DNA of 64,000 bases, taken from assembly GCF_008477545.1 (NCBI RefSeq), contig NZ_VORA01000005.1, positions 124,001 to 188,000 on the forward strand, in the 5' to 3' direction. How positions within the stretch are numbered: the stretch's first letter is position 1; every line of letters starts with the position of its first letter. The DNA comes from Roseibium aestuarii (GTDB lineage Bacteria; Pseudomonadota; Alphaproteobacteria; Rhizobiales; Stappiaceae). Positions 1-64,000 of this stretch are shown here, one piece after another. Below the pieces are notes generated by a model, which was given only the letters and a program-made list of their open reading frames with translations, was not told the origin of the DNA and did not search any database. The position numbers were made by a program, and so were the translations under genes.

Positions 1-394
1 CGCTGTAGGCGAGAAGATCCCCCGCTTCGGTCTTGCCCAGAAGAACGAGAATGTCGTCCTCCGTCTCGAAGAGGCAGGGGAAATACTCCGGCGTGAGGGC
101 GCCGGGCGACTTGCGCGAGGGTGTGGTCGCGTAGTTCAGCCGCGCTAGGATTGCCCGAAGGCCGTAAATGCTGGCGACGGGCTCGAGATGGGGAAGCGCC
201 TCGAAGAGGTGTCGCTCCAGCCCGTCCCACTTCAGGGCGCGCAGAAGGGGCAGCAGACAGTTTTCCGCCGGTGTGCTTTCACCCTCCTTGCCGCCGGTTC
301 TCTGGTGCAGGCGCAGGTCGAGGTCGGCCACGGCGCGGCGTGGGCCGGTCGTGTCACGGGTCATCTGCGGTTCGGAAAAGGCACTGATGGACAT
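1..394 (-). CDS. Type I secretion ABC exporter, N-terminal fragment
   Basis: Reading leftwards from an ATG at 394, the frame stays open for 131 codons to the window edge, so only the N-terminus is present. Residues about 45-75 (CLLPLLRAL ... GLRAILARLNY) followed by a hydrophobic PCLFETEDDILVLL stretch look like the degenerate C39-peptidase-like domain at the N-terminus of LapB/RTX-type exporters. That domain binds substrate but lacks protease activity. The start lies 3 nt past the stop of the next ABC gene (398-2239), so the two are co-transcribed and probably translationally coupled. I infer that this subunit carries the canonical ATPase site missing from its partner; the membrane and ATPase domains lie outside the window. 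The HlyD-type adaptor is also not in the window and may follow this gene. Confidence 0.7.
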   Translation of the reverse strand, partial: MSISAFSEPQMTRDTTGPRRAVADLDLRLHQRTGGKEGESTPAENCLLPLLRALKWDGLERHLFEALPHLEPVASIYGLRAILARLNYATTPSRKSPGALTPEYFPCLFETEDDILVLLGKTEAGDLLAYS

Positions 395-397
395 GGC

Positions 398-2239
398 TCA
401 GCGCTCCTTCCGGGGCGGGGCGTAATAGCCCGATGCGGTTGAGGCTCCGCTCATGGACATGGTGAGGGAGGGGGGCAGGGTGGGACCCTGAGCGCCAGGC
501 TGTCCGGAGTCGTCCGTCCTCGGCATTCCAGCCGGTTTGTCGGCCGGCGGCGGCGCCAGGCGGCCGCGTTCCAGGCGGATCTCCCGGTCGGCTATGGCCC
601 GGAAGGAGGGGCGGTGGCTGGCGAGCAAGATGGTCAGCTGACCCTTGATGCGCGTCAGGCCCTGCAGCAACCCGGCTTCGCCCGGCATGTCGAGCACGCC
701 ATTGGCATTGTCGAGCAGCAGGATCTCCGGTTCGGAGGCAAGCGCGCGGGCGATGGCAATGCGCTGCAGGAAGGAAGCGGTGAGGTTCTCGTCCAGACCG
801 GCGCCCAGCATGGTGTCATAGCCCTGGGGCAGCAGGTGGATGTCGCGTTCCAGCCCGATCAGGTCCGCGGCGAGGCGGGCCTTGTTCGGATCGGCGCGGG
901 AGCCGAAGAGGGTGAGGTTCTGCAGGATGGTGCCGGTGAAGACCTGCGCTTCCTGGCCCACATAGGCGATGCGCCGGCGCAGGCTCTGGTGGTCGTCGCC
1001 GAAGAGGTCCAGATCATCGATCAGCACCTTGCCGGAGGTGGGCTGCATGTCGCCGCTGATGAGGCGCAGCAGAGCCGAACGGCCCGAGCCGTCGGGGCCG
1101 GCCAGAGCCACGGTCTCGCAGGCCTCGATGCGGATCTCGCTGTCGGACAGGTCGAGGGGGACGCCGCTCTTGCCTTCGCAGGACACGCGCTGAAGGGTGA
1201 TATGGCCCTCGATCGCTGCGGCGGTCTCGGGATAGGCGTCTTCCGGCGGCAGCTCGAACAGGCGGCTTGCCTCCCGGTGGTCGTGATTGATGCGCTGCAT
1301 GTCGGTCCAGTAGTTCACGCCACGCAGCAGGGGCTGCATCACCTGACCGGCGAGAAGCGTGCAGGCGGCGACCGCGCCGATGCTGAGCTGCTCGTGAATG
1401 ACGAGGACCGCCCCCACGGCGACGATGAAGACGGTCGTCAGGCCGGTGAAGAGGGTGGAGATGTCGCGGGCGTTGTTGGACCACTCGATGTAATTCTGCC
1501 CTTCCTCGGAGACGGTGCGCTGAAGGCGCTCGAAGCGGCGCATGATCATCGGCTCCAGGGCCATGGCCTTGATGGTGGTGAGGCCGGCCAGAACTTCCAG
1601 CAGGAAGTCGTACTTGCGCTGATCGAGCTGGGCCCGGCTTTCGACCAGTCCCTGCAGCCTGCCGTTGATGGAGGAGGTGAGCAGGGTGAAAACGAGGATG
1701 AGCGCGATGGGCACGAAGCCGATCGGTCCGCCGATGACGAAGAGAAGGGCCAGGAAGATCAGGCTGGCGGGCAGGTCGATCACGAGAAGCCGGGAGGGGC
1801 TGGCATAGTGATCCGCGAGCGATTGCAGCGCCTTCAGCTCCTCGATCTGGCGCGAGACGCTCATGCGGGCGCGGGTTTCCGAGCGGGCGTAGAGGATCCG
1901 CCGCATGGCCTCCATGTGGGCCTTGTGGCTGAAGCTCGCCGCGAGCCAGGAAACGACAAAGCCGCGCATGATCTTGAGGGTCGCGTCCAGAAACAGCACC
2001 GCCACGACACCGATGGCCAGAACCAGCAGGGTGTCCGTCGACTTGTTGGGCAGCACCCGGTCGTAAACCTGAAGGATGGTGAGAGGCAGGGCCAGGCCGA
2101 GCAGGACCGTGAGCGCGGAGGCGCTGAGGACCGACCAGGGAAGGCCAGGAGTCTCAATAACCTCGCCGGTCTGGGATGCGGTGACTCTGATCTTGGGGAG
2201 TGTAAAATTACGTAGAGATAAATTACGATATATACTCAT
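398..2239 (-). CDS. Type I secretion ABC transporter subunit with degenerate ATPase
   Basis: A 613-residue inner-membrane ABC protein: six-helix exporter domain (residues about 40-310) fused to a nucleotide-binding domain (about 345-560). It lacks the N-terminal C39-like domain. The start at 2239 is chosen because GGAGG sits 6 nt upstream; an ATG at 2260 has no ribosome site. The ATPase domain is abnormal. Walker A reads GPDGSGRS with Arg instead of Lys, the LSGGQ signature is replaced by LTASF, and Walker B ends LLLDNA with Asn where the catalytic Glu should be. The switch His (SHRPS) remains. It therefore probably cannot hydrolyse ATP at its own site and should pair with the downstream ABC protein. 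Its likely cargo is the giant RTX adhesin encoded divergently. Confidence 0.85.
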   Translation of the reverse strand: MSIYRNLSLRNFTLPKIRVTASQTGEVIETPGLPWSVLSASALTVLLGLALPLTILQVYDRVLPNKSTDTLLVLAIGVVAVLFLDATLKIMRGFVVSWLAASFSHKAHMEAMRRILYARSETRARMSVSRQIEELKALQSLADHYASPSRLLVIDLPASLIFLALLFVIGGPIGFVPIALILVFTLLTSSINGRLQGLVESRAQLDQRKYDFLLEVLAGLTTIKAMALEPMIMRRFERLQRTVSEEGQNYIEWSNNARDISTLFTGLTTVFIVAVGAVLVIHEQLSIGAVAACTLLAGQVMQPLLRGVNYWTDMQRINHDHREASRLFELPPEDAYPETAAAIEGHITLQRVSCEGKSGVPLDLSDSEIRIEACETVALAGPDGSGRSALLRLISGDMQPTSGKVLIDDLDLFGDDHQSLRRRIAYVGQEAQVFTGTILQNLTLFGSRADPNKARLAADLIGLERDIHLLPQGYDTMLGAGLDENLTASFLQRIAIARALASEPEILLLDNANGVLDMPGEAGLLQGLTRIKGQLTILLASHRPSFRAIADREIRLERGRLAPPPADKPAGMPRTDDSGQPGAQGPTLPPSLTMSMSGASTASGYYAPPRKER

Positions 2240-2326
2240 AGATCGCCTCCGAAATCTCATCAGAGCATCAATTTCTTTCCTGATCGTTTATCTCGCTTTA
2301 TGTAAAAATTTACCCAGTCCACTGTT

Positions 2327-2391
2327 TTGCGCAATTTATGGATATTTATTACAAGGGTACATCTCTTGGCGTTTGCGCGTAACTGCGCAAA
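2327..2391. promoter_or_regulatory. Divergent promoter region with TTGCGCAA-type palindromes
   Basis: The gap between the exporter genes and the adhesin (2240-2426) is much more AT-rich than its surroundings. It holds a perfect palindrome TTGCGCAA at 2327-2334 and, 45 bp away, an inverted repeat TTTGCGC-N6-GCGCAAA at 2372-2391. The second lies 36 bp before the adhesin start and looks like an operator for a dimeric regulator acting on one or both divergent units. The regulator is unknown. Confidence 0.45.
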
Positions 2392-2426
2392 TATTGGAAT
2401 GAATATTCCGCCTCAGGAGAAGTCCG

Positions 2427-5400
2427 TTGAGCAACACTGACACCGATCCGGCTGCCGCAACGTCCACCACGACCAACACGACGGTGTCCGCATCCTCGAC
2501 GGAACCCTCTTCGCAGACCGGCGGGCCGGTCGTCTCGGACGACGTGGCGCGTACCGGCGCCCAGTCTGCCGACCCGTATCGGGCGACGGAAACCAACGAC
2601 TACAGCGTCTCGCTCACCGAGGGGGACTCGTCGGAAGCGACCGTTTCCAACCTGTTCCAGCAGGTGCCGCTGGATGACGAGGGCGGCGAGGTCATCCAGG
2701 CGGAGGAGGCCGGCTCGGAGGCCCAGGCCGCACCGGCCGGCGATGCGACGCTCGACGGCTCGGCCGATGTGAGCGGCGGGGGCACGGGCGATGGCCAGGC
2801 ACCTCTGGAGCTCAACGGCGGTATCGAGGCAACGGCCGCCGATGCGGGCGATGCCACGGCCGGGGTCGGCCTGAACGCGGCGCCGGAAGGCGACGGACTG
2901 CCCCAGTTCGATCTGGGCGGTGACGGCGCCTCCGCCGAGGGCGGCGAGGCCGGGCCGGGTGCCGGCGGCGGCGGCGTGCCTGATGGCGATCCGGCGGTGA
3001 ACAGCGTGATCGGCGACGTGGTCGACGTGGATGACACGGCCAATGCGTTTTCCGAGGATGCCCCTGCAGGCACGGTTGTCGGGCTGACGGCGCTCGCCGT
3101 CGATCCGGATGGCGACACGGTGATCTACACCATCGATGATCCGCGCTTCGCCATCGATCCGACAACGGGTCTGGTGACCATCGCCGAAGGGGCGGAGTTC
3201 GACGCGGAAACCGAAGGCAGCGTGAGCGTCATTGTCACGGCCACATCGTCCGACGGGTCCAGCTCCTCGCAGACCTTCGTCTTCACCGTGGGCGATGCGG
3301 ACGAGGCCGATGTGGGCCCCGTCTCCGACACGGATGCGAGCGCCAACAGCTTCGCCGAGGACGCGGCTGCCGGCAGTGCCACCGGGCTGACCGCCTTCGC
3401 CGACGACCCGGATATCTCCGACAGCGTCACCTATGCGATCGACGACCCGCGTTTCGACATCGACCCGACCACAGGCGTGGTTACGGTTGCCGAGGGCGCG
3501 GTCTTCGACGCCGAGACGGAAGGCAGCATCACGGTCGTGGTGACGGCCACCTCGACGGATGGCTCCCAGTCGACGGAAACCTTCGTCTTCACGGTCACCG
3601 ATGTGGATGAGTTCGATGTGGGCCCGGTCACGGATGTGGACGGGACCGAGAACACGGTCGCCGAGAATTCCGCCGGGGGCACGGCGGTCGGCATCACCGC
3701 CTTCGCCGAGGATGCGGATGCGACCGATACGGTGACCTATTCCATCACCGACACGCGCTTCGACATCGACCCGACCACGGGTGTCGTGACGGTTGCCGAT
3801 GGGGCGGTGCTGGATGCGGAGACGACCTCGAGCATCGATCTGGTGGTGACGGCAACCTCGACGGATGGCTCGACCTCTCAGGCGACCTTCACGATCACCA
3901 TCTCGGATGAGAACGAGTTTGCGATTGGCCCGGTCACGGATGTGGACGGGACCGAGAATACGGTCGCCGAGAATTCCGCCGGTGGCACGGTGGTCGGCAT
4001 CACGGCCTTCGCCGAGGATGCGGATGCGACCGATACGGTGACCTATTCCATCACCGACACGCGCTTCGTCATCGATCCGACCACGGGTGTGGTGACGGTG
4101 GCCGACGGGGCGGTGCTGGATGCGGAGACGACCTCGAGCATCGACCTGGTGGTGACGGCCACGTCGACGGATGGTTCGACCTCTCAGGCGACCTTCACCA
4201 TCACCATCTCGGATGAGAACGAGTTTGCGATTGGTCCTGTGTCCGACGTGGATGGGACCGAGAACACGGTTGCCGAGAACTCCGCCGGGGGCACGGTGGT
4301 CGGCATCACGGCCTTCGCCGAGGACGCCGATGCGACGGATACGGTGACCTATTCCATCACCGATACCCGCTTCGTCATCGACCCGACCACGGGTGTGGTG
4401 ACGGTTGCCGATGGGGCGGTGCTGGATGCGGAGACGACCTCGAGCATCGATCTGGTGGTGACGGCGACGTCCACGGATGGTTCGACCTCTCAGGCGACCT
4501 TCACGATCACCATCTCGGATGAGAACGAGTTTGCCATCGGCCCGGTCACGGATGTGGACGGGACTGCCAATGCGGTGGCCGAGAATTCCGCCGGGGGCAC
4601 GGTGGTCGGCATCACGGCCTTTGCGACGGATGCCGATGCGACGGATACGGTGACCTATTCCATCACGGACACCCGCTTCGTCATCGACCCGAATACGGGC
4701 GTGGTGACGGTTGCCGATGGGGCGGTGCTGGATGCGGAGACGACCTCGAGCATCGATCTGGTGGTGACGGCGACGTCCACGGATGGTTCGACCTCTCAGG
4801 CGACCTTCACGATCACCATCTCGGATGAGAACGAGTTTGCCATCGGCCCGGTCAGCGATGTGGACGGGACCGAGAACACGGTCGCCGAGAACTCTGCCGG
4901 TGGGACGGTTGTGGGCATCACCGCCTTCGCTGAGGATGCGGATGCGACGGATACGGTGACCTATTCCATCACCGACACCCGCTTCGACATCGACCCGAAT
5001 ACGGGCGTGGTGACGGTTGCCGATGGGGCGGTGCTGGATGCGGAGACGACCTCGAGCATCGATCTGGTGGTGACGGCGACGTCCACGGATGGTTCGACCT
5101 CTCAGGCGACCTTCACGATCACCATCTCGGATGAGAACGAGTTTGCCATCGGCCCGGTCAGCGATGTGGACGGGAGCGAGAACACGGTCGCCGAGAACTC
5201 TGCCGGGGGCACGGTGGTCGGCATCACCGCCTTCGCCGAGGATGCGGATGCGACCGATACGGTGACCTATTCCATCACCGACACGCGCTTCGTCATCGAT
5301 CCGACCACGGGCGTGGTGACGGTCGCCGATGGGACCGTGCTGGATGCGGAGACGACCTCGAGCATCGATCTGGTGGTGACGGCCACGTCCACGGATGGTT

Positions 5401-8400
5401 CGACCTCTCAGGCGACCTTCACGATCACCATCTCGGATGAGAACGAGTTTGCCATCGGCCCGGTCACGGATGTGGACGGGACCGAGAACACGGTCGCCGA
5501 GAATTCCGCCGGGGGCACGGCGGTCGGCATCACCGCCTTCGCCGAGGATGCGGATGCGACCGATACGGTGACCTATTCCATCACCGACACGCGCTTCGAC
5601 ATCGACCCGACCACGGGTGTCGTGACGGTTGCCGATGGGGCGGTGCTGGATGCGGAGACGACCTCGAGCATCGATCTGGTTGTGACGGCGACGTCCACGG
5701 ATGGCTCGACCTCTCAGGCGACCTTCACGATCACCATTTCCGACGAGAACGAGTTTGCCATCGGTCCTGTGTCCGACGTGGACGGGACGGAAAACACGGT
5801 TGCCGAGAACTCTGCCGGTGGGACGGTTGTGGGCATCACGGCCTTCGCTGAGGATGCGGATGCGACGGATACGGTGACCTATTCCATCACCGACACCCGC
5901 TTCGACATCGACCCGAATACGGGCGTGGTGACGGTTGCCGATGGGGCGGTGCTGGATGCGGAGACGACCTCGAGCATCGATCTGGTGGTGACGGCGACGT
6001 CCACGGATGGTTCGACCTCTCAGGCGACCTTCACGATCACCATCTCGGATGAGAACGAGTTTGCCATCGGCCCGGTCAGCGATGTGGACGGGACGGCGAA
6101 CCGGATCAGCGCCTCCGCGACCGGCGGCACGAACACCGGTTTGACGGCCTTGGCCTCGGATCAGGATGTCAGTGACACGGTGTCCTATTCCATCGATGAC
6201 GCCCGTTTTGTCATTGATCCGACGACCGGTGTGGTGACCGTTGCCGATGGCGCGGTCTTCGATGCCAATGTGGAACCGACGGTCACCGTGACGGTGACGG
6301 CAACCTCGACGGACGGGTCCTCGTCCACCCAGAGCTTCGACATCGAGATCTCCGAGCCGGTCGGTCCGGTGTCGGATGTGGATGCGAGTGCCAACACGGT
6401 GGCGGAGAATTCCGCCGGTGGCACAGTGGTGGGCCTGACGGCCTTCGCCAATGATCCGAACCCGGGCGATACTGTGACCTATTCGATCACCGACGCGCGC
6501 TTCGTGATTGACCCGAACACCGGTGTGGTCACCGTCGCGGACGGGGCGGAGATCGATTTCGAGGCAACGCCGACCATCGATCTGGAGGTGACGGCAACCT
6601 CCACCGATGGCTCGAGCTCCTCGGCGATCTTCACCATCAACGTGAGCGACGTGAACGAGGATATCAGTACGGTCGTCGACACGGATACGGGTGTGAATGC
6701 GGTGGCCGAGAATGGCACCGGCGGCGAGTATGTCGGCATTACCGCCTTCGCCAGCGACCCGGATGCGGTCGACACGGTGACCTATTCGATCACCGATGCC
6801 CGCTTCGTGATTGATCCGACCACGGGCGTCGTGACCGTGGCCGACGGGGTGTCCTTCGACCACGAGGCGACGCCGACCGTGGATCTGGAGGTGACGGCCA
6901 CGTCGTCCGACGGCTCGACGGCGACGGAGACCTTCACGGTCACCATCACCGACGTGAACGAGGCGCCGGACCTGGTGGTCAACGCGGAAATGTCCGGCCA
7001 GGAATTCCTGGTGAATGGCAGTTTCGAAGTCTTTGCCGGCATGCTCGACGGCACGCCGGGGCAGGGCTGGTACGAGAACCCGGACAGCATCGAGGGCTGG
7101 GACAGCTACACCAATGTGGATGTGCACCAGAGCGGTCACTACAATTTCGGGGCAACCGACGGGTCCCATCACCTGGATCTCTCGGCGCGCCAGAACGGCA
7201 CGATCTCCCAGACGATCGAAGGCCAGCTGGACGGACATGTCTATGAGCTGAGCATGGATCTGAAGAGCCGTGGCGCCATTGGCGAAAGCGTGGCCGAGAT
7301 CTACTGGAATGGCGAGTTGCTGGCGACCATCGACCCGGCCGTGACGGGCGTGGACTGGCAAACCTTCACCTTCAACGTGGTCGGCGGCGCGGGGGATGGC
7401 ACCAACACGCTGACCTTCGTGGAAATCGGGACGAACAATCTGGCCGGCACCTTGATCGACAGCGTGTCGATCCAGTCCGGATCGACCATCTCGGTGGCGG
7501 AGGAATATGCCGGTGCGGAGATCGTGGCGCTGTCCGTGGTCGATCCGGATGATGGCGACAGCCACAGCTTCACCGTCTCCGACGACCGGTTCGAGGTGGT
7601 CGCGACGGGGTCGGGTTACATGCTCAAGCTGAAGGACGATCAGGCATTCGACTACGAGACCGAGCAGAGCGTCACCGTGATTGTGACCGTGACCGACAGC
7701 GGCGGATTGTCGGACGCGGAAACCATCCAGATCGAGGTGAGGGACGTGAACGAATGGGCGATCGGCCCGCTGACGGATGTCGATGCCAGCGCGAATGTGG
7801 TGGCGGAGAATTCGGCGGGCGGAACGGTCGTCGGCATTACGGCCTTTGCCGAGGATCAGGATGGCACCGACACGGTGACCTATTCCATCACCGACACGCG
7901 CTTTGTCATCGATGCCAATACCGGGGTGATCACGGTGGCGGACGGGGCCGTTCTTGATGCGGAAGCCACGTCGTCCATCGACATCGAGGTCACGGCCACC
8001 TCGAGCGACGGGTCAAGCGTCACGGAGACGTTCACCGTCAACATCACCGATGTGAACGAGTTCGCCATCGGTCCGTTGAGCGATGTGGATGCCTCGGCCA
8101 ATCTCATCGCGGAAGGCTCGGCAGGCGGAACGGTCGTCGGGATCACGGCCTTCGCCCAGGATCCGGACGCGAGCGACACGGTGACCTATTCCATCACCGA
8201 CACGCGTTTCGTCATCGATGCGAACACCGGGGAGATCACTCTGGCGGACGGCGTGGATCTCGACTTCGAAACGACGCCGAGCATCGATCTTCTGGTCACC
8301 GCGACGTCCAGCGACGGGTCGACCTCCTCGCGCAGCTTCACCATCAATGTGGGGGATGTGAACGAGGCGCCGGATCTGGTCGTCGGCGATCCGGTGGGCT

Positions 8401-10112
8401 CTCACAACTACATCGTCAACGGCAGCTTCGAGCAGTTCCAGTCCTCCGGTCAGGAAAGCGGTTATGGCAACAGCCGCTGGTACGGCAGTGCCATCGTCAA
8501 TGGCTGGAGCACGGAAGCGGACATTCATTCGAGCGGCTGGGACAACAATCTCGGCACCACGGACGGGGATTATCGCCTCGATCTGGCCAATGCCTCGAAC
8601 AATGGCTACGCCTATCAGGACGTGCAGGGTCTCGCCGATGGCGAAACCTATCGCCTGAGCTTCGACCTGCGTCATCGCGGCGAGGTTGGGGATGCGGTCG
8701 TCCGGGTGTTTTGGGGCGGTGTGCTGGTGGCGGAAATCGCGCCGCTGGCCACCAGTTCCGACTGGCAGAGCTATGCCTTCGAGGTGACCGGCGGGGCAGG
8801 CGACGGCACCGACCGGCTGCGCTTCGAGGAAGTGGGCACCGACAACTACAAGGGCACGCAGATCGACAGCGTGTCGCTCGTGGACGTGAGCGACATCACG
8901 GTGGCCGAAAACCGGGAAGGCGAGGGGCTCGTCGCCCTTTCGGTCGTCGATCCGGATGCGGGCGACACGCACACGTTCACGCTCTCTGACAGTCGCTTCG
9001 AGGTGGTTGTCAGCGATGGCGCCTATCTGCTGAAGCTCAAGGACGGCATCGCGCTTGACTATGAAAGCGAACCGTCGGTGACCGTGACGGTGACGGCAAC
9101 CGACAGCGGCGGCCTTTCCGACACGGAAGTGATCGAGATCCGCGTCATCGATCTCGATGACGGATCGCCGATCATGGGTACGGAAGAGTTCATCCATGTG
9201 GGTGATACGACGGCGCTGAACCTGGCCGATGATCTGACCCTGTTCGAAGGCGTGGATGTTTCCGTCGGGCAGATCCTGAACGGGGACATCACCCTGACGT
9301 CGCTGCTCGATGTGAACGACGGTCTGGCGACGCTTGACGCGGCCGCCCAGCTTCTCGCTGACACGGGGGATCTGACCTACAACGCCCTGACTGGCGTGTC
9401 GGGGGCGCTGAGCTTCGATTTTGACCGGGACATTTCGAGCGTGTCCTTCGAGGTGTCCGATCTCTACTCCGGGCTACTGGGCATCGGCACCGAGCGCGGC
9501 TCCTGGGAGATCTATGATGACGGGGTTCTGGTCGGCAGCGGCAGCTTCTCCGGCACCGGATCTGGCATGGACACGATCAACATCGACACCGGCGTTCTGT
9601 TCGACCAGGTGGTGCTGACGGCGGATGCCTCGACCCTCGGACTTGGATCGACCTACACTTTCGAGCAGATCCTCTACACGGATGTGGATCTGACGGTGGG
9701 GGGCAATGACACCCTGCACGGCTCGACGGGAGACGACCAGATCTATGGCCTGAGCGGTCAGGACACGATCTATGGCCATGCGGGCGACGATCTGATCGTC
9801 GGCGGCACCCGCGACGACACGCTTTATGGTGGCGACGGGTCGGACACCTTCCTCTACCAGATGGGGGATGGCGACGACACGATCCACGGCGGCGCCGGTG
9901 CAAGCTGGATCGACATGATCGACCTGAATGACGGAGCGCAGGCGCTCGGCACCTACGGGTCCGACTGGAGCGTGACGGTGACCGACGGCTCCATCACCGG
10001 CGTCGACATGGTCAATGGCGAGATCTCGCTGAGCGATGACGCCGCCGGCTACATCGATCTGGCCGATGGTTCGCGCATCGATTTCACGGAGATCGAGAGC
10101 ATCCAGTTCTAG
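2427..10112 (+). CDS. Giant cadherin-repeat RTX adhesin secreted by type I system
   Basis: 2561 residues, starting at TTG 2427 with AGGAGA 6 nt upstream. There is no signal peptide, as expected for a type I substrate. Layout: a Gly/Ala/Asp-rich acidic leader (1-190); about 13 cadherin-like beta-sandwich repeats (about 195-1510), of which residues 399-1214 are eight near-identical 102-residue copies; a jellyroll-like module opening with NGSFE (about 1530-1690); three more cadherin-like repeats; a second NGSFE module (about 1998-2150) and another repeat; a unique domain (about 2250-2420); RTX nonapeptides such as GGNDTLHGS and GGDGSDTFL (about 2424-2480); and a C-terminus ending IESIQF that serves as the secretion signal. 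It is probably calcium-stiffened and surface-bound or released, used in attachment or biofilm. The strongly acidic composition fits this. The exact ligand is unknown. Confidence 0.9.
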   Translation: MSNTDTDPAAATSTTTNTTVSASSTEPSSQTGGPVVSDDVARTGAQSADPYRATETNDYSVSLTEGDSSEATVSNLFQQVPLDDEGGEVIQAEEAGSEAQAAPAGDATLDGSADVSGGGTGDGQAPLELNGGIEATAADAGDATAGVGLNAAPEGDGLPQFDLGGDGASAEGGEAGPGAGGGGVPDGDPAVNSVIGDVVDVDDTANAFSEDAPAGTVVGLTALAVDPDGDTVIYTIDDPRFAIDPTTGLVTIAEGAEFDAETEGSVSVIVTATSSDGSSSSQTFVFTVGDADEADVGPVSDTDASANSFAEDAAAGSATGLTAFADDPDISDSVTYAIDDPRFDIDPTTGVVTVAEGAVFDAETEGSITVVVTATSTDGSQSTETFVFTVTDVDEFDVGPVTDVDGTENTVAENSAGGTAVGITAFAEDADATDTVTYSITDTRFDIDPTTGVVTVADGAVLDAETTSSIDLVVTATSTDGSTSQATFTITISDENEFAIGPVTDVDGTENTVAENSAGGTVVGITAFAEDADATDTVTYSITDTRFVIDPTTGVVTVADGAVLDAETTSSIDLVVTATSTDGSTSQATFTITISDENEFAIGPVSDVDGTENTVAENSAGGTVVGITAFAEDADATDTVTYSITDTRFVIDPTTGVVTVADGAVLDAETTSSIDLVVTATSTDGSTSQATFTITISDENEFAIGPVTDVDGTANAVAENSAGGTVVGITAFATDADATDTVTYSITDTRFVIDPNTGVVTVADGAVLDAETTSSIDLVVTATSTDGSTSQATFTITISDENEFAIGPVSDVDGTENTVAENSAGGTVVGITAFAEDADATDTVTYSITDTRFDIDPNTGVVTVADGAVLDAETTSSIDLVVTATSTDGSTSQATFTITISDENEFAIGPVSDVDGSENTVAENSAGGTVVGITAFAEDADATDTVTYSITDTRFVIDPTTGVVTVADGTVLDAETTSSIDLVVTATSTDGSTSQATFTITISDENEFAIGPVTDVDGTENTVAENSAGGTAVGITAFAEDADATDTVTYSITDTRFDIDPTTGVVTVADGAVLDAETTSSIDLVVTATSTDGSTSQATFTITISDENEFAIGPVSDVDGTENTVAENSAGGTVVGITAFAEDADATDTVTYSITDTRFDIDPNTGVVTVADGAVLDAETTSSIDLVVTATSTDGSTSQATFTITISDENEFAIGPVSDVDGTANRISASATGGTNTGLTALASDQDVSDTVSYSIDDARFVIDPTTGVVTVADGAVFDANVEPTVTVTVTATSTDGSSSTQSFDIEISEPVGPVSDVDASANTVAENSAGGTVVGLTAFANDPNPGDTVTYSITDARFVIDPNTGVVTVADGAEIDFEATPTIDLEVTATSTDGSSSSAIFTINVSDVNEDISTVVDTDTGVNAVAENGTGGEYVGITAFASDPDAVDTVTYSITDARFVIDPTTGVVTVADGVSFDHEATPTVDLEVTATSSDGSTATETFTVTITDVNEAPDLVVNAEMSGQEFLVNGSFEVFAGMLDGTPGQGWYENPDSIEGWDSYTNVDVHQSGHYNFGATDGSHHLDLSARQNGTISQTIEGQLDGHVYELSMDLKSRGAIGESVAEIYWNGELLATIDPAVTGVDWQTFTFNVVGGAGDGTNTLTFVEIGTNNLAGTLIDSVSIQSGSTISVAEEYAGAEIVALSVVDPDDGDSHSFTVSDDRFEVVATGSGYMLKLKDDQAFDYETEQSVTVIVTVTDSGGLSDAETIQIEVRDVNEWAIGPLTDVDASANVVAENSAGGTVVGITAFAEDQDGTDTVTYSITDTRFVIDANTGVITVADGAVLDAEATSSIDIEVTATSSDGSSVTETFTVNITDVNEFAIGPLSDVDASANLIAEGSAGGTVVGITAFAQDPDASDTVTYSITDTRFVIDANTGEITLADGVDLDFETTPSIDLLVTATSSDGSTSSRSFTINVGDVNEAPDLVVGDPVGSHNYIVNGSFEQFQSSGQESGYGNSRWYGSAIVNGWSTEADIHSSGWDNNLGTTDGDYRLDLANASNNGYAYQDVQGLADGETYRLSFDLRHRGEVGDAVVRVFWGGVLVAEIAPLATSSDWQSYAFEVTGGAGDGTDRLRFEEVGTDNYKGTQIDSVSLVDVSDITVAENREGEGLVALSVVDPDAGDTHTFTLSDSRFEVVVSDGAYLLKLKDGIALDYESEPSVTVTVTATDSGGLSDTEVIEIRVIDLDDGSPIMGTEEFIHVGDTTALNLADDLTLFEGVDVSVGQILNGDITLTSLLDVNDGLATLDAAAQLLADTGDLTYNALTGVSGALSFDFDRDISSVSFEVSDLYSGLLGIGTERGSWEIYDDGVLVGSGSFSGTGSGMDTINIDTGVLFDQVVLTADASTLGLGSTYTFEQILYTDVDLTVGGNDTLHGSTGDDQIYGLSGQDTIYGHAGDDLIVGGTRDDTLYGGDGSDTFLYQMGDGDDTIHGGAGASWIDMIDLNDGAQALGTYGSDWSVTVTDGSITGVDMVNGEISLSDDAAGYIDLADGSRIDFTEIESIQF
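3621..6068 (+). repeat. Eight tandem 306-bp coding repeats in the adhesin
   Basis: Unit starts at 3621, 3927, 4233, 4539, 4845, 5151, 5457 and 5763 are exactly 306 bp apart, each encoding 102 residues from GP[VL][ST]DVDG to ENEFAI. Copies differ mostly at synonymous sites and a handful of residues (for example RFD/RFV and PTT/PNT). This indicates recent amplification by unequal crossing over or slippage. Outer repeats (3018, 3315, 6069, 6360, 6666) are clearly older and diverged. Copy number is prone to strain variation and to mis-assembly. Confidence 0.95.
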
Positions 10113-10138
10113 GGCGAGCGGATCGGATGCAGGAGACA

Positions 10139-10165
10139 GGGCGGTCCTTCGGGGCCGCCCTTTTT
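10139..10165 (+). terminator. Rho-independent terminator of the adhesin gene
   Basis: A 9-bp stem (GGGCGGTCC / GGGCCGCCC, one G-U pair) closed by a UUCG tetraloop and followed directly by TTTTT, 27 nt after the adhesin stop codon. Confidence 0.9.
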
Positions 10166-10222
10166 CATGGCGCGGTGAGGGGCGCTGGTTCCTGACGCAG
10201 CCGGGTCTGCGTCCTACGGACG

Positions 10223-10337
10223 CTCTCCTTTGGGCATGCTCGGGCCTGTCTCGAGCATCCTGCGGGCAGTGCGGTATCGTCAGAAGGCTGGATTTTCGGC
10301 ACGAGGCCGAGAATGATGGAGGGGTGCGAAGGCGGGG
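10223..10337 (+). repeat. Composite palindromic intergenic repeat, copy A
   Basis: A 115-bp block repeated at 10790-10904 with 7 substitutions and no gaps by my count. It contains two palindromes, ATGCTCG-N9-CGAGCAT and TTCTCGGC-N5-GCCGAGAA (the left arm has one change in this copy). They are built like the dispersed palindromic elements common between genes in Hyphomicrobiales. It is non-coding; short open frames over it follow the repeat rather than a gene. Confidence 0.8.
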
Positions 10338-10396
10338 GTGGGACCTTTCTTCCTGGCTATCCAATGTCGTGGCTCACCGGCCCCGGATCTCAGGCC

Positions 10397-10424
10397 TTGC
10401 CTTCGTCCGGGGAGACGAAGGCAA
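10397..10424. repeat. Perfect 11-bp-stem hairpin
   Basis: TTGCCTTCGTC (10397-10407) and GACGAAGGCAA (10414-10424) are perfect inverted arms around a 6-nt loop. It sits between other palindromic elements in the adhesin-tolC gap and has no T tract, so it looks like a further repeat element rather than a terminator. Confidence 0.65.
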
Positions 10425-10465
10425 ATCGTCTGGTGCACAGTCTTGCGTAACAAGAGGCGCAAGTT

Positions 10466-10513
10466 ACCTCTCCCAAGCCTGGGAGAGGTCGGACTGAAAA
10501 GTCCGGGTGAGGG
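10466..10513 (+). repeat. CTCTCCC/GGGAGAGG element, first copy
   Basis: ACCTCTCCC-N6-GGGAGAGGT, then a short second palindrome (GGACTGAAAAGTCC), ending CGGGTGAGGG. The same plan recurs inverted at 10565-10611. This family of intergenic elements is widespread in Hyphomicrobiales. Confidence 0.75.
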
Positions 10514-10564
10514 TTGAGGTCATCCTCCCCATATGCGCTGCGACAAGACCGACGGCCTTGTCGG

Positions 10565-10611
10565 CCCTCACCCGACGCGTTGCGTCGACCTCTCCCTGTC
10601 CCGGGAGAGGT
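10565..10611 (-). repeat. CTCTCCC/GGGAGAGG element, inverted copy
   Basis: The reverse complement reads ACCTCTCCC-N6-GGGAGAGGT, then a GACGCAACGCGTC palindrome, then GGGTGAGGG, matching the element at 10466-10513. The flanking arms are conserved while the inner palindrome differs in sequence but not in structure. That suggests selection on RNA or DNA folding, or a mobile REP-like unit. Confidence 0.75.
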
Positions 10612-10789
10612 AAATGGCGCTTATGCCTTGCGCGGGAGCAATGGGGTGAGCGGCAAGCCGACCTTGGCGCCCCGGACCCTCTTCGACGCCGGGATCAGAG
10701 ACGACTTCAAAAAACAGAGTTGATGACGATGGTGAGGGGGAGGCGGGCGGTGGTGCCTTTTTCCGTTTGCTCTCGTTTGTCTCGCGGCC

Positions 10790-10904
10790 CTCTCCTTTGG
10801 TCATGCTCGGGCCTGTCTCGAGCATCCTGCGGGCAGTGCGGTATCGTCAGAAGGCTGGATTCTCGGCACGAGGCCGAGAACGACGGGGGAGCGCGAAGGC
10901 GGGG
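10790..10904 (+). repeat. Composite palindromic intergenic repeat, copy B
   Basis: Second copy of the 115-bp block at 10223-10337, about 94% identical by my count, in the same orientation. It ends 28 bp before the stop codon of the convergent tolC-like gene, so it may also act as that gene's transcript end. In this copy the TTCTCGGC-N5-GCCGAGAA hairpin is perfect. Confidence 0.8.
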
Positions 10905-10932
10905 ACTGGAGTGGTGTACTCTTGCCTTCCGG

Positions 10933-12435
10933 CTACTGGCTGCCGGTCGTGGTCTCGGGTGCGAGGGAGCTGCGCAGGGCGGGCATGGAGAGGGTGTCGA
11001 GGAAACTCGCGGTCTGCTGCTGGGAGGCGGCCATGTCGGTCTCCGACGGTGCAAGGCGCAGGTCCCAGTTCGCCAGCTGGGGCACGAGGCGGCGCTGCTC
11101 GGGCGGGCGGTCCTCGGTGATGCCGAAGTGGGACGGATCGAGCCGGCCCATGGAGGCCAGAAGGAAGAACCGCGCGACCTCAAGGTCGTAGCGGGTGCGC
11201 ACCTGGGCGACCTTGGAATTGATCAGCTCCCGCTGCCCGTTGAGCACATCGAGCAGAGAGCGCTGGCCGCCGTCATATTCCACCTTGAGCCCGTTGACTG
11301 CCGAGGCATTGGAGGCGATCGCCCGCTTGGCCGCCTCTGCCCGGGAGCTGGCCGTGCGCTCCTGCTTGTAGGCGCGAATGATGCTCTCGCGGATGGTCAG
11401 GCGGATGTCCTCCAGCGCGTATTCCTGCTGGGAGGCGGTGTAGCTGGTGGCGCGGACGGCGGACACGTTGCGGCCGCCGGCGAAGAGGGGGGCGGTCACC
11501 CGCAGGCCGAAGCGGAAGTCCTCCTCGTCGCGCTCGGCCAGATTGCCCCGGAAGCCGTTGCTCCAGGTGCTTTCCAGCTGCACGTTGGGCAGCATGTCGC
11601 CCACGGCAGCGCGGGCGGCATAGCGGGCGGCGCGGGCATCGGAAATGGCGGCGCGAATCGCCGGGTTCTGGGCCAGCGCCACCTCGATGGCGTTGTCGAG
11701 GGTCGCGGGCGAGATGTGGGGCGGAATGGCCGGCCAGCCGAGCTTGCCCGGTTCCTTGCCGGTGAGGCGCTCGTAGAGGGCCAGCGAGCCCTCCAGTTCG
11801 CCCATGGCCAGATCCCGGTTGCCCTGGGCTTCCGCCAGACGGGCGCTGGCCTGTTCGACGTCGGTGCGGGTGGCGTCGCCGGACTTGTAGCGGGCCTGGG
11901 CGGCCGTGACTTCCTGCTGGACGATGCCGACATAGTCGCGCTGGAGGGACAGGATGGTGCGGTCACGCATGACCTGGAGATAGGCATCGGCGGTGTTGAA
12001 GAGCAGGGTCTGCTCGGCATTGAGCAGCTGGTTGCGGCCGGAATTGGATTCCTCATGGGCCTGATTGAGCCGGTGCACGGCCGAGAAGCCCTGGAACAGG
12101 GGCTGGGTGGCGGTGATCCCGACACTGTAGAAGGCGGAGCGGTCACTGGTTCCGTTGCGCAGGCTGTCGAAGGCATTGTGTTCGGCGGTGAAGCTGCCGT
12201 TCACCGTGGGCAGGAAGCGAGACCGGGCGGTGGCAACCCCCTGGGTGGTGGCCTGATAGCGCGATTGCTCTGCCTTCAGTCCGGGATTTGCGGCATAGGC
12301 CCAGCCCATGGCCTCCTGCAGGCTTTCGGCGGCCGCAGGTGACGAGGCCACGGCCGTGCCGAGTGCAAGGGCGGTCGCGAAGGGCAGGCCAAGGCGGACC
12401 ATCCCGGTTACCGAATGTGCAAAGGGTCTGGGCAT
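10933..12435 (-). CDS. tolC: TolC-family outer membrane channel of type I secretion
   Basis: 500 residues. The ATG at 12435 has GGAG 7 nt upstream and is preferred to a TTG two codons earlier. A Sec signal peptide with AAAES-type cleavage (residues about 1-38) precedes a duplicated outer-membrane-efflux fold. Each half has the usual helical hairpin: LQEAMGWAYAANPGL ... LLFNTADAYLQVMRDR in the first, AIEVALAQNPAIR ... LLDVLNGQRELINSK in the second. The length matches TolC. It forms the trimeric outer membrane tunnel that the inner-membrane exporter engages through an HlyD-type adaptor. It is transcribed convergently with the adhesin gene, and its locus strongly suggests it serves adhesin export, although TolC proteins often serve several pumps. 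Confidence 0.88.
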   Translation of the reverse strand: MPRPFAHSVTGMVRLGLPFATALALGTAVASSPAAAESLQEAMGWAYAANPGLKAEQSRYQATTQGVATARSRFLPTVNGSFTAEHNAFDSLRNGTSDRSAFYSVGITATQPLFQGFSAVHRLNQAHEESNSGRNQLLNAEQTLLFNTADAYLQVMRDRTILSLQRDYVGIVQQEVTAAQARYKSGDATRTDVEQASARLAEAQGNRDLAMGELEGSLALYERLTGKEPGKLGWPAIPPHISPATLDNAIEVALAQNPAIRAAISDARAARYAARAAVGDMLPNVQLESTWSNGFRGNLAERDEEDFRFGLRVTAPLFAGGRNVSAVRATSYTASQQEYALEDIRLTIRESIIRAYKQERTASSRAEAAKRAIASNASAVNGLKVEYDGGQRSLLDVLNGQRELINSKVAQVRTRYDLEVARFFLLASMGRLDPSHFGITEDRPPEQRRLVPQLANWDLRLAPSETDMAASQQQTASFLDTLSMPALRSSLAPETTTGSQ

Positions 12436-12834
12436 CGACAAACTCCGAAAACAGTCGAGCCTATGCTTTGATATTATAGTTAAGGAAGCGTATTCATGCG
12501 ACCCTTCTTGAGATTAACGCTGCGTCTTTTTGCAAGTTCGTCATGTATTGTAAATTGTATCTATAAGTAAGATTCGGGATCTAACGTTTGTCGAGGGCAT
12601 CTGCGGGGCCAGTGGTCGGCCACTTTTGGGCTGCCGAATTCTTCTCGAAAGTTCATGGAGTTACTGCGCGTGCAGCGCATCCGATTTCTGGCAGGTCCTG
12701 CTGACCTCTGCGGAAAAACGGAGATAGATAAAATGCGAATGAAAAATTTAAGACTAGGTAACCATTTTCCGGTCACAACCCTTTCTTAAGGTTGGCCTTG
12801 GCAAATTTACCATTATGACCGAGGCGGCCTTTGC
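12436..12834. promoter_or_regulatory. AT-rich divergent intergenic region between tolC and gntR
   Basis: About 400 bp without a credible gene, noticeably AT-rich near both ends, serving as promoter DNA for the divergent tolC-like and GntR genes. Two inverted repeats stand out: AGTGG-N4-CCACT around 12610, and TGCGC-GTGCA-GCGCA at 12665-12679. The latter resembles the GCGC-centred inverted repeat in the adhesin/exporter promoter. No confident -35/-10 pair could be assigned. Confidence 0.4.
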
Positions 12835-13551
12835 ATGTCCGTAGCCACCCGAAGTTCAGGGATCTCGTGTTCTATGCCGGTGTCGCCCAAGCCCACACGC
12901 GTGAACAATGCGTATGAACGTCTGAAGCAGGACATCCTGAACAGCGAGCTGCCTCCGGGGTTCCAGGCGCCGGAGCCGGAGATCGCGGAGCGGCTGGGCA
13001 TGAGTCGCACGCCGGTGCGCGAGGCGCTGATCCGGCTGGAGGCCGACGGGCTGGTGGATCTGGTGCCGCGCCGTGGGGCCCGGGTCAAGGGCATGAGCCG
13101 GCAGGACATGCAGGACATCTACGATATTCTCTGTGTGCTGGAACCTCTCGCCCTGCGCAGGCTTTGCTTCGAGGACCAGCAACTGGATGAGGGTCTGCTG
13201 GCCCCGCTGCGCGACACGGTGGCGGCGATGCACCAGGCGGAGCTGGACGAGGATATCGATGCCTGGGCCGATGCCGAGCTCGACTTCCGTCGTCTGATCG
13301 TGGGGCTTGGCACCAACCGGCGCCTTTCCATCCTGCTCGAAGCACTGTTCGATCAGCTGCACCGTGGGCGTCTCGTCCTCCTGCGGCTGATGGGCAAGCC
13401 ACCCTTGATGGCGGAGGTCTGCAGGGACATTCTGTCGGCCGTGGAGGCGCGGGATGCCGAGCTTGCAGAAACGCTGATGCGCCGCTGCCGGGAAGAGGCG
13501 CGGGACCGGATGGACGAAGTCTTCTTCGTCAGCCGGCTGCCGCACGTCTGA
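12835..13551 (+). CDS. GntR-family (FadR/FCD) transcriptional regulator
   Basis: 238 residues. The N-terminal winged helix (about 20-85) shows the GntR pattern YERLKQDIL ... [23 protein letters not shown]. The C-terminal all-helical FCD domain (about 95-230) normally binds a metal and a small carboxylic acid. A later ATG (12874) would remove 13 residues, and neither start has a strong ribosome site. It lies 85 bp upstream of fumC on the same strand and ahead of the aromatic-acid genes, so it probably senses an organic acid of that pathway. The target and ligand are not shown by sequence. Confidence 0.85.
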
Positions 13552-13636
13552 CCCTGACGATCCGTTCCTTCGGCGGGTCGGGCGCGGGTGCGCGGCAGAC
13601 CCCATGGCAGACCCAGGGACAAGGAAGGATCGAGAG

Positions 13637-15037
<1,401 letters not shown>

Positions 15038-15336
15038 AATCGGATAAGGCGTCGGTCACAAGAGTGGCTGTAACCCTGCGTTTGCGGCACTCTGACGCAT
15101 ATAGGATTTTCTTGGTCTGATAGCAGAAGTTATGACCTGGGGGGCGGCATTGATTTGTGGCCGCCCGGGCCCTCCTCTAGGTTCGGGTCAAAACAAGATC
15201 AGGTGAGGAAACCGGACGCGGAGGCGATTGCCTTGCGCCTGCGCCCACAGTCCATGGCCCCGGCCGGACCGTGAGCGGCTGGCTGCGTCCACTTGCGACT
15301 TCTCCCTGAGCTGACCGGCCAATGCGGAGGATCGAG
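15038..15336 (+). promoter_or_regulatory. Leader/promoter region of the gal-like operon
   Basis: About 300 non-coding bases after fumC. The first half is relatively AT-rich (CATATAGGATTTTC around 15100) and likely carries the promoter. A hairpin GGGCGGC-N11-GCCGCCC lies at 15142-15166 without a T tract. The segment probably contains the site for the LysR regulator encoded at the operon end; I could not fix a T-N11-A box with confidence. Confidence 0.35.
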
Positions 15337-16293
15337 ATGTCCGGAGAACCCTGTTACGATGTCGCCCATCTGGCGCACGTCGAGTTGCTCACCAACAAGT
15401 TCGAGGAAAGCCTCGACTTCTTCGTCAACGTCTATGGTCTGACCGAAAGCGGTCGCGACGAGACCTCCGCCTATCTGCGCGGCTTCGACGATTATGAATT
15501 CCACTCGCTGAAGCTGACCCGCTCCGAGACCACGGGCGTCGGGCACATCGGCTATCGCTGCACCTCGGAGGCTGCCCTGGATCGCCGGGTGAAGGCCATC
15601 GAGGAGCTGGGCTGCGGCATCGGCTGGGTCGAGGGCGACATGGGTCACGGACGGGCCTATCGCTTCACCGATCCGGACGGGCACATCTTCGAGGTCTATT
15701 ACGAGACCCGCAAGTATGTGGCGCCGGAGGGCGAAAAGGCCGCGCTGAAGAACATCGCGCAGCGCTATCACGGCCGGGGTGCCGCCGTGCGCCGCATCGA
15801 CCACCTGAACCTGCTGGCCAGCGACGTGTCGAAGATCCGCGAATGGATGCCCAAGGCGCTGGGCTCCCGGGTCACCGAATACATCCAGCTCGACAATGGC
15901 CGCCTGGGTGGCTGCTGGTTCACGGTCAACAACAAGACCTATGACATCGCCTACACGGAAGACCATACGGGCACCAAGGGCCGGTTCCACCATGTGACCT
16001 ATGCGGTGGACCAGCGCGAAGACGTGCTGCGGGCGGCCGACATCTTCCTTGAGAACGGCGTCTTCATCGAGACCGGGCCGCACAAGCACGCGGTGCAGGG
16101 CACCTTCTTCCTCTACGTCTGGGAGCCGGCCGGCAACCGCGTCGAGGTCGCCAATGCCGGCGCCCGCCTGATCCTGCAGCCGGACTGGGAGCCGGTGTGC
16201 TGGACCCAGACCGACCGCATGAAGGGTCAGGCCTGGGGTCTCAAGACCATCGAGAGCTTCCACACGCACGGCACGCCGCCGGTAGATCACTAA
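15337..16293 (+). CDS. VOC-family (type I) extradiol ring-cleavage dioxygenase
   Basis: 318 residues, two vicinal-oxygen-chelate domains (about 8-125 and 150-285), the size of catechol 2,3-dioxygenase. Predicted Fe(II) ligands His156 (RIDHLNL), His218 or 219 (FHHVTYAV) and Glu270 (NRVEV) match the XylE spacing 153/214/265. The segment HAVQGTFFLY-VW-EPAGNRVE follows the extradiol signature closely. Start 15337 has GGAGG 6 nt upstream. It is the first gene of a run with galB, galC, galD and ligI homologues, so its product should feed 4-oxalomesaconate or pyrone chemistry. Known enzymes at that step (LigAB, GalA/DesB) belong to the unrelated type II LigB family. The substrate, perhaps gallate or another trihydroxylated acid, is inferred. 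Confidence 0.82.
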   Translation: MSGEPCYDVAHLAHVELLTNKFEESLDFFVNVYGLTESGRDETSAYLRGFDDYEFHSLKLTRSETTGVGHIGYRCTSEAALDRRVKAIEELGCGIGWVEGDMGHGRAYRFTDPDGHIFEVYYETRKYVAPEGEKAALKNIAQRYHGRGAAVRRIDHLNLLASDVSKIREWMPKALGSRVTEYIQLDNGRLGGCWFTVNNKTYDIAYTEDHTGTKGRFHHVTYAVDQREDVLRAADIFLENGVFIETGPHKHAVQGTFFLYVWEPAGNRVEVANAGARLILQPDWEPVCWTQTDRMKGQAWGLKTIESFHTHGTPPVDH

Positions 16294-16312
16294 GGTTTGG
16301 AGACACGAAGAG

Positions 16313-17044
16313 ATGTCCAGGAAGACCGCACTCATCGTCAGCGCCCATTCCGCTGACTTCGTCTGGCGCTGTGGTGGCGCCATCGCCCTGCACGAGGAAC
16401 GGGGCTATGACGTCACCGTCGTCTGCCTGTCCTATGGCGAGCGTGGCGAGAGCGCCAAGCTCTGGAAGAAGGAGGGCATGACCCTTGAGACGGTGAAGAC
16501 CGAGCGCCGCAAGGAAGCCGAGGCTGCTGCCCAGGCTCTCGGCGTCAAGGACATCCGCTTCTTCGACCTCGGCGACTATCCGCTCGACATGACCCGCGAA
16601 GCCAAGGACCGGCTGGTCGACGTCATGCGCGAAGTGCAGCCGTCCTTCATGATGTCGCACTCCCAGTGGGACCCCTACAACACCGACCACATGTATGTGT
16701 CGCAGTGGACCCTGGAATGCCGGGCCATCGCCCAGGCCTGGGGCCACAATCCGGGGCAGAAGATCCTCGGCGCGCCGCAGGTCTATCTGTTCGAGCCGCA
16801 TCAGTCCGAGCAGATGAACTGGAAGCCGGACACGTTCCTCGACATCACCTCCGTCTGGGAGAAGAAGTGGGCGGCCATCCAGTGCATGCAGGGGCAGGAG
16901 CACCTCTGGCACTACTATCGCAACGTGGCCGAGAATCGCGGAAACCACTTCCAGCGCAATTCCGGCGGCCAGTCCGGCGGGCGCGCCTGCAAATATGCGG
17001 AAGGCTTCCAGTCGGTCTATCCGCGCACCGTTGACGAACTTTAA
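16313..17044 (+). CDS. galB: 4-oxalomesaconate hydratase, PIG-L type (GalB)
   Basis: 243 residues of the PIG-L/LmbE metal-dependent fold. The usual AHPDDE metal motif is AHSADF, and the segments CLSYGERGESAKLW, PYNTDH, EPHQSEQ and QCMQGQEHLW match what I recall of Pseudomonas GalB. GalB hydrates 4-oxalomesaconate to 4-carboxy-4-hydroxy-2-oxoadipate instead of deacetylating sugars. The gene follows the dioxygenase by 19 bp and precedes the aldolase by 15 bp. General PIG-L deacetylases lack this neighbourhood, so the specific call rests on sequence and context together. Confidence 0.83.
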   Translation: MSRKTALIVSAHSADFVWRCGGAIALHEERGYDVTVVCLSYGERGESAKLWKKEGMTLETVKTERRKEAEAAAQALGVKDIRFFDLGDYPLDMTREAKDRLVDVMREVQPSFMMSHSQWDPYNTDHMYVSQWTLECRAIAQAWGHNPGQKILGAPQVYLFEPHQSEQMNWKPDTFLDITSVWEKKWAAIQCMQGQEHLWHYYRNVAENRGNHFQRNSGGQSGGRACKYAEGFQSVYPRTVDEL

Positions 17045-17059
17045 GAGGAGAGACCTGCC

Positions 17060-17734
17060 ATGGGCGGCGTCGTCGTGCAGAACATCGAACGGGCTGATCC
17101 GGCCGTGATCAAGGCGCTGGGGGAGGCCGGTGTGGCCACCGTCCATGAAGCGCAGGGGCGCAAGGGGCTTCTGGCCTCCTACATGCGCCCGATCATTCCG
17201 GGTGCCCAGCTGGCGGCCTCTGCCGTGACGATCTCCGCGCCTCCGGGCGACAACTGGATGGTGCATGTGGCCATCGAGCAGGTGCAGGCCGGGGACATTC
17301 TGGTGCTTGCCCCGACCAGCCCCTGCGAGGACGGCTATTTCGGCGATCTGCTGGCCACGTCCATGCAGGCGCGCGGGGGCATGGGGCTGATCATCGATGC
17401 GGGCGTGCGCGACGTGCGCGACCTGCGGGCGATGAACTTCCCCGTCTGGTCCAAGGCAGTCTTCGCCCAGGGCACGGTGAAGGAGACCATCGGCTCGGTG
17501 AACGTGCCCGTGGTCTGCGCCGGGGCCTATGTCCGTCCGGGCGATATTCTGGTCGCCGATGACGACGGGGTCTGCGTGGTGTTGCGCGAAGAGGCCGAGG
17601 ACGTGCTGAAGAAGGCGCAGGCCCGCATGGCCGCGGAAGAGGAAAAGCGCCAGCGTCTGGCCGCCGGCGAGCTGGGTCTCGATCTCTACGGCATGCGCGA
17701 GCGGCTGGCCGAGAAGGGGCTGAAATATGTCTGA
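17060..17734 (+). CDS. galC: 4-carboxy-4-hydroxy-2-oxoadipate aldolase (GalC/LigK type)
   Basis: 224 residues, RraA-like fold. This class of metal-dependent aldolase cleaves 4-carboxy-4-hydroxy-2-oxoadipate to pyruvate and oxaloacetate and often also decarboxylates oxaloacetate. The characteristic active-site run is [10 protein letters not shown] (about residues 113-122) with the upstream [12 protein letters not shown] helix; the Arg-Asp pair positions substrate and divalent metal. A good ribosome site (AGAGGAGA) precedes the ATG. The last 8 bases overlap galD, indicating coupled translation. RraA-like RNase E inhibitors share the fold but not the longer C-terminal helix seen here (about 185-224). 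Confidence 0.86.
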
Positions 17735-18809
17735 GGCGCTGCGTTCCGGTCCGGATCATGACACCGGCATCCGCTGCATGTGGATGCGCGGCGGCACCTC
17801 CAAGGGCGGGTATTTCCTGGCCGAGGATCTGCCCGAGGATCCGGCGGAGCGCGACGCCCTTCTGCTCAAGGTCATGGGGTCCCCCGATCCGCGCCAGATC
17901 GATGGCATGGGTGGGGCGGATCCCCTGACCTCCAAGGTTGCGGTGGTCAAGGCGTCCACCCGGCCCGGCGTCGATGTGGACTATCTGTTCCTGCAGGTCT
18001 TCGTCGATCAGGCGGTGGTCGCCGACAGCCAGAACTGCGGCAACATCCTTGCCGCCGTCGGTCCCTTTGCCCTGGAGCGCGGTCTCGTTGCCGCTCGCGA
18101 CGGGGTGACCGACGTGCGCATCTTCATGGAAAACACCGGCCAGCTGGCCACCGCCAGCGTGGCGACGCCCGGCGGCCGGGTGACCTATGCGGGGGATGCG
18201 CGGATCGACGGGGTGCCGGGCAGTTCCGCGCCGATCTCCATCGTCTTCGAGGATACGGCAGGCTCGACCTGCGGCGCCCTGCTGCCCACTGGCAATGCGG
18301 TCGACGTGATTGACGGCGTGCCGGTCACGCTCATCGACAACGGCATGCCCTGCGTCATCCTGAATGCGGCCGACTTCGGCATCACGGGGCGGGAGGCCCC
18401 GAAGGAGCTGGAGGCCAACGGCGAGCTGCGCCGCCGGGTCGAGGCGATCCGCCTCAAGGCCGGCCCGCTGATGAATCTCGGCGATGTGAGCGAGAAGTCC
18501 GTGCCGAAGATGACGCTCGTCAGCGCGCCCGAGGCCGGTTGCATTTCCACGCGCACCTTCATTCCCCATCGCTGCCATGCCGCCATCGGCGTGCTGGGGG
18601 CCGTCAGCGTGGCCACCGCCTGCCTGCTGGAGGACGGTCCGGCGCAGGCTCTGGCGCGGGTGCCCGACGGCGAGAGCAAGACGCTTTCGGTCGAACATCC
18701 GACGGGGGAATTCTCCGTTCTGGCCCGCCTCGACGACACGGGAACGCTGGTGTCCGCAGGGGTTCTGAGGACCGCGCGCAAACTCTTCGACGGGACGGTG
18801 TTCGTCTAG
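17727..18809 (+). CDS. galD: 4-oxalomesaconate tautomerase (GalD, PrpF family)
   Basis: 360 residues of the PrpF branch of the diaminopimelate-epimerase-like fold, two similar lobes. Recognisable segments are [14 protein letters not shown] near the N-terminus, the active-site Cys-containing [18 protein letters not shown], and [19 protein letters not shown] in the second lobe. GalD interconverts keto and enol forms of 4-oxalomesaconate, the immediate product of gallate ring opening. Plain PrpF (2-methylaconitate isomerase) is the alternative, but the galB/galC/ligI neighbours and absence of methylcitrate genes favour GalD. Translation is coupled to galC by an 8-nt overlap. Confidence 0.84.
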
Positions 18810-18855
18810 CCAGGCACCGTTCTCATCTGATCCGGCTAACATGGGAGGAGTACCA

Positions 18856-19776
18856 ATGATCAGAAAGCTCATCGCAACCGGGGCGCTCGCGCTTGCCGTC
18901 AGCGCTCCGGCGCAGGCCGAAACCCGCGTGTCCATCGGCACCGGCGGCACGGGGGGCGTGTTCTACGCCATCGGCGCCGGCATGGCCGACATCCTGAACA
19001 AGAAGCTCGATGGCGTCACCGCCAATGCGGAAGTCACCGGCGCTTCGGTCGAGAATGTGCTGCGGGTCTCCGCAGGCGAAATGACCATCGGTTTCTCCAG
19101 CGCCTCCACGCTCTATGAGGGCAAGCAGGGCGAAGGAACGTTCGATGCCGCGCAGAACGTGGCCGCCATCGCCTATCTCTATCCGGCCTATCTGCAGATC
19201 GCGGCGACGACCGCAAGCGGCGTCACCTCCATCGAGGATCTGGCCGACAAGAAGATTTCCGTCGGGCCTCCGGGCTCCAACTCGGCCGTCTTTGCGGAGC
19301 GGGTTCTGGAGGCATCCGGCGCTCTGACGCCTTCGAACCTCTCGTATCTGTCCTATAACGAGGCAACGGATTCCATCAAGAACGGCAATCTGGACGGCTC
19401 CATCATTCTCGCCGGCGTTCCGGCGTCCGCGTTCATCGAGCTCACCACCACCATGGACATGACGCTGGTGCCGGTGAATGGCGACAAGATGGGTGCCCTG
19501 ATCGATAAGTATCCGTTCTACGAACTCGTCGAGATCCGCGGCGGTGTCTACAAGGGGGCGGATGCTCCGGTGGCTGCGGTCGGTGACCCGGCGATCCTGT
19601 TTGCCGCAGCCGATGCGGATCCGGATCTGATCTATCAGATCACCAAGACGCTCTTCGACAATCTCGGCGATGTGGCGGCCGTTCACCCGGCGGCCAAGGC
19701 GATCTCGCTGGAAAAGGCGACCAAGACGCCGATCCCGCTGCACGAGGGCGCGCAGCGCTACTTCGACGGCAAGTGA
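18856..19776 (+). CDS. TAXI-family TRAP transporter solute-binding protein
   Basis: 306 residues. A Sec signal peptide (about 1-22, ending AQA) is followed by the TAXI hallmark GTGGTGGVFYAIGAGMADIL and a bilobal periplasmic binding fold. Start 18856 has GGGAGGAG upstream; an earlier in-frame ATG at 18841 overlaps that ribosome site. It captures substrate for the fused permease encoded next. Lying inside the gal-like operon, the ligand is inferred to be the aromatic acid or a tricarboxylate-like ring-fission product. A GC-rich hairpin after the gene probably raises its mRNA level over the permease. Confidence 0.86.
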   Translation: MIRKLIATGALALAVSAPAQAETRVSIGTGGTGGVFYAIGAGMADILNKKLDGVTANAEVTGASVENVLRVSAGEMTIGFSSASTLYEGKQGEGTFDAAQNVAAIAYLYPAYLQIAATTASGVTSIEDLADKKISVGPPGSNSAVFAERVLEASGALTPSNLSYLSYNEATDSIKNGNLDGSIILAGVPASAFIELTTTMDMTLVPVNGDKMGALIDKYPFYELVEIRGGVYKGADAPVAAVGDPAILFAAADADPDLIYQITKTLFDNLGDVAAVHPAAKAISLEKATKTPIPLHEGAQRYFDGK

Positions 19777-19789
19777 CCTGAAGCCTGAC

Positions 19790-19807
19790 GGGGCGCTACG
19801 GCGCCCC
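19790..19807 (+). other. Hairpin between TRAP binding protein and permease genes
   Basis: GGGGCGC-TACG-GCGCCCC, 14 nt after the binding-protein stop and without a T run. It is more likely a 3'-end stabiliser or attenuator allowing excess binding protein than a full terminator, since the permease follows on the same strand. Confidence 0.55.
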
Positions 19808-19906
19808 TGTCATCGCTCCGTGCCCCGTTCGACCGGCTTCGGCCGCGACCGGGCGACGGCTTTCCGGGCGGGGCCGGCCCCGCCGCCACTTCTGGGATCC
19901 CTGTCC

Positions 19907-21835
19907 GTGGCCGAACTCTGGAAATTTCTCCCTGAAGGCTCGCTCTCGCGGGTCGAGCATCGTCTGCTCTGCATCATCGTCGCGGCCCTCGCACTGGCGG
20001 CGACGGCGCTGGTCATCCACGCGGCCTGGTTCGGCAGCCTGACGGCGCTGCTCATGCGCTCACTGTTCTTCTCGCTGCTGACCTCGACCGGTCTCTTCAT
20101 CGTGGCCGCACAGAGGCGGCTGCAGATCAGTCGCCTGCTTCTCTATGTGCTGGCGCTGCTGATCCTGATCCCGGGGCCGTATCTCTACCTCAACTACATG
20201 TCCATCATCCGCAGCGGCGGAATCGCCGGACAGTGGGACATCTATCTCTTCGCGCTGAGCGCCGTGGCGGCGCTGGTGCTGGCCCGGTTCACCATCGGCT
20301 GGGTGATGGTGGGTCTTGGCGTGGCGGCTCTTGCCTATGCCTTCTTCGGGGACCTGATCCCCGGGGTCTATGGCCATGGGGGCTACAAGATCGGCCGGGT
20401 GGCCTCCAATCTCTTCCTGAAGACGGAAGGGCTCTTCGGCCTGCCGATGGGGGTGGCCGCGCAATATATCCTGCTGTTCTCGCTGCTCGGCACCTTGCTG
20501 CTGCGCACGGGCCTTGGTCAGGTCTTCGTCGATCTGGCCCATGCGCTGACGGGCCGGATCCAGGGCGGACCGGCGCTGACCGCCGTGGTCTCTTCCACCA
20601 TGTTCTCCTCGATCAACGGATCGGCGGTCGCGGGCGTCGTGACCACGGGCACCTTCACGATCCCGCTGATGAAGCGCACCGGATATCGCCCCAAGGTGGC
20701 GGCTGCCATCGAGGCCGCAGCGTCGTCCGCCGGTCAGATCATGCCGCCCGTGATGGGGGCCGCCGCGTTCCTGATGGCGGAGATCACCCAGACCCCCTAT
20801 GCGACCATCGCGGCGGCGGCGCTGATACCGGCGCTGCTCTATGTCTTCGCGCTGCTTCTCGCCGTGCGGCTGGAGGCGGGCAAGTTCAACATGAGCCGCT
20901 CGGATGGCTCCGACGTGCCGTCCCTGCGGGCGGTGCTCGCCGGTCGCGGCTACATGCTTCTGCCGCTGGTCGCGCTGATCGGGTTCCTGGCCTATGGCTA
21001 CACGCCGGCGAAATCGGCCGTGCTGTGCCTGATCTCTGCGCTTGTCATCTCGTCCTTCTCGAAGGAGACCCGACTGACCCCGGTGGCCCTGCTCGATGTG
21101 ATGGTGGAAACCGTGCGCAACGTGCTGCCGGTGGTGGCGGCGGTTGCGATTGCCGGCATGCTGATCGGGGTGCTGACCCTGACCGGTATGGCGCTGAAGG
21201 TCTCGGCCATGATCCTCGACTTCGGGGGCAGCAGCCTGTTCCTGGTTCTGGCGCTGACCATGCTGGCGTCCTTTGTGCTCGGGCTGGGCATGCCGACGTC
21301 GGCCGCCTATCTGCTGCTCGCCATTCTGATTGCCCCGGCGCTGGAGAAATTCGGCCTGCCGCCCATCGCGGCGCACATGTTCATCTTCTACTACGGGCTG
21401 CTCTCGGCCATCACGCCGCCCGTGGCGCTGGCGGCTTATGCGGGGGCGTCGATTGCCGGCTCCGAGCCCAACGAGACGGCGGTGGAGGCCATGCGCCTCG
21501 GCTTCGTCAAGGTGGTGGCGCCGTTCTTCTTCGTCTATGCGCCGGGGCTCCTGCTCATCGGCTCGACCCTGGACATCATCCTGTCGACCATCGGCGCCGT
21601 CGGCGCGACCTTTGCCGCCGGAACGGCGATGGTCGGCTGGTTCATCAGGCCTCTGTCGAAGGTGTCGATCGGCAGCTTCTGGCTTGCGGCGGCGCTCTTC
21701 ACCTATTCCCTCATTCTCGATCAGGCCGATCCGGTCAGCTTCGCCGCGAAGGCGGCCGGGCTGATCCTCGTCGCCCTGCCCATCTGGACAAGCTGGAAGA
21801 CCCATGACCATCGATCCGCAAACCTGGCATCCTGA
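19907..21835 (+). CDS. TRAP transporter fused 4TM/12TM permease (TAXI type)
   Basis: About 642 residues with some 16-18 hydrophobic segments, the fused small and large TRAP subunits. The core contains conserved loops: SSTMFSSINGSAVAGVVTTGTFTIPLM, SSAGQIMPPVMGAAAFLMAE, LGMPTSAAYLLLAI and YYGLLSAITPPVALAAYAGA. It uses an ion gradient to import substrate delivered by the upstream TAXI protein. The frame is open upstream to 19670. I place the start at GTG 19907 (weak GGGAT 8 nt upstream), where the amphipathic N-terminus begins; GTG 19820 is possible. Its end overlaps the ligI-like gene by 32 nt. Confidence 0.87.
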   Translation: MAELWKFLPEGSLSRVEHRLLCIIVAALALAATALVIHAAWFGSLTALLMRSLFFSLLTSTGLFIVAAQRRLQISRLLLYVLALLILIPGPYLYLNYMSIIRSGGIAGQWDIYLFALSAVAALVLARFTIGWVMVGLGVAALAYAFFGDLIPGVYGHGGYKIGRVASNLFLKTEGLFGLPMGVAAQYILLFSLLGTLLLRTGLGQVFVDLAHALTGRIQGGPALTAVVSSTMFSSINGSAVAGVVTTGTFTIPLMKRTGYRPKVAAAIEAAASSAGQIMPPVMGAAAFLMAEITQTPYATIAAAALIPALLYVFALLLAVRLEAGKFNMSRSDGSDVPSLRAVLAGRGYMLLPLVALIGFLAYGYTPAKSAVLCLISALVISSFSKETRLTPVALLDVMVETVRNVLPVVAAVAIAGMLIGVLTLTGMALKVSAMILDFGGSSLFLVLALTMLASFVLGLGMPTSAAYLLLAILIAPALEKFGLPPIAAHMFIFYYGLLSAITPPVALAAYAGASIAGSEPNETAVEAMRLGFVKVVAPFFFVYAPGLLLIGSTLDIILSTIGAVGATFAAGTAMVGWFIRPLSKVSIGSFWLAAALFTYSLILDQADPVSFAAKAAGLILVALPIWTSWKTHDHRSANLAS

Positions 21836-22670
21836 CCCGTCGAAGCCGGCGTTCGTGGCCCCGGAAGGGGCGGTGGATGCCCATTGCCACGTGTTCGGCC
21901 CGGGGGACGTCTTTCCCTATGCGCCGGAGCGCAAGTACACGCCCACCGACGCGCCGAAGGAGATGCTCTTCGCCCTGCGAAAGCACCTCGGCTTCTCGCG
22001 CAATGTGATCGTTCAGGCGAGCTGTCACGGGCGAGACAACGCGGCGCTGCTCGATGCCCTGAGGGCGGATCCGGACAACAGCCGCGGCATTGCGGTGGTC
22101 GATCCGGCGATCAGCGACGAGGCGCTTTCGGACATGGACCGGCTGGGCGTGCGCGGCATTCGCTTCAACTTCGTGAAGCGTCTGGTCGATCCGGGCCCGA
22201 AGGACGCCTATCTGCGCATGGCGGAAAGGGTCGCGAAACTCGGCTGGCACGTGGTGGTCTATTTCGAGGCACCGGAGCTGGAAGAGCTGACACCCTTCCT
22301 CAAGAGTTTGCCGGTAACGGTGGTGGTCGACCATATGGGCCGCCCGGACGTTGCAGCCGGTGTGGAGAGCGAAGGCTTCCAGCGGTTCGTCCGCCTGATG
22401 GAGGACGAGACATTCTGGGTGAAGGTCGGTTGCCCCGAGCGTCTGACCGTGACAGGCGCGCCCTATAACGACGTGGCGCCCTTTGCCCGGCTTCTGGTGG
22501 AGCGGTTCCCGGACAGGGTTCTGTGGGGTACCGACTGGCCGCATCCGAACATGAAGAGCCATCTGCCGGACGACGGGCTGCTGGTCGACCGCATCCCCGT
22601 GATTGCCCCGACTGCCGAGCTGCAACGCAAGCTGCTGGTCGACAATCCAGTTCGGCTCTACTGGTCCTGA
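21804..22670 (+). CDS. ligI: 2-pyrone-4,6-dicarboxylate hydrolase-like amidohydrolase (LigI)
   Basis: 288 residues of the amidohydrolase TIM barrel (COG3618-like). The N-terminal DAHCHVFGP metal motif is present, with HMGRPD mid-barrel and WGTDWPHPN supplying the catalytic Asp near the C-terminus. LigI opens 2-pyrone-4,6-dicarboxylate to 4-oxalomesaconate/4-carboxy-2-hydroxymuconate without needing a bound metal. It would recover the pyrone that forms spontaneously from the ring-cleavage product and return it to the GalD/GalB branch. Other lactonases share the fold, so the specific substrate rests on operon context. It overlaps the TRAP permease end, implying one transcript. Confidence 0.82.
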   Translation: MTIDPQTWHPDPSKPAFVAPEGAVDAHCHVFGPGDVFPYAPERKYTPTDAPKEMLFALRKHLGFSRNVIVQASCHGRDNAALLDALRADPDNSRGIAVVDPAISDEALSDMDRLGVRGIRFNFVKRLVDPGPKDAYLRMAERVAKLGWHVVVYFEAPELEELTPFLKSLPVTVVVDHMGRPDVAAGVESEGFQRFVRLMEDETFWVKVGCPERLTVTGAPYNDVAPFARLLVERFPDRVLWGTDWPHPNMKSHLPDDGLLVDRIPVIAPTAELQRKLLVDNPVRLYWS

Positions 22671-22720
22671 AGACAGGCGAAGACGCACGGGCGTCCCGCG
22701 TCGGAAGCGAGGAAATGAGC

Positions 22721-24052
22721 ATGGGCACAGGCCGCTCAGGCAGTGGGCAGATCCCTTCGGGGGGCAGCGTGACGGATCCGGCGATGGGCGCAGCCGCGGC
22801 AACGGGTCCGGAAAGCGGGCCCCTCTACCCGAACCTGCGGCATCTGCGCCTGCTGGAGGCGGCGGAGCGGCTGGGGTCGCTGACGGCTGCGGCCGAGACG
22901 CTGCTGATCTCCCAGCCGGCGGCCAGCCAGGCGGTCAGCCGCCTCAACGGGCTGTTCGGCGGCAAGCTGCTCGAGCGGCGCGGCAACGGGGTCTATGCCA
23001 CCGAGCGCGGGCTGATCGTGGCCCGCCGGACCCGGCGTCTTCTCGATCTCATTCGCGGCTATTCCCACACGAACCTGCGCCGCTGGCGCGGGGCGGCGAT
23101 GGAGCGGGAGATCGCGCTGGAAAACCACCTGACCATTTCGCACATCCGCGCTGTGTCGGCGGTGGGTCGCATGGGGAGCTTCTCCGGCGCTGCCCGGTTC
23201 CTTGGGCAGACCGAGCCGAACGTGCAGCGGGCGGCGCGCGAGCTGGAGGGCATTGTCGACGCCAAGCTCTTCGTCGGCGGCGTCAAGGGCATGCACCTGA
23301 CCGAAGGCGGGCAGGATCTCGCCCGGATCGCCAATCTGGCGCTGAAGGAGCTGGACAGCACCTTCGACGAGGTGCGCGAGCATGAGGGCGCCTATGACGG
23401 GAAGGTCGTGGTGGGCACCCTGCCGCTGGTGCGCGCGCAGATCGTGCCGGAAGCCGCGGTCGCCCTGTCGCAACTCTATCCGGATGCGACCATCAGCATC
23501 CTGGACGGGACGTTCGAGGACCTGATCCAGGCGCTGGAGAGCGGGGCCATCGACATGTTGCTCGGGGCCCTGCGGCCGGAGCTTGCCACGGCGAGCCTGG
23601 TGCAGGAAGCGCTGTTTCAGGACCAGCTGGCCGTGGTGGCGCGGGCCAGCCACCCTCTGCTGCAGCGGAACCAGATTTCCCTCACCGACCTGCAGGAGTT
23701 TCCCTGGGTTCTGCCGCGCCCGGAAACGCCGACCCGCCGGCTCTTCGACAGTCTGGTGCAATCGGGCGCCCTGCCGCGCGAGACGCGGGGCTGCATCGAG
23801 ACCGGGTCGCTTGTGGCCCTGCGCGGCATTCTGATCGAGACCGACTATCTGACCATCGTCTCGCCGCGCCAGATCCAGCTCGAACTCAAGGCCGGGCTGC
23901 TGAAGGTGCTGCCGGTGCCGCTAACGGGCTCTGCCCGGCCGATCGGTCTGACGACACGGGCCAACTGGCAGCCGACCCGCCTGCAACGGGACTTCCTGCA
24001 AGGGCTGCGTGCCATTGTGGCGGCGCATGCTGGCGAGGACGGCGTCGCCTGA
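22721..24052 (+). CDS. LysR-family regulator with two tandem HTH domains
   Basis: 443 residues, about 140 longer than a normal LysR. The first winged helix (about 38-110: RHLRLLEAAERLGSLTAAAE ... SQPAASQAVSRL) is followed by a second, independent one (about 130-205: ISHIRAVSAVGRMGSFSGAAR ... TEPNVQRAARELE). Then comes the effector-binding domain (about 225-440, starting GKVVVGTLPLVRA). Start 22721 is supported by AGGA 7 nt upstream; ATG 22715 is too close. It is the last gene of the gal-like run, 50 bp after ligI, and by analogy to GalR/LigR probably activates that operon in response to its aromatic substrate. Confidence 0.87.
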   Translation: MGTGRSGSGQIPSGGSVTDPAMGAAAATGPESGPLYPNLRHLRLLEAAERLGSLTAAAETLLISQPAASQAVSRLNGLFGGKLLERRGNGVYATERGLIVARRTRRLLDLIRGYSHTNLRRWRGAAMEREIALENHLTISHIRAVSAVGRMGSFSGAARFLGQTEPNVQRAARELEGIVDAKLFVGGVKGMHLTEGGQDLARIANLALKELDSTFDEVREHEGAYDGKVVVGTLPLVRAQIVPEAAVALSQLYPDATISILDGTFEDLIQALESGAIDMLLGALRPELATASLVQEALFQDQLAVVARASHPLLQRNQISLTDLQEFPWVLPRPETPTRRLFDSLVQSGALPRETRGCIETGSLVALRGILIETDYLTIVSPRQIQLELKAGLLKVLPVPLTGSARPIGLTTRANWQPTRLQRDFLQGLRAIVAAHAGEDGVA

Positions 24053-24110
24053 CGGCAACGCCGGGGCGGGCGAGGATGGCGTTACCTGACGGCAACTGCC
24101 GGAGCGGGCG

Positions 24111-25136
24111 CTACGCCTTCGGCGCCGGGCCGGTGGAGTGGCCGATGATCAGCTCCGCCTTGAGATATTCGTGCACCGGCTTGTCCGGGTGCGGCATCAC
24201 CTGATCGATCAGAAGTTCGGCTGCCCGCTCGCCGGCATAGCGCACAGAGGAGCGCGTGCAGGTGAAGATCGGCTTGTCGCCGGTGTTGGGCAGGAAGGAC
24301 AGGGCGTCGTCATGGGTGATGACCGACACGTCCCGGCCCATCTTCAGCCCGCGCTCGGAAATGGCCCGGGACACGCCGATGGCGGTGATCATGCTTGAGA
24401 CGAGGAAGGCGGTGGGCGGCTCCGGAAGATCGAGCAGCGCGTGGGCGGAGCTTGCGCCATAGGGCTCGGTCATGTCGGCCTGGCGCATGAGCGCCGGATC
24501 CGCTGTCAGGTTTCTGTGGGCGTGGGCCCTCTCGAAACCGCGGCGCCGGCGCGCGGCGAAATCCATGTCCTCCAGACCGTTCAGCAGGGCGATCCGCCGA
24601 TGCCCGAGATCGAGCAGCAGGTCGGTGGCCGTCTCGAAGGCGCTGCCGTTGTTCATGTCGATCCAGGAGAGGTCGTTTTCGCGGCCGGGAATGCGGCCGT
24701 GGATCAGGAAGGGGATTTTCAGCTCCTGCAGGATCTCGTGGCGGTGGTCGTCGAGGCGGGGACCGTGGATCATCACCGCATCCGCCTTCTTGCGCACCGC
24801 GATCTCCCGATAGGCGGCACCGACCTGGGCGTCGGGCACGACGGTGAGGATCATGTCATAGCCGAAGCGGGCATAGGTCTGGCCGGCGCCGGCGATGAAT
24901 TCCATGAAGACCGGGTTCATCATCTCGTGCAGGGAGACGGGGATGACGTGGCCGATGGCCATGGAGCGGCCGGTGGCCAGCCTGCGCGCCTGACTGTTGG
25001 GCGCATAGCCCAGACGCCGGGCGGTCTCCTCCACGCGCTTGCGGGTCTCCTCGCTGACTTCCGGATAGCCGTTGAGCGCGCGGCTGACCGTGGTCTGGGA
25101 CAGGGACAGGGCTTCGGCCAGCTGCTTGAGGTTCAC
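24111..25136 (-). CDS. aglR: LacI-family regulator of the alpha-glucoside operon (AglR-like)
   Basis: 341 residues: N-terminal LacI HTH and hinge (NLKQLAEALSLSQTTVSRALNGYPEVSEE, RRLGYAPNSQARRLATGRS) and a periplasmic-binding-protein-like sugar domain. The GTG at 25136 is chosen because LacI proteins begin one or two residues before LKQLAE; the frame extends to a GTG at 25178 with no ribosome site. It is divergent from aglE, and three operator-like sequences lie between them, so it is expected to repress the transport genes until sugar binds. The identity as AglR is from gene order and family resemblance. Confidence 0.82.
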   Translation of the reverse strand: MNLKQLAEALSLSQTTVSRALNGYPEVSEETRKRVEETARRLGYAPNSQARRLATGRSMAIGHVIPVSLHEMMNPVFMEFIAGAGQTYARFGYDMILTVVPDAQVGAAYREIAVRKKADAVMIHGPRLDDHRHEILQELKIPFLIHGRIPGRENDLSWIDMNNGSAFETATDLLLDLGHRRIALLNGLEDMDFAARRRRGFERAHAHRNLTADPALMRQADMTEPYGASSAHALLDLPEPPTAFLVSSMITAIGVSRAISERGLKMGRDVSVITHDDALSFLPNTGDKPIFTCTRSSVRYAGERAAELLIDQVMPHPDKPVHEYLKAELIIGHSTGPAPKA

Positions 25137-25154
25137 CCTGGAGGACTCCACTTC

Positions 25155-25363
25155 CAAATCGGTTTGGGTCGCCGGCACGGTGTGCGATGCGACATGAGCG
25201 GCAAGAATACTTTGAGGCCGGATTGCTTGACAAGTTTCCCGGGCAGCGACATGGTGACGAAGAATTCAAAGCGGTTTGGATCAAGCGTCTTCCTTGGGGA
25301 TGACGGATTGGTGCCAGAGGACCAGACCCTCCGAATTCGGCCGAGACGTTTGAAAACCGTTCG
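25155..25363. promoter_or_regulatory. aglR/aglE divergent promoter with three LacI-type operator-like sites
   Basis: CAAATCGGTTTG (25155-25166) and CAAAGCGGTTTG (25267-25278) share a CAAA-N-CGG-TTTG core. A related GAAAACCGTTC occurs at 25352-25362, close to the aglE ribosome site. The spacing of the first two is 112 bp, suitable for repression by looping. A TTGACA hexamer at 25227-25232 is a possible -35 for aglE. The sites are non-coding if aglR starts at 25136. Confidence 0.5.
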
Positions 25364-25377
25364 TGGGAGGACGACAG

Positions 25378-26724
25378 ATGATCAAGCAATTGCTGAGCGG
25401 CGCCGCTCTGCTGGCCCTGACCGCCGGCGCTGCGCAGGCAGAACTCCTGTTCAAGCCGGGTGAGGATCCCCGCTTCAACTGGGCAAGCTATGAAGAGCTG
25501 AAGAAGCAGGATTTCTCGGGCAAGACCGTCACCCTGTTCGGCCCGTGGCTTGGCCCGGACAAGGATCTGGTGGAACGCACCATGGCCTATTTCGAGGAAG
25601 CGACGGGGATCGACGTCCAGTACTCGGGCTCAGACAGTTTCGAACAGCAGATCGTCATCGACACCCAGGCCGGTTCGGCCCCCAACATTGCCATCTTCCC
25701 GCAGCCCGGTCTGGCGCGGGATCTGGCCGCCAAGGGCTTCCTGACGCCGCTGGGCGAGGAGACCGCCGGCTGGGTGAAGGAAAACTACGCGGCCGGTCAG
25801 TCCTGGGTGGATCTGGGCACCTTCGCCGGCAAGGACGGCAAGGAAGATCTCTACGGCTTCTTCTACAAGGCCGACGTGAAGTCGCTGGTCTGGTATGTGC
25901 CGGACAATTTCGAGGACGCGGGCTATGAAGTCCCGACCACGATGGAAGAGCTGAAGGCGCTGACGGAAAAGATCGTCGCCGACGGCGGCACGCCCTGGTG
26001 CATCGGTCTGGGGTCCGGCGGGGCCACCGGCTGGCCCGGGACCGACTGGGTGGAAGACATGATGCTGCGGACCCAGTCCCCGGCGGATTACGATGCCTGG
26101 GTCGCCAATGAGCTGAAGTTCGACGATCCGAAGGTGGTGGCTGCCATCGAGGAATTCGGCTGGTTCGCCAACAATCCGAAATTCGTCGACACGCCGAGCG
26201 CCGTGGCCGCGACCGACTTCCGCGACAGCCCGAAGGGGCTCTTCGCCTCGCCGCCGGCCTGCTACATGCACCGTCAGGCCTCGTTCATCCCGTCCTTCTT
26301 CCCGGAAGGCACGGAAATGGGCGTGGATGCGGACTTCTTCTACTTCCCGGCCTATGCGGGCAAGGATCTCGGCCAGCCCGTTCTGGGGGCCGGCACCGTG
26401 TTCTCCATCACCAAGGACAGCCCGGAAGCCCGTGCCCTGATCGAGTTCCTCAAGAGCCCGATCGCCCACGAAGTGTGGATGGCCCAGTCCGGCTTCCTGA
26501 CCCCGCACAAGGGTGTGAACCCGGACGCCTATGCGGATGACACGCTGAAGGGTCTCGGCGAGATCCTGCTCTCGGCCACGACCTTCCGCTTCGACGGGTC
26601 CGACCTGATGCCGGGTGCCATCGGTGCCGGTGCGTTCTGGACCGGCATGGTCGACTATGTGGGCGGCAAGCCGGCGGCGGAAGTCGGTGCCGACATCCAG
26701 AAGGCCTGGGACGCGATCAAGTAA
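25378..26724 (+). CDS. aglE: Alpha-glucoside ABC transporter substrate-binding protein
   Basis: 448 residues, Sec signal peptide (about 1-22, AAQA/E) and a cluster-D binding fold. It resembles AglE: KTVTLFGPWLGPDKDLVE, YSGSDSFEQQI, GTPWCIGLGSGGATGWPGTDW. It binds alpha-glucosides such as sucrose, trehalose or maltose in the periplasm. GGGAGG lies 8 nt before the ATG. It is followed by a strong hairpin with T tract before aglF, so it will be made in excess over the membrane subunits. The substrate range cannot be fixed by sequence alone. Confidence 0.87.
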   Translation: MIKQLLSGAALLALTAGAAQAELLFKPGEDPRFNWASYEELKKQDFSGKTVTLFGPWLGPDKDLVERTMAYFEEATGIDVQYSGSDSFEQQIVIDTQAGSAPNIAIFPQPGLARDLAAKGFLTPLGEETAGWVKENYAAGQSWVDLGTFAGKDGKEDLYGFFYKADVKSLVWYVPDNFEDAGYEVPTTMEELKALTEKIVADGGTPWCIGLGSGGATGWPGTDWVEDMMLRTQSPADYDAWVANELKFDDPKVVAAIEEFGWFANNPKFVDTPSAVAATDFRDSPKGLFASPPACYMHRQASFIPSFFPEGTEMGVDADFFYFPAYAGKDLGQPVLGAGTVFSITKDSPEARALIEFLKSPIAHEVWMAQSGFLTPHKGVNPDAYADDTLKGLGEILLSATTFRFDGSDLMPGAIGAGAFWTGMVDYVGGKPAAEVGADIQKAWDAIK

Positions 26725-26745
26725 ATCGCCATCCGACGACACGAG

Positions 26746-26775
26746 AACGCGCCGGAGCCACTTCGGCGCGTTTTT
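26746..26775 (+). terminator. Attenuating terminator between aglE and aglF
   Basis: AACGCGCCG-N9-CGGCGCGTT, a 9-bp stem leading into a TTTTT run, 22 nt after aglE. It looks intrinsic, but the next operon gene starts 80 bp further on the same strand, so partial read-through is expected. Confidence 0.8.
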
Positions 26776-26854
26776 GACAGGCCCGTGCAAATGGCACACT
26801 CTTGAGACAACAACCACACGGGCGAGGGGGATCGCCCGGTTCGGGGAGGTCCGG

Positions 26855-27844
26855 ATGGAACAGCTGCTTGTCGCCCTCGGCTCGATGGCGCTGGGGGTGG
26901 GGGCCTGTGCCCTTTATTTCTGGGGCAGCAACCGGCTGCTGGATCTGGTGTTTCCGGCCCGGTCCGCCCATGCGGCGGCCAATATCCGCCGCGCCAACCT
27001 CATCCGCCCCTGGCTCTTTCTCGGGCCGGCGGTGATCATCCTCACCGTCTATCTGGTCTATCCGGTGCTCAATTCCATCTGGCTCTCCCTGCACGGGCGG
27101 ACCGGCGAGGAGTTTGTCGGGCTCGACAATTATGTCTGGCTCTTCGGCGATGACGGCTTCCGCGAGAGCATCCGCAACAACCTGCTGTGGCTGGTGGTGG
27201 TGCCTGCCGCCTCCACCTTCTTTGGTCTGATCGCTGCCGCCCTGACAGACCGGATCGCCTGGGGCAACATCGCCAAGTCGCTGATCTTCATGCCCATGGC
27301 GATCTCCTTCATCGGCGCCTCGGTCATCTGGAAGTTCATCTATGACGTGCGGGCGGCGGACGTGGAGCAGATCGGCCTGCTGAACGCCATTGTCGTGGCG
27401 CTGGGCGGTGCGCCGCAGGCCTGGATCGCCCTGCCGTTCTGGAACAACTTCTTCCTGATGGTCATCCTGATCTGGATCCAGACGGGCTTTGCCATGGTCA
27501 TCCTCTCGGCGGCGCTGCGCGGCATCCCGGAAGAAACCGTGGAGGCGGCGGTGCTTGACGGGGCCAATCCGCTGCAGATCTTCCTGAAGATCAAGGTGCC
27601 GCAGATCTGGGGCACCATCGCCGTGGTCTGGACCACGATCACCATCCTGGTGCTCAAGGTCTTCGACATCGTGCTGGCCATGACCAATGGCCAGTGGGGG
27701 ACGCAGGTTCTGGCCAACTTCATGTTCGACTGGATGTTCCGCGGCCTCGACTTCGGCCGGGCGGCGACCATCGCCCTGGTGATCATGGCCCTCGTGGTGC
27801 CGATCATGATCTGGAACATTCGCGAAGCGCAGAAGGACGCGTGA
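26855..27844 (+). CDS. aglF: Alpha-glucoside ABC transporter permease AglF
   Basis: 329 residues with about eight hydrophobic segments, MalF-like. Two N-terminal helices (about 1-25 and 50-72) precede the six-helix core. The cytoplasmic EAA loop that docks on the ATPase reads EETVEAAVLDGANPLQIFLKI (about 225-245). GGGGAGG 5 nt before ATG 26855 fixes the start. It forms the translocation pore with AglG and sits 8 bp upstream of that gene. Confidence 0.87.
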   Translation: MEQLLVALGSMALGVGACALYFWGSNRLLDLVFPARSAHAAANIRRANLIRPWLFLGPAVIILTVYLVYPVLNSIWLSLHGRTGEEFVGLDNYVWLFGDDGFRESIRNNLLWLVVVPAASTFFGLIAAALTDRIAWGNIAKSLIFMPMAISFIGASVIWKFIYDVRAADVEQIGLLNAIVVALGGAPQAWIALPFWNNFFLMVILIWIQTGFAMVILSAALRGIPEETVEAAVLDGANPLQIFLKIKVPQIWGTIAVVWTTITILVLKVFDIVLAMTNGQWGTQVLANFMFDWMFRGLDFGRAATIALVIMALVVPIMIWNIREAQKDA

Positions 27845-27852
27845 GGACGACC

Positions 27853-28995
27853 ATGGAAGGTATCGCCGGCCGCAAGCCCGCCCTCATCTGGGCCGTTCAT
27901 CTCTCCGTTGTCCTGCTGGTGGTGCTGTGGACCCTGCCGACCTTCGGTCTGCTGGTGTCCTCGTTCCGCGACAAGGACCAGCTGTCGGTCTCCGGCTGGT
28001 GGACCTCGCTGACCTCGACCGAGCGCAATCTGGTGGTGCGCGCGCCCGCGCCTGATGACAAGGGCGCCCAGCGGCAGGAGGGCGCCTTTCACGTGATCAC
28101 CGGCAATGTCTTCGACGGCGGCGGGGCCGGTGCGGTCAGCGCCTTCGGGGTGTCGAGCCAGGATCCCTCCGCCTTTGCCGTCGGCGAGACCGCCGTGCTG
28201 AAGGACGGCGAGCGGGTGAGCGTGACGGAGACCGGCGACTTCCGCATCGAGGCGGATCAGCCCATGACCGGCAAGCGTGGCCAGCGCCTCTTCGTCACCG
28301 TGCTGGAGCCGCCGCTCTTCACCCTCGACAACTACCGCACGGTGCTGCTCTCGGAAGGCATCGGCCGGTCCTTCATCAACACGCTGACCGTGACCATTCC
28401 GGCCACGATCATCCCGATCCTGATCGCTGCCTTTGCCGGCTATGCTCTGGCCTGGATGCGCTTTCCGGGACGGACCTTCCTGGTGGCCATGGTGGTCGGG
28501 CTGATCGTGGTTCCGCTGCAAATGTCGCTGATCCCGCTGCTGCGGCTCTATACGGACATCGGCATCGGCAAGAGCTATGTCGGCATCTGGCTGGCCCACA
28601 CGGGCTTCGGCCTGCCGCTCGCCATCTATCTGCTGCGCAACTACATCAAGGGTCTGCCGAAGGAGATCATCGAGAGCGCGCGGGTCGATGGGGCCTCCGA
28701 CTTCGAGATCTTCGTCAAGATCGTGCTGCCGCTTTCCTTCCCGGCCCTCGCCTCCTTCGCCATTTTCCAGTTCCTGTGGGTGTGGAACGACCTGCTGGTC
28801 GCCACCGTGTTCCTCGGCAACAACGAGGAGCAGCTGGTGATGACCGGTCGCCTGCGCGAGCTGCTGGGCTCGCGCGGGGGCAACTGGGAGATCCTCACCG
28901 CCTCGGCCTTCGTCTCGATCGCCGTGCCGCTTGCCGTGTTCTTTGCCTTGCAGCGCTATCTGGTGCGCGGGCTGCTGGCCGGATCGGTGAAATGA
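27853..28995 (+). CDS. aglG: Alpha-glucoside ABC transporter permease AglG
   Basis: 380 residues, MalG-like. After the first helix (about 10-35) there is an unusually long periplasmic insert (about 45-160), as in other AglG proteins. The remaining helices follow, with the EAA loop KEIIESARVDGASDFEIFVKI (about 272-292). The ATG at 27853 has GTGAGGA in front; a GTG at 27841 overlapping the aglF stop is an alternative. In known agl loci an alpha-glucosidase gene (aglA) lies between aglG and aglK; here only 45 bp separates them. Confidence 0.87.
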   Translation: MEGIAGRKPALIWAVHLSVVLLVVLWTLPTFGLLVSSFRDKDQLSVSGWWTSLTSTERNLVVRAPAPDDKGAQRQEGAFHVITGNVFDGGGAGAVSAFGVSSQDPSAFAVGETAVLKDGERVSVTETGDFRIEADQPMTGKRGQRLFVTVLEPPLFTLDNYRTVLLSEGIGRSFINTLTVTIPATIIPILIAAFAGYALAWMRFPGRTFLVAMVVGLIVVPLQMSLIPLLRLYTDIGIGKSYVGIWLAHTGFGLPLAIYLLRNYIKGLPKEIIESARVDGASDFEIFVKIVLPLSFPALASFAIFQFLWVWNDLLVATVFLGNNEEQLVMTGRLRELLGSRGGNWEILTASAFVSIAVPLAVFFALQRYLVRGLLAGSVK

Positions 28996-29040
28996 CATGA
29001 GACGCAAATCCAACCAGACACGCATTTCGGAGCAAGACGC

Positions 29041-30132
29041 ATGAGCTCGGTTTCCCTGAAAGAGGTGGGCAAGTCCTATGGCCGGGTGGAGGTGTTGCGC
29101 GGCATCAACCTGGAGATCGAGACCGGCGAGCTGATCGTCTTCGTCGGGCCTTCGGGCTGCGGGAAATCCACGCTGCTGCGCATGATCGCCGGGCTGGAGA
29201 CGATCACCGCCGGGGATCTTTCCATCGATGACGAGCGGATGAACGACGTGCCGCCCGCCCAGCGGGGCATCGCCATGGTGTTCCAGACCTATGCGCTCTA
29301 TCCGCACATGAGCGTGCGCGACAACATGGCCTTCGGCATGAAGATCGCGAAGAAGCCCAAGGCGGAGATCGAGGCAGCGGTGTCCAAGGCGGCGCGGATC
29401 CTGCAGCTCGAGCCCTATCTTGACCGGCTGCCCAAGGCGCTCTCCGGCGGTCAGCGCCAGCGGGTGGCCATCGGCCGGGCCATCGTGCGCGATCCGAAGG
29501 TGTTCCTCTTCGACGAGCCCCTGTCCAATCTGGATGCGGCCCTGCGGGTGGCGACGCGTATCGAGATCGCGCATCTGAAGGAGAGCATGCCCGACAGCAC
29601 AATGATCTACGTGACCCACGACCAGGTGGAGGCCATGACCCTGGCGGACCGGATCGTGGTGCTGAACGGGGGCAATATCGAGCAGGTGGGTGCGCCGCTG
29701 GAGCTTTACGAGAACCCGCGCAATGTCTTCGTTGCGCAGTTCATCGGCTCTCCGGCCATGAACCTGCTGGACGCCACCGTGACGGCGACCGGAACGCAGA
29801 CGACGGTCGGCCGCGCGGACGGTCCGGCGGTGGTGGTGCCCATCGCGTCGCAAGCGTCCGATCAGGCACGGCCGGTGCGGCTGGGCGTGCGGCCGGAGGA
29901 TCTGGTGCTGACCGAGGCGGAGGATGCGCTGATCGAGGCCGAGGTGGATCTGGTCGAGGCGCTGGGCGAGACCACGGTGCTCTATCTGAAGGGCGCCAAT
30001 GGGGGCGCGGGGACGATTGCCAAGCTGCCCGGCATTCATCCGGTGAAGAAGGGCACAAGGGTGCGGCTGAAGGCTGATCCGGCCAAGCTGCATCTCTTCG
30101 ACGAGGCCGGCATCTCCTTCCGTCACCGCTGA
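29041..30132 (+). CDS. aglK: Alpha-glucoside ABC transporter ATPase (AglK/MalK type)
   Basis: 363 residues. Walker [10 protein letters not shown] (about 37-45), Q loop [11 protein letters not shown], signature LSGGQRQR (about 134-141), Walker B VFLFDEP, switch His in YVTHDQ, and a C-terminal TOBE regulatory domain (about 240-360) as in MalK. It powers the AglFG permease and probably closes the operon. Some alphaproteobacterial ATPases of this type serve several sugar transporters, so a wider role is possible. Confidence 0.88.
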
Positions 30133-30205
30133 TCAAGAGGCTCTCCTTCTCGCGCAAGTGGCGCGGGGAGGGGCGCATGGGAGGCGCGTTGCGCTGTCAT
30201 GATAC

Positions 30206-30238
30206 GTTCATATGAACGACGAATTAGGTTCATATGAA
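30206..30238. promoter_or_regulatory. Twin TTCATATGAA operators upstream of the DeoR gene
   Basis: A perfect 12-bp palindrome GTTCATATGAAC (30206-30217) is followed by TTCATATGAA (30229-30238). Their centres are 22 bp apart, two helical turns, so a regulator would bind both on the same face. They sit about 107 bp before the DeoR/GlpR-type gene, suggesting autoregulation and control of the transporter operon behind it. Confidence 0.6.
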
Positions 30239-30344
30239 AACCCTATAGACGTTCTCGTGCGCTGGAGCCGAGGACGAACACGAGGGTCCGACCCCGGCCC
30301 CGGCGCACAGCTTCTTGAGAGTTGTCGCAGGGGTTGGCGCGGGC

Positions 30345-31126
30345 ATGGCAAGACAGACGGACATCTCCGGCCGACAGGCCGAGATCGCGGATCTGGTGCA
30401 GAAATCCGGTTTCGCATCGGTGGAGGATCTGGCGGAGCGGTTCGAGGTCACGACCCAGACCATTCGCCGGGATGTGAATGGCCTGTGCGAGCTGGGCATC
30501 CTGCGGCGCACCCATGGCGGGGTGGAAGTGCCGCCCGGCAACATTCATTACAACACCCGCAAGATCCTGAACCTGGATGCCAAGCGCGAGATCGCGGCGA
30601 CTGCTGCCGGGCTGATCCGCAACGGGCAGTCTCTGGCGTTCTCCATCGGCACCACGCCGGAGATCATCATGCAGGCGCTCGGCACCCACCGGGACCTGCG
30701 CATCTTCACCAACAATCTCAACGTGGCCTTTTCCGCCTCGAACCACGCTTCCTTCCAGGTGACGATTGCCGGCGGACGCCTGCGCGCCGGGGACCGGGAC
30801 GTGCTTGGCTCGGCGGCCGAGGAGTTCTTCTCCCGCTACAAGGTCGACATCGGCATCTTCGGGGTGGCCGGGGTGGACGAGGACGGCACGCTGCTCGACT
30901 TCCACGAGGAAGAAGCGGCGGCCCGCCAGTCGATCCTCGCCAATTGCCGCCAGTCCTTCCTGGTTCTGGACCATACCAAGTTCACACGGCCCGCCTATGT
31001 GCGTGCCGGCCACATCAGCGACGTCTCCCATGTGATCAGTGACCGGCCGCTGCCGGACGCGGTGGCGCAGATGCTCGCGGCTTCGGGCACCGAGACGGTG
31101 CTTGTCGAGCGGACGGGAGACGCGGC

Positions 31127-31130
<4 letters not shown>
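30345..31130 (+). CDS. DeoR/GlpR-family transcriptional regulator
   Basis: 261 residues. N-terminal DeoR HTH (RQAEIADLVQKSGFASVEDLAERFEVTTQTIRRDVNGLCELGILRRTHGG, about 7-57) and a DeoRC sensor domain with the sugar-phosphate loops SIGTTPE, TNNLNVA and LDHTKF. These proteins repress sugar- or glycerol-phosphate genes until the phosphorylated ligand binds. Start 30345 follows AGGGG at an 11-nt distance; an upstream in-frame start (30315) is less likely. The stop overlaps ugpC by 4 nt, making the regulator the first gene of the transporter operon. Confidence 0.84.
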
Positions 31131-32215
<1,085 letters not shown>

Positions 32216-32292
32216 ACTGTGCGGACATGCGCAGAAGCTGCGGGCGGGGGCGAACCATGCGCGCAGGTGACCTTAACGAGGGACGTTTCGTG

Positions 32293-33576
32293 ATGCTGAA
32301 ATCCACTCTTCTGAAGGCCGTTGCCACGACGGCTCTGACCTTCTCGACCTGGGCGTCTGCTCAGGCCGTCGACCTGCAGTTCTACTTCCCCGTCGCCGTA
32401 GGCGGTGGTGCTGCCGAAGTCATCCAGGGCATGACCGACGAGTACATGGCCAACCATCCGGACGTGAAGATCGACGCTGTCTATTCCGGCTCCTATCAGG
32501 ACACGGTCGCCAAGGTCATCACCGCGTCGCGCGGCGGCAATGCTCCGCAGCTCTCCGTCGTGCTCTCCGCCGACATGTACACCCTTATCGACGAAGATCT
32601 GGTCGTCCCCTTCGACGACTATCTGACCACCGATGAGGAAAAGGCCTGGCTTGCCGGCTTCTATCCGTCCTTCATGGAAAACAGCCAGACCGGCGGCAAG
32701 ACCTACGGCATTCCGTTCCAGCGCTCCACCCCGGTGCTCTACTGGAACAAGGAAGCCTTCAAGGCTGCCGGCCTCGATCCGGAAGTCGCTCCGGCTTCCT
32801 GGGACGAGCTGGTCGAATTCGGAAAGAAGCTGACCAAGAAGGATGCCAACGGCAACGTCACCCAGTGGGGCGTGCGCATTCCGTCCTCCGGCTTCCCCTA
32901 CTGGACGTTCCAGGGCTTCGCCATCTCCAACGGCGTGACGCTGGCCAATGCGGAAGGCAACAAGACCAGCTTCGACGATCCGAAGGTTGTTGAGGCCCTG
33001 CAGTATTTCGTCGACCTGTCCGCCAAGCACGGCGTGATGGCTCCGGGCATCATCGAATGGGGTGCAACGCCGAAGGCGTTCTTCGAAGGGGAAAGCGCCA
33101 TCATCCTGACCACCACCGGCAACCTGACCAACATCAAGACGAACGCTCCGTTCGACTTCGGCGTGGCGATGCTGCCGGAGAAGGAACAGCGCGGCGCTCC
33201 GACCGGCGGCGGCAACTTCTACCTGTTCAAGGGCGCTTCCGACGAACAGCTGGATGCAGCCGTGGACTTCGTCCAGTGGATCACCGCTCCGGCCCAGTCT
33301 GCCAAGTGGACCATGGCCACCGGCTATGTCGCCCCGCGCGCCGAGACCTGGGAAACCGAAGCCATGAAGACCTATGCGGCTGAGTTCCCGCAGGTTCTCG
33401 TGGCCCGCGACCAGCTCGAATTCGCCAAGGCCGAACTGTCCACCTACCAGAACCAGCGCGTGACCGGCTTCTTCAACGATGCCCTGGCCGCTGCCATCAC
33501 CGGTCAGAAGACCCCGGAAGAGGCGCTGAAGGAAGCTCAGACCCAGGCTGACGCTGTCCTCGCCGAATACCGCTAA
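32293..33576 (+). CDS. ugpB: ABC transporter binding protein, UgpB-like
   Basis: 427 residues: Sec signal (about 1-24, SAQA) and an extracellular solute-binding type 1 fold. UgpB-like features include LQFYFPVAVGGGAAEVIQGMTDEY at the mature N-terminus, GGNAPQLSVVLSADMYTLID, and GGGNFYLFKGASDEQ near the C-terminus. GAGGGA lies 9 nt before ATG 32293; GTG 32290 is an alternative. A strong hairpin follows the stop, so the binding protein is likely overproduced relative to the permeases that start 194 bp later. The ligand is inferred to be sn-glycerol-3-phosphate or a relative. Confidence 0.76.
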   Translation: MLKSTLLKAVATTALTFSTWASAQAVDLQFYFPVAVGGGAAEVIQGMTDEYMANHPDVKIDAVYSGSYQDTVAKVITASRGGNAPQLSVVLSADMYTLIDEDLVVPFDDYLTTDEEKAWLAGFYPSFMENSQTGGKTYGIPFQRSTPVLYWNKEAFKAAGLDPEVAPASWDELVEFGKKLTKKDANGNVTQWGVRIPSSGFPYWTFQGFAISNGVTLANAEGNKTSFDDPKVVEALQYFVDLSAKHGVMAPGIIEWGATPKAFFEGESAIILTTTGNLTNIKTNAPFDFGVAMLPEKEQRGAPTGGGNFYLFKGASDEQLDAAVDFVQWITAPAQSAKWTMATGYVAPRAETWETEAMKTYAAEFPQVLVARDQLEFAKAELSTYQNQRVTGFFNDALAAAITGQKTPEEALKEAQTQADAVLAEYR

Positions 33577-33584
33577 TCACTCCG

Positions 33585-33614
33585 GAAACCGGGCGGCCCG
33601 TGCCGCCCGGTTTC
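33585..33614 (+). terminator. Hairpin terminator or attenuator after ugpB
   Basis: GAAACCGGGCGG-N6-CCGCCCGGTTTC, a perfect 12-bp stem 8 nt after ugpB, followed by TGCTTCTTCC with an imperfect T tract. It likely terminates part of the transcripts and protects the 3' end of ugpB mRNA. Confidence 0.75.
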
Positions 33615-33691
33615 TGCTTCTTCCCTGCCTCCGCGCGGGGATCGACTCGCGGTGGGTTTCGCTGCGGGTTCCTGGTGGAGAAGGGGATTGG

Positions 33692-33712
33692 ATCCCCGGT
33701 CAAGCCGGGGAT
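33692..33712. repeat. ATCCCCGG-N5-CCGGGGAT palindromic element
   Basis: A perfect 8-bp inverted repeat with TCAAG spacer in the 194-bp gap between ugpB and ugpA, embedded in GGAT...GACGGG context. Such elements are scattered between genes across Hyphomicrobiales genomes. No coding capacity. Confidence 0.65.
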
Positions 33713-33770
33713 GACGGGAAATGAGGGTGGGTCGTGGCTCACCGCTTCCGGCTCGCGGCCGGGGTGACGA

Positions 33771-34682
33771 ATGTTAGAGAGAGCAGGACAAGCCATGCGG
33801 GCGTGGAAACTGAAACGGGACTGGGTGACCGGCTGGCTGCTGTTGCTGCCGGCGATGGTGTTTCTCTTTGCCTTTACCCACATTCCGGCGGTCAACAGCC
33901 TGATCAATTCCTTCTACTCCACGCCGCGCGGCAAGCGGGCGGCGAAGTTCATCGGCCTCGACAATTACGAGCGCATGATCGGCGATCCTGTGTTCTGGAA
34001 GGTGCTCGGCAACAATCTCTGGTTCGCGATGGGGACCATTCCGGCCTCCGTCGGCCTGGCGCTCGTCATGGCGCTGTGGGTGAACGGGCGCCTGCCCGGG
34101 CGCGGCTTTGCCCGCATGGCCTTCTTCACGCCCACTGTGCTGCCGCTGATCGCGGTCGCCAACATCTGGCTCTTCTTCTACACGCCCGGCTTCGGTCTCT
34201 TCGACCAGCTCTTCGGCGGCCTGTTCGGCTGGTCCTCCACCAACTGGCTCGGCAGCCCGGACACGGCGCTGAATGCGGTCATCGTGGTGACGATCTGGAA
34301 GGAGGCCGGCTTCTTCATGATCTTCTATCTCGCTGCGCTTCAGGCCATGCCCGTCTCGCTGGTGGAAGCCGCGCGGGTGGAAGGGGCCAATGGCTGGACC
34401 ATCTTCTGGCGCATCACCTTCCCGCTCCTGATGCCGACGACGCTGTTTGTCTCTATCAACGCGGTGATCAACAGCTTCCGCCTGGTGGACCACATCTTCA
34501 TCCTGACCGACGGCGGCCCGGACAATGCGTCCGCCGTGCTGCTCTTCTACATCTACGAGATCGCCTTCAAGTTCTGGGAAACCGGCTATGCGGCCACGCT
34601 GACCGTGGCGCTGCTGGTCCTGCTCTGCCTGCTGGCCATCGGACAGTTCTTCCTCTTCGACCGCAAGGTGCACTACAAATGA
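33771..34682 (+). CDS. ugpA: ABC transporter permease, UgpA-like
   Basis: 303 residues with six predicted helices. The first is at about 15-37 (WLLLLPAMVFLFAFTHIPAV), and the MalF-type EAA loop VSLVEAARVEGANGWTIFWRI is at about 195-215. It pairs with the next gene to form the import channel. It overlaps that gene by 4 nt. The 194-bp gap from ugpB contains a terminator-like hairpin and a palindromic repeat, so expression depends on read-through or a local promoter. Confidence 0.78.
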   Translation: MLERAGQAMRAWKLKRDWVTGWLLLLPAMVFLFAFTHIPAVNSLINSFYSTPRGKRAAKFIGLDNYERMIGDPVFWKVLGNNLWFAMGTIPASVGLALVMALWVNGRLPGRGFARMAFFTPTVLPLIAVANIWLFFYTPGFGLFDQLFGGLFGWSSTNWLGSPDTALNAVIVVTIWKEAGFFMIFYLAALQAMPVSLVEAARVEGANGWTIFWRITFPLLMPTTLFVSINAVINSFRLVDHIFILTDGGPDNASAVLLFYIYEIAFKFWETGYAATLTVALLVLLCLLAIGQFFLFDRKVHYK

Positions 34683-35500
34683 TGCGCGGCTCGCTCACCT
34701 ATGACCGGGTGCTGAACACCCTCGCCGCCTGGGCGCTGGCCATCCTCTGGATCCTGCCGCTGGCCTATGCGGTGTGGACGGCGATCCATCCGGCAGCCTA
34801 TGAGGCGCGCTTCGTCCTGACCGCGCCGCTGACCTTCGAGAATTTCCAGCGGGCCTGGGCGGCAGCCCCCTTTGCGCGCTATTTCCTCAACACCACCCTG
34901 CTGGTGAGCCTGATCCTGGCCTGCCAGTTCTTCCTCTGCACGCTGGCGGCTTATGCCTTTGCCCGGTTCGAGTTTCCCGGCCGCGGCCTGCTCTTCACGC
35001 TCGTGCTGCTGCAGCTGCTGGTGATGCCCGACATCCTGATCGTCGAGAACTACCAGACCATGCGGCTGCTCGATCTGGTGGACACGATCCCGGCCATCGC
35101 ATTGCCCTATGTGGCCTCGGGCTTCGGCATCTTCCTGCTGCGCCAGACCTTCCTCACCGTTCCGCGCGAGCTGGACGAGGCGGCGCGGGTGGAGGGCTCC
35201 TCGGCGCTGGGCATCCTGTGGCGGGTCTACATCCCGCTCGCCAAGCCCACCTATCTTGCCTACGGGCTGGTGTCGGTGAGCCATCACTGGAACAACTTCC
35301 TGTGGCCGCTGATCGTCACCAACTCGGAAGAAACCCGGCCGGTGACCGTGGGTCTGAGCGTGTTTTCCGCCATCGACAGCGGCATCGACTGGTCTGTGAT
35401 CAATGCGGCGACGCTGATGACCTCCGGGCCGCTGCTGATCGCCTTCCTGCTGTTCCAGCGCCAGTTCGTCCAGAGCTTCATGCGCGCTGGCATCAAGTGA
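34679..35500 (+). CDS. ugpE: ABC transporter permease, UgpE-like
   Basis: 273 residues, six helices, MalG-type. The EAA loop PRELDEAARVEGSSALGILWRV is at about 160-182. The start ATG 34679 overlaps the ugpA stop codon; an adjacent ATG at 34682 would also fit. It ends the plus-strand transporter operon, 18 bp from the stop of the convergent fhuF-like gene, with no clear terminator between them. Confidence 0.78.
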   Translation: MMRGSLTYDRVLNTLAAWALAILWILPLAYAVWTAIHPAAYEARFVLTAPLTFENFQRAWAAAPFARYFLNTTLLVSLILACQFFLCTLAAYAFARFEFPGRGLLFTLVLLQLLVMPDILIVENYQTMRLLDLVDTIPAIALPYVASGFGIFLLRQTFLTVPRELDEAARVEGSSALGILWRVYIPLAKPTYLAYGLVSVSHHWNNFLWPLIVTNSEETRPVTVGLSVFSAIDSGIDWSVINAATLMTSGPLLIAFLLFQRQFVQSFMRAGIK

Positions 35501-35518
35501 CCCGGGACGGTTCAAGCC

Positions 35519-36388
35519 TCAGCCGTTGGGGTCGAGCAGGGCGCCGGCGGTCTGGGAAATGAGGCCCGGGCGTTCGGTGCGGGCGCGGGCAGTGCCCGGC
35601 ATGAGCGGACAGTCCGGGCAGCGCTCGATGCCTTCCAGATTGTAACGCATGCAGCAGACGCGCCGGGTGCGGGTCGCCTCGGACCCGGACGGCCGGTAGG
35701 GCCCGAAGAGCGGGTTGCGGTTGCCGTTGGGCAGAAGGCGCTCCTCGGTCAGGGGCTTGAAGCTCCTCTGGCCGGGCTTGAGGAAGACGTCGCTGGTGTA
35801 GTCGATCACCACGGCCGCGCTCATCCAGAAGACCTTGGCCGATACGCCGGAACGGGCGGACAGGGAGAAGACCAGCGGCGACAGGTGGCGCTCGACAAAA
35901 AGCTCCATGCGGGCGAAGGCATCCGCCTCGCGGGGGGCGGCCTGGCCGTGCGGGTCCGTCAGGAGGAACTTGAGCGGCTGATGTTCGCCGTCGAGAAGCA
36001 CGCGCAGATGCTCCGGCTCGTGGGGCACGAGACTGTCGGCGGCCGAGGCGAGCAGCAGCAGCGGCGGGATGAGGAAGCCGAAATACCACTGGGCCCACAT
36101 GGAGGCCGAGGAGCGGCGATCCGAGTTGGGGAAGCGGGCAGCGGCATAATCCTCGAGGATCGCGGTCATGCTGGCCGGATCGAGCAGCGCCGAGCAGAGC
36201 CGGCCGCCGGAGACGCCGGGCGCCAGCAGGAAACGGTCGACCAGATGAGACGCAGCGCCGTGAAACAGTCCGTCCGTGAAGTCGCTGAAATCGATGGCGT
36301 CGTCGCTGCCGGGCACGGCTGCTCTTGTCCGTTCGGTTGGCTGCTGCCGGATCGCCTCCCGTGAACAGGACAGGAGCCGGTCGGGCAT
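35519..36388 (-). CDS. fhuF: FhuF-type ferric-siderophore reductase
   Basis: About 289 residues. The diagnostic C-terminal motif Cys-Cys-N10-Cys-N2-Cys (RRVCCMRYNLEGIERCPDC, about 250-268) is the unusual [2Fe-2S] site of FhuF. The central domain carries the typical AQWYFGFLIPPLLLL segment. FhuF releases iron from ferric siderophores in the cytosol by reduction. The frame continues to an ATG at 36502, but that codon falls inside a probable -10 element, so I place the start at 36388. No siderophore uptake genes lie in the window. It is 187 bp downstream of codA on the same strand. Confidence 0.82.
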   Translation of the reverse strand: MPDRLLSCSREAIRQQPTERTRAAVPGSDDAIDFSDFTDGLFHGAASHLVDRFLLAPGVSGGRLCSALLDPASMTAILEDYAAARFPNSDRRSSASMWAQWYFGFLIPPLLLLASAADSLVPHEPEHLRVLLDGEHQPLKFLLTDPHGQAAPREADAFARMELFVERHLSPLVFSLSARSGVSAKVFWMSAAVVIDYTSDVFLKPGQRSFKPLTEERLLPNGNRNPLFGPYRPSGSEATRTRRVCCMRYNLEGIERCPDCPLMPGTARARTERPGLISQTAGALLDPNG

Positions 36389-36501
36389 GGCGGTGCGGGC
36401 CGTGGCCGGGCGAGAGAGGACCTCACGGACCGGACAAGGCAGGAGAGGGCGGCTCAGGCCGTGCCGGAAGGGGCAAACAAACATGAGCCAAATTCTCTGC
36501 A

Positions 36502-36530
36502 TTCATAGACGGCTTGCTGCCCTTCGCCAA
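36502..36530 (-). promoter_or_regulatory. Likely promoter of the fhuF-like gene
   Basis: On the minus strand TTGGCG (36530-36525), a 17-nt spacer and TATGAA (36507-36502) form a reasonable -35/-10 pair in the gap after codA. Transcription would start near 36495, which argues against the in-frame ATG at 36502. I could not identify a convincing Fur, Irr or RirA site. Confidence 0.45.
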
Positions 36531-36575
36531 GGGGCGCCATTTCAATTTCGCTGCGGTGGGTAAACCGGCTTTTTC

Positions 36576-37871
36576 TCAGTTCGCCTCGACGGGAGCATAG
36601 CTTGCCGGATCGACCTCGGCGGGGCGGCCGGGCAGGGACAGGCGGGCAATGCGCGGCGCGGTTTCGCTGATGACGCGGCCCCCCTTGATCACCGCGAGAC
36701 GGGTCGCCTTCAGGCGGATGGCCTCGATGGTATCGGCGGCCTGAAGCAGCACCATGTCGGCCTTGCAACCCTTTTCCAGACCATAGCCTTCCAGACCCAT
36801 CGCCCGGGCCGGATGGCTGGTCACGCAGTCGAAGGCATAGCGGATGTCGGCGCGGCTGGTCATCTGGGCCACATGGAAGCCCATGCTGGCGACTTCCAGC
36901 ATGTCGCCCGAGCCCTGGCTGTACCAGGGGTCCATCACGCAGTCATGGCCGAAGGAGACGTTGATGCCATAGGCCTTCATCTCCGGCACCCGGGTCTGTC
37001 CCCGGCGCTTCGGATAGGTGTCGTGACGGCCCTGCAGAGTGATGTTGATCAGCGGGTTGGCGATGGCGTGAACGCCGGCTTCGGCGATCAGCGGCAGCAG
37101 CTTGGAGACATAGTAATTGTCCATGGAGTGCATCGAGGTGAGGTGGGAGCCCGCCGTGCGGCCCTGCAACCCGAGGCGCTGGGTCTCATAGGCCAGCGTC
37201 TCGATGTGGCGGGACAGGGGATCGTCGCTCTCGTCGCAGTGAAGATCGAGCCGCAGCCCGCGCTCGGCGGCAATCTCGCACAGGCGCCGGACGGACCGGG
37301 CGCCGTCTTCCATGGTGCGTTCGAAATGGGGAATGCCGCCGACCACATCAACACCCATGTCGAGGGCCCTGAGCAGGTTCTTCTCGGCCGTGGCCGAGCG
37401 GTAGAGGCCATCCTGGGGGAAGGCGACAAGCTGCAGGTCGATGTAATCCTTCACCTTCTCGCGCACATCGAGCAGGGCTTCCACGCCGGTCAGCTTGTCG
37501 TCGCAGACATCCACATGGGTGCGAATGGCGAGAAGCCCCTGGGAGACGGCGAGATCGCAGTATTTCAGCGCGCGTTCGACCACGGCGTCCACGGTCAGCA
37601 ACGGCTTCAGCTCGCCCCAGAGCGCGATGCCTTCCAGCAGGGTGCCGCTGACATTCATGCGCGGCAGGCCGAGGGACAGGGTCGCGTCCATGTGGAAATG
37701 GCTGTCGACAAAGGGCGGCGAAACCAGCTTGCCCTCGGCGTTGATGATGCGCTCGGCCTCAGCGGTGATGCCGGGCTCGATGGCGGTGATCCGGCCGCCC
37801 GCGCAGGCGATGTCCTGGCCCTTGCGGCCGTCGGGAAGGGTGGCGTTCTTGATGAGAAGGTCGAGGGACAT
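36576..37871 (-). CDS. codA: Cytosine deaminase
   Basis: 431 residues, closely resembling E. coli CodA. Metal and substrate segments in order: DSHFHMDATL (HxH metal pair), RTHVDVCDD, HCDESDDP, GSHLTSMHSMDNYYVS, ANPLINITLQGRHDTYPKRRGQTRV, and FGHDCVMDPWYSQGSGDML supplying the catalytic Asp. The enzyme deaminates cytosine to uracil and ammonia; family members also use isocytosine-like rings such as isoguanine or creatinine. It is the last gene of the BMP-type transporter operon, 11 bp after the second permease, so it probably acts on an imported nucleobase. Confidence 0.88.
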   Translation of the reverse strand: MSLDLLIKNATLPDGRKGQDIACAGGRITAIEPGITAEAERIINAEGKLVSPPFVDSHFHMDATLSLGLPRMNVSGTLLEGIALWGELKPLLTVDAVVERALKYCDLAVSQGLLAIRTHVDVCDDKLTGVEALLDVREKVKDYIDLQLVAFPQDGLYRSATAEKNLLRALDMGVDVVGGIPHFERTMEDGARSVRRLCEIAAERGLRLDLHCDESDDPLSRHIETLAYETQRLGLQGRTAGSHLTSMHSMDNYYVSKLLPLIAEAGVHAIANPLINITLQGRHDTYPKRRGQTRVPEMKAYGINVSFGHDCVMDPWYSQGSGDMLEVASMGFHVAQMTSRADIRYAFDCVTSHPARAMGLEGYGLEKGCKADMVLLQAADTIEAIRLKATRLAVIKGGRVISETAPRIARLSLPGRPAEVDPASYAPVEAN

Positions 37872-37882
37872 GAACGGATCTC

Positions 37883-38824
37883 TCAGCGTTGGCCGCGGAA
37901 ATAGGGAACCAGCAGGGCGCGGGGGTAGTCGGCCTTGCGGGCGACCAGGATGAGCGCCGCGATGGACAGGATATAGGGCATCATCAGGAAGACCTGGCCG
38001 GGAATGAAGCTGCCGACATCCGTCTGCAGGCGCACCTGGAAGGCGTCGAAGGCGCCGAAGAGCAGGGCGCCGAGGAGTGCCTTGCCCGGCCGCCAGGAGG
38101 CGAAGACCGTCAGCGCGATGCAGATCCAGCCCCGGCCGTTGACCATGCCGAAGAAGAAGGCGTCAAAGGCGGACATGGTGAGGAAGGCACCGCCGAGGGC
38201 CATGAGCGCGGAGCCCGCGACCACCGCGCCGATGCGGATGCCATAGACGGACAGGCCCTGGCTTTCGACGGCAGACGGGTTGTCGCCGACGGCGCGGATC
38301 GCGAGGCCCAGCGGCGTGCGATAGAGCACGAAGGCGGTGGCCGCCACCACGAAGAGCGCGAGGAAGGTCAGCGCCGTCTGCTGGAAGAGGGCCGGCCCGA
38401 TGAAGGGCAGGTCGGAGAGACCCGGAATGTCCAGCGGCTTGAAGGGCTCGATGCGCGGCGGAGACGAGACATCGGGCAGGGCCGTGCGGTAGACGAAATA
38501 GCTCAAGGATGTGGCAAAGAGCGTCACCCCGATGCCCGACACATGCTGGGACAGGCCGAGAGGCACGGTGAGGATCGCGTGGATAAGTCCGAAGAAGGCG
38601 CCCGCGAGGGCCGCGACAGCCACACCGCCCCAGAGACCCGCGCCGAGCCAGACGGCCATCCAGCCGGCCATGGCGCCGGCCGTGAAGATGCCCTCGATGC
38701 CCAGATTGAGCACGCCCGCACGTTCGCAGACCAGCGCGCCGATGACGCCGAAGATCAGCGGTGTGGCGATGCGCAAGGACGCCGCCCAGAAATTGGCGTT
38801 TAGGAAGATGTCGAGGAAATCCAT
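37883..38824 (-). CDS. Nucleoside-type ABC transporter permease 2
   Basis: 313 residues, eight or so hydrophobic segments, BPD_transp_2 family (the YufQ/NupQ or PnrE-like subunit). The segments GALVCERAGVLNLGIEGIFTAGA and NPSAVESQGLSVYGIR are typical for permeases paired with BMP binding proteins. Start 38824 overlaps the preceding permease stop by 1 nt (ATGA). It works as a heterodimer with the 38824-39927 product. Confidence 0.86.
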   Translation of the reverse strand: MDFLDIFLNANFWAASLRIATPLIFGVIGALVCERAGVLNLGIEGIFTAGAMAGWMAVWLGAGLWGGVAVAALAGAFFGLIHAILTVPLGLSQHVSGIGVTLFATSLSYFVYRTALPDVSSPPRIEPFKPLDIPGLSDLPFIGPALFQQTALTFLALFVVAATAFVLYRTPLGLAIRAVGDNPSAVESQGLSVYGIRIGAVVAGSALMALGGAFLTMSAFDAFFFGMVNGRGWICIALTVFASWRPGKALLGALLFGAFDAFQVRLQTDVGSFIPGQVFLMMPYILSIAALILVARKADYPRALLVPYFRGQR

Positions 38825-39927
38825 CACTTGGTCTCCTGAGAGGCTGCCTGAGTGGAGGCGGCGGCCGCGTGCGGGCGGATGAACTTGATGCGGAAGCGCA
38901 GGAACAGGCCGGAGACCAGGACGCTGATCAGCGCCATGGCGACGATCAGGTCCGCCAGATAGTTGGAGACCCCCGTGGCCCGGGACATGCTGTCGGCGCC
39001 GACGAAGATGCTGGCGATGAAGAGGGCCGCGACGACCACGCCGATCGGGTTGAGGCCCGCCAGCATGGCAACGACGATGCCGGAATAGCCGAAGCCGGGG
39101 GAGAGATCCGCCGTCAGATAGCCCTTCAGGCCCGCGACCTCGCCGACACCGGCAAGGCCTGCCAGCGCGCCGGACAGAAGGCCGACGCGGATGAAGGTGG
39201 CGCGCACCGGCAGGCCCGCATGGGCGGCGGCGCTGGCGTTCTCGCCAACGGCGCGGATCTCGAAGCCCCAGACCGTGCGCTTGAGCAGGATGTGGATGGC
39301 GAGGGCGGCGGCGAGCGCGATGATCAGTCCGCCGTGGATGCGCATGCGGTCCATGAGCTTGGGCAAGATGGCCTGATCGAGGATCGGCTCGGACTGGGGC
39401 CAGCCCATGCCCATCGGATCTTGCATCGGGCCTTCCAGCATCATCTGGACGAAGAGCAGGATGACGAAATTGAGGAGCAGGGTGGTGACTACCTCGTCCA
39501 CGCCGAGACGGGTCTTGAGCAGGGTGGGGCCCAGCATGACCGCGCCGCCGGCGAGCGCGCCGGCGAAGACCACGAGCGGCAGCAGGATGACGCCCGGTGC
39601 GTCGATCCAGCCGGTGCCGACCGCAACGGCGGCCAGCGCGCCGGCATAAAGCTGGCCCTCGGCGCCGATGTTCCACAGCTTGGCGCGGAAGGCGAGGGCT
39701 GCGGCCAGTCCGGTCAGGATCAGCGGGGTGGCGCGGGTCAGCATCTCGGTGAAGGAGAAGAGCGAGCCGAAGGCACCCTTGCCCATGAGGCCGTAGGCTT
39801 CCAGCACATTGACGCCGGCGGCGGAGATGGGAAGGGCCGCGAGCAGCAGGGCGATCAGGGCGGCGGCCACCGGGATCAGGATGAGGCGCGGCAGGCTCGC
39901 CGGTTCGCGGGGTTCGAAACGGATCAT
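38824..39927 (-). CDS. Nucleoside-type ABC transporter permease 1
   Basis: 367 residues of the BPD_transp_2 family (YufP/NupP or PnrD-like). Conserved motifs are FRAKLWNIGAEGQLYAGALAA, TLLKTRLGVDEVVTTLLLNF and VWGFEIRAVGENASAAAHAGL. The N-terminus overlaps the ATPase gene by 4 nt and the C-terminus overlaps permease 2, giving a tightly coupled operon. The partner and substrate class are inferred from the BMP binding protein and codA at either end. Confidence 0.86.
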   Translation of the reverse strand: MIRFEPREPASLPRLILIPVAAALIALLLAALPISAAGVNVLEAYGLMGKGAFGSLFSFTEMLTRATPLILTGLAAALAFRAKLWNIGAEGQLYAGALAAVAVGTGWIDAPGVILLPLVVFAGALAGGAVMLGPTLLKTRLGVDEVVTTLLLNFVILLFVQMMLEGPMQDPMGMGWPQSEPILDQAILPKLMDRMRIHGGLIIALAAALAIHILLKRTVWGFEIRAVGENASAAAHAGLPVRATFIRVGLLSGALAGLAGVGEVAGLKGYLTADLSPGFGYSGIVVAMLAGLNPIGVVVAALFIASIFVGADSMSRATGVSNYLADLIVAMALISVLVSGLFLRFRIKFIRPHAAAASTQAASQETK

Positions 39928-41486
39928 GCGGCTTCTCCCGCGTCAGCGGCGTGGTCATGGCCGGCCATGCGCAGGCCGAGGGTCGAACGGTCGAGGGTTT
40001 CGGTCGCCTCCGCCGGGCCGAGACGGCCGCGATGGATGACGGCGATCCGGTCGGACAGGCGCATCAGCTCGTCCAGGTCCTCGGAAATCAGGATGACACC
40101 GGCGCCGCGGGCGCGGGCATCGAGCAGGCGGCGGTGGACATCCGCCGTCGCCCCCACGTCGAGGCCGCGGGAGGGCTGGGCCGCAAGCACCACCTTCGGG
40201 TTGGCTTCCAGGGTGCGGGCCAGGACGATCTTCTGGATGTTGCCCCCCGACAGCAGGCGCGCGGCGGCCCTTTCGCCCTGACAGCGGATGTCATAGGCCT
40301 TGATGGCCGCGCGGGCCCGCTCGGCAATCGCGCCGAACTTCAGGAAGCCGAAGCGCTGGTTCTGCGGTGCGCGGATGGTCTCGATGGCAAGGTTCTCGGC
40401 GATGGACATGGCACCGACGATGCCGTCCTTGTGCCGGTCCTCGGGGATGCGGGCAAAGCCTGCCTCGATCATGGTGCGGGCGGACTGGCCGTGAAGGGTC
40501 CGGCCCAGGTCCCGCTCTTCCAGGGTGAGGCTGCCCTTGCGCAGGGGCTCCAGCCCCGACAGCAGGCGGGCCAGGGTTGCCTGTCCGTTGCCGGACACCC
40601 CGGCGATGCCGAGGATCTCGCCCGAGTTCAGCGCCAGGTCGATGTCGTGGATGGCGGCGCGGCCGTCTCCGGCGCTGGCACCCTGCAGGGTGAGCAGGAC
40701 GCGGCCAGCCGCCTGTTCGGGGCGCGAGCTGAGCGTCACAGTCTGACCGACCATCAGCTCGGCCAGTTGCAGCTTGGTGCTGCCTGCGGTCGGCTGGTCG
40801 GCGACGAGCTTGCCGAGGCGCAGCACGGCGATCCGGTCGGAGGAGGCGATCACCTCGTCCAGCTTGTGGGAGATGAAGATGATGGCGAGGCCTTCGGCTG
40901 CCAGGGTCTTCAAGGTCTCGAAAAGGGTGTCGCTTTCCTGCGGGGTCAGCACGGCGGTCGGCTCGTCGAGCACGAGGACACGGGCGTCCCGGTAGAGGGC
41001 CTTGAGGATCTCCACGCGCTGCTTCTCGCCGACCGACAGGGTCGAGATGCGGGCATCCAGATCCACCGTCAGGCCGGAGCGCTGCATCAGATCCACCAGT
41101 CGGGCGCGCCCCTTGGCGCGGGCCGAGCGGGCGGAGAACAGCGGCTCTGTGCCGAGGAGGATGTTGTCGAGAGCGGAGAGGTTTTCGGCCAGGGTGAAGT
41201 GCTGGTGCACCATGCCGACGCCGGCTTCGAGCGCCGCGTGGGGCTGGCCCGGGGGCAGTTCGGTGAGCGCCCCGGAGCTGCGGTCCGCCACGCTGACCGT
41301 GCCTTCGTCGGCGACATAATGGCCGAAGAGGATGTTCATCAGGGTGGTCTTGCCCGCGCCGTTCTCGCCGAGAAGCGCGAGGATCTCGCCCTTCTTCAGG
41401 GAAAGGGACACCGCGTCATTGGCCGTGAAGCTGCCGAAGCGCTTGGTGATCTGATCGAGCTGAAGGACCGTGGGGGCGCTTGGCAT
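39924..41486 (-). CDS. Nucleoside-type ABC transporter double ATPase
   Basis: 520 residues with two nucleotide-binding domains. The first is canonical (GENGAGKTT, LSVGEKQRVEILKAL, LVLDEPTAVLTPQE). The second has the family-typical weak Walker A GVSGNGQAT and signature LSGGNIQK. This is the YufO/NupO or RbsA layout for BMP-type systems. The ATG at 41486 precedes the conserved VLQLDQITKRFGSF; the frame continues 66 codons upstream into a non-homologous stretch. A 13-bp hairpin lies in the 243-bp gap separating it from the binding-protein gene. Confidence 0.87.
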   Translation of the reverse strand: MPSAPTVLQLDQITKRFGSFTANDAVSLSLKKGEILALLGENGAGKTTLMNILFGHYVADEGTVSVADRSSGALTELPPGQPHAALEAGVGMVHQHFTLAENLSALDNILLGTEPLFSARSARAKGRARLVDLMQRSGLTVDLDARISTLSVGEKQRVEILKALYRDARVLVLDEPTAVLTPQESDTLFETLKTLAAEGLAIIFISHKLDEVIASSDRIAVLRLGKLVADQPTAGSTKLQLAELMVGQTVTLSSRPEQAAGRVLLTLQGASAGDGRAAIHDIDLALNSGEILGIAGVSGNGQATLARLLSGLEPLRKGSLTLEERDLGRTLHGQSARTMIEAGFARIPEDRHKDGIVGAMSIAENLAIETIRAPQNQRFGFLKFGAIAERARAAIKAYDIRCQGERAAARLLSGGNIQKIVLARTLEANPKVVLAAQPSRGLDVGATADVHRRLLDARARGAGVILISEDLDELMRLSDRIAVIHRGRLGPAEATETLDRSTLGLRMAGHDHAADAGEAA

Positions 41487-41686
41487 GGTCGGCGGTTCCC
41501 GGATCAAGAGGGTGTCATGTCCGGACACTCTTACCCTGACCGGGGCGTCATTGCAGGGCCGAAACCTGCAATCCATGCCGTTATGCCGCGACAAGTCACA
41601 GGCTTTTCCTGAGGGGCGGCAAAGACATGGCTGCCATGGTCTGTCATGGCATGACGGAAAACCGGTGGGCCGGTCGAGACGCAAGA

Positions 41687-41717
41687 GGCACCGGGGAGGA
41701 CGACCCTCCCCGGTGCC
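41687..41717 (-). other. Strong hairpin between BMP binding-protein gene and ATPase gene
   Basis: A perfect 13-bp inverted repeat GGCACCGGGGAGG-N5-CCTCCCCGGTGCC, 13 nt beyond the binding-protein stop on the minus strand and without a T tract. It is expected to block 3' exonucleases and keep the binding-protein message abundant while allowing some read-through. Confidence 0.65.
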
Positions 41718-41729
41718 GGAGCTTGTCGA

Positions 41730-42752
41730 TTACATGGTCGACTTGGGTTCGCCGTCGTTGACGTTGACCCGGAAGAGACCGTCGAGGATTTCCTGTTCCT
41801 TGGCCTTGGCAGCTGCGAGAGCTTCCGGTGCGACGAGGCTTTCGTCCGCGACGAAGGAGCCGCCACCGTAGGTCATGTAGGAATAGGAGCCGTAGTCGGC
41901 GGGTTCGAAGCTGTCGCCGGCAACGGCTTCGATCGCCTTGTCGATGGTCGGCTCCATGTGCCACAGGGACGAGGCCAGGATGGTGCCCGGATAGTCGGCG
42001 GAGGTGTCGATGACGTTGCCGATGGCCAGCACGCCCTTTTCCTTGGCCGCGTCAGACACGCCGAAACGCTCGGCGTAGAGTACGTCCGCGCCCTTGTCGA
42101 TCATGGCAAAAGCGGATTCCTTGGCCTTCGGGGGGTCGTACCAGGAGTTGATGAAGGTCACGAGGAACTTCACGTCCGGGTTGACCGACAGGGCGCCTTC
42201 CATGAAGGCGTTCATCAGGCGGTTCACTTCCGGAATGGCGTAGCCGCCGACCATGCCGATGACATTCGACTTGGTGGTGGCGCCGGCGATCATGCCCGTC
42301 AGGTAGGACGGTTCATGGATGAAGTTGTCGAAGACCGAGAAGTTCGGCTTGGACGGGCCGAAGGACGAGCCCATCAGGAAGGCGGTGTCCGGATATTCGG
42401 CGGCGACCTTGCGGGCGGCGCGTTCCACGGCGAAGGCCTCGCCGACGACCAGATCCATGCCCTGCTCGGCATATTCGCGCATCACGCGCTCATAGTCGGT
42501 GTTGGCGGTGTTCTCGGAATAGACATAGGTCACGTCGCCCCGTTCCTGGGCAGCGGTCAGCGCCTTGTGGATGCGGCTCACCCACTGCTGTTCCACCGGA
42601 ACGGTGTAGATGGCCGCGACCTTCAGCGGCTTGTCCTTGGCAAAGGCAGACGGCAGGCCGACAGCGGCGGTGGCGACAAGGCCGAGGCCAGCAGCCAGAA
42701 CCGTACGCCGCGAGTGGCGCAGGGCGCCGCGTGCGAAATCGGAAATCTTCAT
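41730..42752 (-). CDS. BMP-family ABC transporter substrate-binding protein
   Basis: 340 residues. The N-terminus RHSRRTVLAAGLGLVATAAVG has a twin-arginine pair before the hydrophobic core, so export may be by Tat; no lipobox is visible. The mature part fits the BMP (PnrA-like) fold: KVAAIYTVPVEQQWVSRIHKAL, FLMGSSFG, GMVGGYAIPEVNRLMNAF, IDKGADVLYAERFG. BMP proteins bind purine or pyrimidine nucleosides. With cytosine deaminase in the same operon, a nucleobase or nucleoside ligand is likely. Confidence 0.86.
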   Translation of the reverse strand: MKISDFARGALRHSRRTVLAAGLGLVATAAVGLPSAFAKDKPLKVAAIYTVPVEQQWVSRIHKALTAAQERGDVTYVYSENTANTDYERVMREYAEQGMDLVVGEAFAVERAARKVAAEYPDTAFLMGSSFGPSKPNFSVFDNFIHEPSYLTGMIAGATTKSNVIGMVGGYAIPEVNRLMNAFMEGALSVNPDVKFLVTFINSWYDPPKAKESAFAMIDKGADVLYAERFGVSDAAKEKGVLAIGNVIDTSADYPGTILASSLWHMEPTIDKAIEAVAGDSFEPADYGSYSYMTYGGGSFVADESLVAPEALAAAKAKEQEILDGLFRVNVNDGEPKSTM

Positions 42753-42835
42753 GGAAACCCCCTGGAGAGACTCAACCCCGGATTTTGATCACAAACGATC
42801 CCTGCCCACAATACAGGCGGATCAGGAAGGTGATC

Positions 42836-42861
42836 GTAATTTGTTCAATTGGTCAAATTAC
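42836..42861. promoter_or_regulatory. Inverted-repeat operator upstream of the BMP operon
   Basis: GTAATTTG-N10-CAAATTAC, perfect 8-bp arms, with TTGTTCAA and TTGGTCAA-like sub-palindromes inside, in an AT-rich gap 84 bp before the binding-protein start. It resembles the operator of a dimeric regulator such as a GntR protein. No regulator gene is adjacent. Confidence 0.5.
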
Positions 42862-42948
42862 CTGCTCATCCAAATGGCGCTCAATCTTTGGTAAGTACTG
42901 AGAGTGTGTGGCGCGCGCTGGGGTTGCCGTGCCCGGCCGGGCCGTGAC

Positions 42949-42980
42949 GCCAGCCTGACGCAAGGCTCAAGGCCTAGATC
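42949..42980 (+). promoter_or_regulatory. flgB promoter with flagellar direct-repeat box
   Basis: GCCAG at 42949 and GCAAG at 42960 repeat with an 11-bp period. Nine nt after the second, CTAGATC (42974-42980) fits the alphaproteobacterial housekeeping -10 pattern GCTANAWC. The ATG of flgB lies 31 bp further. This is the clearest of six such sites in the flagellar cluster. Confidence 0.65.
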
Positions 42981-43010
42981 TTCTGGCATGAAGATTGTCG
43001 GAGGGTCCCC

Positions 43011-43388
43011 ATGGAACCTGTCTATCTGAGCAAGATGCTCTCCCAGAGCAATGGCTGGCTGTCGGTGCGCCAGTCGGCGGTGGCCCAGAATGTCGCCAAT
43101 GCGAACACGCCCGGATATTCGGCCCGGGACGTGGAGCCTTTCGTTTCCGTGCTGGACAAGACGCGGCTGGAAATGGTCGCCACCAACGAGGCGCATCTGG
43201 CTGGCGGCGGGCGGATGCCCGAGGCCTCCAAGGTGCGCAAGGCAGAAAGCTGGACCGTCAGCCATTCGGGCAATTCGGTCAGCCTGGAGCAGGAGATGAT
43301 GAAGGCGGGCGAGATCACCCGCGCCCACACGCTCAACACCTCCATCGCCCAGTCCTTCCACCGCATGTACCTCAAGAGCGTGAGATAG
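43011..43388 (+). CDS. flgB: Flagellar basal-body rod protein FlgB
   Basis: 125 residues, a proximal rod subunit exported by the flagellar type III apparatus. The N-terminal flagellar rod motif QSAVAQNVANANTPGYSARD (about 21-40) is intact and the C-terminal helix ends RMYLKSVR. It is first in the flgB-flgC-fliE-flgG-flgA-flgI run, directly after the direct-repeat promoter. Confidence 0.9.
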   Translation: MEPVYLSKMLSQSNGWLSVRQSAVAQNVANANTPGYSARDVEPFVSVLDKTRLEMVATNEAHLAGGGRMPEASKVRKAESWTVSHSGNSVSLEQEMMKAGEITRAHTLNTSIAQSFHRMYLKSVR

Positions 43389-43396
43389 GTGAGACC

Positions 43397-43813
43397 ATGA
43401 GCGATCCGCTTTCCGCAGCCATGCAGATCTCGTCCTCCGGGCTCAAGGCGCAGTCCGAGCGCCTTCGGGTCGTGTCGGAGAACCTGGCGAATGCCCGGTC
43501 CACCGGTCAGACCGCAGGCGACGATCCCTATTCCCGCAAGACCATCACCTTCGAGAGCGAGATGAACCGGGCTCTGGGCGCCGATCTGGTGAAGGTCAAG
43601 GACATCGGCGTCGACAAGGCGCCCTTCACCGTCGAGTACGACCCGGGCCACCCGGCGGCGGACGAGGACGGCTACGTGAAGATGCCCAACGTCAACGTGC
43701 TGATGGAGCTCGCCGACATGCGCGAGACCAACCGGTCCTACGAGGCCAACCTGAAACTGATGACCCAGGCGCGCGACATGGTCCTGCGCCAGATCAGCCT
43801 CTTGAAGGAGTAA
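43397..43813 (+). CDS. flgC: Flagellar basal-body rod protein FlgC
   Basis: 138 residues. N-terminal SSSGLKAQSERLRVVSENLANARST is the rod-family motif. The C-terminal half carries the conserved DEDGYVKMPNVNVLMELADM and RSYEANLK segments of FlgC. It starts 9 nt after flgB and ends 4 nt before fliE, consistent with polycistronic expression. It assembles with FlgB and FlgF into the proximal rod. Confidence 0.92.
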   Translation: MSDPLSAAMQISSSGLKAQSERLRVVSENLANARSTGQTAGDDPYSRKTITFESEMNRALGADLVKVKDIGVDKAPFTVEYDPGHPAADEDGYVKMPNVNVLMELADMRETNRSYEANLKLMTQARDMVLRQISLLKE

Positions 43814-43816
43814 GTC

Positions 43817-44158
43817 ATGATCGACCAGATTTCCGGCCTCAGCTCGGTCTCCGGCGACCTTACCGGCAAGGTCTCGACCACCCGCTACGTCGCCTCTCCC
43901 GCAGCGGCCGACAGTGCCTTCGGACCGGAGGCGGCAGGGGATGCCAGTTTCTCCCAGATGATGGCGAGCGTGTCCCAGGACGCGATCAACCGGCTGAAGG
44001 AGGGCGAAGCCACCTCGATCGCCGGGGTCGATGGCCAGGCCTCCGTGCAGCAGGTCGTCGAGGCGGTCATGGCCGCCGAACAGAGCCTGCAGACCGCTAT
44101 CGCCATCCGCGACAAGGTCGTTCAGGCCTACCAGGAAATCAGCCGCATGGCGATCTGA
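43817..44158 (+). CDS. fliE: Flagellar hook-basal body protein FliE
   Basis: 113 residues. The C-terminal helix with SVQQVVEAVMAAEQSLQTAIAIRDKVVQAYQEISRM is the defining FliE block. FliE joins the MS ring and export gate to the rod and is the first rod-region protein exported. The N-terminal third is variable, as usual. Confidence 0.92.
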   Translation: MIDQISGLSSVSGDLTGKVSTTRYVASPAAADSAFGPEAAGDASFSQMMASVSQDAINRLKEGEATSIAGVDGQASVQQVVEAVMAAEQSLQTAIAIRDKVVQAYQEISRMAI

Positions 44159-44185
44159 CCTCGCCGCACCCTTCAGGAGATCCGC

Positions 44186-44974
44186 ATGAAAGCCCTTGCC
44201 ATTGCGGCGACCGGCATGAGCGCCCAGCAGCTCAATGTCGAAGTGATCGCCAACAACATCGCCAACATGAACACCACCGCCTTCAAGCGCGCCCAGGCGG
44301 AGTTTTCCGACCTGCTGTATCAAGCCGAGCGCCTCCAGGGCGTGCCGAACCGGGGCGGCGAGGATCCGGTGCCGGAAGGGGCGCAGCTGGGGCTCGGGGT
44401 GAAAACCTCCGGCATCCGCAAGCTGCATGCCCAAGGTTCGCTCACCAACACTGGCAACCAGCTCGACGTGGCACTCGATGGCCGGGGCTGGTTCCAGGTG
44501 ACGGGGCCGGACAACGAGGTGCTCTACACCCGTGCCGGGACCTTCAACAAGAATGCGGACGGCCGTCTGGTGACCGTCGATGGCTATGGGGTGGAACCAG
44601 CGATCCTGTTCCCGCCGGAGACCATCAAGATCGTCATCAACGAGAGCGGCGAGGTCTTCGCCCAGCTCGACGGCGAACTGGAACCGCGCCAGCTCGGCCG
44701 CCTGTCGCTCGCCAACTTCGCCAATGACGTGGGGCTGGAGCCGGTCGGCGGCAACCTGTTCCGCGAGACGCCGGCGTCGGGTGCCCCCGTCGACGGGGTC
44801 GCGGGGGATCCGGGCTTTGGCATCATCCGCCAGGGCTACAAGGAAGCCTCCAACGTGGATCCGGTGAAGGAAATCACCGAACTGATCGCCGCCCAGCGGG
44901 GCTACGAGATGAATTCCAAGGTGATCAAGGCGGCCGACGACATGGCCGGAACCGTCACCAACGGCATTCGATAG
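44186..44974 (+). CDS. flgG: Flagellar distal rod protein FlgG
   Basis: 262 residues, the standard FlgG length. N-terminal [24 protein letters not shown] and C-terminal [34 protein letters not shown] are diagnostic of the FlgG/FlgE axial family, and [25 protein letters not shown] is the central motif. It forms the distal rod crossing the P and L rings, whose genes flgI and flgH follow. Confidence 0.94.
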
Positions 44975-44997
44975 GCCGTGATCCGGGGAGCAGCATC

Positions 44998-45471
44998 ATG
45001 ACCCGTCTGACCAGACGACTGGCCCTTGGCGCCGCACTTGTTCTTGCAGGAGCGGGGCTGGCGCAGGCCGCGGGATCGAACGCGGGCGTCAAGCTGCCCG
45101 TACCGCGGGCGGTGATCCAGCCCGGGTCGACCCTGACGGATCTGGATCTGATCGAGCGCAGCTTCTCGCTGCGCACGGCCCGCCAGTTCGCCGTGGCGCC
45201 GCACCGGTCCCAGGTGGTCGGCATGGTGGCGCGGCGCACGCTTCTGCCCGGTCAGCCGATCCCGCTGTCCGCCGTGGAGCCCCTGCAACTCGTGCGGCGG
45301 GGCGAGATGGGGCGGCTGGTCTTCCGGGAACAGGGTCTCTTCATCCTGATGCAGGTGGAAGTGCTGGAAAGCGGCGGCATCGGCGAAATGGTGCGGGTGC
45401 GCAACGTGGACAGCGGCGTGGTCGTGTCGGGGAAGGTCCGCAGCGACGGGGCCATCGAGGTGGAGAACTGA
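44998..45471 (+). CDS. flgA: Flagellar P-ring assembly chaperone FlgA
   Basis: 157 residues: Sec signal (about 1-25, AQAA) followed by a SAF domain (PRAVIQPGSTLTDLDL ... ARRTLLPGQPI) and a C-terminal beta part ending in VRVRNVDSGVVVSGKVRSDG. It is short relative to enterobacterial FlgA, lacking that protein's N-terminal domain, as is normal in this order. It assists periplasmic FlgI polymerisation; flgI starts 4 nt after its stop. Confidence 0.88.
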   Translation: MTRLTRRLALGAALVLAGAGLAQAAGSNAGVKLPVPRAVIQPGSTLTDLDLIERSFSLRTARQFAVAPHRSQVVGMVARRTLLPGQPIPLSAVEPLQLVRRGEMGRLVFREQGLFILMQVEVLESGGIGEMVRVRNVDSGVVVSGKVRSDGAIEVEN

Positions 45472-45475
45472 TTTC

Positions 45476-46594
45476 ATGCGCCCATTGCTCATTCTGCTGG
45501 CGGGGATCATCGCGCTGTGCATCGGCCTCATGGGTCCGGTGCGCGCCCAGGCGATGGTCCGCATCAAGGACATCGCCTCGCTTCAGGGCGTGCGCGAGAA
45601 CCAGCTTGTCGGCTACGGCCTCGTGGTCGGGCTGAAGGGGTCGGGCGACAGCCTGCGCAATGCGCCCTTCACCGAACAGTCGCTGCAATCCATGCTCGAC
45701 AGCCTGGGCGTCAACGTGCGGGAAAACCGCCTGCGGACCCGCAACGTGGCCGCCGTGGTGGTGACCGCCAACATGCCGCCCTTCATCGGCAAGGGGTCGC
45801 GGATCGACGTGAGCATCGCCTCGCTCGGGGATGCGACGTCGCTGGCCGGCGGCACGCTGATCGCCACGCCGCTGCTCGGGGCGGATGGCAGTGTCTATGC
45901 GGTTGCGCAAGGTGCAATCGCCGTCTCCGGCTTTGCCGAGGAAGGCCAGGCGGAGAGCCTGAGCCAAGGCATTCCGACCGGAGGGCGCGTTCCCAATGGC
46001 GCGCTGATCGAGCGCGACCTGCCGGCGACCTTCGCCCGCATTCCGGATCTGGTGCTGGAACTCAAGAACCCGGATTTCGTCACCGCCGTGCGCATCACCG
46101 ACACGATCAACCGGCATTCCCGCGAGCGCTACGGGGTGACGGTTGCCAAGGAGCGTGACTATCGCACGGTGGATCTCGTCCCGCCGGGCAAGATCAGCCT
46201 GACCCGCTTCATCGCGGAAATCGAAAGTCTGCGGGTGAGCCCGGACCAGGTGGCACGGGTGGTGGTGGACGAGCGCACCGGCACGGTGGTCATCGGCCGC
46301 GACGTGCAGATCACCACGGTCGCCATTACCCATGGCAATCTGACGGTCCGGATTACCGAGACGCCGGAGGTCTCCCAGCCGCTGCCCTTCTCCAACGGAC
46401 AGACCGTGGCGGTGCCCAATACGTCGATCACGGCCGCCCAGAGTGGCGGGCAACTGGCGCTGGTGGGCGGCACCGACCTGCCGACCCTGGTGCGCGGTCT
46501 CAACCGCATCGGCCTCAAGCCCACCGGCATCATCGCCATTCTCCAGGCGATCAAGTCGGCGGGAGCCCTCCAGGCGGAGCTGGTGGTTCAGTAG
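45476..46594 (+). CDS. flgI: Flagellar P-ring protein FlgI
   Basis: 372 residues with Sec signal (about 1-24). Hallmarks are RIKDIASLQGVRENQLVGYGLVVGLKGSGDS, NVAAVVVTANMPPF, and the conserved C-terminus VRGLNRIGLKPTGIIAILQAIKSAGALQAELVVQ. FlgI forms the periplasmic bushing in the peptidoglycan layer around the rod. It appears to end the first flagellar transcript, since a hairpin and a new promoter box follow. Confidence 0.94.
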   Translation: MRPLLILLAGIIALCIGLMGPVRAQAMVRIKDIASLQGVRENQLVGYGLVVGLKGSGDSLRNAPFTEQSLQSMLDSLGVNVRENRLRTRNVAAVVVTANMPPFIGKGSRIDVSIASLGDATSLAGGTLIATPLLGADGSVYAVAQGAIAVSGFAEEGQAESLSQGIPTGGRVPNGALIERDLPATFARIPDLVLELKNPDFVTAVRITDTINRHSRERYGVTVAKERDYRTVDLVPPGKISLTRFIAEIESLRVSPDQVARVVVDERTGTVVIGRDVQITTVAITHGNLTVRITETPEVSQPLPFSNGQTVAVPNTSITAAQSGGQLALVGGTDLPTLVRGLNRIGLKPTGIIAILQAIKSAGALQAELVVQ

Positions 46595-46622
46595 CCCGCG
46601 TTCCATCGCCGCCTTGCGTCCG

Positions 46623-46650
46623 CCTCGCCCGTCAGCTCCGCCGGGCGGGG
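46623..46650 (+). terminator. Possible terminator after flgI
   Basis: CCTCGCCCG-N10-CGGGCGGGG forms a 9-bp stem with one G-U pair in the 174-bp gap between flgI and motE. A short T run (GTTTT) comes about 8 nt later, so termination may be weak. Confidence 0.45.
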
Positions 46651-46702
46651 TGGATGCGTTTTGGCGCCTTGAGACAATGCGCGGGTCGGGTCTCTCCGGG
46701 CC

Positions 46703-46735
46703 GCCAGCCTCGCGCAAGCCCGTCCGTCCACTCTG
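46703..46735 (+). promoter_or_regulatory. motE-flgH-fliL-fliP promoter with direct-repeat box
   Basis: GCCAG at 46703 and GCAAG at 46714, 11-bp period, within AGCCTCGCGCAAG shared with the flagellin and flgE promoters. The expected -10 position (about 46728) is a poor match. A transcript starting near 46742 would leave room for a leader only if motE starts at 46769. Confidence 0.55.
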
Positions 46736-46768
46736 CGCCAAGAGATGTCAGAGAAGGACGATCGTCCC

Positions 46769-47341
46769 ATGCCAAACTTCCGTCCGGCCCGATCCGGTGT
46801 CCGCGTCATGCTTGCCGGCAGCGTCCTGCTGATGATCGCCGGGCAGGGCGCGCAGGCCGAGCAGCCACGGGCCAAGCCCCAGTCCGACCCGGCGCCAAAA
46901 CTGGTGCGCACGACCCCCGAAACCCAAGGGGCCGAACAGCCGAGCGACGTGGAGCTCTATTGCAAGAACATCGCCCAGTCGGCGGAAGAGGCGCGGATCG
47001 CCTGGCAGACCTGGAAGCTCCTGTCGCTGGAGACCAAGGTGCAGGCGCAGGTCGCTCTGCTGGAACGCAAGCGCGCCGAATTCGAGCAATGGGTCGAGAA
47101 GCGGGCCAAGCTGCTGGCAGAGGTCGAGGGCCATGTGGTCAACATCGTCTCGCGCATGCGCCCGGATGCGGCCGCCGCCCAGCTTTCCACCACCGATGAC
47201 GACACGGCCACAGGCGTGCTGCTGAAGCTCAAGCCGCGGGTGGCGAGTGAGATCCTCGACGAGATGGATCCGGCGCGGGCCGCCCAGCTCACTCAGGCGA
47301 TGGTTGGCTTCTCCGATCCGGCCGGCAAGGGAGGCATGTGA
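46769..47341 (+). CDS. motE: MotE, periplasmic motility chaperone
   Basis: 190 residues: Sec signal or N-anchor (about 8-32, ending AQA), a proline-rich linker, a long coiled coil (about 65-125: LSLETKVQAQVALLERKRAEFEQWVEKRAKLL), and a C-terminal MgtE-N-like helical domain with AAAQLSTTDDDTATGVLLKLKPRVASEILDEMDPARAAQL. In Sinorhizobium MotE folds and stabilises MotC, whose gene is also in this cluster. Start 46769 has AGAAGGA upstream; ATG 46745 is in frame but close to the predicted transcription start. The stop overlaps flgH by one base. Confidence 0.82.
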   Translation: MPNFRPARSGVRVMLAGSVLLMIAGQGAQAEQPRAKPQSDPAPKLVRTTPETQGAEQPSDVELYCKNIAQSAEEARIAWQTWKLLSLETKVQAQVALLERKRAEFEQWVEKRAKLLAEVEGHVVNIVSRMRPDAAAAQLSTTDDDTATGVLLKLKPRVASEILDEMDPARAAQLTQAMVGFSDPAGKGGM

Positions 47342-48042
47342 TGCGTCTCTTGATCCTGCTTCTGCCGCTCGGCCTTTGCGCCTGTGCCGGCCAGCTCAAG
47401 GAAGTCGGCCGTGCGCCCGAGATGAGCCCGGTCGGCTACGGGCTGGCGAACCAGCCGCGCGCCGCCTATCCGCTCAACACCTTCGGGCCTGGAAAGACCA
47501 CGGACTACAACTCCATGTGGGATACGGAGCGGGAGAATTTCTTCTCCGATCCGCGCGCCCGGCGGGTGGGGGACGTGGTGACCGTGAAGATCGCGATCAA
47601 CGACCGGGCCTCCCTCGACAACACCTCCGACCGCAGCCGCGTGTCGTCGCTCGGCTTCGGCGGCGACTTCTCCGCCGGCGTGGATGGGGAGAGCATTTCC
47701 GGCGACGCCACCTTCGGTGCGGACAGCGGTTCTTCCTCCATTGGCAAGGGCTCGATCGACCGGTCGGAGAACGTGGAGTTCTCCATCGCCGCCGTGGTGG
47801 TGGAACGCCTGCCCAACGGCAATCTCATCATCGCCGGTTCCCAGGAAATGCGGGTGAATTACGAGATGCGGGTGGTCGAGGTGCGCGGCATCGTGCGGCC
47901 CCGCGACATCGGCAGCGACAACACCATTCCCTACGACAAGATCGCCGAGGCTCGCGTCTCCTATGGCGGGCGGGGCCGGTTGTCCGAAGTCCAGCAGCCC
48001 GGCTGGGGCCAGCAGGTCTATGACATCGTGACGCCCTTCTGA
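47341..48042 (+). CDS. flgH: Flagellar L-ring lipoprotein FlgH
   Basis: 233 residues. N-terminal hydrophobic stretch ends LGLCACAG, with a Cys at position 15-17 suited to lipidation. The domain carries FGPGKTTDYNSMWDTERENFFSDPRARRVGDVVTVKI and EMRVNYEMRVVEVRGIVRPRDI, both typical of FlgH. It forms the outer-membrane ring. ATG 47341 has AGGGAGG 7 nt upstream; GTG 47338 immediately before it is an alternative. Confidence 0.92.
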   Translation: MRLLILLLPLGLCACAGQLKEVGRAPEMSPVGYGLANQPRAAYPLNTFGPGKTTDYNSMWDTERENFFSDPRARRVGDVVTVKIAINDRASLDNTSDRSRVSSLGFGGDFSAGVDGESISGDATFGADSGSSSIGKGSIDRSENVEFSIAAVVVERLPNGNLIIAGSQEMRVNYEMRVVEVRGIVRPRDIGSDNTIPYDKIAEARVSYGGRGRLSEVQQPGWGQQVYDIVTPF

Positions 48043-48066
48043 GGCTCAAGGCAGGAGATCGCAGCC

Positions 48067-48591
48067 ATGGCTTTCAGCCTCGTGACATCCGAACCCGGCC
48101 GTGCGGGCACAGCCGCGCGCGGCAAAGAGGAGAGCCGGTCCGGCTTCTGGGTCGTCTTCTTCCTGATGACCCTGCTGTCGGTCGCTTCCGGCGCCATGCT
48201 GGCGGCCCACATGGTGCAGACCTTGCAGCAGGGGCAGATGCCGAACCCGGCACAGGCCGGCTCCGGCCCCGCGCTCCATGCGGATGGCTATCAGACCAAT
48301 CAGCGCATCGTGAAGATGCGGCCGCTGGTGACCAACCTCGACGCGCCGGGCGATGCCTGGGTGCGGGTGGAAGGGGTGCTGGTGCTCTCCGGGGCGGAGG
48401 TCGACGACGTGGATCTGCTCACCGCCCATGTGGAGGAGGATCTTCTGGCCTATCTCCACAGCCTGCGTCTCGCCCAGCTCGAAGGTGCGGTCGGGCTGCA
48501 GCACCTGCGCGAGGACCTCAACGAACGGGCGCGGCTGCGTTCGCAAGGTGCGGTCAGTGAAGTCATCCTCCAGACCCTGGTGATCCAGTGA
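48067..48591 (+). CDS. fliL: Flagellar basal-body-associated protein FliL
   Basis: 174 residues: cytoplasmic tail, single transmembrane helix (about 27-49, FWVVFFLMTLLSVASGAMLAA) and a periplasmic SPFH-like domain ending VSEVILQTLVIQ. FliL surrounds the stator units and supports torque. Its stop overlaps the fliP start by 4 nt. Confidence 0.88.
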   Translation: MAFSLVTSEPGRAGTAARGKEESRSGFWVVFFLMTLLSVASGAMLAAHMVQTLQQGQMPNPAQAGSGPALHADGYQTNQRIVKMRPLVTNLDAPGDAWVRVEGVLVLSGAEVDDVDLLTAHVEEDLLAYLHSLRLAQLEGAVGLQHLREDLNERARLRSQGAVSEVILQTLVIQ

Positions 48592-49343
48592 AGCGTCTTC
48601 TCCCCTGCCTTCTTCCGGCTCTTGTCCTGCTGGTCCTGTCGAGCGTTGCGGCGCAGGCCCAGGTGCCCGATCTCTCGGCCCTTCTGCCCGAGGGCGAAGG
48701 GTCCGCTACGGGCCGGATCGTCCAGGTCATAGCCCTGCTGACGGTGCTGTCCGTTGCACCGGGCATCCTGATCATGGTGACGAGCTTCACCCGCTTTGCC
48801 ATCGCCTTCTCGTTCCTGCGCAGCGGTATCGGGCTGCAGACGACGCCGGGCAATCTCATCCTCATCTCGCTGGCGCTGTTCATGACCTTCTACGTCATGG
48901 GGCCGACCTTCGATGCGGCCTGGAAGAACGGCATCACGCCGCTGATGAAGAACGAGATCACCGAAGAACAGGCCTTCGAGCGGATCACCGAGCCGTTCCG
49001 GGACTTCATGCTGGCGCAGGTGCGCGAGCAGGATCTGGTGCTCTTCGACGATCTGGCGCTGGGCCGGGTGACGGAGACGGAGGCAGGCTCGCCGGAAGAG
49101 GTGGAGCTCAGGGTGCTGATCCCGGCCTTCATGGTCTCGGAACTGCGCCGCGGCTTCGAGATCGGCTTCCTGATCGCGCTGCCGTTCCTGGTGATCGACA
49201 TGATCGTGGCGACCATCACCATGTCCATGGGCATGATGATGCTGCCGCCGACGGTGATCTCGCTGCCCTTCAAGGCGCTGTTCTTCGTGCTGATCGACGG
49301 CTGGAACCTGCTGGTCGGGTCGCTGGTGCGGTCGTTCTTCTGA
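48588..49343 (+). CDS. fliP: Flagellar export gate protein FliP
   Basis: 251 residues with signal peptide and four helices. Highly conserved blocks: LLTVLSVAPGILIMVTSFTRFAIAFSFLR, TPGNLILISLALFMTFYVMGP, and IGFLIALPFLVIDMIVATITMSMGMMMLPPTVISLPFKALFF. Start is GTG 48588 overlapping the fliL stop (GTGA). FliP pentamers form the core export gate with FliQ (encoded at 62732) and FliR (not in the window). Confidence 0.95.
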   Translation: MKRLLPCLLPALVLLVLSSVAAQAQVPDLSALLPEGEGSATGRIVQVIALLTVLSVAPGILIMVTSFTRFAIAFSFLRSGIGLQTTPGNLILISLALFMTFYVMGPTFDAAWKNGITPLMKNEITEEQAFERITEPFRDFMLAQVREQDLVLFDDLALGRVTETEAGSPEEVELRVLIPAFMVSELRRGFEIGFLIALPFLVIDMIVATITMSMGMMMLPPTVISLPFKALFFVLIDGWNLLVGSLVRSFF

Positions 49344-49359
49344 ATTCGAATTCGGGCTG

Positions 49360-49390
49360 GCAAGCCTCGCGCAAGCAAGGGATGCCAGTC
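49360..49390 (+). promoter_or_regulatory. Flagellin promoter with perfect direct-repeat box
   Basis: GCAAG occurs at 49360 and again at 49371 with an exact 11-bp period, 17 bp after the fliP stop. The -10 region would fall near 49385, giving a leader of roughly 120 nt before the flagellin ATG. Confidence 0.6.
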
Positions 49391-49406
49391 TGATGACCAC
49401 GGTGGG

Positions 49407-49434
49407 TTGGATCCCAGCACAGAGACGGATCCAA
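49407..49434 (+). promoter_or_regulatory. Flagellin leader hairpin, candidate FlbT target
   Basis: TTGGATCC-N12-GGATCCAA forms a perfect 8-bp stem in the untranslated leader, with outer ATGCC (49382) and GGCAT (49436) able to extend it. FlbT is known in Caulobacter to act on the flagellin mRNA leader; flbT lies about 12 kb downstream here. The link is inference. Confidence 0.45.
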
Positions 49435-49512
49435 AGGCATGACGCCGCTCCCGCCGGTCCGGTGAAAGTCCGGAATGTCCCCGTCAAATCCTAACCTTGA
49501 AAGGGACATATC

Positions 49513-50421
49513 ATGTCTAGCCTGATGACCAACGCCTCTGCGATGACCGCATTGCAGACCCTGAACGCCACCAACAAGAACATGGCTGAAGTTCAGAACC
49601 GCATCTCCACTGGTTACCGTGTGTCCACGGCGTCCGACAACGCCGCCTACTGGTCCATTGCAACCACGATGCGTTCCGACAACCTGGCCCTGTCCGCCGT
49701 TGAAGACGCTCTCGGTCTGGGTGCCGCCACCGTGGACGTGATGTACACCGCCATGGAAAGCACCGTGGACGTGGTGGACGAGATCAAGGCCAAGCTGGTC
49801 GCTGCCCGTCAGCCGGGTGTCGATCGTGCCAAGATCCAGTCCGACATCACGGAACTTCAGGGTCAGCTGCAGACCGTCGCCGATTCTTCCGTCTTCAACG
49901 GCGAGAACTGGCTCTCGGTGGACTCCAGCGACGCGGCCTACAACGCAACCAAGACGATCGTCGGTTCCTTCACCCGTTCGGGTGGCTCCATCTCGATCGA
50001 CACGATTGCCGTTGATATCACCGCGACCGAACTGTTCGATGCTGCCGACCAGTCCGGCATCCTCGACAAGACCCTGACGAACGGCAACACGGTGGACACC
50101 ATCGACATCTCCGCTCTGACCGACTCCGCCGCCGACCTGACCTCGCTCGAGGGCATGATCGCCGACGTGGACGAGGCGCTCGGGGACATCACCGATGCCG
50201 CAACCCTGCTGGGTTCCGTTAAGAAGCGCGTTGACCTGCAGAAGGACTTCGTGACGGCTCTGACGGATGCCATCGACCGCGGTGTCGGCCAGCTGGTGGA
50301 CGCTGACATGAACCAGGAATCGACCCGCCTCCAGGCTCTGCAGGTTCAGCAGCAGCTCGGCATCCAGGCGCTGTCGATCGCCAACTCCAACAGCCAGAAC
50401 ATCCTCTCGCTGTTCCGATAA
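49513..50421 (+). CDS. fla: Flagellin
   Basis: 302 residues, a short flagellin lacking the variable D2/D3 domains. The N-terminal D0/D1 segment has MSSLMTNASAMTALQTLNATNKNMAEVQNRISTG-type heptads and the C-terminus ends QQQLGIQALSIANSNSQNILSLFR. AAAGGGA precedes the ATG. It is transcribed alone: the promoter box follows fliP and a strong terminator follows the stop. Only one flagellin gene is in the window, although related bacteria usually carry several. Confidence 0.95.
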   Translation: MSSLMTNASAMTALQTLNATNKNMAEVQNRISTGYRVSTASDNAAYWSIATTMRSDNLALSAVEDALGLGAATVDVMYTAMESTVDVVDEIKAKLVAARQPGVDRAKIQSDITELQGQLQTVADSSVFNGENWLSVDSSDAAYNATKTIVGSFTRSGGSISIDTIAVDITATELFDAADQSGILDKTLTNGNTVDTIDISALTDSAADLTSLEGMIADVDEALGDITDAATLLGSVKKRVDLQKDFVTALTDAIDRGVGQLVDADMNQESTRLQALQVQQQLGIQALSIANSNSQNILSLFR

Positions 50422-50449
50422 GATCCTTTCTCCTGAATTCAGGATCGGG

Positions 50450-50479
50450 AAAGGCCGCGCCAGGTGCGCGGCCTTTCTG
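50450..50479 (+). terminator. Flagellin terminator
   Basis: AAAGGCCGCGC-N5-GCGCGGCCTTT, a perfect 11-bp stem 28 nt after the flagellin stop, with U residues at its base followed by CTGC. It should isolate flagellin from fliF. Confidence 0.85.
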
Positions 50480-50534
50480 CATTCCGGCCCCGGTTGCTGG
50501 CGCGCGCGTCTCATTCCGGGGCTGCGGCGTCCAC

Positions 50535-50567
50535 GCAATCCTCACGCAAGCTGGTCCGCCGATAGTC
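50535..50567 (+). promoter_or_regulatory. fliF promoter with direct-repeat box
   Basis: CACGCAAT (GCAAT at 50535) and CACGCAAG (GCAAG at 50546) are a direct repeat with 11-bp period. A GATAGTC element (50561-50567) lies at the -10 distance seen for flgB, and fliF begins 35 bp later. In Brucella the OmpR-type regulator FtcR controls fliF, which fits this half-site pattern. Confidence 0.6.
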
Positions 50568-50601
50568 GGGGCAACAAGGATCTCTGACGAAGGGGTGCGG
50601 A

Positions 50602-52254
50602 ATGCCTGGCCGCGAACATGCCGAAAGACTTCTGGCGAACCTGCAGGAACTCGGTGCCAAGCGCCTGATCGCGCTGGCTCTGGTGGGCCTGACCACCATT
50701 CTCACGGTGGGCCTCGGCGCCTATTATCTCAGCCGGCCCGAACAGGCCGTGCTCTACACCGGGCTGGAAGGCGAGGATGTGACGCGCATCGGCGCCGCCC
50801 TCCAGGATGCCGGCATCTCCTACGACATCAGCTCGGACGGAACCTCCGTCATGGTCAGCCATGGCAACACGGCCAAGGCGCGCATGCTGCTGGCCGAAAA
50901 GGGCCTGCCGCGCGGTGCGGAGGCCGGTTACGAGCTCTTCGACGATCTCGGCTCCCTGGGCCTGACATCCTTCATGCAGGAGGTGACGCGGGTGCGGGCG
51001 CTGGAGGGCGAACTGGCCCGGACCATCCAGCTGATGCAGGGGGTGCGGGCCGCGCGGGTGCATATCGTCATGCCCGAGAAGGGCTCCTTCCGGCGTGACC
51101 AGCAGCCGCCGTCTGCCTCCGTCGTGATCCGCTCCGACCTGCCCGACGACATCCGCACGGCGGACGCCATCCGCCACATGGTCGCGGCCTCCGTGCCGGG
51201 CATGGTGGCTGACAAGGTGACGGTGCTGGACACCACCGGCGGCATCCTGGCGGCGGGCAAGGACCCGGCCAAGGCCTCTGCCGGCCAGCTTGCGTCGCTG
51301 GAGACTGCCGTCAGCAACCGGATTTCGGAAAACATCCGGCGCACGCTCTCGCCCTATCTGGGGCTCGACAGTTTCGAGGTGAGCGTGGCGGCCGATCTCA
51401 ACATGGACCGCAAGCACATTGCCGAGACGATCTTCGATCCGGAAAGCCGGGTGGAGCGGTCGGTGCGCAGCATCCGCGAGAACGAGAACTCGCAGAATTC
51501 CAGCGTCGAATCTCCCACCACGGTTGAGCAGAACCTGCCTGAGGAAACGGTCACTGCCGAGAACGGCGAACGCTCCAGCGAGGAGAACCAGCGCCGGGAG
51601 GAAACCGTCAACTACGAGATCTCCTCCACCCGGATCGAGACCAGCCAGGATGGCTACAAGGTGGAGCGCCTGTCGATTGCCGTGCTCGTGGACCGGTCCC
51701 GTCTGGTGCAGAGCCTCGGCGGTGAGCCGACCCAGGCCCAGATCGATGCCCAGCTGACCGAGATCCAGGAACTGGCTTCTTCCTCCGCCGGGGTGGATTC
51801 CACCCGCGGCGACCACGTGAAGGTCTCCATGGTCGACTTCCTCAATGGTGGCCGCGACATGGAGCCGATCCCGCCGCTGAGTGTGACCGAATATCTGCTG
51901 CGCCAGTCCGGCAACATCATCAACGCGGTCGCGATCCTGGCGGTGGCGGGCATGGTTATCTGGTTCGGCCTGCGTCCGGCCGTGGCCTCCCTCGTGCACC
52001 AGCCCAAGGCCGACATCGCGCCGATGCTGGACATGGTCGAGCAGGACGGCATGGACGGTGCGGAAGGCTATGGCGGGGCCTATGGCGATCAGCGTCTGCC
52101 GGGCCGGGCCGACCATTCGGGCATGCTGGAAGACATGTCCAACAAGATGAACCAGTCGCCGCTGAAGAAGCTGGAAGCGCTGCTCGAATATAACGAGGAC
52201 CAGTCCGCCGCCATCCTGCGGGGCTGGCTCTATGAAGAGGAGCGCGTCGGATGA
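50602..52254 (+). CDS. fliF: Flagellar MS-ring protein FliF
   Basis: 550 residues: N-terminal transmembrane helix (about 22-44), two periplasmic ring-building motifs (from YYLSRPEQAVLYTGLEG, including the conserved ARVHIVMPE), an acidic variable loop (about 270-340), a second helix (about 435-457), and a cytoplasmic tail ending in the FliG-binding helix EDQSAAILRGWLYEE. FliF is the first basal-body ring. The stop overlaps the next gene by 4 nt. Confidence 0.95.
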   Translation: MPGREHAERLLANLQELGAKRLIALALVGLTTILTVGLGAYYLSRPEQAVLYTGLEGEDVTRIGAALQDAGISYDISSDGTSVMVSHGNTAKARMLLAEKGLPRGAEAGYELFDDLGSLGLTSFMQEVTRVRALEGELARTIQLMQGVRAARVHIVMPEKGSFRRDQQPPSASVVIRSDLPDDIRTADAIRHMVAASVPGMVADKVTVLDTTGGILAAGKDPAKASAGQLASLETAVSNRISENIRRTLSPYLGLDSFEVSVAADLNMDRKHIAETIFDPESRVERSVRSIRENENSQNSSVESPTTVEQNLPEETVTAENGERSSEENQRREETVNYEISSTRIETSQDGYKVERLSIAVLVDRSRLVQSLGGEPTQAQIDAQLTEIQELASSSAGVDSTRGDHVKVSMVDFLNGGRDMEPIPPLSVTEYLLRQSGNIINAVAILAVAGMVIWFGLRPAVASLVHQPKADIAPMLDMVEQDGMDGAEGYGGAYGDQRLPGRADHSGMLEDMSNKMNQSPLKKLEALLEYNEDQSAAILRGWLYEEERVG

Positions 52255-52877
52255 CCCGGTCCCTTGCGGCACATATTCCCGTCTTTGCCGGGACTGACCA
52301 GGCCGACGGCGGCGACCTGCTGGTGGAAGTGATCGTCCCGCGCGAGCGCGAAAGCGAGCGGGAGGCCTGGGAGGCCAAGGTGCGCCAGGCCTTCGAGCGC
52401 GGACAGGTGGACGGGGAGCTGAAGCTCCGCGACCGGTTCGAGGCCGAGAAGGAGCGGCTCATCGAGGATCACGAGAAGACCATCGCCAACCTGAAGCGCC
52501 GTCTTGATGAAACCGCCGGCGAGCAGCTTGCGGCCCAGCTCGAGGAAGCCTTCGTCGAGCTGGAAGCCCGGCTCGGCGACGCGATTGCCGACATTCTGGA
52601 GCCCTTCGTGCGCCAGTCGGTGCTGCTCGCCCTGCTAGACGGGTTCGCGGGCGCCATTCGCCACATGCTGCTCGATGCACAGGCGCGCACGCTCACCCTG
52701 CGCGGGCCGGAGGCCATGCTTGCACGGGTGCGGGACCGGCTCGGCCCCCTTGCGGCCACCGTCGCCTTTGAGCCCAGCCACGAGACCGAGCTGCGCGCCA
52801 GCCTCGGCTCGACGGTGATCGAAACCCAGTTCGCGGCCTGGAAGGCCCAGCTCGACGAGGAAAGGGAACGGGCATGA
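52251..52877 (+). CDS. FliH-like flagellar protein of uncertain identity
   Basis: 208 residues, overlapping fliF by 4 nt and motB by 4 nt, so clearly a flagellar operon member. The middle (about 25-100) is a charged, heptad-rich helix (EREAWEAKVRQAFERGQVDGELKLRDRFEAEKERL), like the stalk of FliH. The C-terminal half (about 100-200) is a compact alpha/beta part resembling the FliH/YscL/V-ATPase E-type domain. Typical FliH partners FliI and FliN are not in the window. I would expect it to regulate the FliI ATPase, but sequence similarity alone is weak, and it may be a clade-specific protein. Confidence 0.6.
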   Translation: MTRSLAAHIPVFAGTDQADGGDLLVEVIVPRERESEREAWEAKVRQAFERGQVDGELKLRDRFEAEKERLIEDHEKTIANLKRRLDETAGEQLAAQLEEAFVELEARLGDAIADILEPFVRQSVLLALLDGFAGAIRHMLLDAQARTLTLRGPEAMLARVRDRLGPLAATVAFEPSHETELRASLGSTVIETQFAAWKAQLDEERERA

Positions 52878-54334
52878 CCCAGGAGATACCCGGCGAGATC
52901 GTCATCGTCCGCCGCCGCGGCGGCTGGGACGAGGAGGCCCACGGACACGGGGTCTGGAAGATCGCCTATGCGGATTTCATGACCGCGATGATGGCCTTCT
53001 TCCTCGTGATGTGGCTGATCAACGTGACCGACGACAGCGTGCGGCGCGGCGTCGCCCAGTATTTCAACCCGGTGCGCCTCGCCTCCACGGCGCCGCACCA
53101 GAAGGGGCTGAACGATCCGAACGTGCCCGGCGACACCCAGGACGACGGGGCCAATGCGCCGAGCGGCGCCAAGGCGCCCGGAACGGGCACCCGGTCTTCG
53201 GAGGCCGGCCCGTCGGGCAGTGCGGAGGCCAAGTCCGGAGAGACGGCCGCCGGTCAGGGACGGGCCGGCACCTTTGCCGCGACCTTCTCGGAGACCGATC
53301 TGCTGGCCGACCCCTATGCGGTGCTGGAAAGCCTGGCGTCCGCCGTGCAGCTCGATCCCGGTCAGGGGGAGTTGCCGACCGCCATCGGCGCGGGCCAGTC
53401 CCGCGAGGCGGGCGCCCGGGGCGGCGAGGCCTTCCGGGATCCGTTCGATCCCATGTACTGGCAGTTCCTGCCAAACCGGATGCTTGGCTTCGAGGAACGC
53501 GGCGCGCAGAGCGAGGCCGCAGCCGGTGCTGCCGAAACGGCCGAGGACGGCAAGGGCGTGATGGCCCGCACCGAGATCGTTGCCGTGCCGCTGCCGCCCC
53601 AGAAGGGGGAGGGACGCGACGCGCCGTCACAAGGGTCGACTTCGGTGGCGGCGGTCGATGTGGCCGGATCCGGCCCGGCCGTCGCAGCGTCGACACAAGC
53701 GGCAGAGGATCTGGCCGATCCGGCCTTCCCGGTGCACCGGGAGATCGCGGCGGCTGCGCCTCCGACTGCCCCGAACGCCATGCCTGAGACGGCCACGCCG
53801 CCGTCACAGGTGGTCACCGCTGAGGCTCTCGTGGACCCGGCGACGGCCGAAGTGGCTGACGCACCCGAGGCAGCGGCCCTGCAGGAACAGGTGGCCGGGG
53901 TTCTGGAACGCTTCTCAGGCACGCCGCTGGAGGAAACCGCCCGCCACATTGCCGTCGCCCAGGTGGAGGATGGGGTGCTGATCTCGCTGACCGATGACCA
54001 GGACTTCGGCATGTTTGCCATCGGTTCCTCGGAGCCGCGTCCGGAGCTGGTGCGCCTGCTGCAGGAAATTGCGGGCGTGCTGAAAAGCGATGCGGGGGCG
54101 ATCGTGATCAAGGGCCACACGGATGGGCGACCCTACCGCTCGAAGACCGGCGACAACTGGCAGCTCTCCAGCGCGCGGGCCCGCATGGCGCTCTACATGC
54201 TGGAGCGCGGCGGCATTCCGGCGGCCCGGTTCGAACGGGTGGAGGGCTATGCGGATCGCGACCTGCGGCTGGCCTCCGACCCTTATGCGGCGGTGAACCG
54301 CCGGGTGGAAATCCTCTTGCGGAAGGAAGACTGA
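52874..54334 (+). CDS. motB: Flagellar stator protein MotB
   Basis: 486 residues, longer than enteric MotB because of a low-complexity Ala/Pro/Gly linker (about 75-330). The N-terminal helix WKIAYADFMTAMMAFFLVMWLIN (about 26-48) contains the proton-binding Asp. The C-terminal OmpA-like peptidoglycan domain (about 380-484) shows VIKGHTDGRPYRS and NRRVEILL. motA is not in this window. Together with MotC it couples the stator to the wall. Confidence 0.93.
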   Translation: MTQEIPGEIVIVRRRGGWDEEAHGHGVWKIAYADFMTAMMAFFLVMWLINVTDDSVRRGVAQYFNPVRLASTAPHQKGLNDPNVPGDTQDDGANAPSGAKAPGTGTRSSEAGPSGSAEAKSGETAAGQGRAGTFAATFSETDLLADPYAVLESLASAVQLDPGQGELPTAIGAGQSREAGARGGEAFRDPFDPMYWQFLPNRMLGFEERGAQSEAAAGAAETAEDGKGVMARTEIVAVPLPPQKGEGRDAPSQGSTSVAAVDVAGSGPAVAASTQAAEDLADPAFPVHREIAAAAPPTAPNAMPETATPPSQVVTAEALVDPATAEVADAPEAAALQEQVAGVLERFSGTPLEETARHIAVAQVEDGVLISLTDDQDFGMFAIGSSEPRPELVRLLQEIAGVLKSDAGAIVIKGHTDGRPYRSKTGDNWQLSSARARMALYMLERGGIPAARFERVEGYADRDLRLASDPYAAVNRRVEILLRKED

Positions 54335-55518
54335 TGACCCGGTCTGTCTTGGGCGGGCTGATGCTGCTCGCCATGCTGGTCTGTGGCGGCGCCAGTGCCC
54401 AGTCGTTCGAAACCCAGCCCTATGAAATGGTCCGCACCCTGCAGGAGCTGCAGGGGCAGGTGGCGGAAGGCAACAGCCAGGCCGTGGCGGCCCAGCGGGT
54501 GCTGCTTCTGGACATGGACGCCCGCTTTACCCGGTTGCCGGCGGAAGCCTGGCAGGACCCGCGCAACGCCCGGGCGGCGATCATTCATGTGCTGAGCGGC
54601 GGTCATCCGGCCGTGCTGCGGCGGTTGACGAGCCTTTCCCCGGCACCTGCGGTCGAACCGGCCCTGTTGCAGGCGGCGCTCGCCTATGTGGAGGGCCGGG
54701 AGAGCGATGTGGTGGTCGCCCTGGAGGGTGTCGACATCGCCGCCCTGCCGCCGGCGCTCGGCGGCCATGTGGCGCTGATCAAGGCGGCGGCCATCTTGCG
54801 GGAGGATCCGCAGGCCGCGCTGGAGGCTCTCACCCTGGCGCGCCTGCTCATGCCGGGCAGCCTGGTGGAAGAGGCGGCCCTGCGCCGGGAGATCTTCGTC
54901 TCGGGCAAGGTCGGCGACATCGAGCGGTTTCAGTCGCTGGCGATCCGTTATCTGCGGCGCTACCGGGACTCCATCTATGCCGGTGATTTCCGGCGGCGCT
55001 TCGCCCTGTCGCTCGACGCGCTGGGCTTCGGACGCAATGCGGAGAAATTCGCGCTGATCGAAGGGCTGCTGATGGAGTTCGACGCGGATACACGGCGCGA
55101 GCTCTATCTGCGGCTGGCGCGGACCGGGTTGCTCAACGGTGAGCGGCTGGTGGTGGACAAGGCCAGCGCCGAGGGCCTGAAGCTGGCGATCGACGGCTCC
55201 CACGAGGAGATGCTCTTCAAGCTCTACCGGGCGGGCTCCCTGCTCGAGATCGAGAACATCAAGGTCACCCGCGACATGCTGTGGTCCATCGACAAGGACC
55301 TCCTCACCGCTGAGGAGCGGGAGCTGATGCGGGCCATCTTCGCGGTGGTCAACTCGGTGCGCCATTTCCCCACGCCCCCGGGGCACGTGATCGGCGAGAT
55401 GGATGTCTACGAGACGCTTCTGGCGCCGAAGTCGGCGGATTGGGTGAGGCCCGGAATGACCGAGGTGGAAGACCTCATCGAAAAGACCAACGCACAGATT
55501 CAGAAGGTCGGAGGATAG
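54334..55518 (+). CDS. motC: Periplasmic motility protein MotC
   Basis: 394 residues with Sec signal (about 1-22, ASAQ) and an otherwise helical, repeat-like body (AALAYVEGRESDVVVAL ... AALEALTLARLLMPGS). Its position directly after motB (ATG overlapping the motB stop) and before motD is the Hyphomicrobiales arrangement. MotC binds MotB in the periplasm and is needed for full torque; MotE is its chaperone. Confidence 0.86.
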   Translation: MTRSVLGGLMLLAMLVCGGASAQSFETQPYEMVRTLQELQGQVAEGNSQAVAAQRVLLLDMDARFTRLPAEAWQDPRNARAAIIHVLSGGHPAVLRRLTSLSPAPAVEPALLQAALAYVEGRESDVVVALEGVDIAALPPALGGHVALIKAAAILREDPQAALEALTLARLLMPGSLVEEAALRREIFVSGKVGDIERFQSLAIRYLRRYRDSIYAGDFRRRFALSLDALGFGRNAEKFALIEGLLMEFDADTRRELYLRLARTGLLNGERLVVDKASAEGLKLAIDGSHEEMLFKLYRAGSLLEIENIKVTRDMLWSIDKDLLTAEERELMRAIFAVVNSVRHFPTPPGHVIGEMDVYETLLAPKSADWVRPGMTEVEDLIEKTNAQIQKVGG

Positions 55519-55520
55519 GA

Positions 55521-56879
55521 ATGGCCGGATCTCCCGTTGAACTCCTGCAAGGGGCCCGACCGGTCCGCAGCGACGCGCCCCGGTCGCGGGGAGAGGATCC
55601 TGCCGATCAGGATCCCGCCCGCTCCCCCTTCCGCAGCCTGCTGAAATCCCTCACAGGCGGCGATGGCGAGGCGGCGGTTCAGGCTGATGCCCCGGCCGCA
55701 CCCACCCAGGCGGCGGTGAGCGAGGACGCGGACAGTCTCGCGTCTCTTCTGGCCAGCCTTGCCGGACAGGCAGGGGCGGCCGGATCAGCGACGGCAGGAC
55801 TCCCCGGCCCCGGATCGGCCGGAGGGCTGCTGCCGGGCAGTGCCGGGACGCTGGACGGGACGCTGGCCGGGAGGCTGGAAGGTGCGCTGGATGGGGGCGA
55901 GGCCCGCATGACCGCCGCCCATGCGGGCGACGTGCTGACCCTGACCGGGGCCGGGGCGCCTGCTGCTGCAGACCCGGCCAGTGCAGCCTCCTTCACCAAG
56001 GGCGAAGGCCGGATGGCTGGGGGTGCGGCAGCGCAAGGAACGGCATCTCCCCAGGCGCAAGGCGCCGGGCAGACGCCGCCGCAGTCTGGTGCAGCCTCCA
56101 GCCCCCAGACAAGCACGACTGCGGAGGAGAGCAAGGCCAATCCCTTCGACGCCTTCGCCGTGGAACCGGAAGAGGTCAGGGCGGCGAGCCGTCCCGGCGC
56201 TGCGGATCCGGACGGAGAGCTGTCGCGGCAGATCGCCGGCACCATCAAGGTCGTGCGGCAGGAAACCCATTTCGCGCCGACGCTGCGCCTGTCTCCGGTG
56301 CAGCAGATCGGCGAGCAGATCATCGACAGCCTCAAGGGCTCCAGCTTCCTGCGGTCCTTCGACCTGCCGACCCGTACCGAGGGGCCGATCCTCAAGACGC
56401 TGGAGATCCAGCTTCAGCCGGTGGAACTGGGCAGCGTGAAGGTGCAGCTGCGCATGGTGGCGGACCGGGTCGAGGTGGTGATCCAGACGGCCCGGGAGGC
56501 GACGGCGGAGATGCTGCGCCAGGACCAGAAGCTGCTGGACCAGATGCTGAAGGCCACGGGCTACAAGTCCGACAGCGTGACCATTCAGGTGGCCGACAGC
56601 CGGATGACCGGTGCGGCGGCGAGTGCCACCGCGCAAGGCGGCGCCGCGGATGGCTCCGCCCAGCAGAACGGCTTTTCGGGTCACACGGGCGGGCAATGGG
56701 CCGGCGGCTCGGCCGGTCACTCCGGCGAGCAGGCCGGACGCCAGGATGCGGACGGGGGCGCGGACGGGCCATGGAGCCGCAGTCCGGACGGGAGCGCCGC
56801 AGATGACATTCACGAAGTCTCAGGGAGACAGGGTCATGAAACCGGTTCTGATCGCCGCGCTGGCGGCCTCTATCTCTAG
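55521..56879 (+). CDS. motD: Hook-length control protein MotD (FliK)
   Basis: 452 residues. The long N-terminal part is Ala/Gly/Pro/Ser-rich and disordered. The C-terminal Flg_hook domain (about 290-365) carries LKTLEIQLQPVELGSVKVQLRM and the following helix, as in FliK. In Sinorhizobium this gene was first named motD and later shown to set hook length. ATG 55521 has GGAGGATAGG upstream. Its 3' end overlaps the transglycosylase gene by 44 nt. Confidence 0.85.
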   Translation: MAGSPVELLQGARPVRSDAPRSRGEDPADQDPARSPFRSLLKSLTGGDGEAAVQADAPAAPTQAAVSEDADSLASLLASLAGQAGAAGSATAGLPGPGSAGGLLPGSAGTLDGTLAGRLEGALDGGEARMTAAHAGDVLTLTGAGAPAAADPASAASFTKGEGRMAGGAAAQGTASPQAQGAGQTPPQSGAASSPQTSTTAEESKANPFDAFAVEPEEVRAASRPGAADPDGELSRQIAGTIKVVRQETHFAPTLRLSPVQQIGEQIIDSLKGSSFLRSFDLPTRTEGPILKTLEIQLQPVELGSVKVQLRMVADRVEVVIQTAREATAEMLRQDQKLLDQMLKATGYKSDSVTIQVADSRMTGAAASATAQGGAADGSAQQNGFSGHTGGQWAGGSAGHSGEQAGRQDADGGADGPWSRSPDGSAADDIHEVSGRQGHETGSDRRAGGLYL

Positions 56880-57402
56880 TCTCGTGCCGGGCGGCAACGC
56901 CCGGGCCGAGATCCAGAATGCCTGCGAGAGCGAGATGGTGGAGGCCGCAAGGCTCTATGAGGTGCCGCTCGGCGTGCTTTATGCGGTCGGTCTGACTGAG
57001 ACCGGCCGGCGCGCCTCGCTTTATCCTTACGCCCTCAACATCGAGGGCAAGCCGTTGTTTCCGCCGAGCGCGGGGGCTGCCGAGCAGGACGTGATGAGCG
57101 CCCGCCGTTCCGGCCGCAAGCTGATCGACGTGGGCTGCATGCAGATCAACCTGCATTATCACGGCGAGAAGTTCCACTCTGTGCGCGAGATGCTGACCCC
57201 GCGGGCCAACGTTCGCTATGCCGCCCGCTTCCTGAAGGAGTTGCGGGTGAGCCAGGGCTCCTGGACCATGGCGGTCGCGCGCTATCACGCGGGGCCGAAC
57301 AACGATCCGGCGCAGAAGCGCTATGTGTGCCGGGTGATCACCAACATGGTGGCCACCGGCTTCGGCAAGTGGACGGACGCCTCGCGCCGCTTTTGCAGCT
57401 GA
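56836..57402 (+). CDS. Lytic transglycosylase (SLT domain) of the flagellar cluster
   Basis: 188 residues: Sec signal (about 1-24) and a small goose-lysozyme-like SLT domain. The catalytic Glu is in AVGLTETGRR, and the substrate-binding motifs DVGCMQINLHYHG and AVARYHAGPNN follow. It probably opens the peptidoglycan so the rod can pass, doing the job that FlgJ does in enterics. It overlaps motD and closes the fliF transcript; a new promoter for flgE lies in the 153-bp gap behind it. Confidence 0.88.
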   Translation: MKPVLIAALAASISSLVPGGNARAEIQNACESEMVEAARLYEVPLGVLYAVGLTETGRRASLYPYALNIEGKPLFPPSAGAAEQDVMSARRSGRKLIDVGCMQINLHYHGEKFHSVREMLTPRANVRYAARFLKELRVSQGSWTMAVARYHAGPNNDPAQKRYVCRVITNMVATGFGKWTDASRRFCS

Positions 57403-57487
57403 CGCGGGGCGATGGTCCTTCGCGGGGTCGATCGTTAAAATTTTAGTAAAAACAAATAATTGAAATAATTCAGCTTTTTCGGCTGGC

Positions 57488-57520
57488 GACAGCCTCGCGC
57501 AAGTTTCTGCCTGTTGGATG
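57488..57520 (+). promoter_or_regulatory. flgE promoter with direct-repeat box
   Basis: GACAG at 57488 and GCAAG at 57499, 11-bp period, in the shared AGCCTCGCGCAAG context. The first half lies in a small hairpin GGCTG-GCGA-CAGCC. An AT-rich stretch (57435-57480) precedes it, unlike the other boxes, and may act as an UP-type element or a second site. Confidence 0.55.
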
Positions 57521-57555
57521 GCTCCCAGATGATTTCCTAATCCGGGAGAAATTCC

Positions 57556-58833
57556 ATGGGTCTCTATGGCGTAATGCGGACCGGCGTTTCCGGCATGAAT
57601 GCCCAGTCGAGCAAGCTCGGCACCGTGGCGGACAACATCGCGAATTCGAGTACGACGGGCTACAAGCGCGCCCAGACCGAATTCTCCTCCATGATCCTGT
57701 CCCAGGGGGCCGGCACCTACAATTCCGGCGGGGTGGAGGCCAAGACCCTCTATGCCATCTCCGAGCAGGGGGCGCTGAGCTACACCACGTCCAGCCTCAA
57801 TCTGGCTGTCGACGGAAACGGGTTCTTCGTGGTCGCGAACAAGGAGGGTCTGAACCCGGCCCTGACGCGTGCCGGCGCCTTCGTGCCGGACGGGGAAGGC
57901 TTCCTGGTCAATTCCGCCGGTTACTACCTGCAAGGCTATCCGGTGACCAACGGGGCCGCGCCCGCGCCGGTCGCCAACGGTCTGGGCGGGATGGAAGCGG
58001 TCAACATCTCCCAGAGCCAGCTTGAGGCGGTGCCGACGAGTTCCGGCAAGCTCTGGGCGAACGTGCCCGAAGGGGCGGCGCTGGTGCCCGCTGCGGATCT
58101 GCCGTCGACCAACTCGCCGACGGCCAGCTACACGGCCAAGACCTCCATGGTTGTCTACGACAATCTCGGCAATGAGCTGACCCTGGACATCTACTACTCC
58201 AAGATGACGGAGACGGCCGCCGACAGCGACTGGGAAGTCACGATCTACAACGCGGCCGATGCGGCGGCGGGCGGCGGGTTCTCCTATTCGACGCCGGCGC
58301 TCTCGACCCAGACCCTGACCTTCGACGTGACCACCGGCGACCTTACAGCGGCCAGCCCGACGGACATCACCCTGACGGTGCCCAATGGCCAGACCTTCGA
58401 CATCGATCTGAGCGGCGCGACCTATCTGGCGGCGGATTTCACCGTCACCGAGGTGGACGCCAACGGCAACGCGCCGAGCGCGGTGGAAACGGTGGAGTTC
58501 GGCGACGACGGCACGCTCTATGCGCTCTACGCCAATGGCGATCGGCGCGCGATCTACCAGATCCCGCTGGCGGATGTGCCCAGCCCCGACAAGCTGACCC
58601 CGCTCTCGGGCAATCTCTATCGCATGTCGAACGACTCCGGCGACGTGCGGGTGGGCTTCCCCGGCGAGGGCGGCCTTGGCGATCTGGTGGTGGGTGCGCT
58701 GGAGGGATCCAACGTCGATCTCGCCTCCGAACTCACGAACATGATCGAATCCCAGCGTGGCTACAGCGCGAATTCGAAGGTCTTCAAGGCGGGCTCCGAC
58801 CTGCTGGAAGAACTGGTGAACCTGGTCCGCTGA
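57556..58833 (+). CDS. flgE: Flagellar hook protein FlgE
   Basis: 425 residues. N-terminal GVSGMNAQSSKLGTVADNIANSSTTGYKRAQTEF and C-terminal GSNVDLASELTNMIESQRGYSANSKVFKAGSDLLEELVNL are axial-family signatures, with a variable middle for the hook surface. GGAGAAA precedes the ATG. First gene of the hook/filament-junction operon. Confidence 0.94.
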   Translation: MGLYGVMRTGVSGMNAQSSKLGTVADNIANSSTTGYKRAQTEFSSMILSQGAGTYNSGGVEAKTLYAISEQGALSYTTSSLNLAVDGNGFFVVANKEGLNPALTRAGAFVPDGEGFLVNSAGYYLQGYPVTNGAAPAPVANGLGGMEAVNISQSQLEAVPTSSGKLWANVPEGAALVPAADLPSTNSPTASYTAKTSMVVYDNLGNELTLDIYYSKMTETAADSDWEVTIYNAADAAAGGGFSYSTPALSTQTLTFDVTTGDLTAASPTDITLTVPNGQTFDIDLSGATYLAADFTVTEVDANGNAPSAVETVEFGDDGTLYALYANGDRRAIYQIPLADVPSPDKLTPLSGNLYRMSNDSGDVRVGFPGEGGLGDLVVGALEGSNVDLASELTNMIESQRGYSANSKVFKAGSDLLEELVNLVR

Positions 58834-58867
58834 GGACCCTTGCCCTCCTGAATGACGAGTAGAAGCG

Positions 58868-60355
58868 ATGTCTCTGTCTGTTGCCCTGCAGGTTGCCCAA
58901 TCGGCCCTGAGCGCGCGCCAAACCCAGATGGCCACCGTGTCGCGCAATGTGGCGGGAGCCCAGGACGCGGGCTACACGCGCAAGTCCGTCATGCTGTCCA
59001 CGGTCACCAGCTCCAGCGGTCAGCCGGGCGGGGTGCGGGTGGACGGGATCTCCCGCACGACGGACGCGGGGCTCTATGCCACGCTGCTGCGCTCCACCTC
59101 CGTCGGCACCGCCCAGCAGGCGCTGCTCGACGGGCTGACCACGATGGCGACCACGGTGGGCGACACGGAGCTGGAGCTGTCGCCGGCCGCCCAGCTCGGC
59201 GTGTTGAAGACGGCGCTGCAGACGGCGGCCTCCGATCCCAATGACACGATCCTCGCCCAGGACCTTTTGTCCGCGGCCAGGGACATGGCGCTGAGCCTGA
59301 ACCAGGCGAGCGAGACCGTGCAGGGTGTGCGGGCGGATGCGGATGCGGCCATTGCCGACAGCGTCGACCAGATCAACAAGCTGCTGGGCCAGCTGGAGGC
59401 GCTGAACTCGGTGATCGTACGCGGCACCCAGAGCGGGGCCGACGTGACCGATGCGCTGGACAGCCGGGATCAGGTGCTTCTGTCCCTGTCGGAGGAGATC
59501 GGCATCACGACGCTCTCCCAGGGGGACGGCGGTGTCGCGGTCTACACGGACAGCGGGGTGACCCTGTTCGAGACCACGGCCCGGCCCGTGACCTTTGCTG
59601 CCACCAACACCTTCACCGCCTCCACGGTGGGAGCGGCGGTCTATATCGACGGGGTTCCGGTCATCGGTGACAATGCGGTCATGCCGATTTCCTCGGGCCG
59701 CCTTTCCGGGCTGGCCATGCTCCGGGACGAGGCCGCTCCGACCTATCAAAGCCAGCTCGACGAGATCGCCCGCGGGCTGATCGAAGCCTTCGCGGAAGCG
59801 GACCAGACGGCGGTCAATCCAGATCAGGCAGGTCTCTTCACCTGGAGCGGCGGACCGGCGGTGCCGGCAACGGCGACCCTTTCGGTCGGGCTGGCCAGCG
59901 ACATCCGGATCAACGCCAATGCGGATCCGGATCAGGGCGGTGATCTGGACCTGCTGCGCGACGGCGGCATCTCGGATCCGCTCGACCCCAACTACGACTA
60001 CAACCCGGCCGATAACGCGGGCTTTTCCGCCCGCCTGCAGGAGCTTCTGGAAAAGCTGGAAGCGCCGATGGTCTTCGACAGCACGGTGGAACTCGACCCG
60101 ACCGACAGTCTCTCCGGCTTCTCCGCTTCCTCCGTCAGCTGGATGGAGGCCCGGCGCCAGACCGTGACGGACAATCTCGAGGTGCAGTCGGTGATCGTGG
60201 CCCGGACGGCTGAAAGCCTCGGCAACGAGACGGGCGTCAACATCGACGAGGAAATGACCCGTCTCCTGGAGCTCGAGCGCGCCTATGCGGCCGCCGCCAA
60301 ACTCATTTCCGCCGTCGACAACATGCTCGACGACCTTCTTTCAGCCGCGAGGTAA
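58868..60355 (+). CDS. flgK: Hook-filament junction protein FlgK (HAP1)
   Basis: 495 residues. N-terminal SALSARQTQMATVSRNVAGAQDAGYTRKSVML and C-terminal NETGVNIDEEMTRLLELERAYAAAAKLISAVDNMLDDLL are diagnostic. The central domain is variable. It caps the hook as the base for FlgL and filament; flgL follows after 6 nt. Confidence 0.93.
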   Translation: MSLSVALQVAQSALSARQTQMATVSRNVAGAQDAGYTRKSVMLSTVTSSSGQPGGVRVDGISRTTDAGLYATLLRSTSVGTAQQALLDGLTTMATTVGDTELELSPAAQLGVLKTALQTAASDPNDTILAQDLLSAARDMALSLNQASETVQGVRADADAAIADSVDQINKLLGQLEALNSVIVRGTQSGADVTDALDSRDQVLLSLSEEIGITTLSQGDGGVAVYTDSGVTLFETTARPVTFAATNTFTASTVGAAVYIDGVPVIGDNAVMPISSGRLSGLAMLRDEAAPTYQSQLDEIARGLIEAFAEADQTAVNPDQAGLFTWSGGPAVPATATLSVGLASDIRINANADPDQGGDLDLLRDGGISDPLDPNYDYNPADNAGFSARLQELLEKLEAPMVFDSTVELDPTDSLSGFSASSVSWMEARRQTVTDNLEVQSVIVARTAESLGNETGVNIDEEMTRLLELERAYAAAAKLISAVDNMLDDLLSAAR

Positions 60356-60361
60356 CCAGCC

Positions 60362-61408
60362 ATGAAGACCACCTTTGTCTCGACCCTGTCGCTGGCCGAT
60401 ACGGCCCGCAGCCAGATGATGCGCCAGACCGCTCTCGTGGACCGGCTGCAGGTGGAGCTCTCCTCCGGCCGCAAGGCGGATGTGGGGTTGGACCTGGGCA
60501 GCCGGACCGGAGAAGCGGTGACGCTGCGCGCCGAGTTCTCGTTCCTCAACGCGATTTCCGACACCAATGCCCTGACGGCGTCGCGCCTCGACGTGTCGCA
60601 GGCGGCGCTGGGAGACATGCTCGCCAATGCGCAGGATTTCCTCGCCACGCTGATCGCGGTGCGCGACAGCGACGGCAGTGCGGCGCTGGCCCGGTCCGAG
60701 GCCATCGGCGGGCTCGACCTGCTGACGTCGCGGCTCAATACCCAGCTCAACGGCAGCTATCTGTTCGCCGGTCTCAACAGCGACGTGGCACCGGTGGCGG
60801 ATTATTCCGACCCGGCCCAGCCGAACAAGATCGCCGCCGATGCGGCCTTCCTCGGTGCCTTCGGCTTCGACCAGACCAATGCTGGCGTGTCTGGCATTTC
60901 GGCGGCGGCGATGCAGACCTATCTGGACGGGCCTTTCGCGGCGCTCTTTGCCGATCCCGCCTGGGGCACGACCTGGTCCAGCGCCACCGACGAGACGACG
61001 GTCAGCCGCATCTCCACCAGCGAGACCCTGAACAGCTCCGTCAGTGCCAACGAGGATCCGTTCCGGGAGCTGGCGCAGGTCTACACGATGATGTCGGACC
61101 TCGGGAACACGGCCCTCAACAAGGAGACCCAGAAGGTGGTGGTCGACAAGGCCATCGCGCTGCTGGGCTCGGCGATTGCCGGGGTGGTGAGCGAGATGGG
61201 GAGTCTGGGCACCGCGCAGGAGCGGGTGACGCTGGCCAGCGAACGCCTGTCGATCCAGACCGACATCCTGAATGAACGCATCAACGCGCTGGAGCTGGTC
61301 AATCTGGAGGAAACCTCCGTGCGGCTGAACACCGCCCTGACCCAGCTGGAAACCACCTACGCCATCAGTGCGCGGATCCAGCAGCTCAGCATCCTGAACT
61401 ACATCTGA
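60362..61408 (+). CDS. flgL: Hook-filament junction protein FlgL (HAP3)
   Basis: 348 residues with flagellin-like ends: an N-terminal coiled segment (DTARSQMMRQTALVDRLQVELSSGRKADVG) and a C-terminal ERLSIQTDILNERINALELVNLEETSVRLNTALTQLETTYAISARIQQLS. The central LNGSYLFAGLNSDVAPV is typical of FlgL. A GC hairpin follows before flaF. Confidence 0.92.
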   Translation: MKTTFVSTLSLADTARSQMMRQTALVDRLQVELSSGRKADVGLDLGSRTGEAVTLRAEFSFLNAISDTNALTASRLDVSQAALGDMLANAQDFLATLIAVRDSDGSAALARSEAIGGLDLLTSRLNTQLNGSYLFAGLNSDVAPVADYSDPAQPNKIAADAAFLGAFGFDQTNAGVSGISAAAMQTYLDGPFAALFADPAWGTTWSSATDETTVSRISTSETLNSSVSANEDPFRELAQVYTMMSDLGNTALNKETQKVVVDKAIALLGSAIAGVVSEMGSLGTAQERVTLASERLSIQTDILNERINALELVNLEETSVRLNTALTQLETTYAISARIQQLSILNYI

Positions 61409-61414
61409 TCGGCC

Positions 61415-61432
61415 GGCCCGCGCCGGCGGGCC
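61415..61432 (+). other. GC-rich hairpin between flgL and flaF
   Basis: GGCCCGC-GCCG-GCGGGCC, perfect 7-bp stem 6 nt after the flgL stop, no T tract. Possibly a processing or stability signal separating structural genes from the regulatory pair flaF-flbT. Confidence 0.5.
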
Positions 61433-61469
61433 CTGCCTGCGACTGCCTGTCAAAGTCAAGTGAGGTGCC

Positions 61470-61829
61470 ATGTACAGTCACTCCTACGCCGAAACCATGG
61501 ACGAGATCTGCCTGGACGAGCGAACCAACGAGGCGGAAGCCGTGGAGCTGGTGCTTGCCATGCTGATGCGCGCCGAAGCCCGGGGGACCCAGTCGCGAGA
61601 GGCCGTGGAGGCCCTGTTCAACCTGCGCCGGCTCTGGGCCTATTTCCTCGAAAGCCTGGGCGACAATGCCAACGAGCTGCCCAAGGAGCTGCGGGCCAAC
61701 CTGATTTCCATCGGGATCTGGGTGCTGCAGGAGGCCGAGCGCGTGCGTCAGGGCGAGGTCACCAGCTTCGCGGCGCTCATCGAGATCAACACCATCATCC
61801 GCGACAGTCTACGGGGAGCCGAAGCATGA
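61470..61829 (+). CDS. flaF: Flagellar biosynthesis regulator FlaF
   Basis: 119 residues, all-helical. Conserved segments AEAVELVLAMLMRAEARGTQSREAV and LRRLWAYFLESLGDNANELPKELRANLISIGIWVLQEAERV match FlaF. In Caulobacter FlaF promotes flagellin secretion/translation and opposes FlbT. It overlaps flbT by 4 nt, the usual pairing in alphaproteobacteria. Confidence 0.92.
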   Translation: MYSHSYAETMDEICLDERTNEAEAVELVLAMLMRAEARGTQSREAVEALFNLRRLWAYFLESLGDNANELPKELRANLISIGIWVLQEAERVRQGEVTSFAALIEINTIIRDSLRGAEA

Positions 61830-62302
61830 AGATCGGACTGAAGGCCGGCGAACGGCTGTTTCTCAACGGAGCGGTGATCCGGGTCGACCGGAAGACCTCC
61901 ATCGAGTTGCTCAATGACGCGGTGTTCCTGCTGGAAGCCCATGTCATGCAGCGGGAGCAGGCGACGACACCGCTGCGCCAGATCTATTTCCTGCTGCAAT
62001 CCATGGTCATGGATCCGGCCTCTGCCGGAATGATGCAGGACTTTGCCTGCGCCATGGTCGGCGTGCTGCGCGACCAGACCGGCTCGGCCGCCCTGCGGGC
62101 CGGGCTTGACGAGATCGAGGGGCTGATCGAGGGCGGGCGCTGGTTCGAGGCGATGAAGCTGGTGCGCACCCATTACGCCCACGAGGAGGCGGAGCCCTTT
62201 CCCGCCGACGTGACCCGTTGCGCAGCGAAGGCGCCGCGCAGCGACAGCCGACGCGGGACGCGCAGTGCGCCGCAGCCCCCGATCTATCTGGAAGCGGTCT
62301 GA
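61826..62302 (+). CDS. flbT: Flagellar biosynthesis repressor FlbT
   Basis: 158 residues. N-terminal LKAGERLFLNGAVIRVDRKTSIELLNDAVFLLEAHVMQ and LRQIYFLLQSMVMDP are the FlbT core. FlbT binds the 5' leader of flagellin mRNA and limits its translation until hook assembly is complete. The C-terminal 30 residues are basic and variable. The target here may be the flagellin leader hairpin at 49407-49434. Confidence 0.93.
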   Translation: MKIGLKAGERLFLNGAVIRVDRKTSIELLNDAVFLLEAHVMQREQATTPLRQIYFLLQSMVMDPASAGMMQDFACAMVGVLRDQTGSAALRAGLDEIEGLIEGGRWFEAMKLVRTHYAHEEAEPFPADVTRCAAKAPRSDSRRGTRSAPQPPIYLEAV

Positions 62303-62315
62303 AGGAGCCCGAGCC

Positions 62316-62714
62316 ATGAGCGTATCCGCAGTTTCCGCCGTGACTGAAAGCGGCACCTCCGTCAGCTCGGCGGCGCAGCAGCAGCTGACCCTCGACTACA
62401 ACGCCTTCCTGACCCTGATGATGGAGCAGATGAAGCACCAGGACCCCACCGATCCGGTGGATTCCACCGAGCAGCTCGCCCAGCTCGCCAGCTTCTCGAA
62501 TGTCGAGCAGTCGATCGAGACCAACAAGAAGCTGGAGACGATGCTGGCGAACATGTCCTTCGGCCAGGTGGACGATCTGATCGGGCGCACGGCGACCGAT
62601 GCCAGCGGTACCACGGGCATCGTCACCTCGGTGGAGGTCTATGACGACGGCACGCTTCTGGGCCTCGACAACGGCAAGGGCATCCTGCTCGGCTCCGGCG
62701 TGAAGATCTCCTGA
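62316..62714 (+). CDS. flgD: Flagellar hook capping protein FlgD
   Basis: 132 residues, the short form common in this order. LDYNAFLTLMMEQMKHQDPTDPVDSTEQLAQLASFSNVEQ is the conserved N-terminal capping domain; the C-terminal Ig-like and tudor domains are reduced to about 45 residues. GAAGGAG precedes ATG 62316. It guides hook subunit polymerisation. Confidence 0.92.
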   Translation: MSVSAVSAVTESGTSVSSAAQQQLTLDYNAFLTLMMEQMKHQDPTDPVDSTEQLAQLASFSNVEQSIETNKKLETMLANMSFGQVDDLIGRTATDASGTTGIVTSVEVYDDGTLLGLDNGKGILLGSGVKIS

Positions 62715-62731
62715 GCCGCGCCGGTGACACC

Positions 62732-62998
62732 ATGAATGAAGTCGACGCCCTTGATCTGGTGCGCAGCGCCATCTGGACCATCATCGTGGGATCGGCCCCG
62801 GCCATCCTTCCCGCGATGGTGGTCGGGCTGGTCATCGCCCTGTTGCAGGCCCTTACCCAGGTGCAGGAAATCACCCTGACCTTCATTCCGAAGATCGTGG
62901 CGATCCTGCTGATGATCGTCATCGCCGGTCCCTTCATCGGAGGGCAGATCCATGCCCTGACCCTGCTGGTCTACAGCCGGGTGGAAAACGGGTTCTAG
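62732..62998 (+). CDS. fliQ: Flagellar export gate protein FliQ
   Basis: 88 residues, two transmembrane hairpin helices. The conserved run AIWTIIVGSAPAILPAMVVGLVIALLQALTQVQEITLTFIPKI is present. It forms the export gate with FliP and FliR. It ends the flgE transcript; a small GC hairpin (TCCGGC-CGG-GCCGGA) follows immediately. Confidence 0.94.
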   Translation: MNEVDALDLVRSAIWTIIVGSAPAILPAMVVGLVIALLQALTQVQEITLTFIPKIVAILLMIVIAGPFIGGQIHALTLLVYSRVENGF

Positions 62999-63020
62999 GT
63001 CCGGCCGGGCCGGAGGCCAC

Positions 63021-63053
63021 ACCATCCCGGCGCAAGCTTCGGCCCCTAGCGTG
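63021..63053 (+). promoter_or_regulatory. flhA promoter with diverged direct-repeat box
   Basis: ACCAT at 63021 and GCAAG at 63032 keep the 11-bp period, though the first half is the least conserved of the six. CTAGCG at 63046 stands 9 nt after GCAAG, the same distance as CTAGATC in the flgB promoter. flhA starts 64 bp later. Confidence 0.5.
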
Positions 63054-63117
63054 AGCGGACCTTCATCGCGGACCGGCGCCGAGCCGGTCCTCCACGCGAC
63101 CCGAGCAGGGATCCGAC

Positions 63118-64000
63118 ATGACCGAAACCACTCTCGCCCCGGGTGCCGCCTCGCCGACGGAAAGCCGTCGCGACGTCGGCTTCGCCATCGGCATCGTGCT
63201 GATCCTGGCGGTTCTCTTCCTGCCGATCCCGACCTTCCTGATCGACATCGGCCTGGCCCTGTCCATCGCGCTTTCGGTGCTGATCCTGATGGTGGCCCTG
63301 TGGATCCACAAGCCGCTGGAATTCTCGTCCTTCCCGACGGTCCTGCTGATCGCCACCATGCTGCGCCTGTCGCTCAACATCGCGACCACGCGCGTGATCC
63401 TGGCCAATGGGCACGAGGGACTGGATGCGGCGGGCTACATCATCAACGGCTTCTCCAACTTCGTGATGAGCGGCGATTTCGTCATCGGCCTGATCGTCTT
63501 CGCGATCCTCGTCACGGTGAACTTCCTCGTCATCACCAAGGGCGCGACCCGTATCGCCGAAGTGGGGGCCCGCTTCACGCTGGATGCCATTCCCGGCAAG
63601 CAGATGGCGATTGACGCGGACCTGAACGCGGGCCTCATCAACGACAAGGAAGCGCAGCGCCGCCGCAGCGAGCTGGAGGAGGAGAGTTCCTTCTTCGGCG
63701 CCATGGACGGGGCGTCGAAATTCGTGCGTGGCGACGCGATTGCCGGCCTGATCATCACAGCCGTCAACGTGCTCGGGGGCATGATCATCGGCGTCACCCG
63801 CCACGGCATGACGCCAGCGGACGCGGCGGATGTCTTCACCAAGCTGTCCGTGGGCGACGGTCTGGTGTCCCAGATCCCGGCGCTGGTGGTGTCGCTGGCG
63901 GCCGGTCTTCTGGTCTCCAAGGGCGGCACCCGCGGCTCGGCCGACAAGGCGGTTCTGGGTCAGCTCGGCAACTACCCCCGCGCGCTTTTCGTGGCCTCGA
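63118..64000 (+). CDS. flhA: Flagellar export protein FlhA, truncated by window edge
   Basis: 294 codons are visible; the full protein is about 690 residues, so the cytoplasmic ring domain is missing. The present part has about seven helices and the strongly conserved FHIPEP-family stretch [10 protein letters not shown]-like [24 protein letters not shown], and [22 protein letters not shown]. The loop [18 protein letters not shown] is nearly invariant in the family. FlhA forms the nonameric export gate ring. The open right end is due to the window boundary. Confidence 0.95.

Follow-up and report, generated by a model that had tools for sequence, protein, structure and literature searches.

Described gallate ring openers

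Gallate (gallic acid) is a common building block of plant tannins and serves as a hub compound for tannins as well as syringyl lignin. Its ring is opened by gallate dioxygenase (EC 1.13.11.57), which converts gallate and O2 to 4-oxalomesaconate. The same reaction, together with GalD, GalB and GalC partners, is proposed here for the window, the whole stretch of 64,000 nucleotides of Roseibium aestuarii DNA that was analysed, and is carried out by GalA of Pseudomonas putida KT2440 and DesB of Sphingobium SYK-6. According to two papers (PMC4250580, PMC3962378), GalA and DesB are type II enzymes of the LigB fold, whereas the window enzyme has the type I VOC fold and no LigB match. In the passages covered, AromaDeg (PMC4250580) assigns gallate dioxygenases to the LigB superfamily and does not list them with the type I substrates, and DesB, LigAB and DesZ are classed as type II (PMC3962378). 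Searches of an open-licence literature collection turned up no title or abstract opening that names a type I gallate dioxygenase.

The window also shares LigI-, LigU- (GalD) and LigK-like (GalC) proteins with the LigI/LigU/LigJ/LigK branch of SYK-6. It differs from the protocatechuate 4,5-cleavage of SYK-6 in that LigAB was not found in the genome, a dehydrogenase is absent from the operon, and the hydratase is of the GalB type. We consider it likely that the operon forms a unit for gallate catabolism, in which the VOC enzyme would act as a type I gallate dioxygenase forming 4-oxalomesaconate and thus as a non-homologous replacement of GalA/DesB.

Gene organization of the operon

The operon forms a plus-strand run (15337-22670) followed by a LysR gene, and contains the following features:

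15337..16293, plus strand: two-module VOC (type I) extradiol dioxygenase, 318 aa, the proposed gallate dioxygenase (TIGR03211, 316.4 bits; alignments to 9wgj, 3lm4 and 1f1x)
16313..17044, plus strand: GalB-like hydratase of the 4-oxalomesaconate branch, PIG-L family (PF02585; PDB 5cgz, E 2.6e-94)
17060..17734, plus strand: GalC/LigK CHA aldolase (TIGR02798, 380.6 bits, cut-off 304.5; NF006731 above cut-off; PDB 3noj, E 6.3e-93)
17727..18809, plus strand: GalD/LigU 4-oxalomesaconate tautomerase (NF033377, 538.2 bits, cut-off 440; PDB 6p3j, E 7.1e-161)
18856..19776, plus strand: TAXI-family TRAP solute-binding protein (TIGR02122, 265.5 bits, cut-off 84.35)
19832..21835, plus strand: fused TRAP permease (TIGR02123, 539.9 bits, cut-off 320.65; start approximate, 19832 not being a start codon)
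21804..22670, plus strand: LigI-like 2-pyrone-4,6-dicarboxylate hydrolase (PF04909; PDB 4d8l, E 2.9e-109)
22718..24052, plus strand: LysR regulator (HTH_1 in two stretches and LysR_substrate; start approximate)

The operon genes are free of internal stops in a sequence check. From the VOC gene to the LysR gene, the intergenic gaps are 19, 15, -8, 46, 55, -32 and 47 bp, with the TRAP and LysR starts approximate. The downstream gal pathway is present, since GalD and GalC score above curated cut-offs and GalB is closest to a 4-oxalomesaconate hydratase of solved structure. These profile and PDB matches confirm the original prediction that galB, galC and galD homologues and a ligI-like hydrolase lie in one plus-strand run.

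The TAXI solute-binding protein and the fused TRAP permease, located between galD and the ligI-like gene, and the LysR gene had not been named in that prediction. The LysR protein is the probable regulator of the operon, and LysR genes of the same two-HTH_1 make-up are located beside VOC-gal clusters in three related loci (L115, L120 and L128). A promoter scan of 13500-24200 found no sigma-70-like sites, and the 300 bp 5' of the VOC gene do not clearly resemble the corresponding stretch of locus L002.

The VOC enzyme and its active site

The VOC gene is single-copy in the genome. Its product harbors the Pfam domains PF00903 and Diox-like_N, and is composed of two VOC modules, the C-terminal of which carries a 2-His-1-Glu metal triad. 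This places the protein among the type I extradiol dioxygenases. It contains no LigB domain and, with VOC-type domains instead of the LigB fold, lies outside the class of the LigB-type gallate dioxygenases GalA and DesB. In the phmmer alignment to homoprotocatechuate 2,3-dioxygenase (HPCD, 1f1x), with positions mapped by hand, the metal triad His156/His219/Glu270 corresponds to His155/His214/Glu267 of HPCD. This is in line with the predicted 318-residue VOC dioxygenase with His156 and Glu270, and settles on His219 the second histidine, for which either 218 or 219 had been proposed. The AF2 model of the protein has a pLDDT of 83.8, with residues 298-316 below 50, and a Foldseek search with this model retrieved type I enzymes, including 3lm4 (TMq 0.85-0.86).

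HPCD and the type I catechol 2,3-dioxygenases AphC (7q2a) and LapB (3hpv) have the same fold, with two VOC modules, a His-His-Glu site and conserved His251 and Tyr260. In contrast to these enzymes, the window enzyme is encoded in a gal operon and scores below the cut-offs of both the catechol 2,3-dioxygenase model TIGR03211 (316.4 bits against 320.2, narrowly below) and the HpaD/HPCD model TIGR02295 (210.1 bits against 321.4). A second difference concerns His200 of HPCD, a second-sphere acid/base residue. As judged from the alignment, Tyr202 appears to replace this histidine in the window enzyme and in all loci examined (the best 80 of 593), so the second-sphere His of catechol 2,3-dioxygenases and HPCD would be missing. 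Tyr occupies the position in 106 of 106 clade rows (104 distinct sequences). The wider set H156-N158-Y202-H219-H251-Q254-Y260-E270-R294-K/R296-Q298-H309 is found in 106 of 107 rows (104 distinct sequences), the sole exception being the protein of T. thermophilus, which is 42% identical and lies outside the clade. PDB 9wgj, deposited as a catechol 1,2-dioxygenase, is 53% identical over the aligned part and belongs to the same Tyr202 clade; it has Asn254 in contrast to Gln254 of the window enzyme, hence the 12-residue set is not universal in the clade. No paper for 9wgj was found by its code in the open-licence literature. In the alignment, the active-site set distinguishes the VOC clade from relatives with His202, and none of eight loci of these relatives contains GalB/C/D or LigM/DesA matches.

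Other ring openers in the genome

The whole genome contains one LigB-family match, which fits only the 4,5-DOPA-extradiol-dioxygenase model and stays below its cut-off (187.7 bits, cut-off 233). NF009904 has no match in the whole genome, and LigAB was not found. Protocatechuate is served by PcaGH, with both subunits above cut-off. With no LigB-type opener genome-wide and no dehydrogenase in the operon run, the locus does not correspond to a protocatechuate 4,5-cleavage (lig) pathway. The proposed absence of a type II LigB-fold opener (LigAB, GalA or DesB) therefore extends to the genome as a whole, the DOPA-dioxygenase-like match being the only one, and that of a LigC-like dehydrogenase holds within the operon run. 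A LigB-type gallate or protocatechuate dioxygenase elsewhere in the genome had been named as the finding that would overturn the original prediction, and the genome search found none.

Linkage across related loci and genomes

The related loci comprise the best 80 of 593, a set that is biased to close relatives, so its linkage counts are not independent. Flanks were counted in the 68 loci for which 5 kb or more is available on each side. At least two of galB, galC and galD are present in 54 of these 68, and LigM/DesA-type O-demethylases in 38; one or the other accompanies the VOC gene in 62, and neither is nearby in six. A LigB-type gene is located beside the VOC gene in 9 of the 80 loci, an arrangement also seen in Roseomonas, and genomes G100 and G158 likewise contain LigB-type genes. 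NF009904 has no match in the whole genomes G091 and G032, both of which carry a galB-VOC-galC-galD cluster.

VOC is linked with galBCD not only in Alpha- and Gammaproteobacteria but also in an actinomycete, whose VOC protein is 56% identical. Among 13 Tyr202 regions taken from plasmid records, nine contain at least two of galB/C/D and four contain fewer, including those of Pantoea At-9b and Chimaeribacter, where a 9-kb surrounding contains none. On plasmid pAt of a walnut Agrobacterium, a tannase gene (PF07519, 437.9 bits) starts 189 bp past galD of a galB-VOC-galC-galD cluster. Tannase had no match in the window genome, in a search whose positive control also gave no match. In Pantoea piersonii, the gene order is LysR, a symporter annotated as aromatic acid/H+ (model score 400.8, just below the 418.55 cut-off) and then VOC, with galBCD divergent.

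In addition, 387 genomes were drawn evenly from the window's class. A VOC protein of at least 64% identity occurs in six of them, and GalD is above cut-off in five of these six versus 48 of the 387 overall. Genome G305 has the Tyr signature without a GalD match at E 1e-80.

Taken together, the lack of a LigB-type opener, the linkage with galBCD and LigM/DesA, the tannase and symporter neighbours and the clade-specific active site support the predicted role of the VOC enzyme as the ring opener that would feed GalD, GalB and GalC. Against this role speak the loci and genomes that also contain LigB-type genes, the loci and plasmid regions with few or no gal genes nearby, and genome G305.

Candidate substrates of the VOC enzyme

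Gallate is the more probable substrate, ahead of 3-O-methylgallate and protocatechuate. The LigI-like gene inside the operon and the absence of a dehydrogenase would also fit opening of 3-O-methylgallate by the VOC enzyme to 2-pyrone-4,6-dicarboxylate and methanol (or to the methyl ester CHMOD), with the LigI-like protein supplying 4-oxalomesaconate for GalD/B/C. Ring opening of 3-O-methylgallate to PDC or CHMOD is described for syringate degraders in the NGC7 paper (PMC12314914). The O-demethylase linkage given above is compatible with this route, and the DesA model is above cut-off in two loci: L010, which combines LigM-model matches above cut-off, VOC and galBCD with no LigB match, and L028, which has no gal genes in the examined DNA. 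However, LigM could, where found, convert 3-O-methylgallate to gallate, LigI is present in just 5 of the best 80 of 593 loci, and the window genome has no LigM/DesA above cut-off (best 24.8 bits). The tannase-linked cluster likewise indicates gallate rather than the methyl ether, and we regard 3-O-methylgallate as an unlikely substrate.

A role of the VOC enzyme as a type I protocatechuate 4,5-dioxygenase, in which LigI and a dehydrogenase such as the DUF1932 protein would take the semialdehyde to 4-oxalomesaconate, is quite unlikely. The operon has no dehydrogenase, the genome possesses PcaGH, the tannase linkage indicates gallate, and the scarcity of LigI is joined by that of a PobA-like gene (1 of the best 80 of 593 loci). 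For protocatechuate speak the DUF1932 dehydrogenase, linked in 55 of these 80 loci and superfluous for a plain gallate route, and LigM, which also converts vanillate to protocatechuate. Moreover, the VOC gene of Thermus oshimai adjoins PobA, an aldehyde dehydrogenase, GalB and GalC, and this PobA neighbour hints at protocatechuate.

An ordinary catechol 2,3-dioxygenase, placed in the operon by chance while another enzyme opens gallate, is very unlikely: TIGR03211 is the best NCBIfam model and the 40 members of alignment A1 each match it at E 1e-30 or better, and LigB-type enzymes co-occur in the nine loci mentioned above, but the galBCD linkage spans two proteobacterial classes and an actinomycete versus none of the eight His202 relatives, the active-site set is unlike theirs, the window genome has no LigB-type alternative, and the run lacks the hydratase/aldolase set for simple catechols.

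Proposed pathway

The gallate dioxygenase reading is built on what the sequence shows, namely which genes are present and in what order, the metal triad, Tyr202 as a signature and the linkages; from these we infer the substrate and product. The TAXI-TRAP transporter probably imports gallate or a close relative. In the VOC enzyme, His156, His219 and Glu270 would coordinate an Fe(II) or Mn(II) ion to which two adjacent hydroxyls bind, and O2 would be inserted beside these metal-bound hydroxyls. Since a hydroxyl is also attached to the carbon at which gallate is cleaved, ring opening would yield the acid 4-oxalomesaconate and no dehydrogenase would be required. GalD would then tautomerise 4-oxalomesaconate, GalB would hydrate it, and GalC would cleave the GalB product to pyruvate and oxaloacetate. 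The LigI-like protein may recover 2-pyrone-4,6-dicarboxylate that arises as a by-product, is imported, or comes from 3-O-methylgallate.

Gallate ring opening thus seems to be served by a protein family unlike the known gallate openers, in an arrangement that recurs in unrelated bacteria. We lean towards extending this role to the entire VOC clade (Alpha- and Gammaproteobacteria, the actinomycete and Thermus oshimai; often plasmid-borne), whose members would be type I dioxygenases for gallate or near relatives that displaced GalA/DesB non-homologously, with the usual catalytic His exchanged for Tyr as an adaptation to cleavage at a hydroxyl-bearing carbon. If so, genes that many soil, marine and plant-associated bacteria carry under the annotation VOC family protein or catechol 2,3-dioxygenase would encode gallate openers, and bacteria without GalA/DesB would become recognisable as gallate users. 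The natural exchange of His for Tyr in so well-known an active site would also provide a direct test of the role of this residue.

Fumarase C and further GalD homologues

The fumC gene ends 299 bp 5' of the VOC gene. Its suggested role in draining the four-carbon products is not supported, and FumC was rejected as a member of the unit, as fumC occurs in none of the best 80 of 593 related loci within the DNA examined. GalD presence was likewise rejected as a proxy for gallate use. Among the 48 GalD-positive genomes (the window's included), 20 have neither such a VOC protein nor a LigB match above 125 bits (14 with no LigB match, six with only matches below 125 bits), so GalD alone is no proof of gallate. 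The R. aestuarii genome itself encodes a second GalD homologue (C11:1668256-1669293, 474.1 bits). It does not mark a second gallate cluster, as the surrounding 18.5 kb contain no galB, galC or VOC match; its neighbours resemble, by eye, a tripartite tricarboxylate transporter, ThDP-type enzymes and a flavoprotein, and this homologue was therefore treated as unrelated.

Operon organization in the window

Gallate is most likely the compound that this operon opens, by means of a type I extradiol dioxygenase, the 318-residue VOC protein encoded by its first gene. The host genome is near-complete (4.35 Mb, 21 contigs) and, judging by its relatives, alphaproteobacterial; the run comprises the following genes.

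15337-16293, +, VOC, heads the run
16313-17044, +, galB, best solved relative 5cgz, a 4-oxalomesaconate hydratase
17060-17734, +, galC, CHA aldolase, passes the curated cut-off
17727-18809, +, galD, 4-oxalomesaconate tautomerase, passes the curated cut-off
18856-19776, +, TAXI gene
about 19832-21835, +, fused TRAP permease gene
21804-22670, +, ligI-like hydrolase gene, best solved relative LigI
about 22718-24052, +, LysR gene with two HTH_1 stretches

Intergenic gaps from VOC to LysR are at most 55 bp, and two gene pairs overlap. Given the GalB, GalC, GalD and LigI-like identities, all steps from 4-oxalomesaconate down are covered. Gallate chemistry fits this operon because C4-C5 cleavage of gallate yields 4-oxalomesaconate, with no dehydrogenase needed. 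The LigI-like protein would most likely salvage 2-pyrone-4,6-dicarboxylate. The closest named locus of the same operon order is that of Roseibium limicola (GntR-VOC-GalB-GalC-GalD-TAXI-TRAP-LigI-LysR, without fumC), whose VOC is 90% identical.

LysR regulators with two HTH_1 stretches also adjoin VOC-gal clusters in loci L115 (1131-2417), L120 (5968-7170) and L128 (6098-7327), and the combination occurs in both Alpha- and Gammaproteobacteria. Elsewhere in the window, the translation at 2427-10112 (+) reads by eye as a strongly repetitive 2561-residue protein adjoined by a TolC-like protein (10933-12441, -), an arrangement like that of type I secreted adhesins.

Active site of VOC

VOC scores narrowly under the cut-off of the catechol 2,3-dioxygenase model (316.4 against 320.2 bits) and under that of the HpaD model (210.1 against 321.4 bits), so that this type I extradiol enzyme belongs to neither group. 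Its AF2 model (pLDDT 83.8, residues 298-316 below 50) matches the type I structures 3lm4 and AphC with TMq 0.83-0.86 at 35-36% identity. In an alignment to homoprotocatechuate 2,3-dioxygenase (HPCD) mapped by hand, H156, H219, E270 and N158 of VOC correspond to H155, H214, E267 and N157, and W194, H251 and Y260 to W192, H248 and Y257. HPCD His200, an acid/base residue, is replaced by Tyr202.

Tyr202 is present in all 81 sequences from the window and the best 80 of 593 related loci. Moreover, a set of 12 positions (H156, N158, Y202, H219, H251, Q254, Y260, E270, R294, K/R296, Q298 and H309) is kept, with Lys or Arg at 296, in 106 of 107 tabulated rows (104 of 105 distinct sequences). The sole exception is a Thermus thermophilus enzyme, 42% identical, which retains His and adjoins genes of a simple catechol route. 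In a tree of 33 sequences every Tyr sequence falls in one group (support 0.87). This group includes PDB 9wgj, which deviates at position 254 and for which a characterised function may already exist.

Gene neighbourhoods of VOC relatives

Among the best 80 of 593 loci, GalB, GalC and GalD are found in 65, 63 and 61, respectively. Counting only the 68 of these flanked by 5 kb or more on each side gives 54, 52 and 53; two or more of the three occur in 54/68, LigM/DesA in 38/68, either condition in 62/68 and neither in 6/68. At least two gal genes also accompany VOC in 9 of 13 plasmid regions with Tyr202. For eight relatives with His202, the surrounding DNA (9.5 to 19.5 kb each) gave no match to GalB, GalC, GalD, LigM or DesA.

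Curated models were run on 11 of the LigM/DesA proteins. LigM is the best-scoring model, above its cut-off, for seven of them (L062, L034, L019, L022, L037, L033 and L016), and two score highest for DesA and exceed its cut-off of 800 (L010 5293-6708 and L028). A second L010 protein has the higher score for DesA yet exceeds the LigM cut-off only, and the L021 protein lies under both.

Plasmid pAt of the walnut Agrobacterium strain 186 carries galB-VOC-galC-galD-tannase, with a carboxylesterase gene at the tannase position in Agrobacterium vitis, and an actinomycete clusters DUF1932, galB, galC, galD and VOC. The VOC gene of Pantoea piersonii comes after a symporter gene whose annotation is for aromatic acids (model score just below cut-off), with galBCD divergent. 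This layout resembles galTAP plus galBCD of KT2440 (described in part in PMC12314914), with VOC at the galA position.

Other ring openers in the host and in the class

The LigB-family search of the whole host genome matched a single protein, which hits the 4,5-DOPA-extradiol-dioxygenase model alone, below cut-off; the gallate-dioxygenase model NF009904 gave no match in this genome. The original prediction, that VOC opens gallate or a like acid to 4-oxalomesaconate for GalD, GalB and GalC, stands more strongly than when first made. Both subunits of protocatechuate 3,4-dioxygenase are encoded above cut-off, so protocatechuate can have a separate route. LigM/DesA was not found in the host genome, the lone match (24.8 bits) being a sarcosine-oxidase-like protein, and a tannase search of this genome matched nothing, as did the search's control. 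The host has a second GalD homologue above the curated cut-off (L084 8188-9771, C11), with tripartite tricarboxylate transporter-like and ThDP-type-like genes nearby and no galB or galC match among these neighbours.

Across 387 genomes evenly drawn from the window's class, VOC at 64% identity or more occurs in six, and GalD exceeds its cut-off in five of these six versus 48 of 387 overall. Three of the five (the window genome, G091 and G032) have no NF009904 match, whereas in the other two, G100 and G158, LigB-type genes score 275 and 314 bits. The sixth, G305, has VOC without a GalD match in its genome. Twenty of the 48 GalD-positive genomes have neither this VOC nor a strong LigB match; therefore there may be further ring openers, or GalD may also act elsewhere. 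In locus L092, a small gene (11650-12285) that looks by eye like a different VOC-like one follows GalB-GalD-DUF1932, and its genome gave no Tyr202 VOC and no NF009904 match.

Loci that complicate the assignment

A LigB-type gene lies close to VOC in 9 of the best 80 of 593 loci and in Roseomonas. MgaAB of Pseudomonas NGC7 serves protocatechuate or 3-O-methylgallate (PMC12314914). In the loci with both genes, LigB could likewise act on either of these, and VOC on gallate. Fewer than two gal genes lie near VOC in 4 of 13 plasmid regions and in the six of 68 loci with neither gal pair nor LigM/DesA.

Protocatechuate may be the substrate of at least one relative. Thermus oshimai pTHEOS01 (L122 5351-13364) encodes a VOC of 60% identity with PobA, an aldehyde dehydrogenase, DUF6282, GalB and GalC. 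This combination suggests that at least this VOC may take protocatechuate, and the cluster is possibly one for type I protocatechuate 4,5-cleavage. In addition, a DUF1932 (6-phosphogluconate-dehydrogenase-like) protein, for which the plain gallate route has no step, is linked to VOC in 55 of the best 80 of 593 loci (for example L034 13446-14321).
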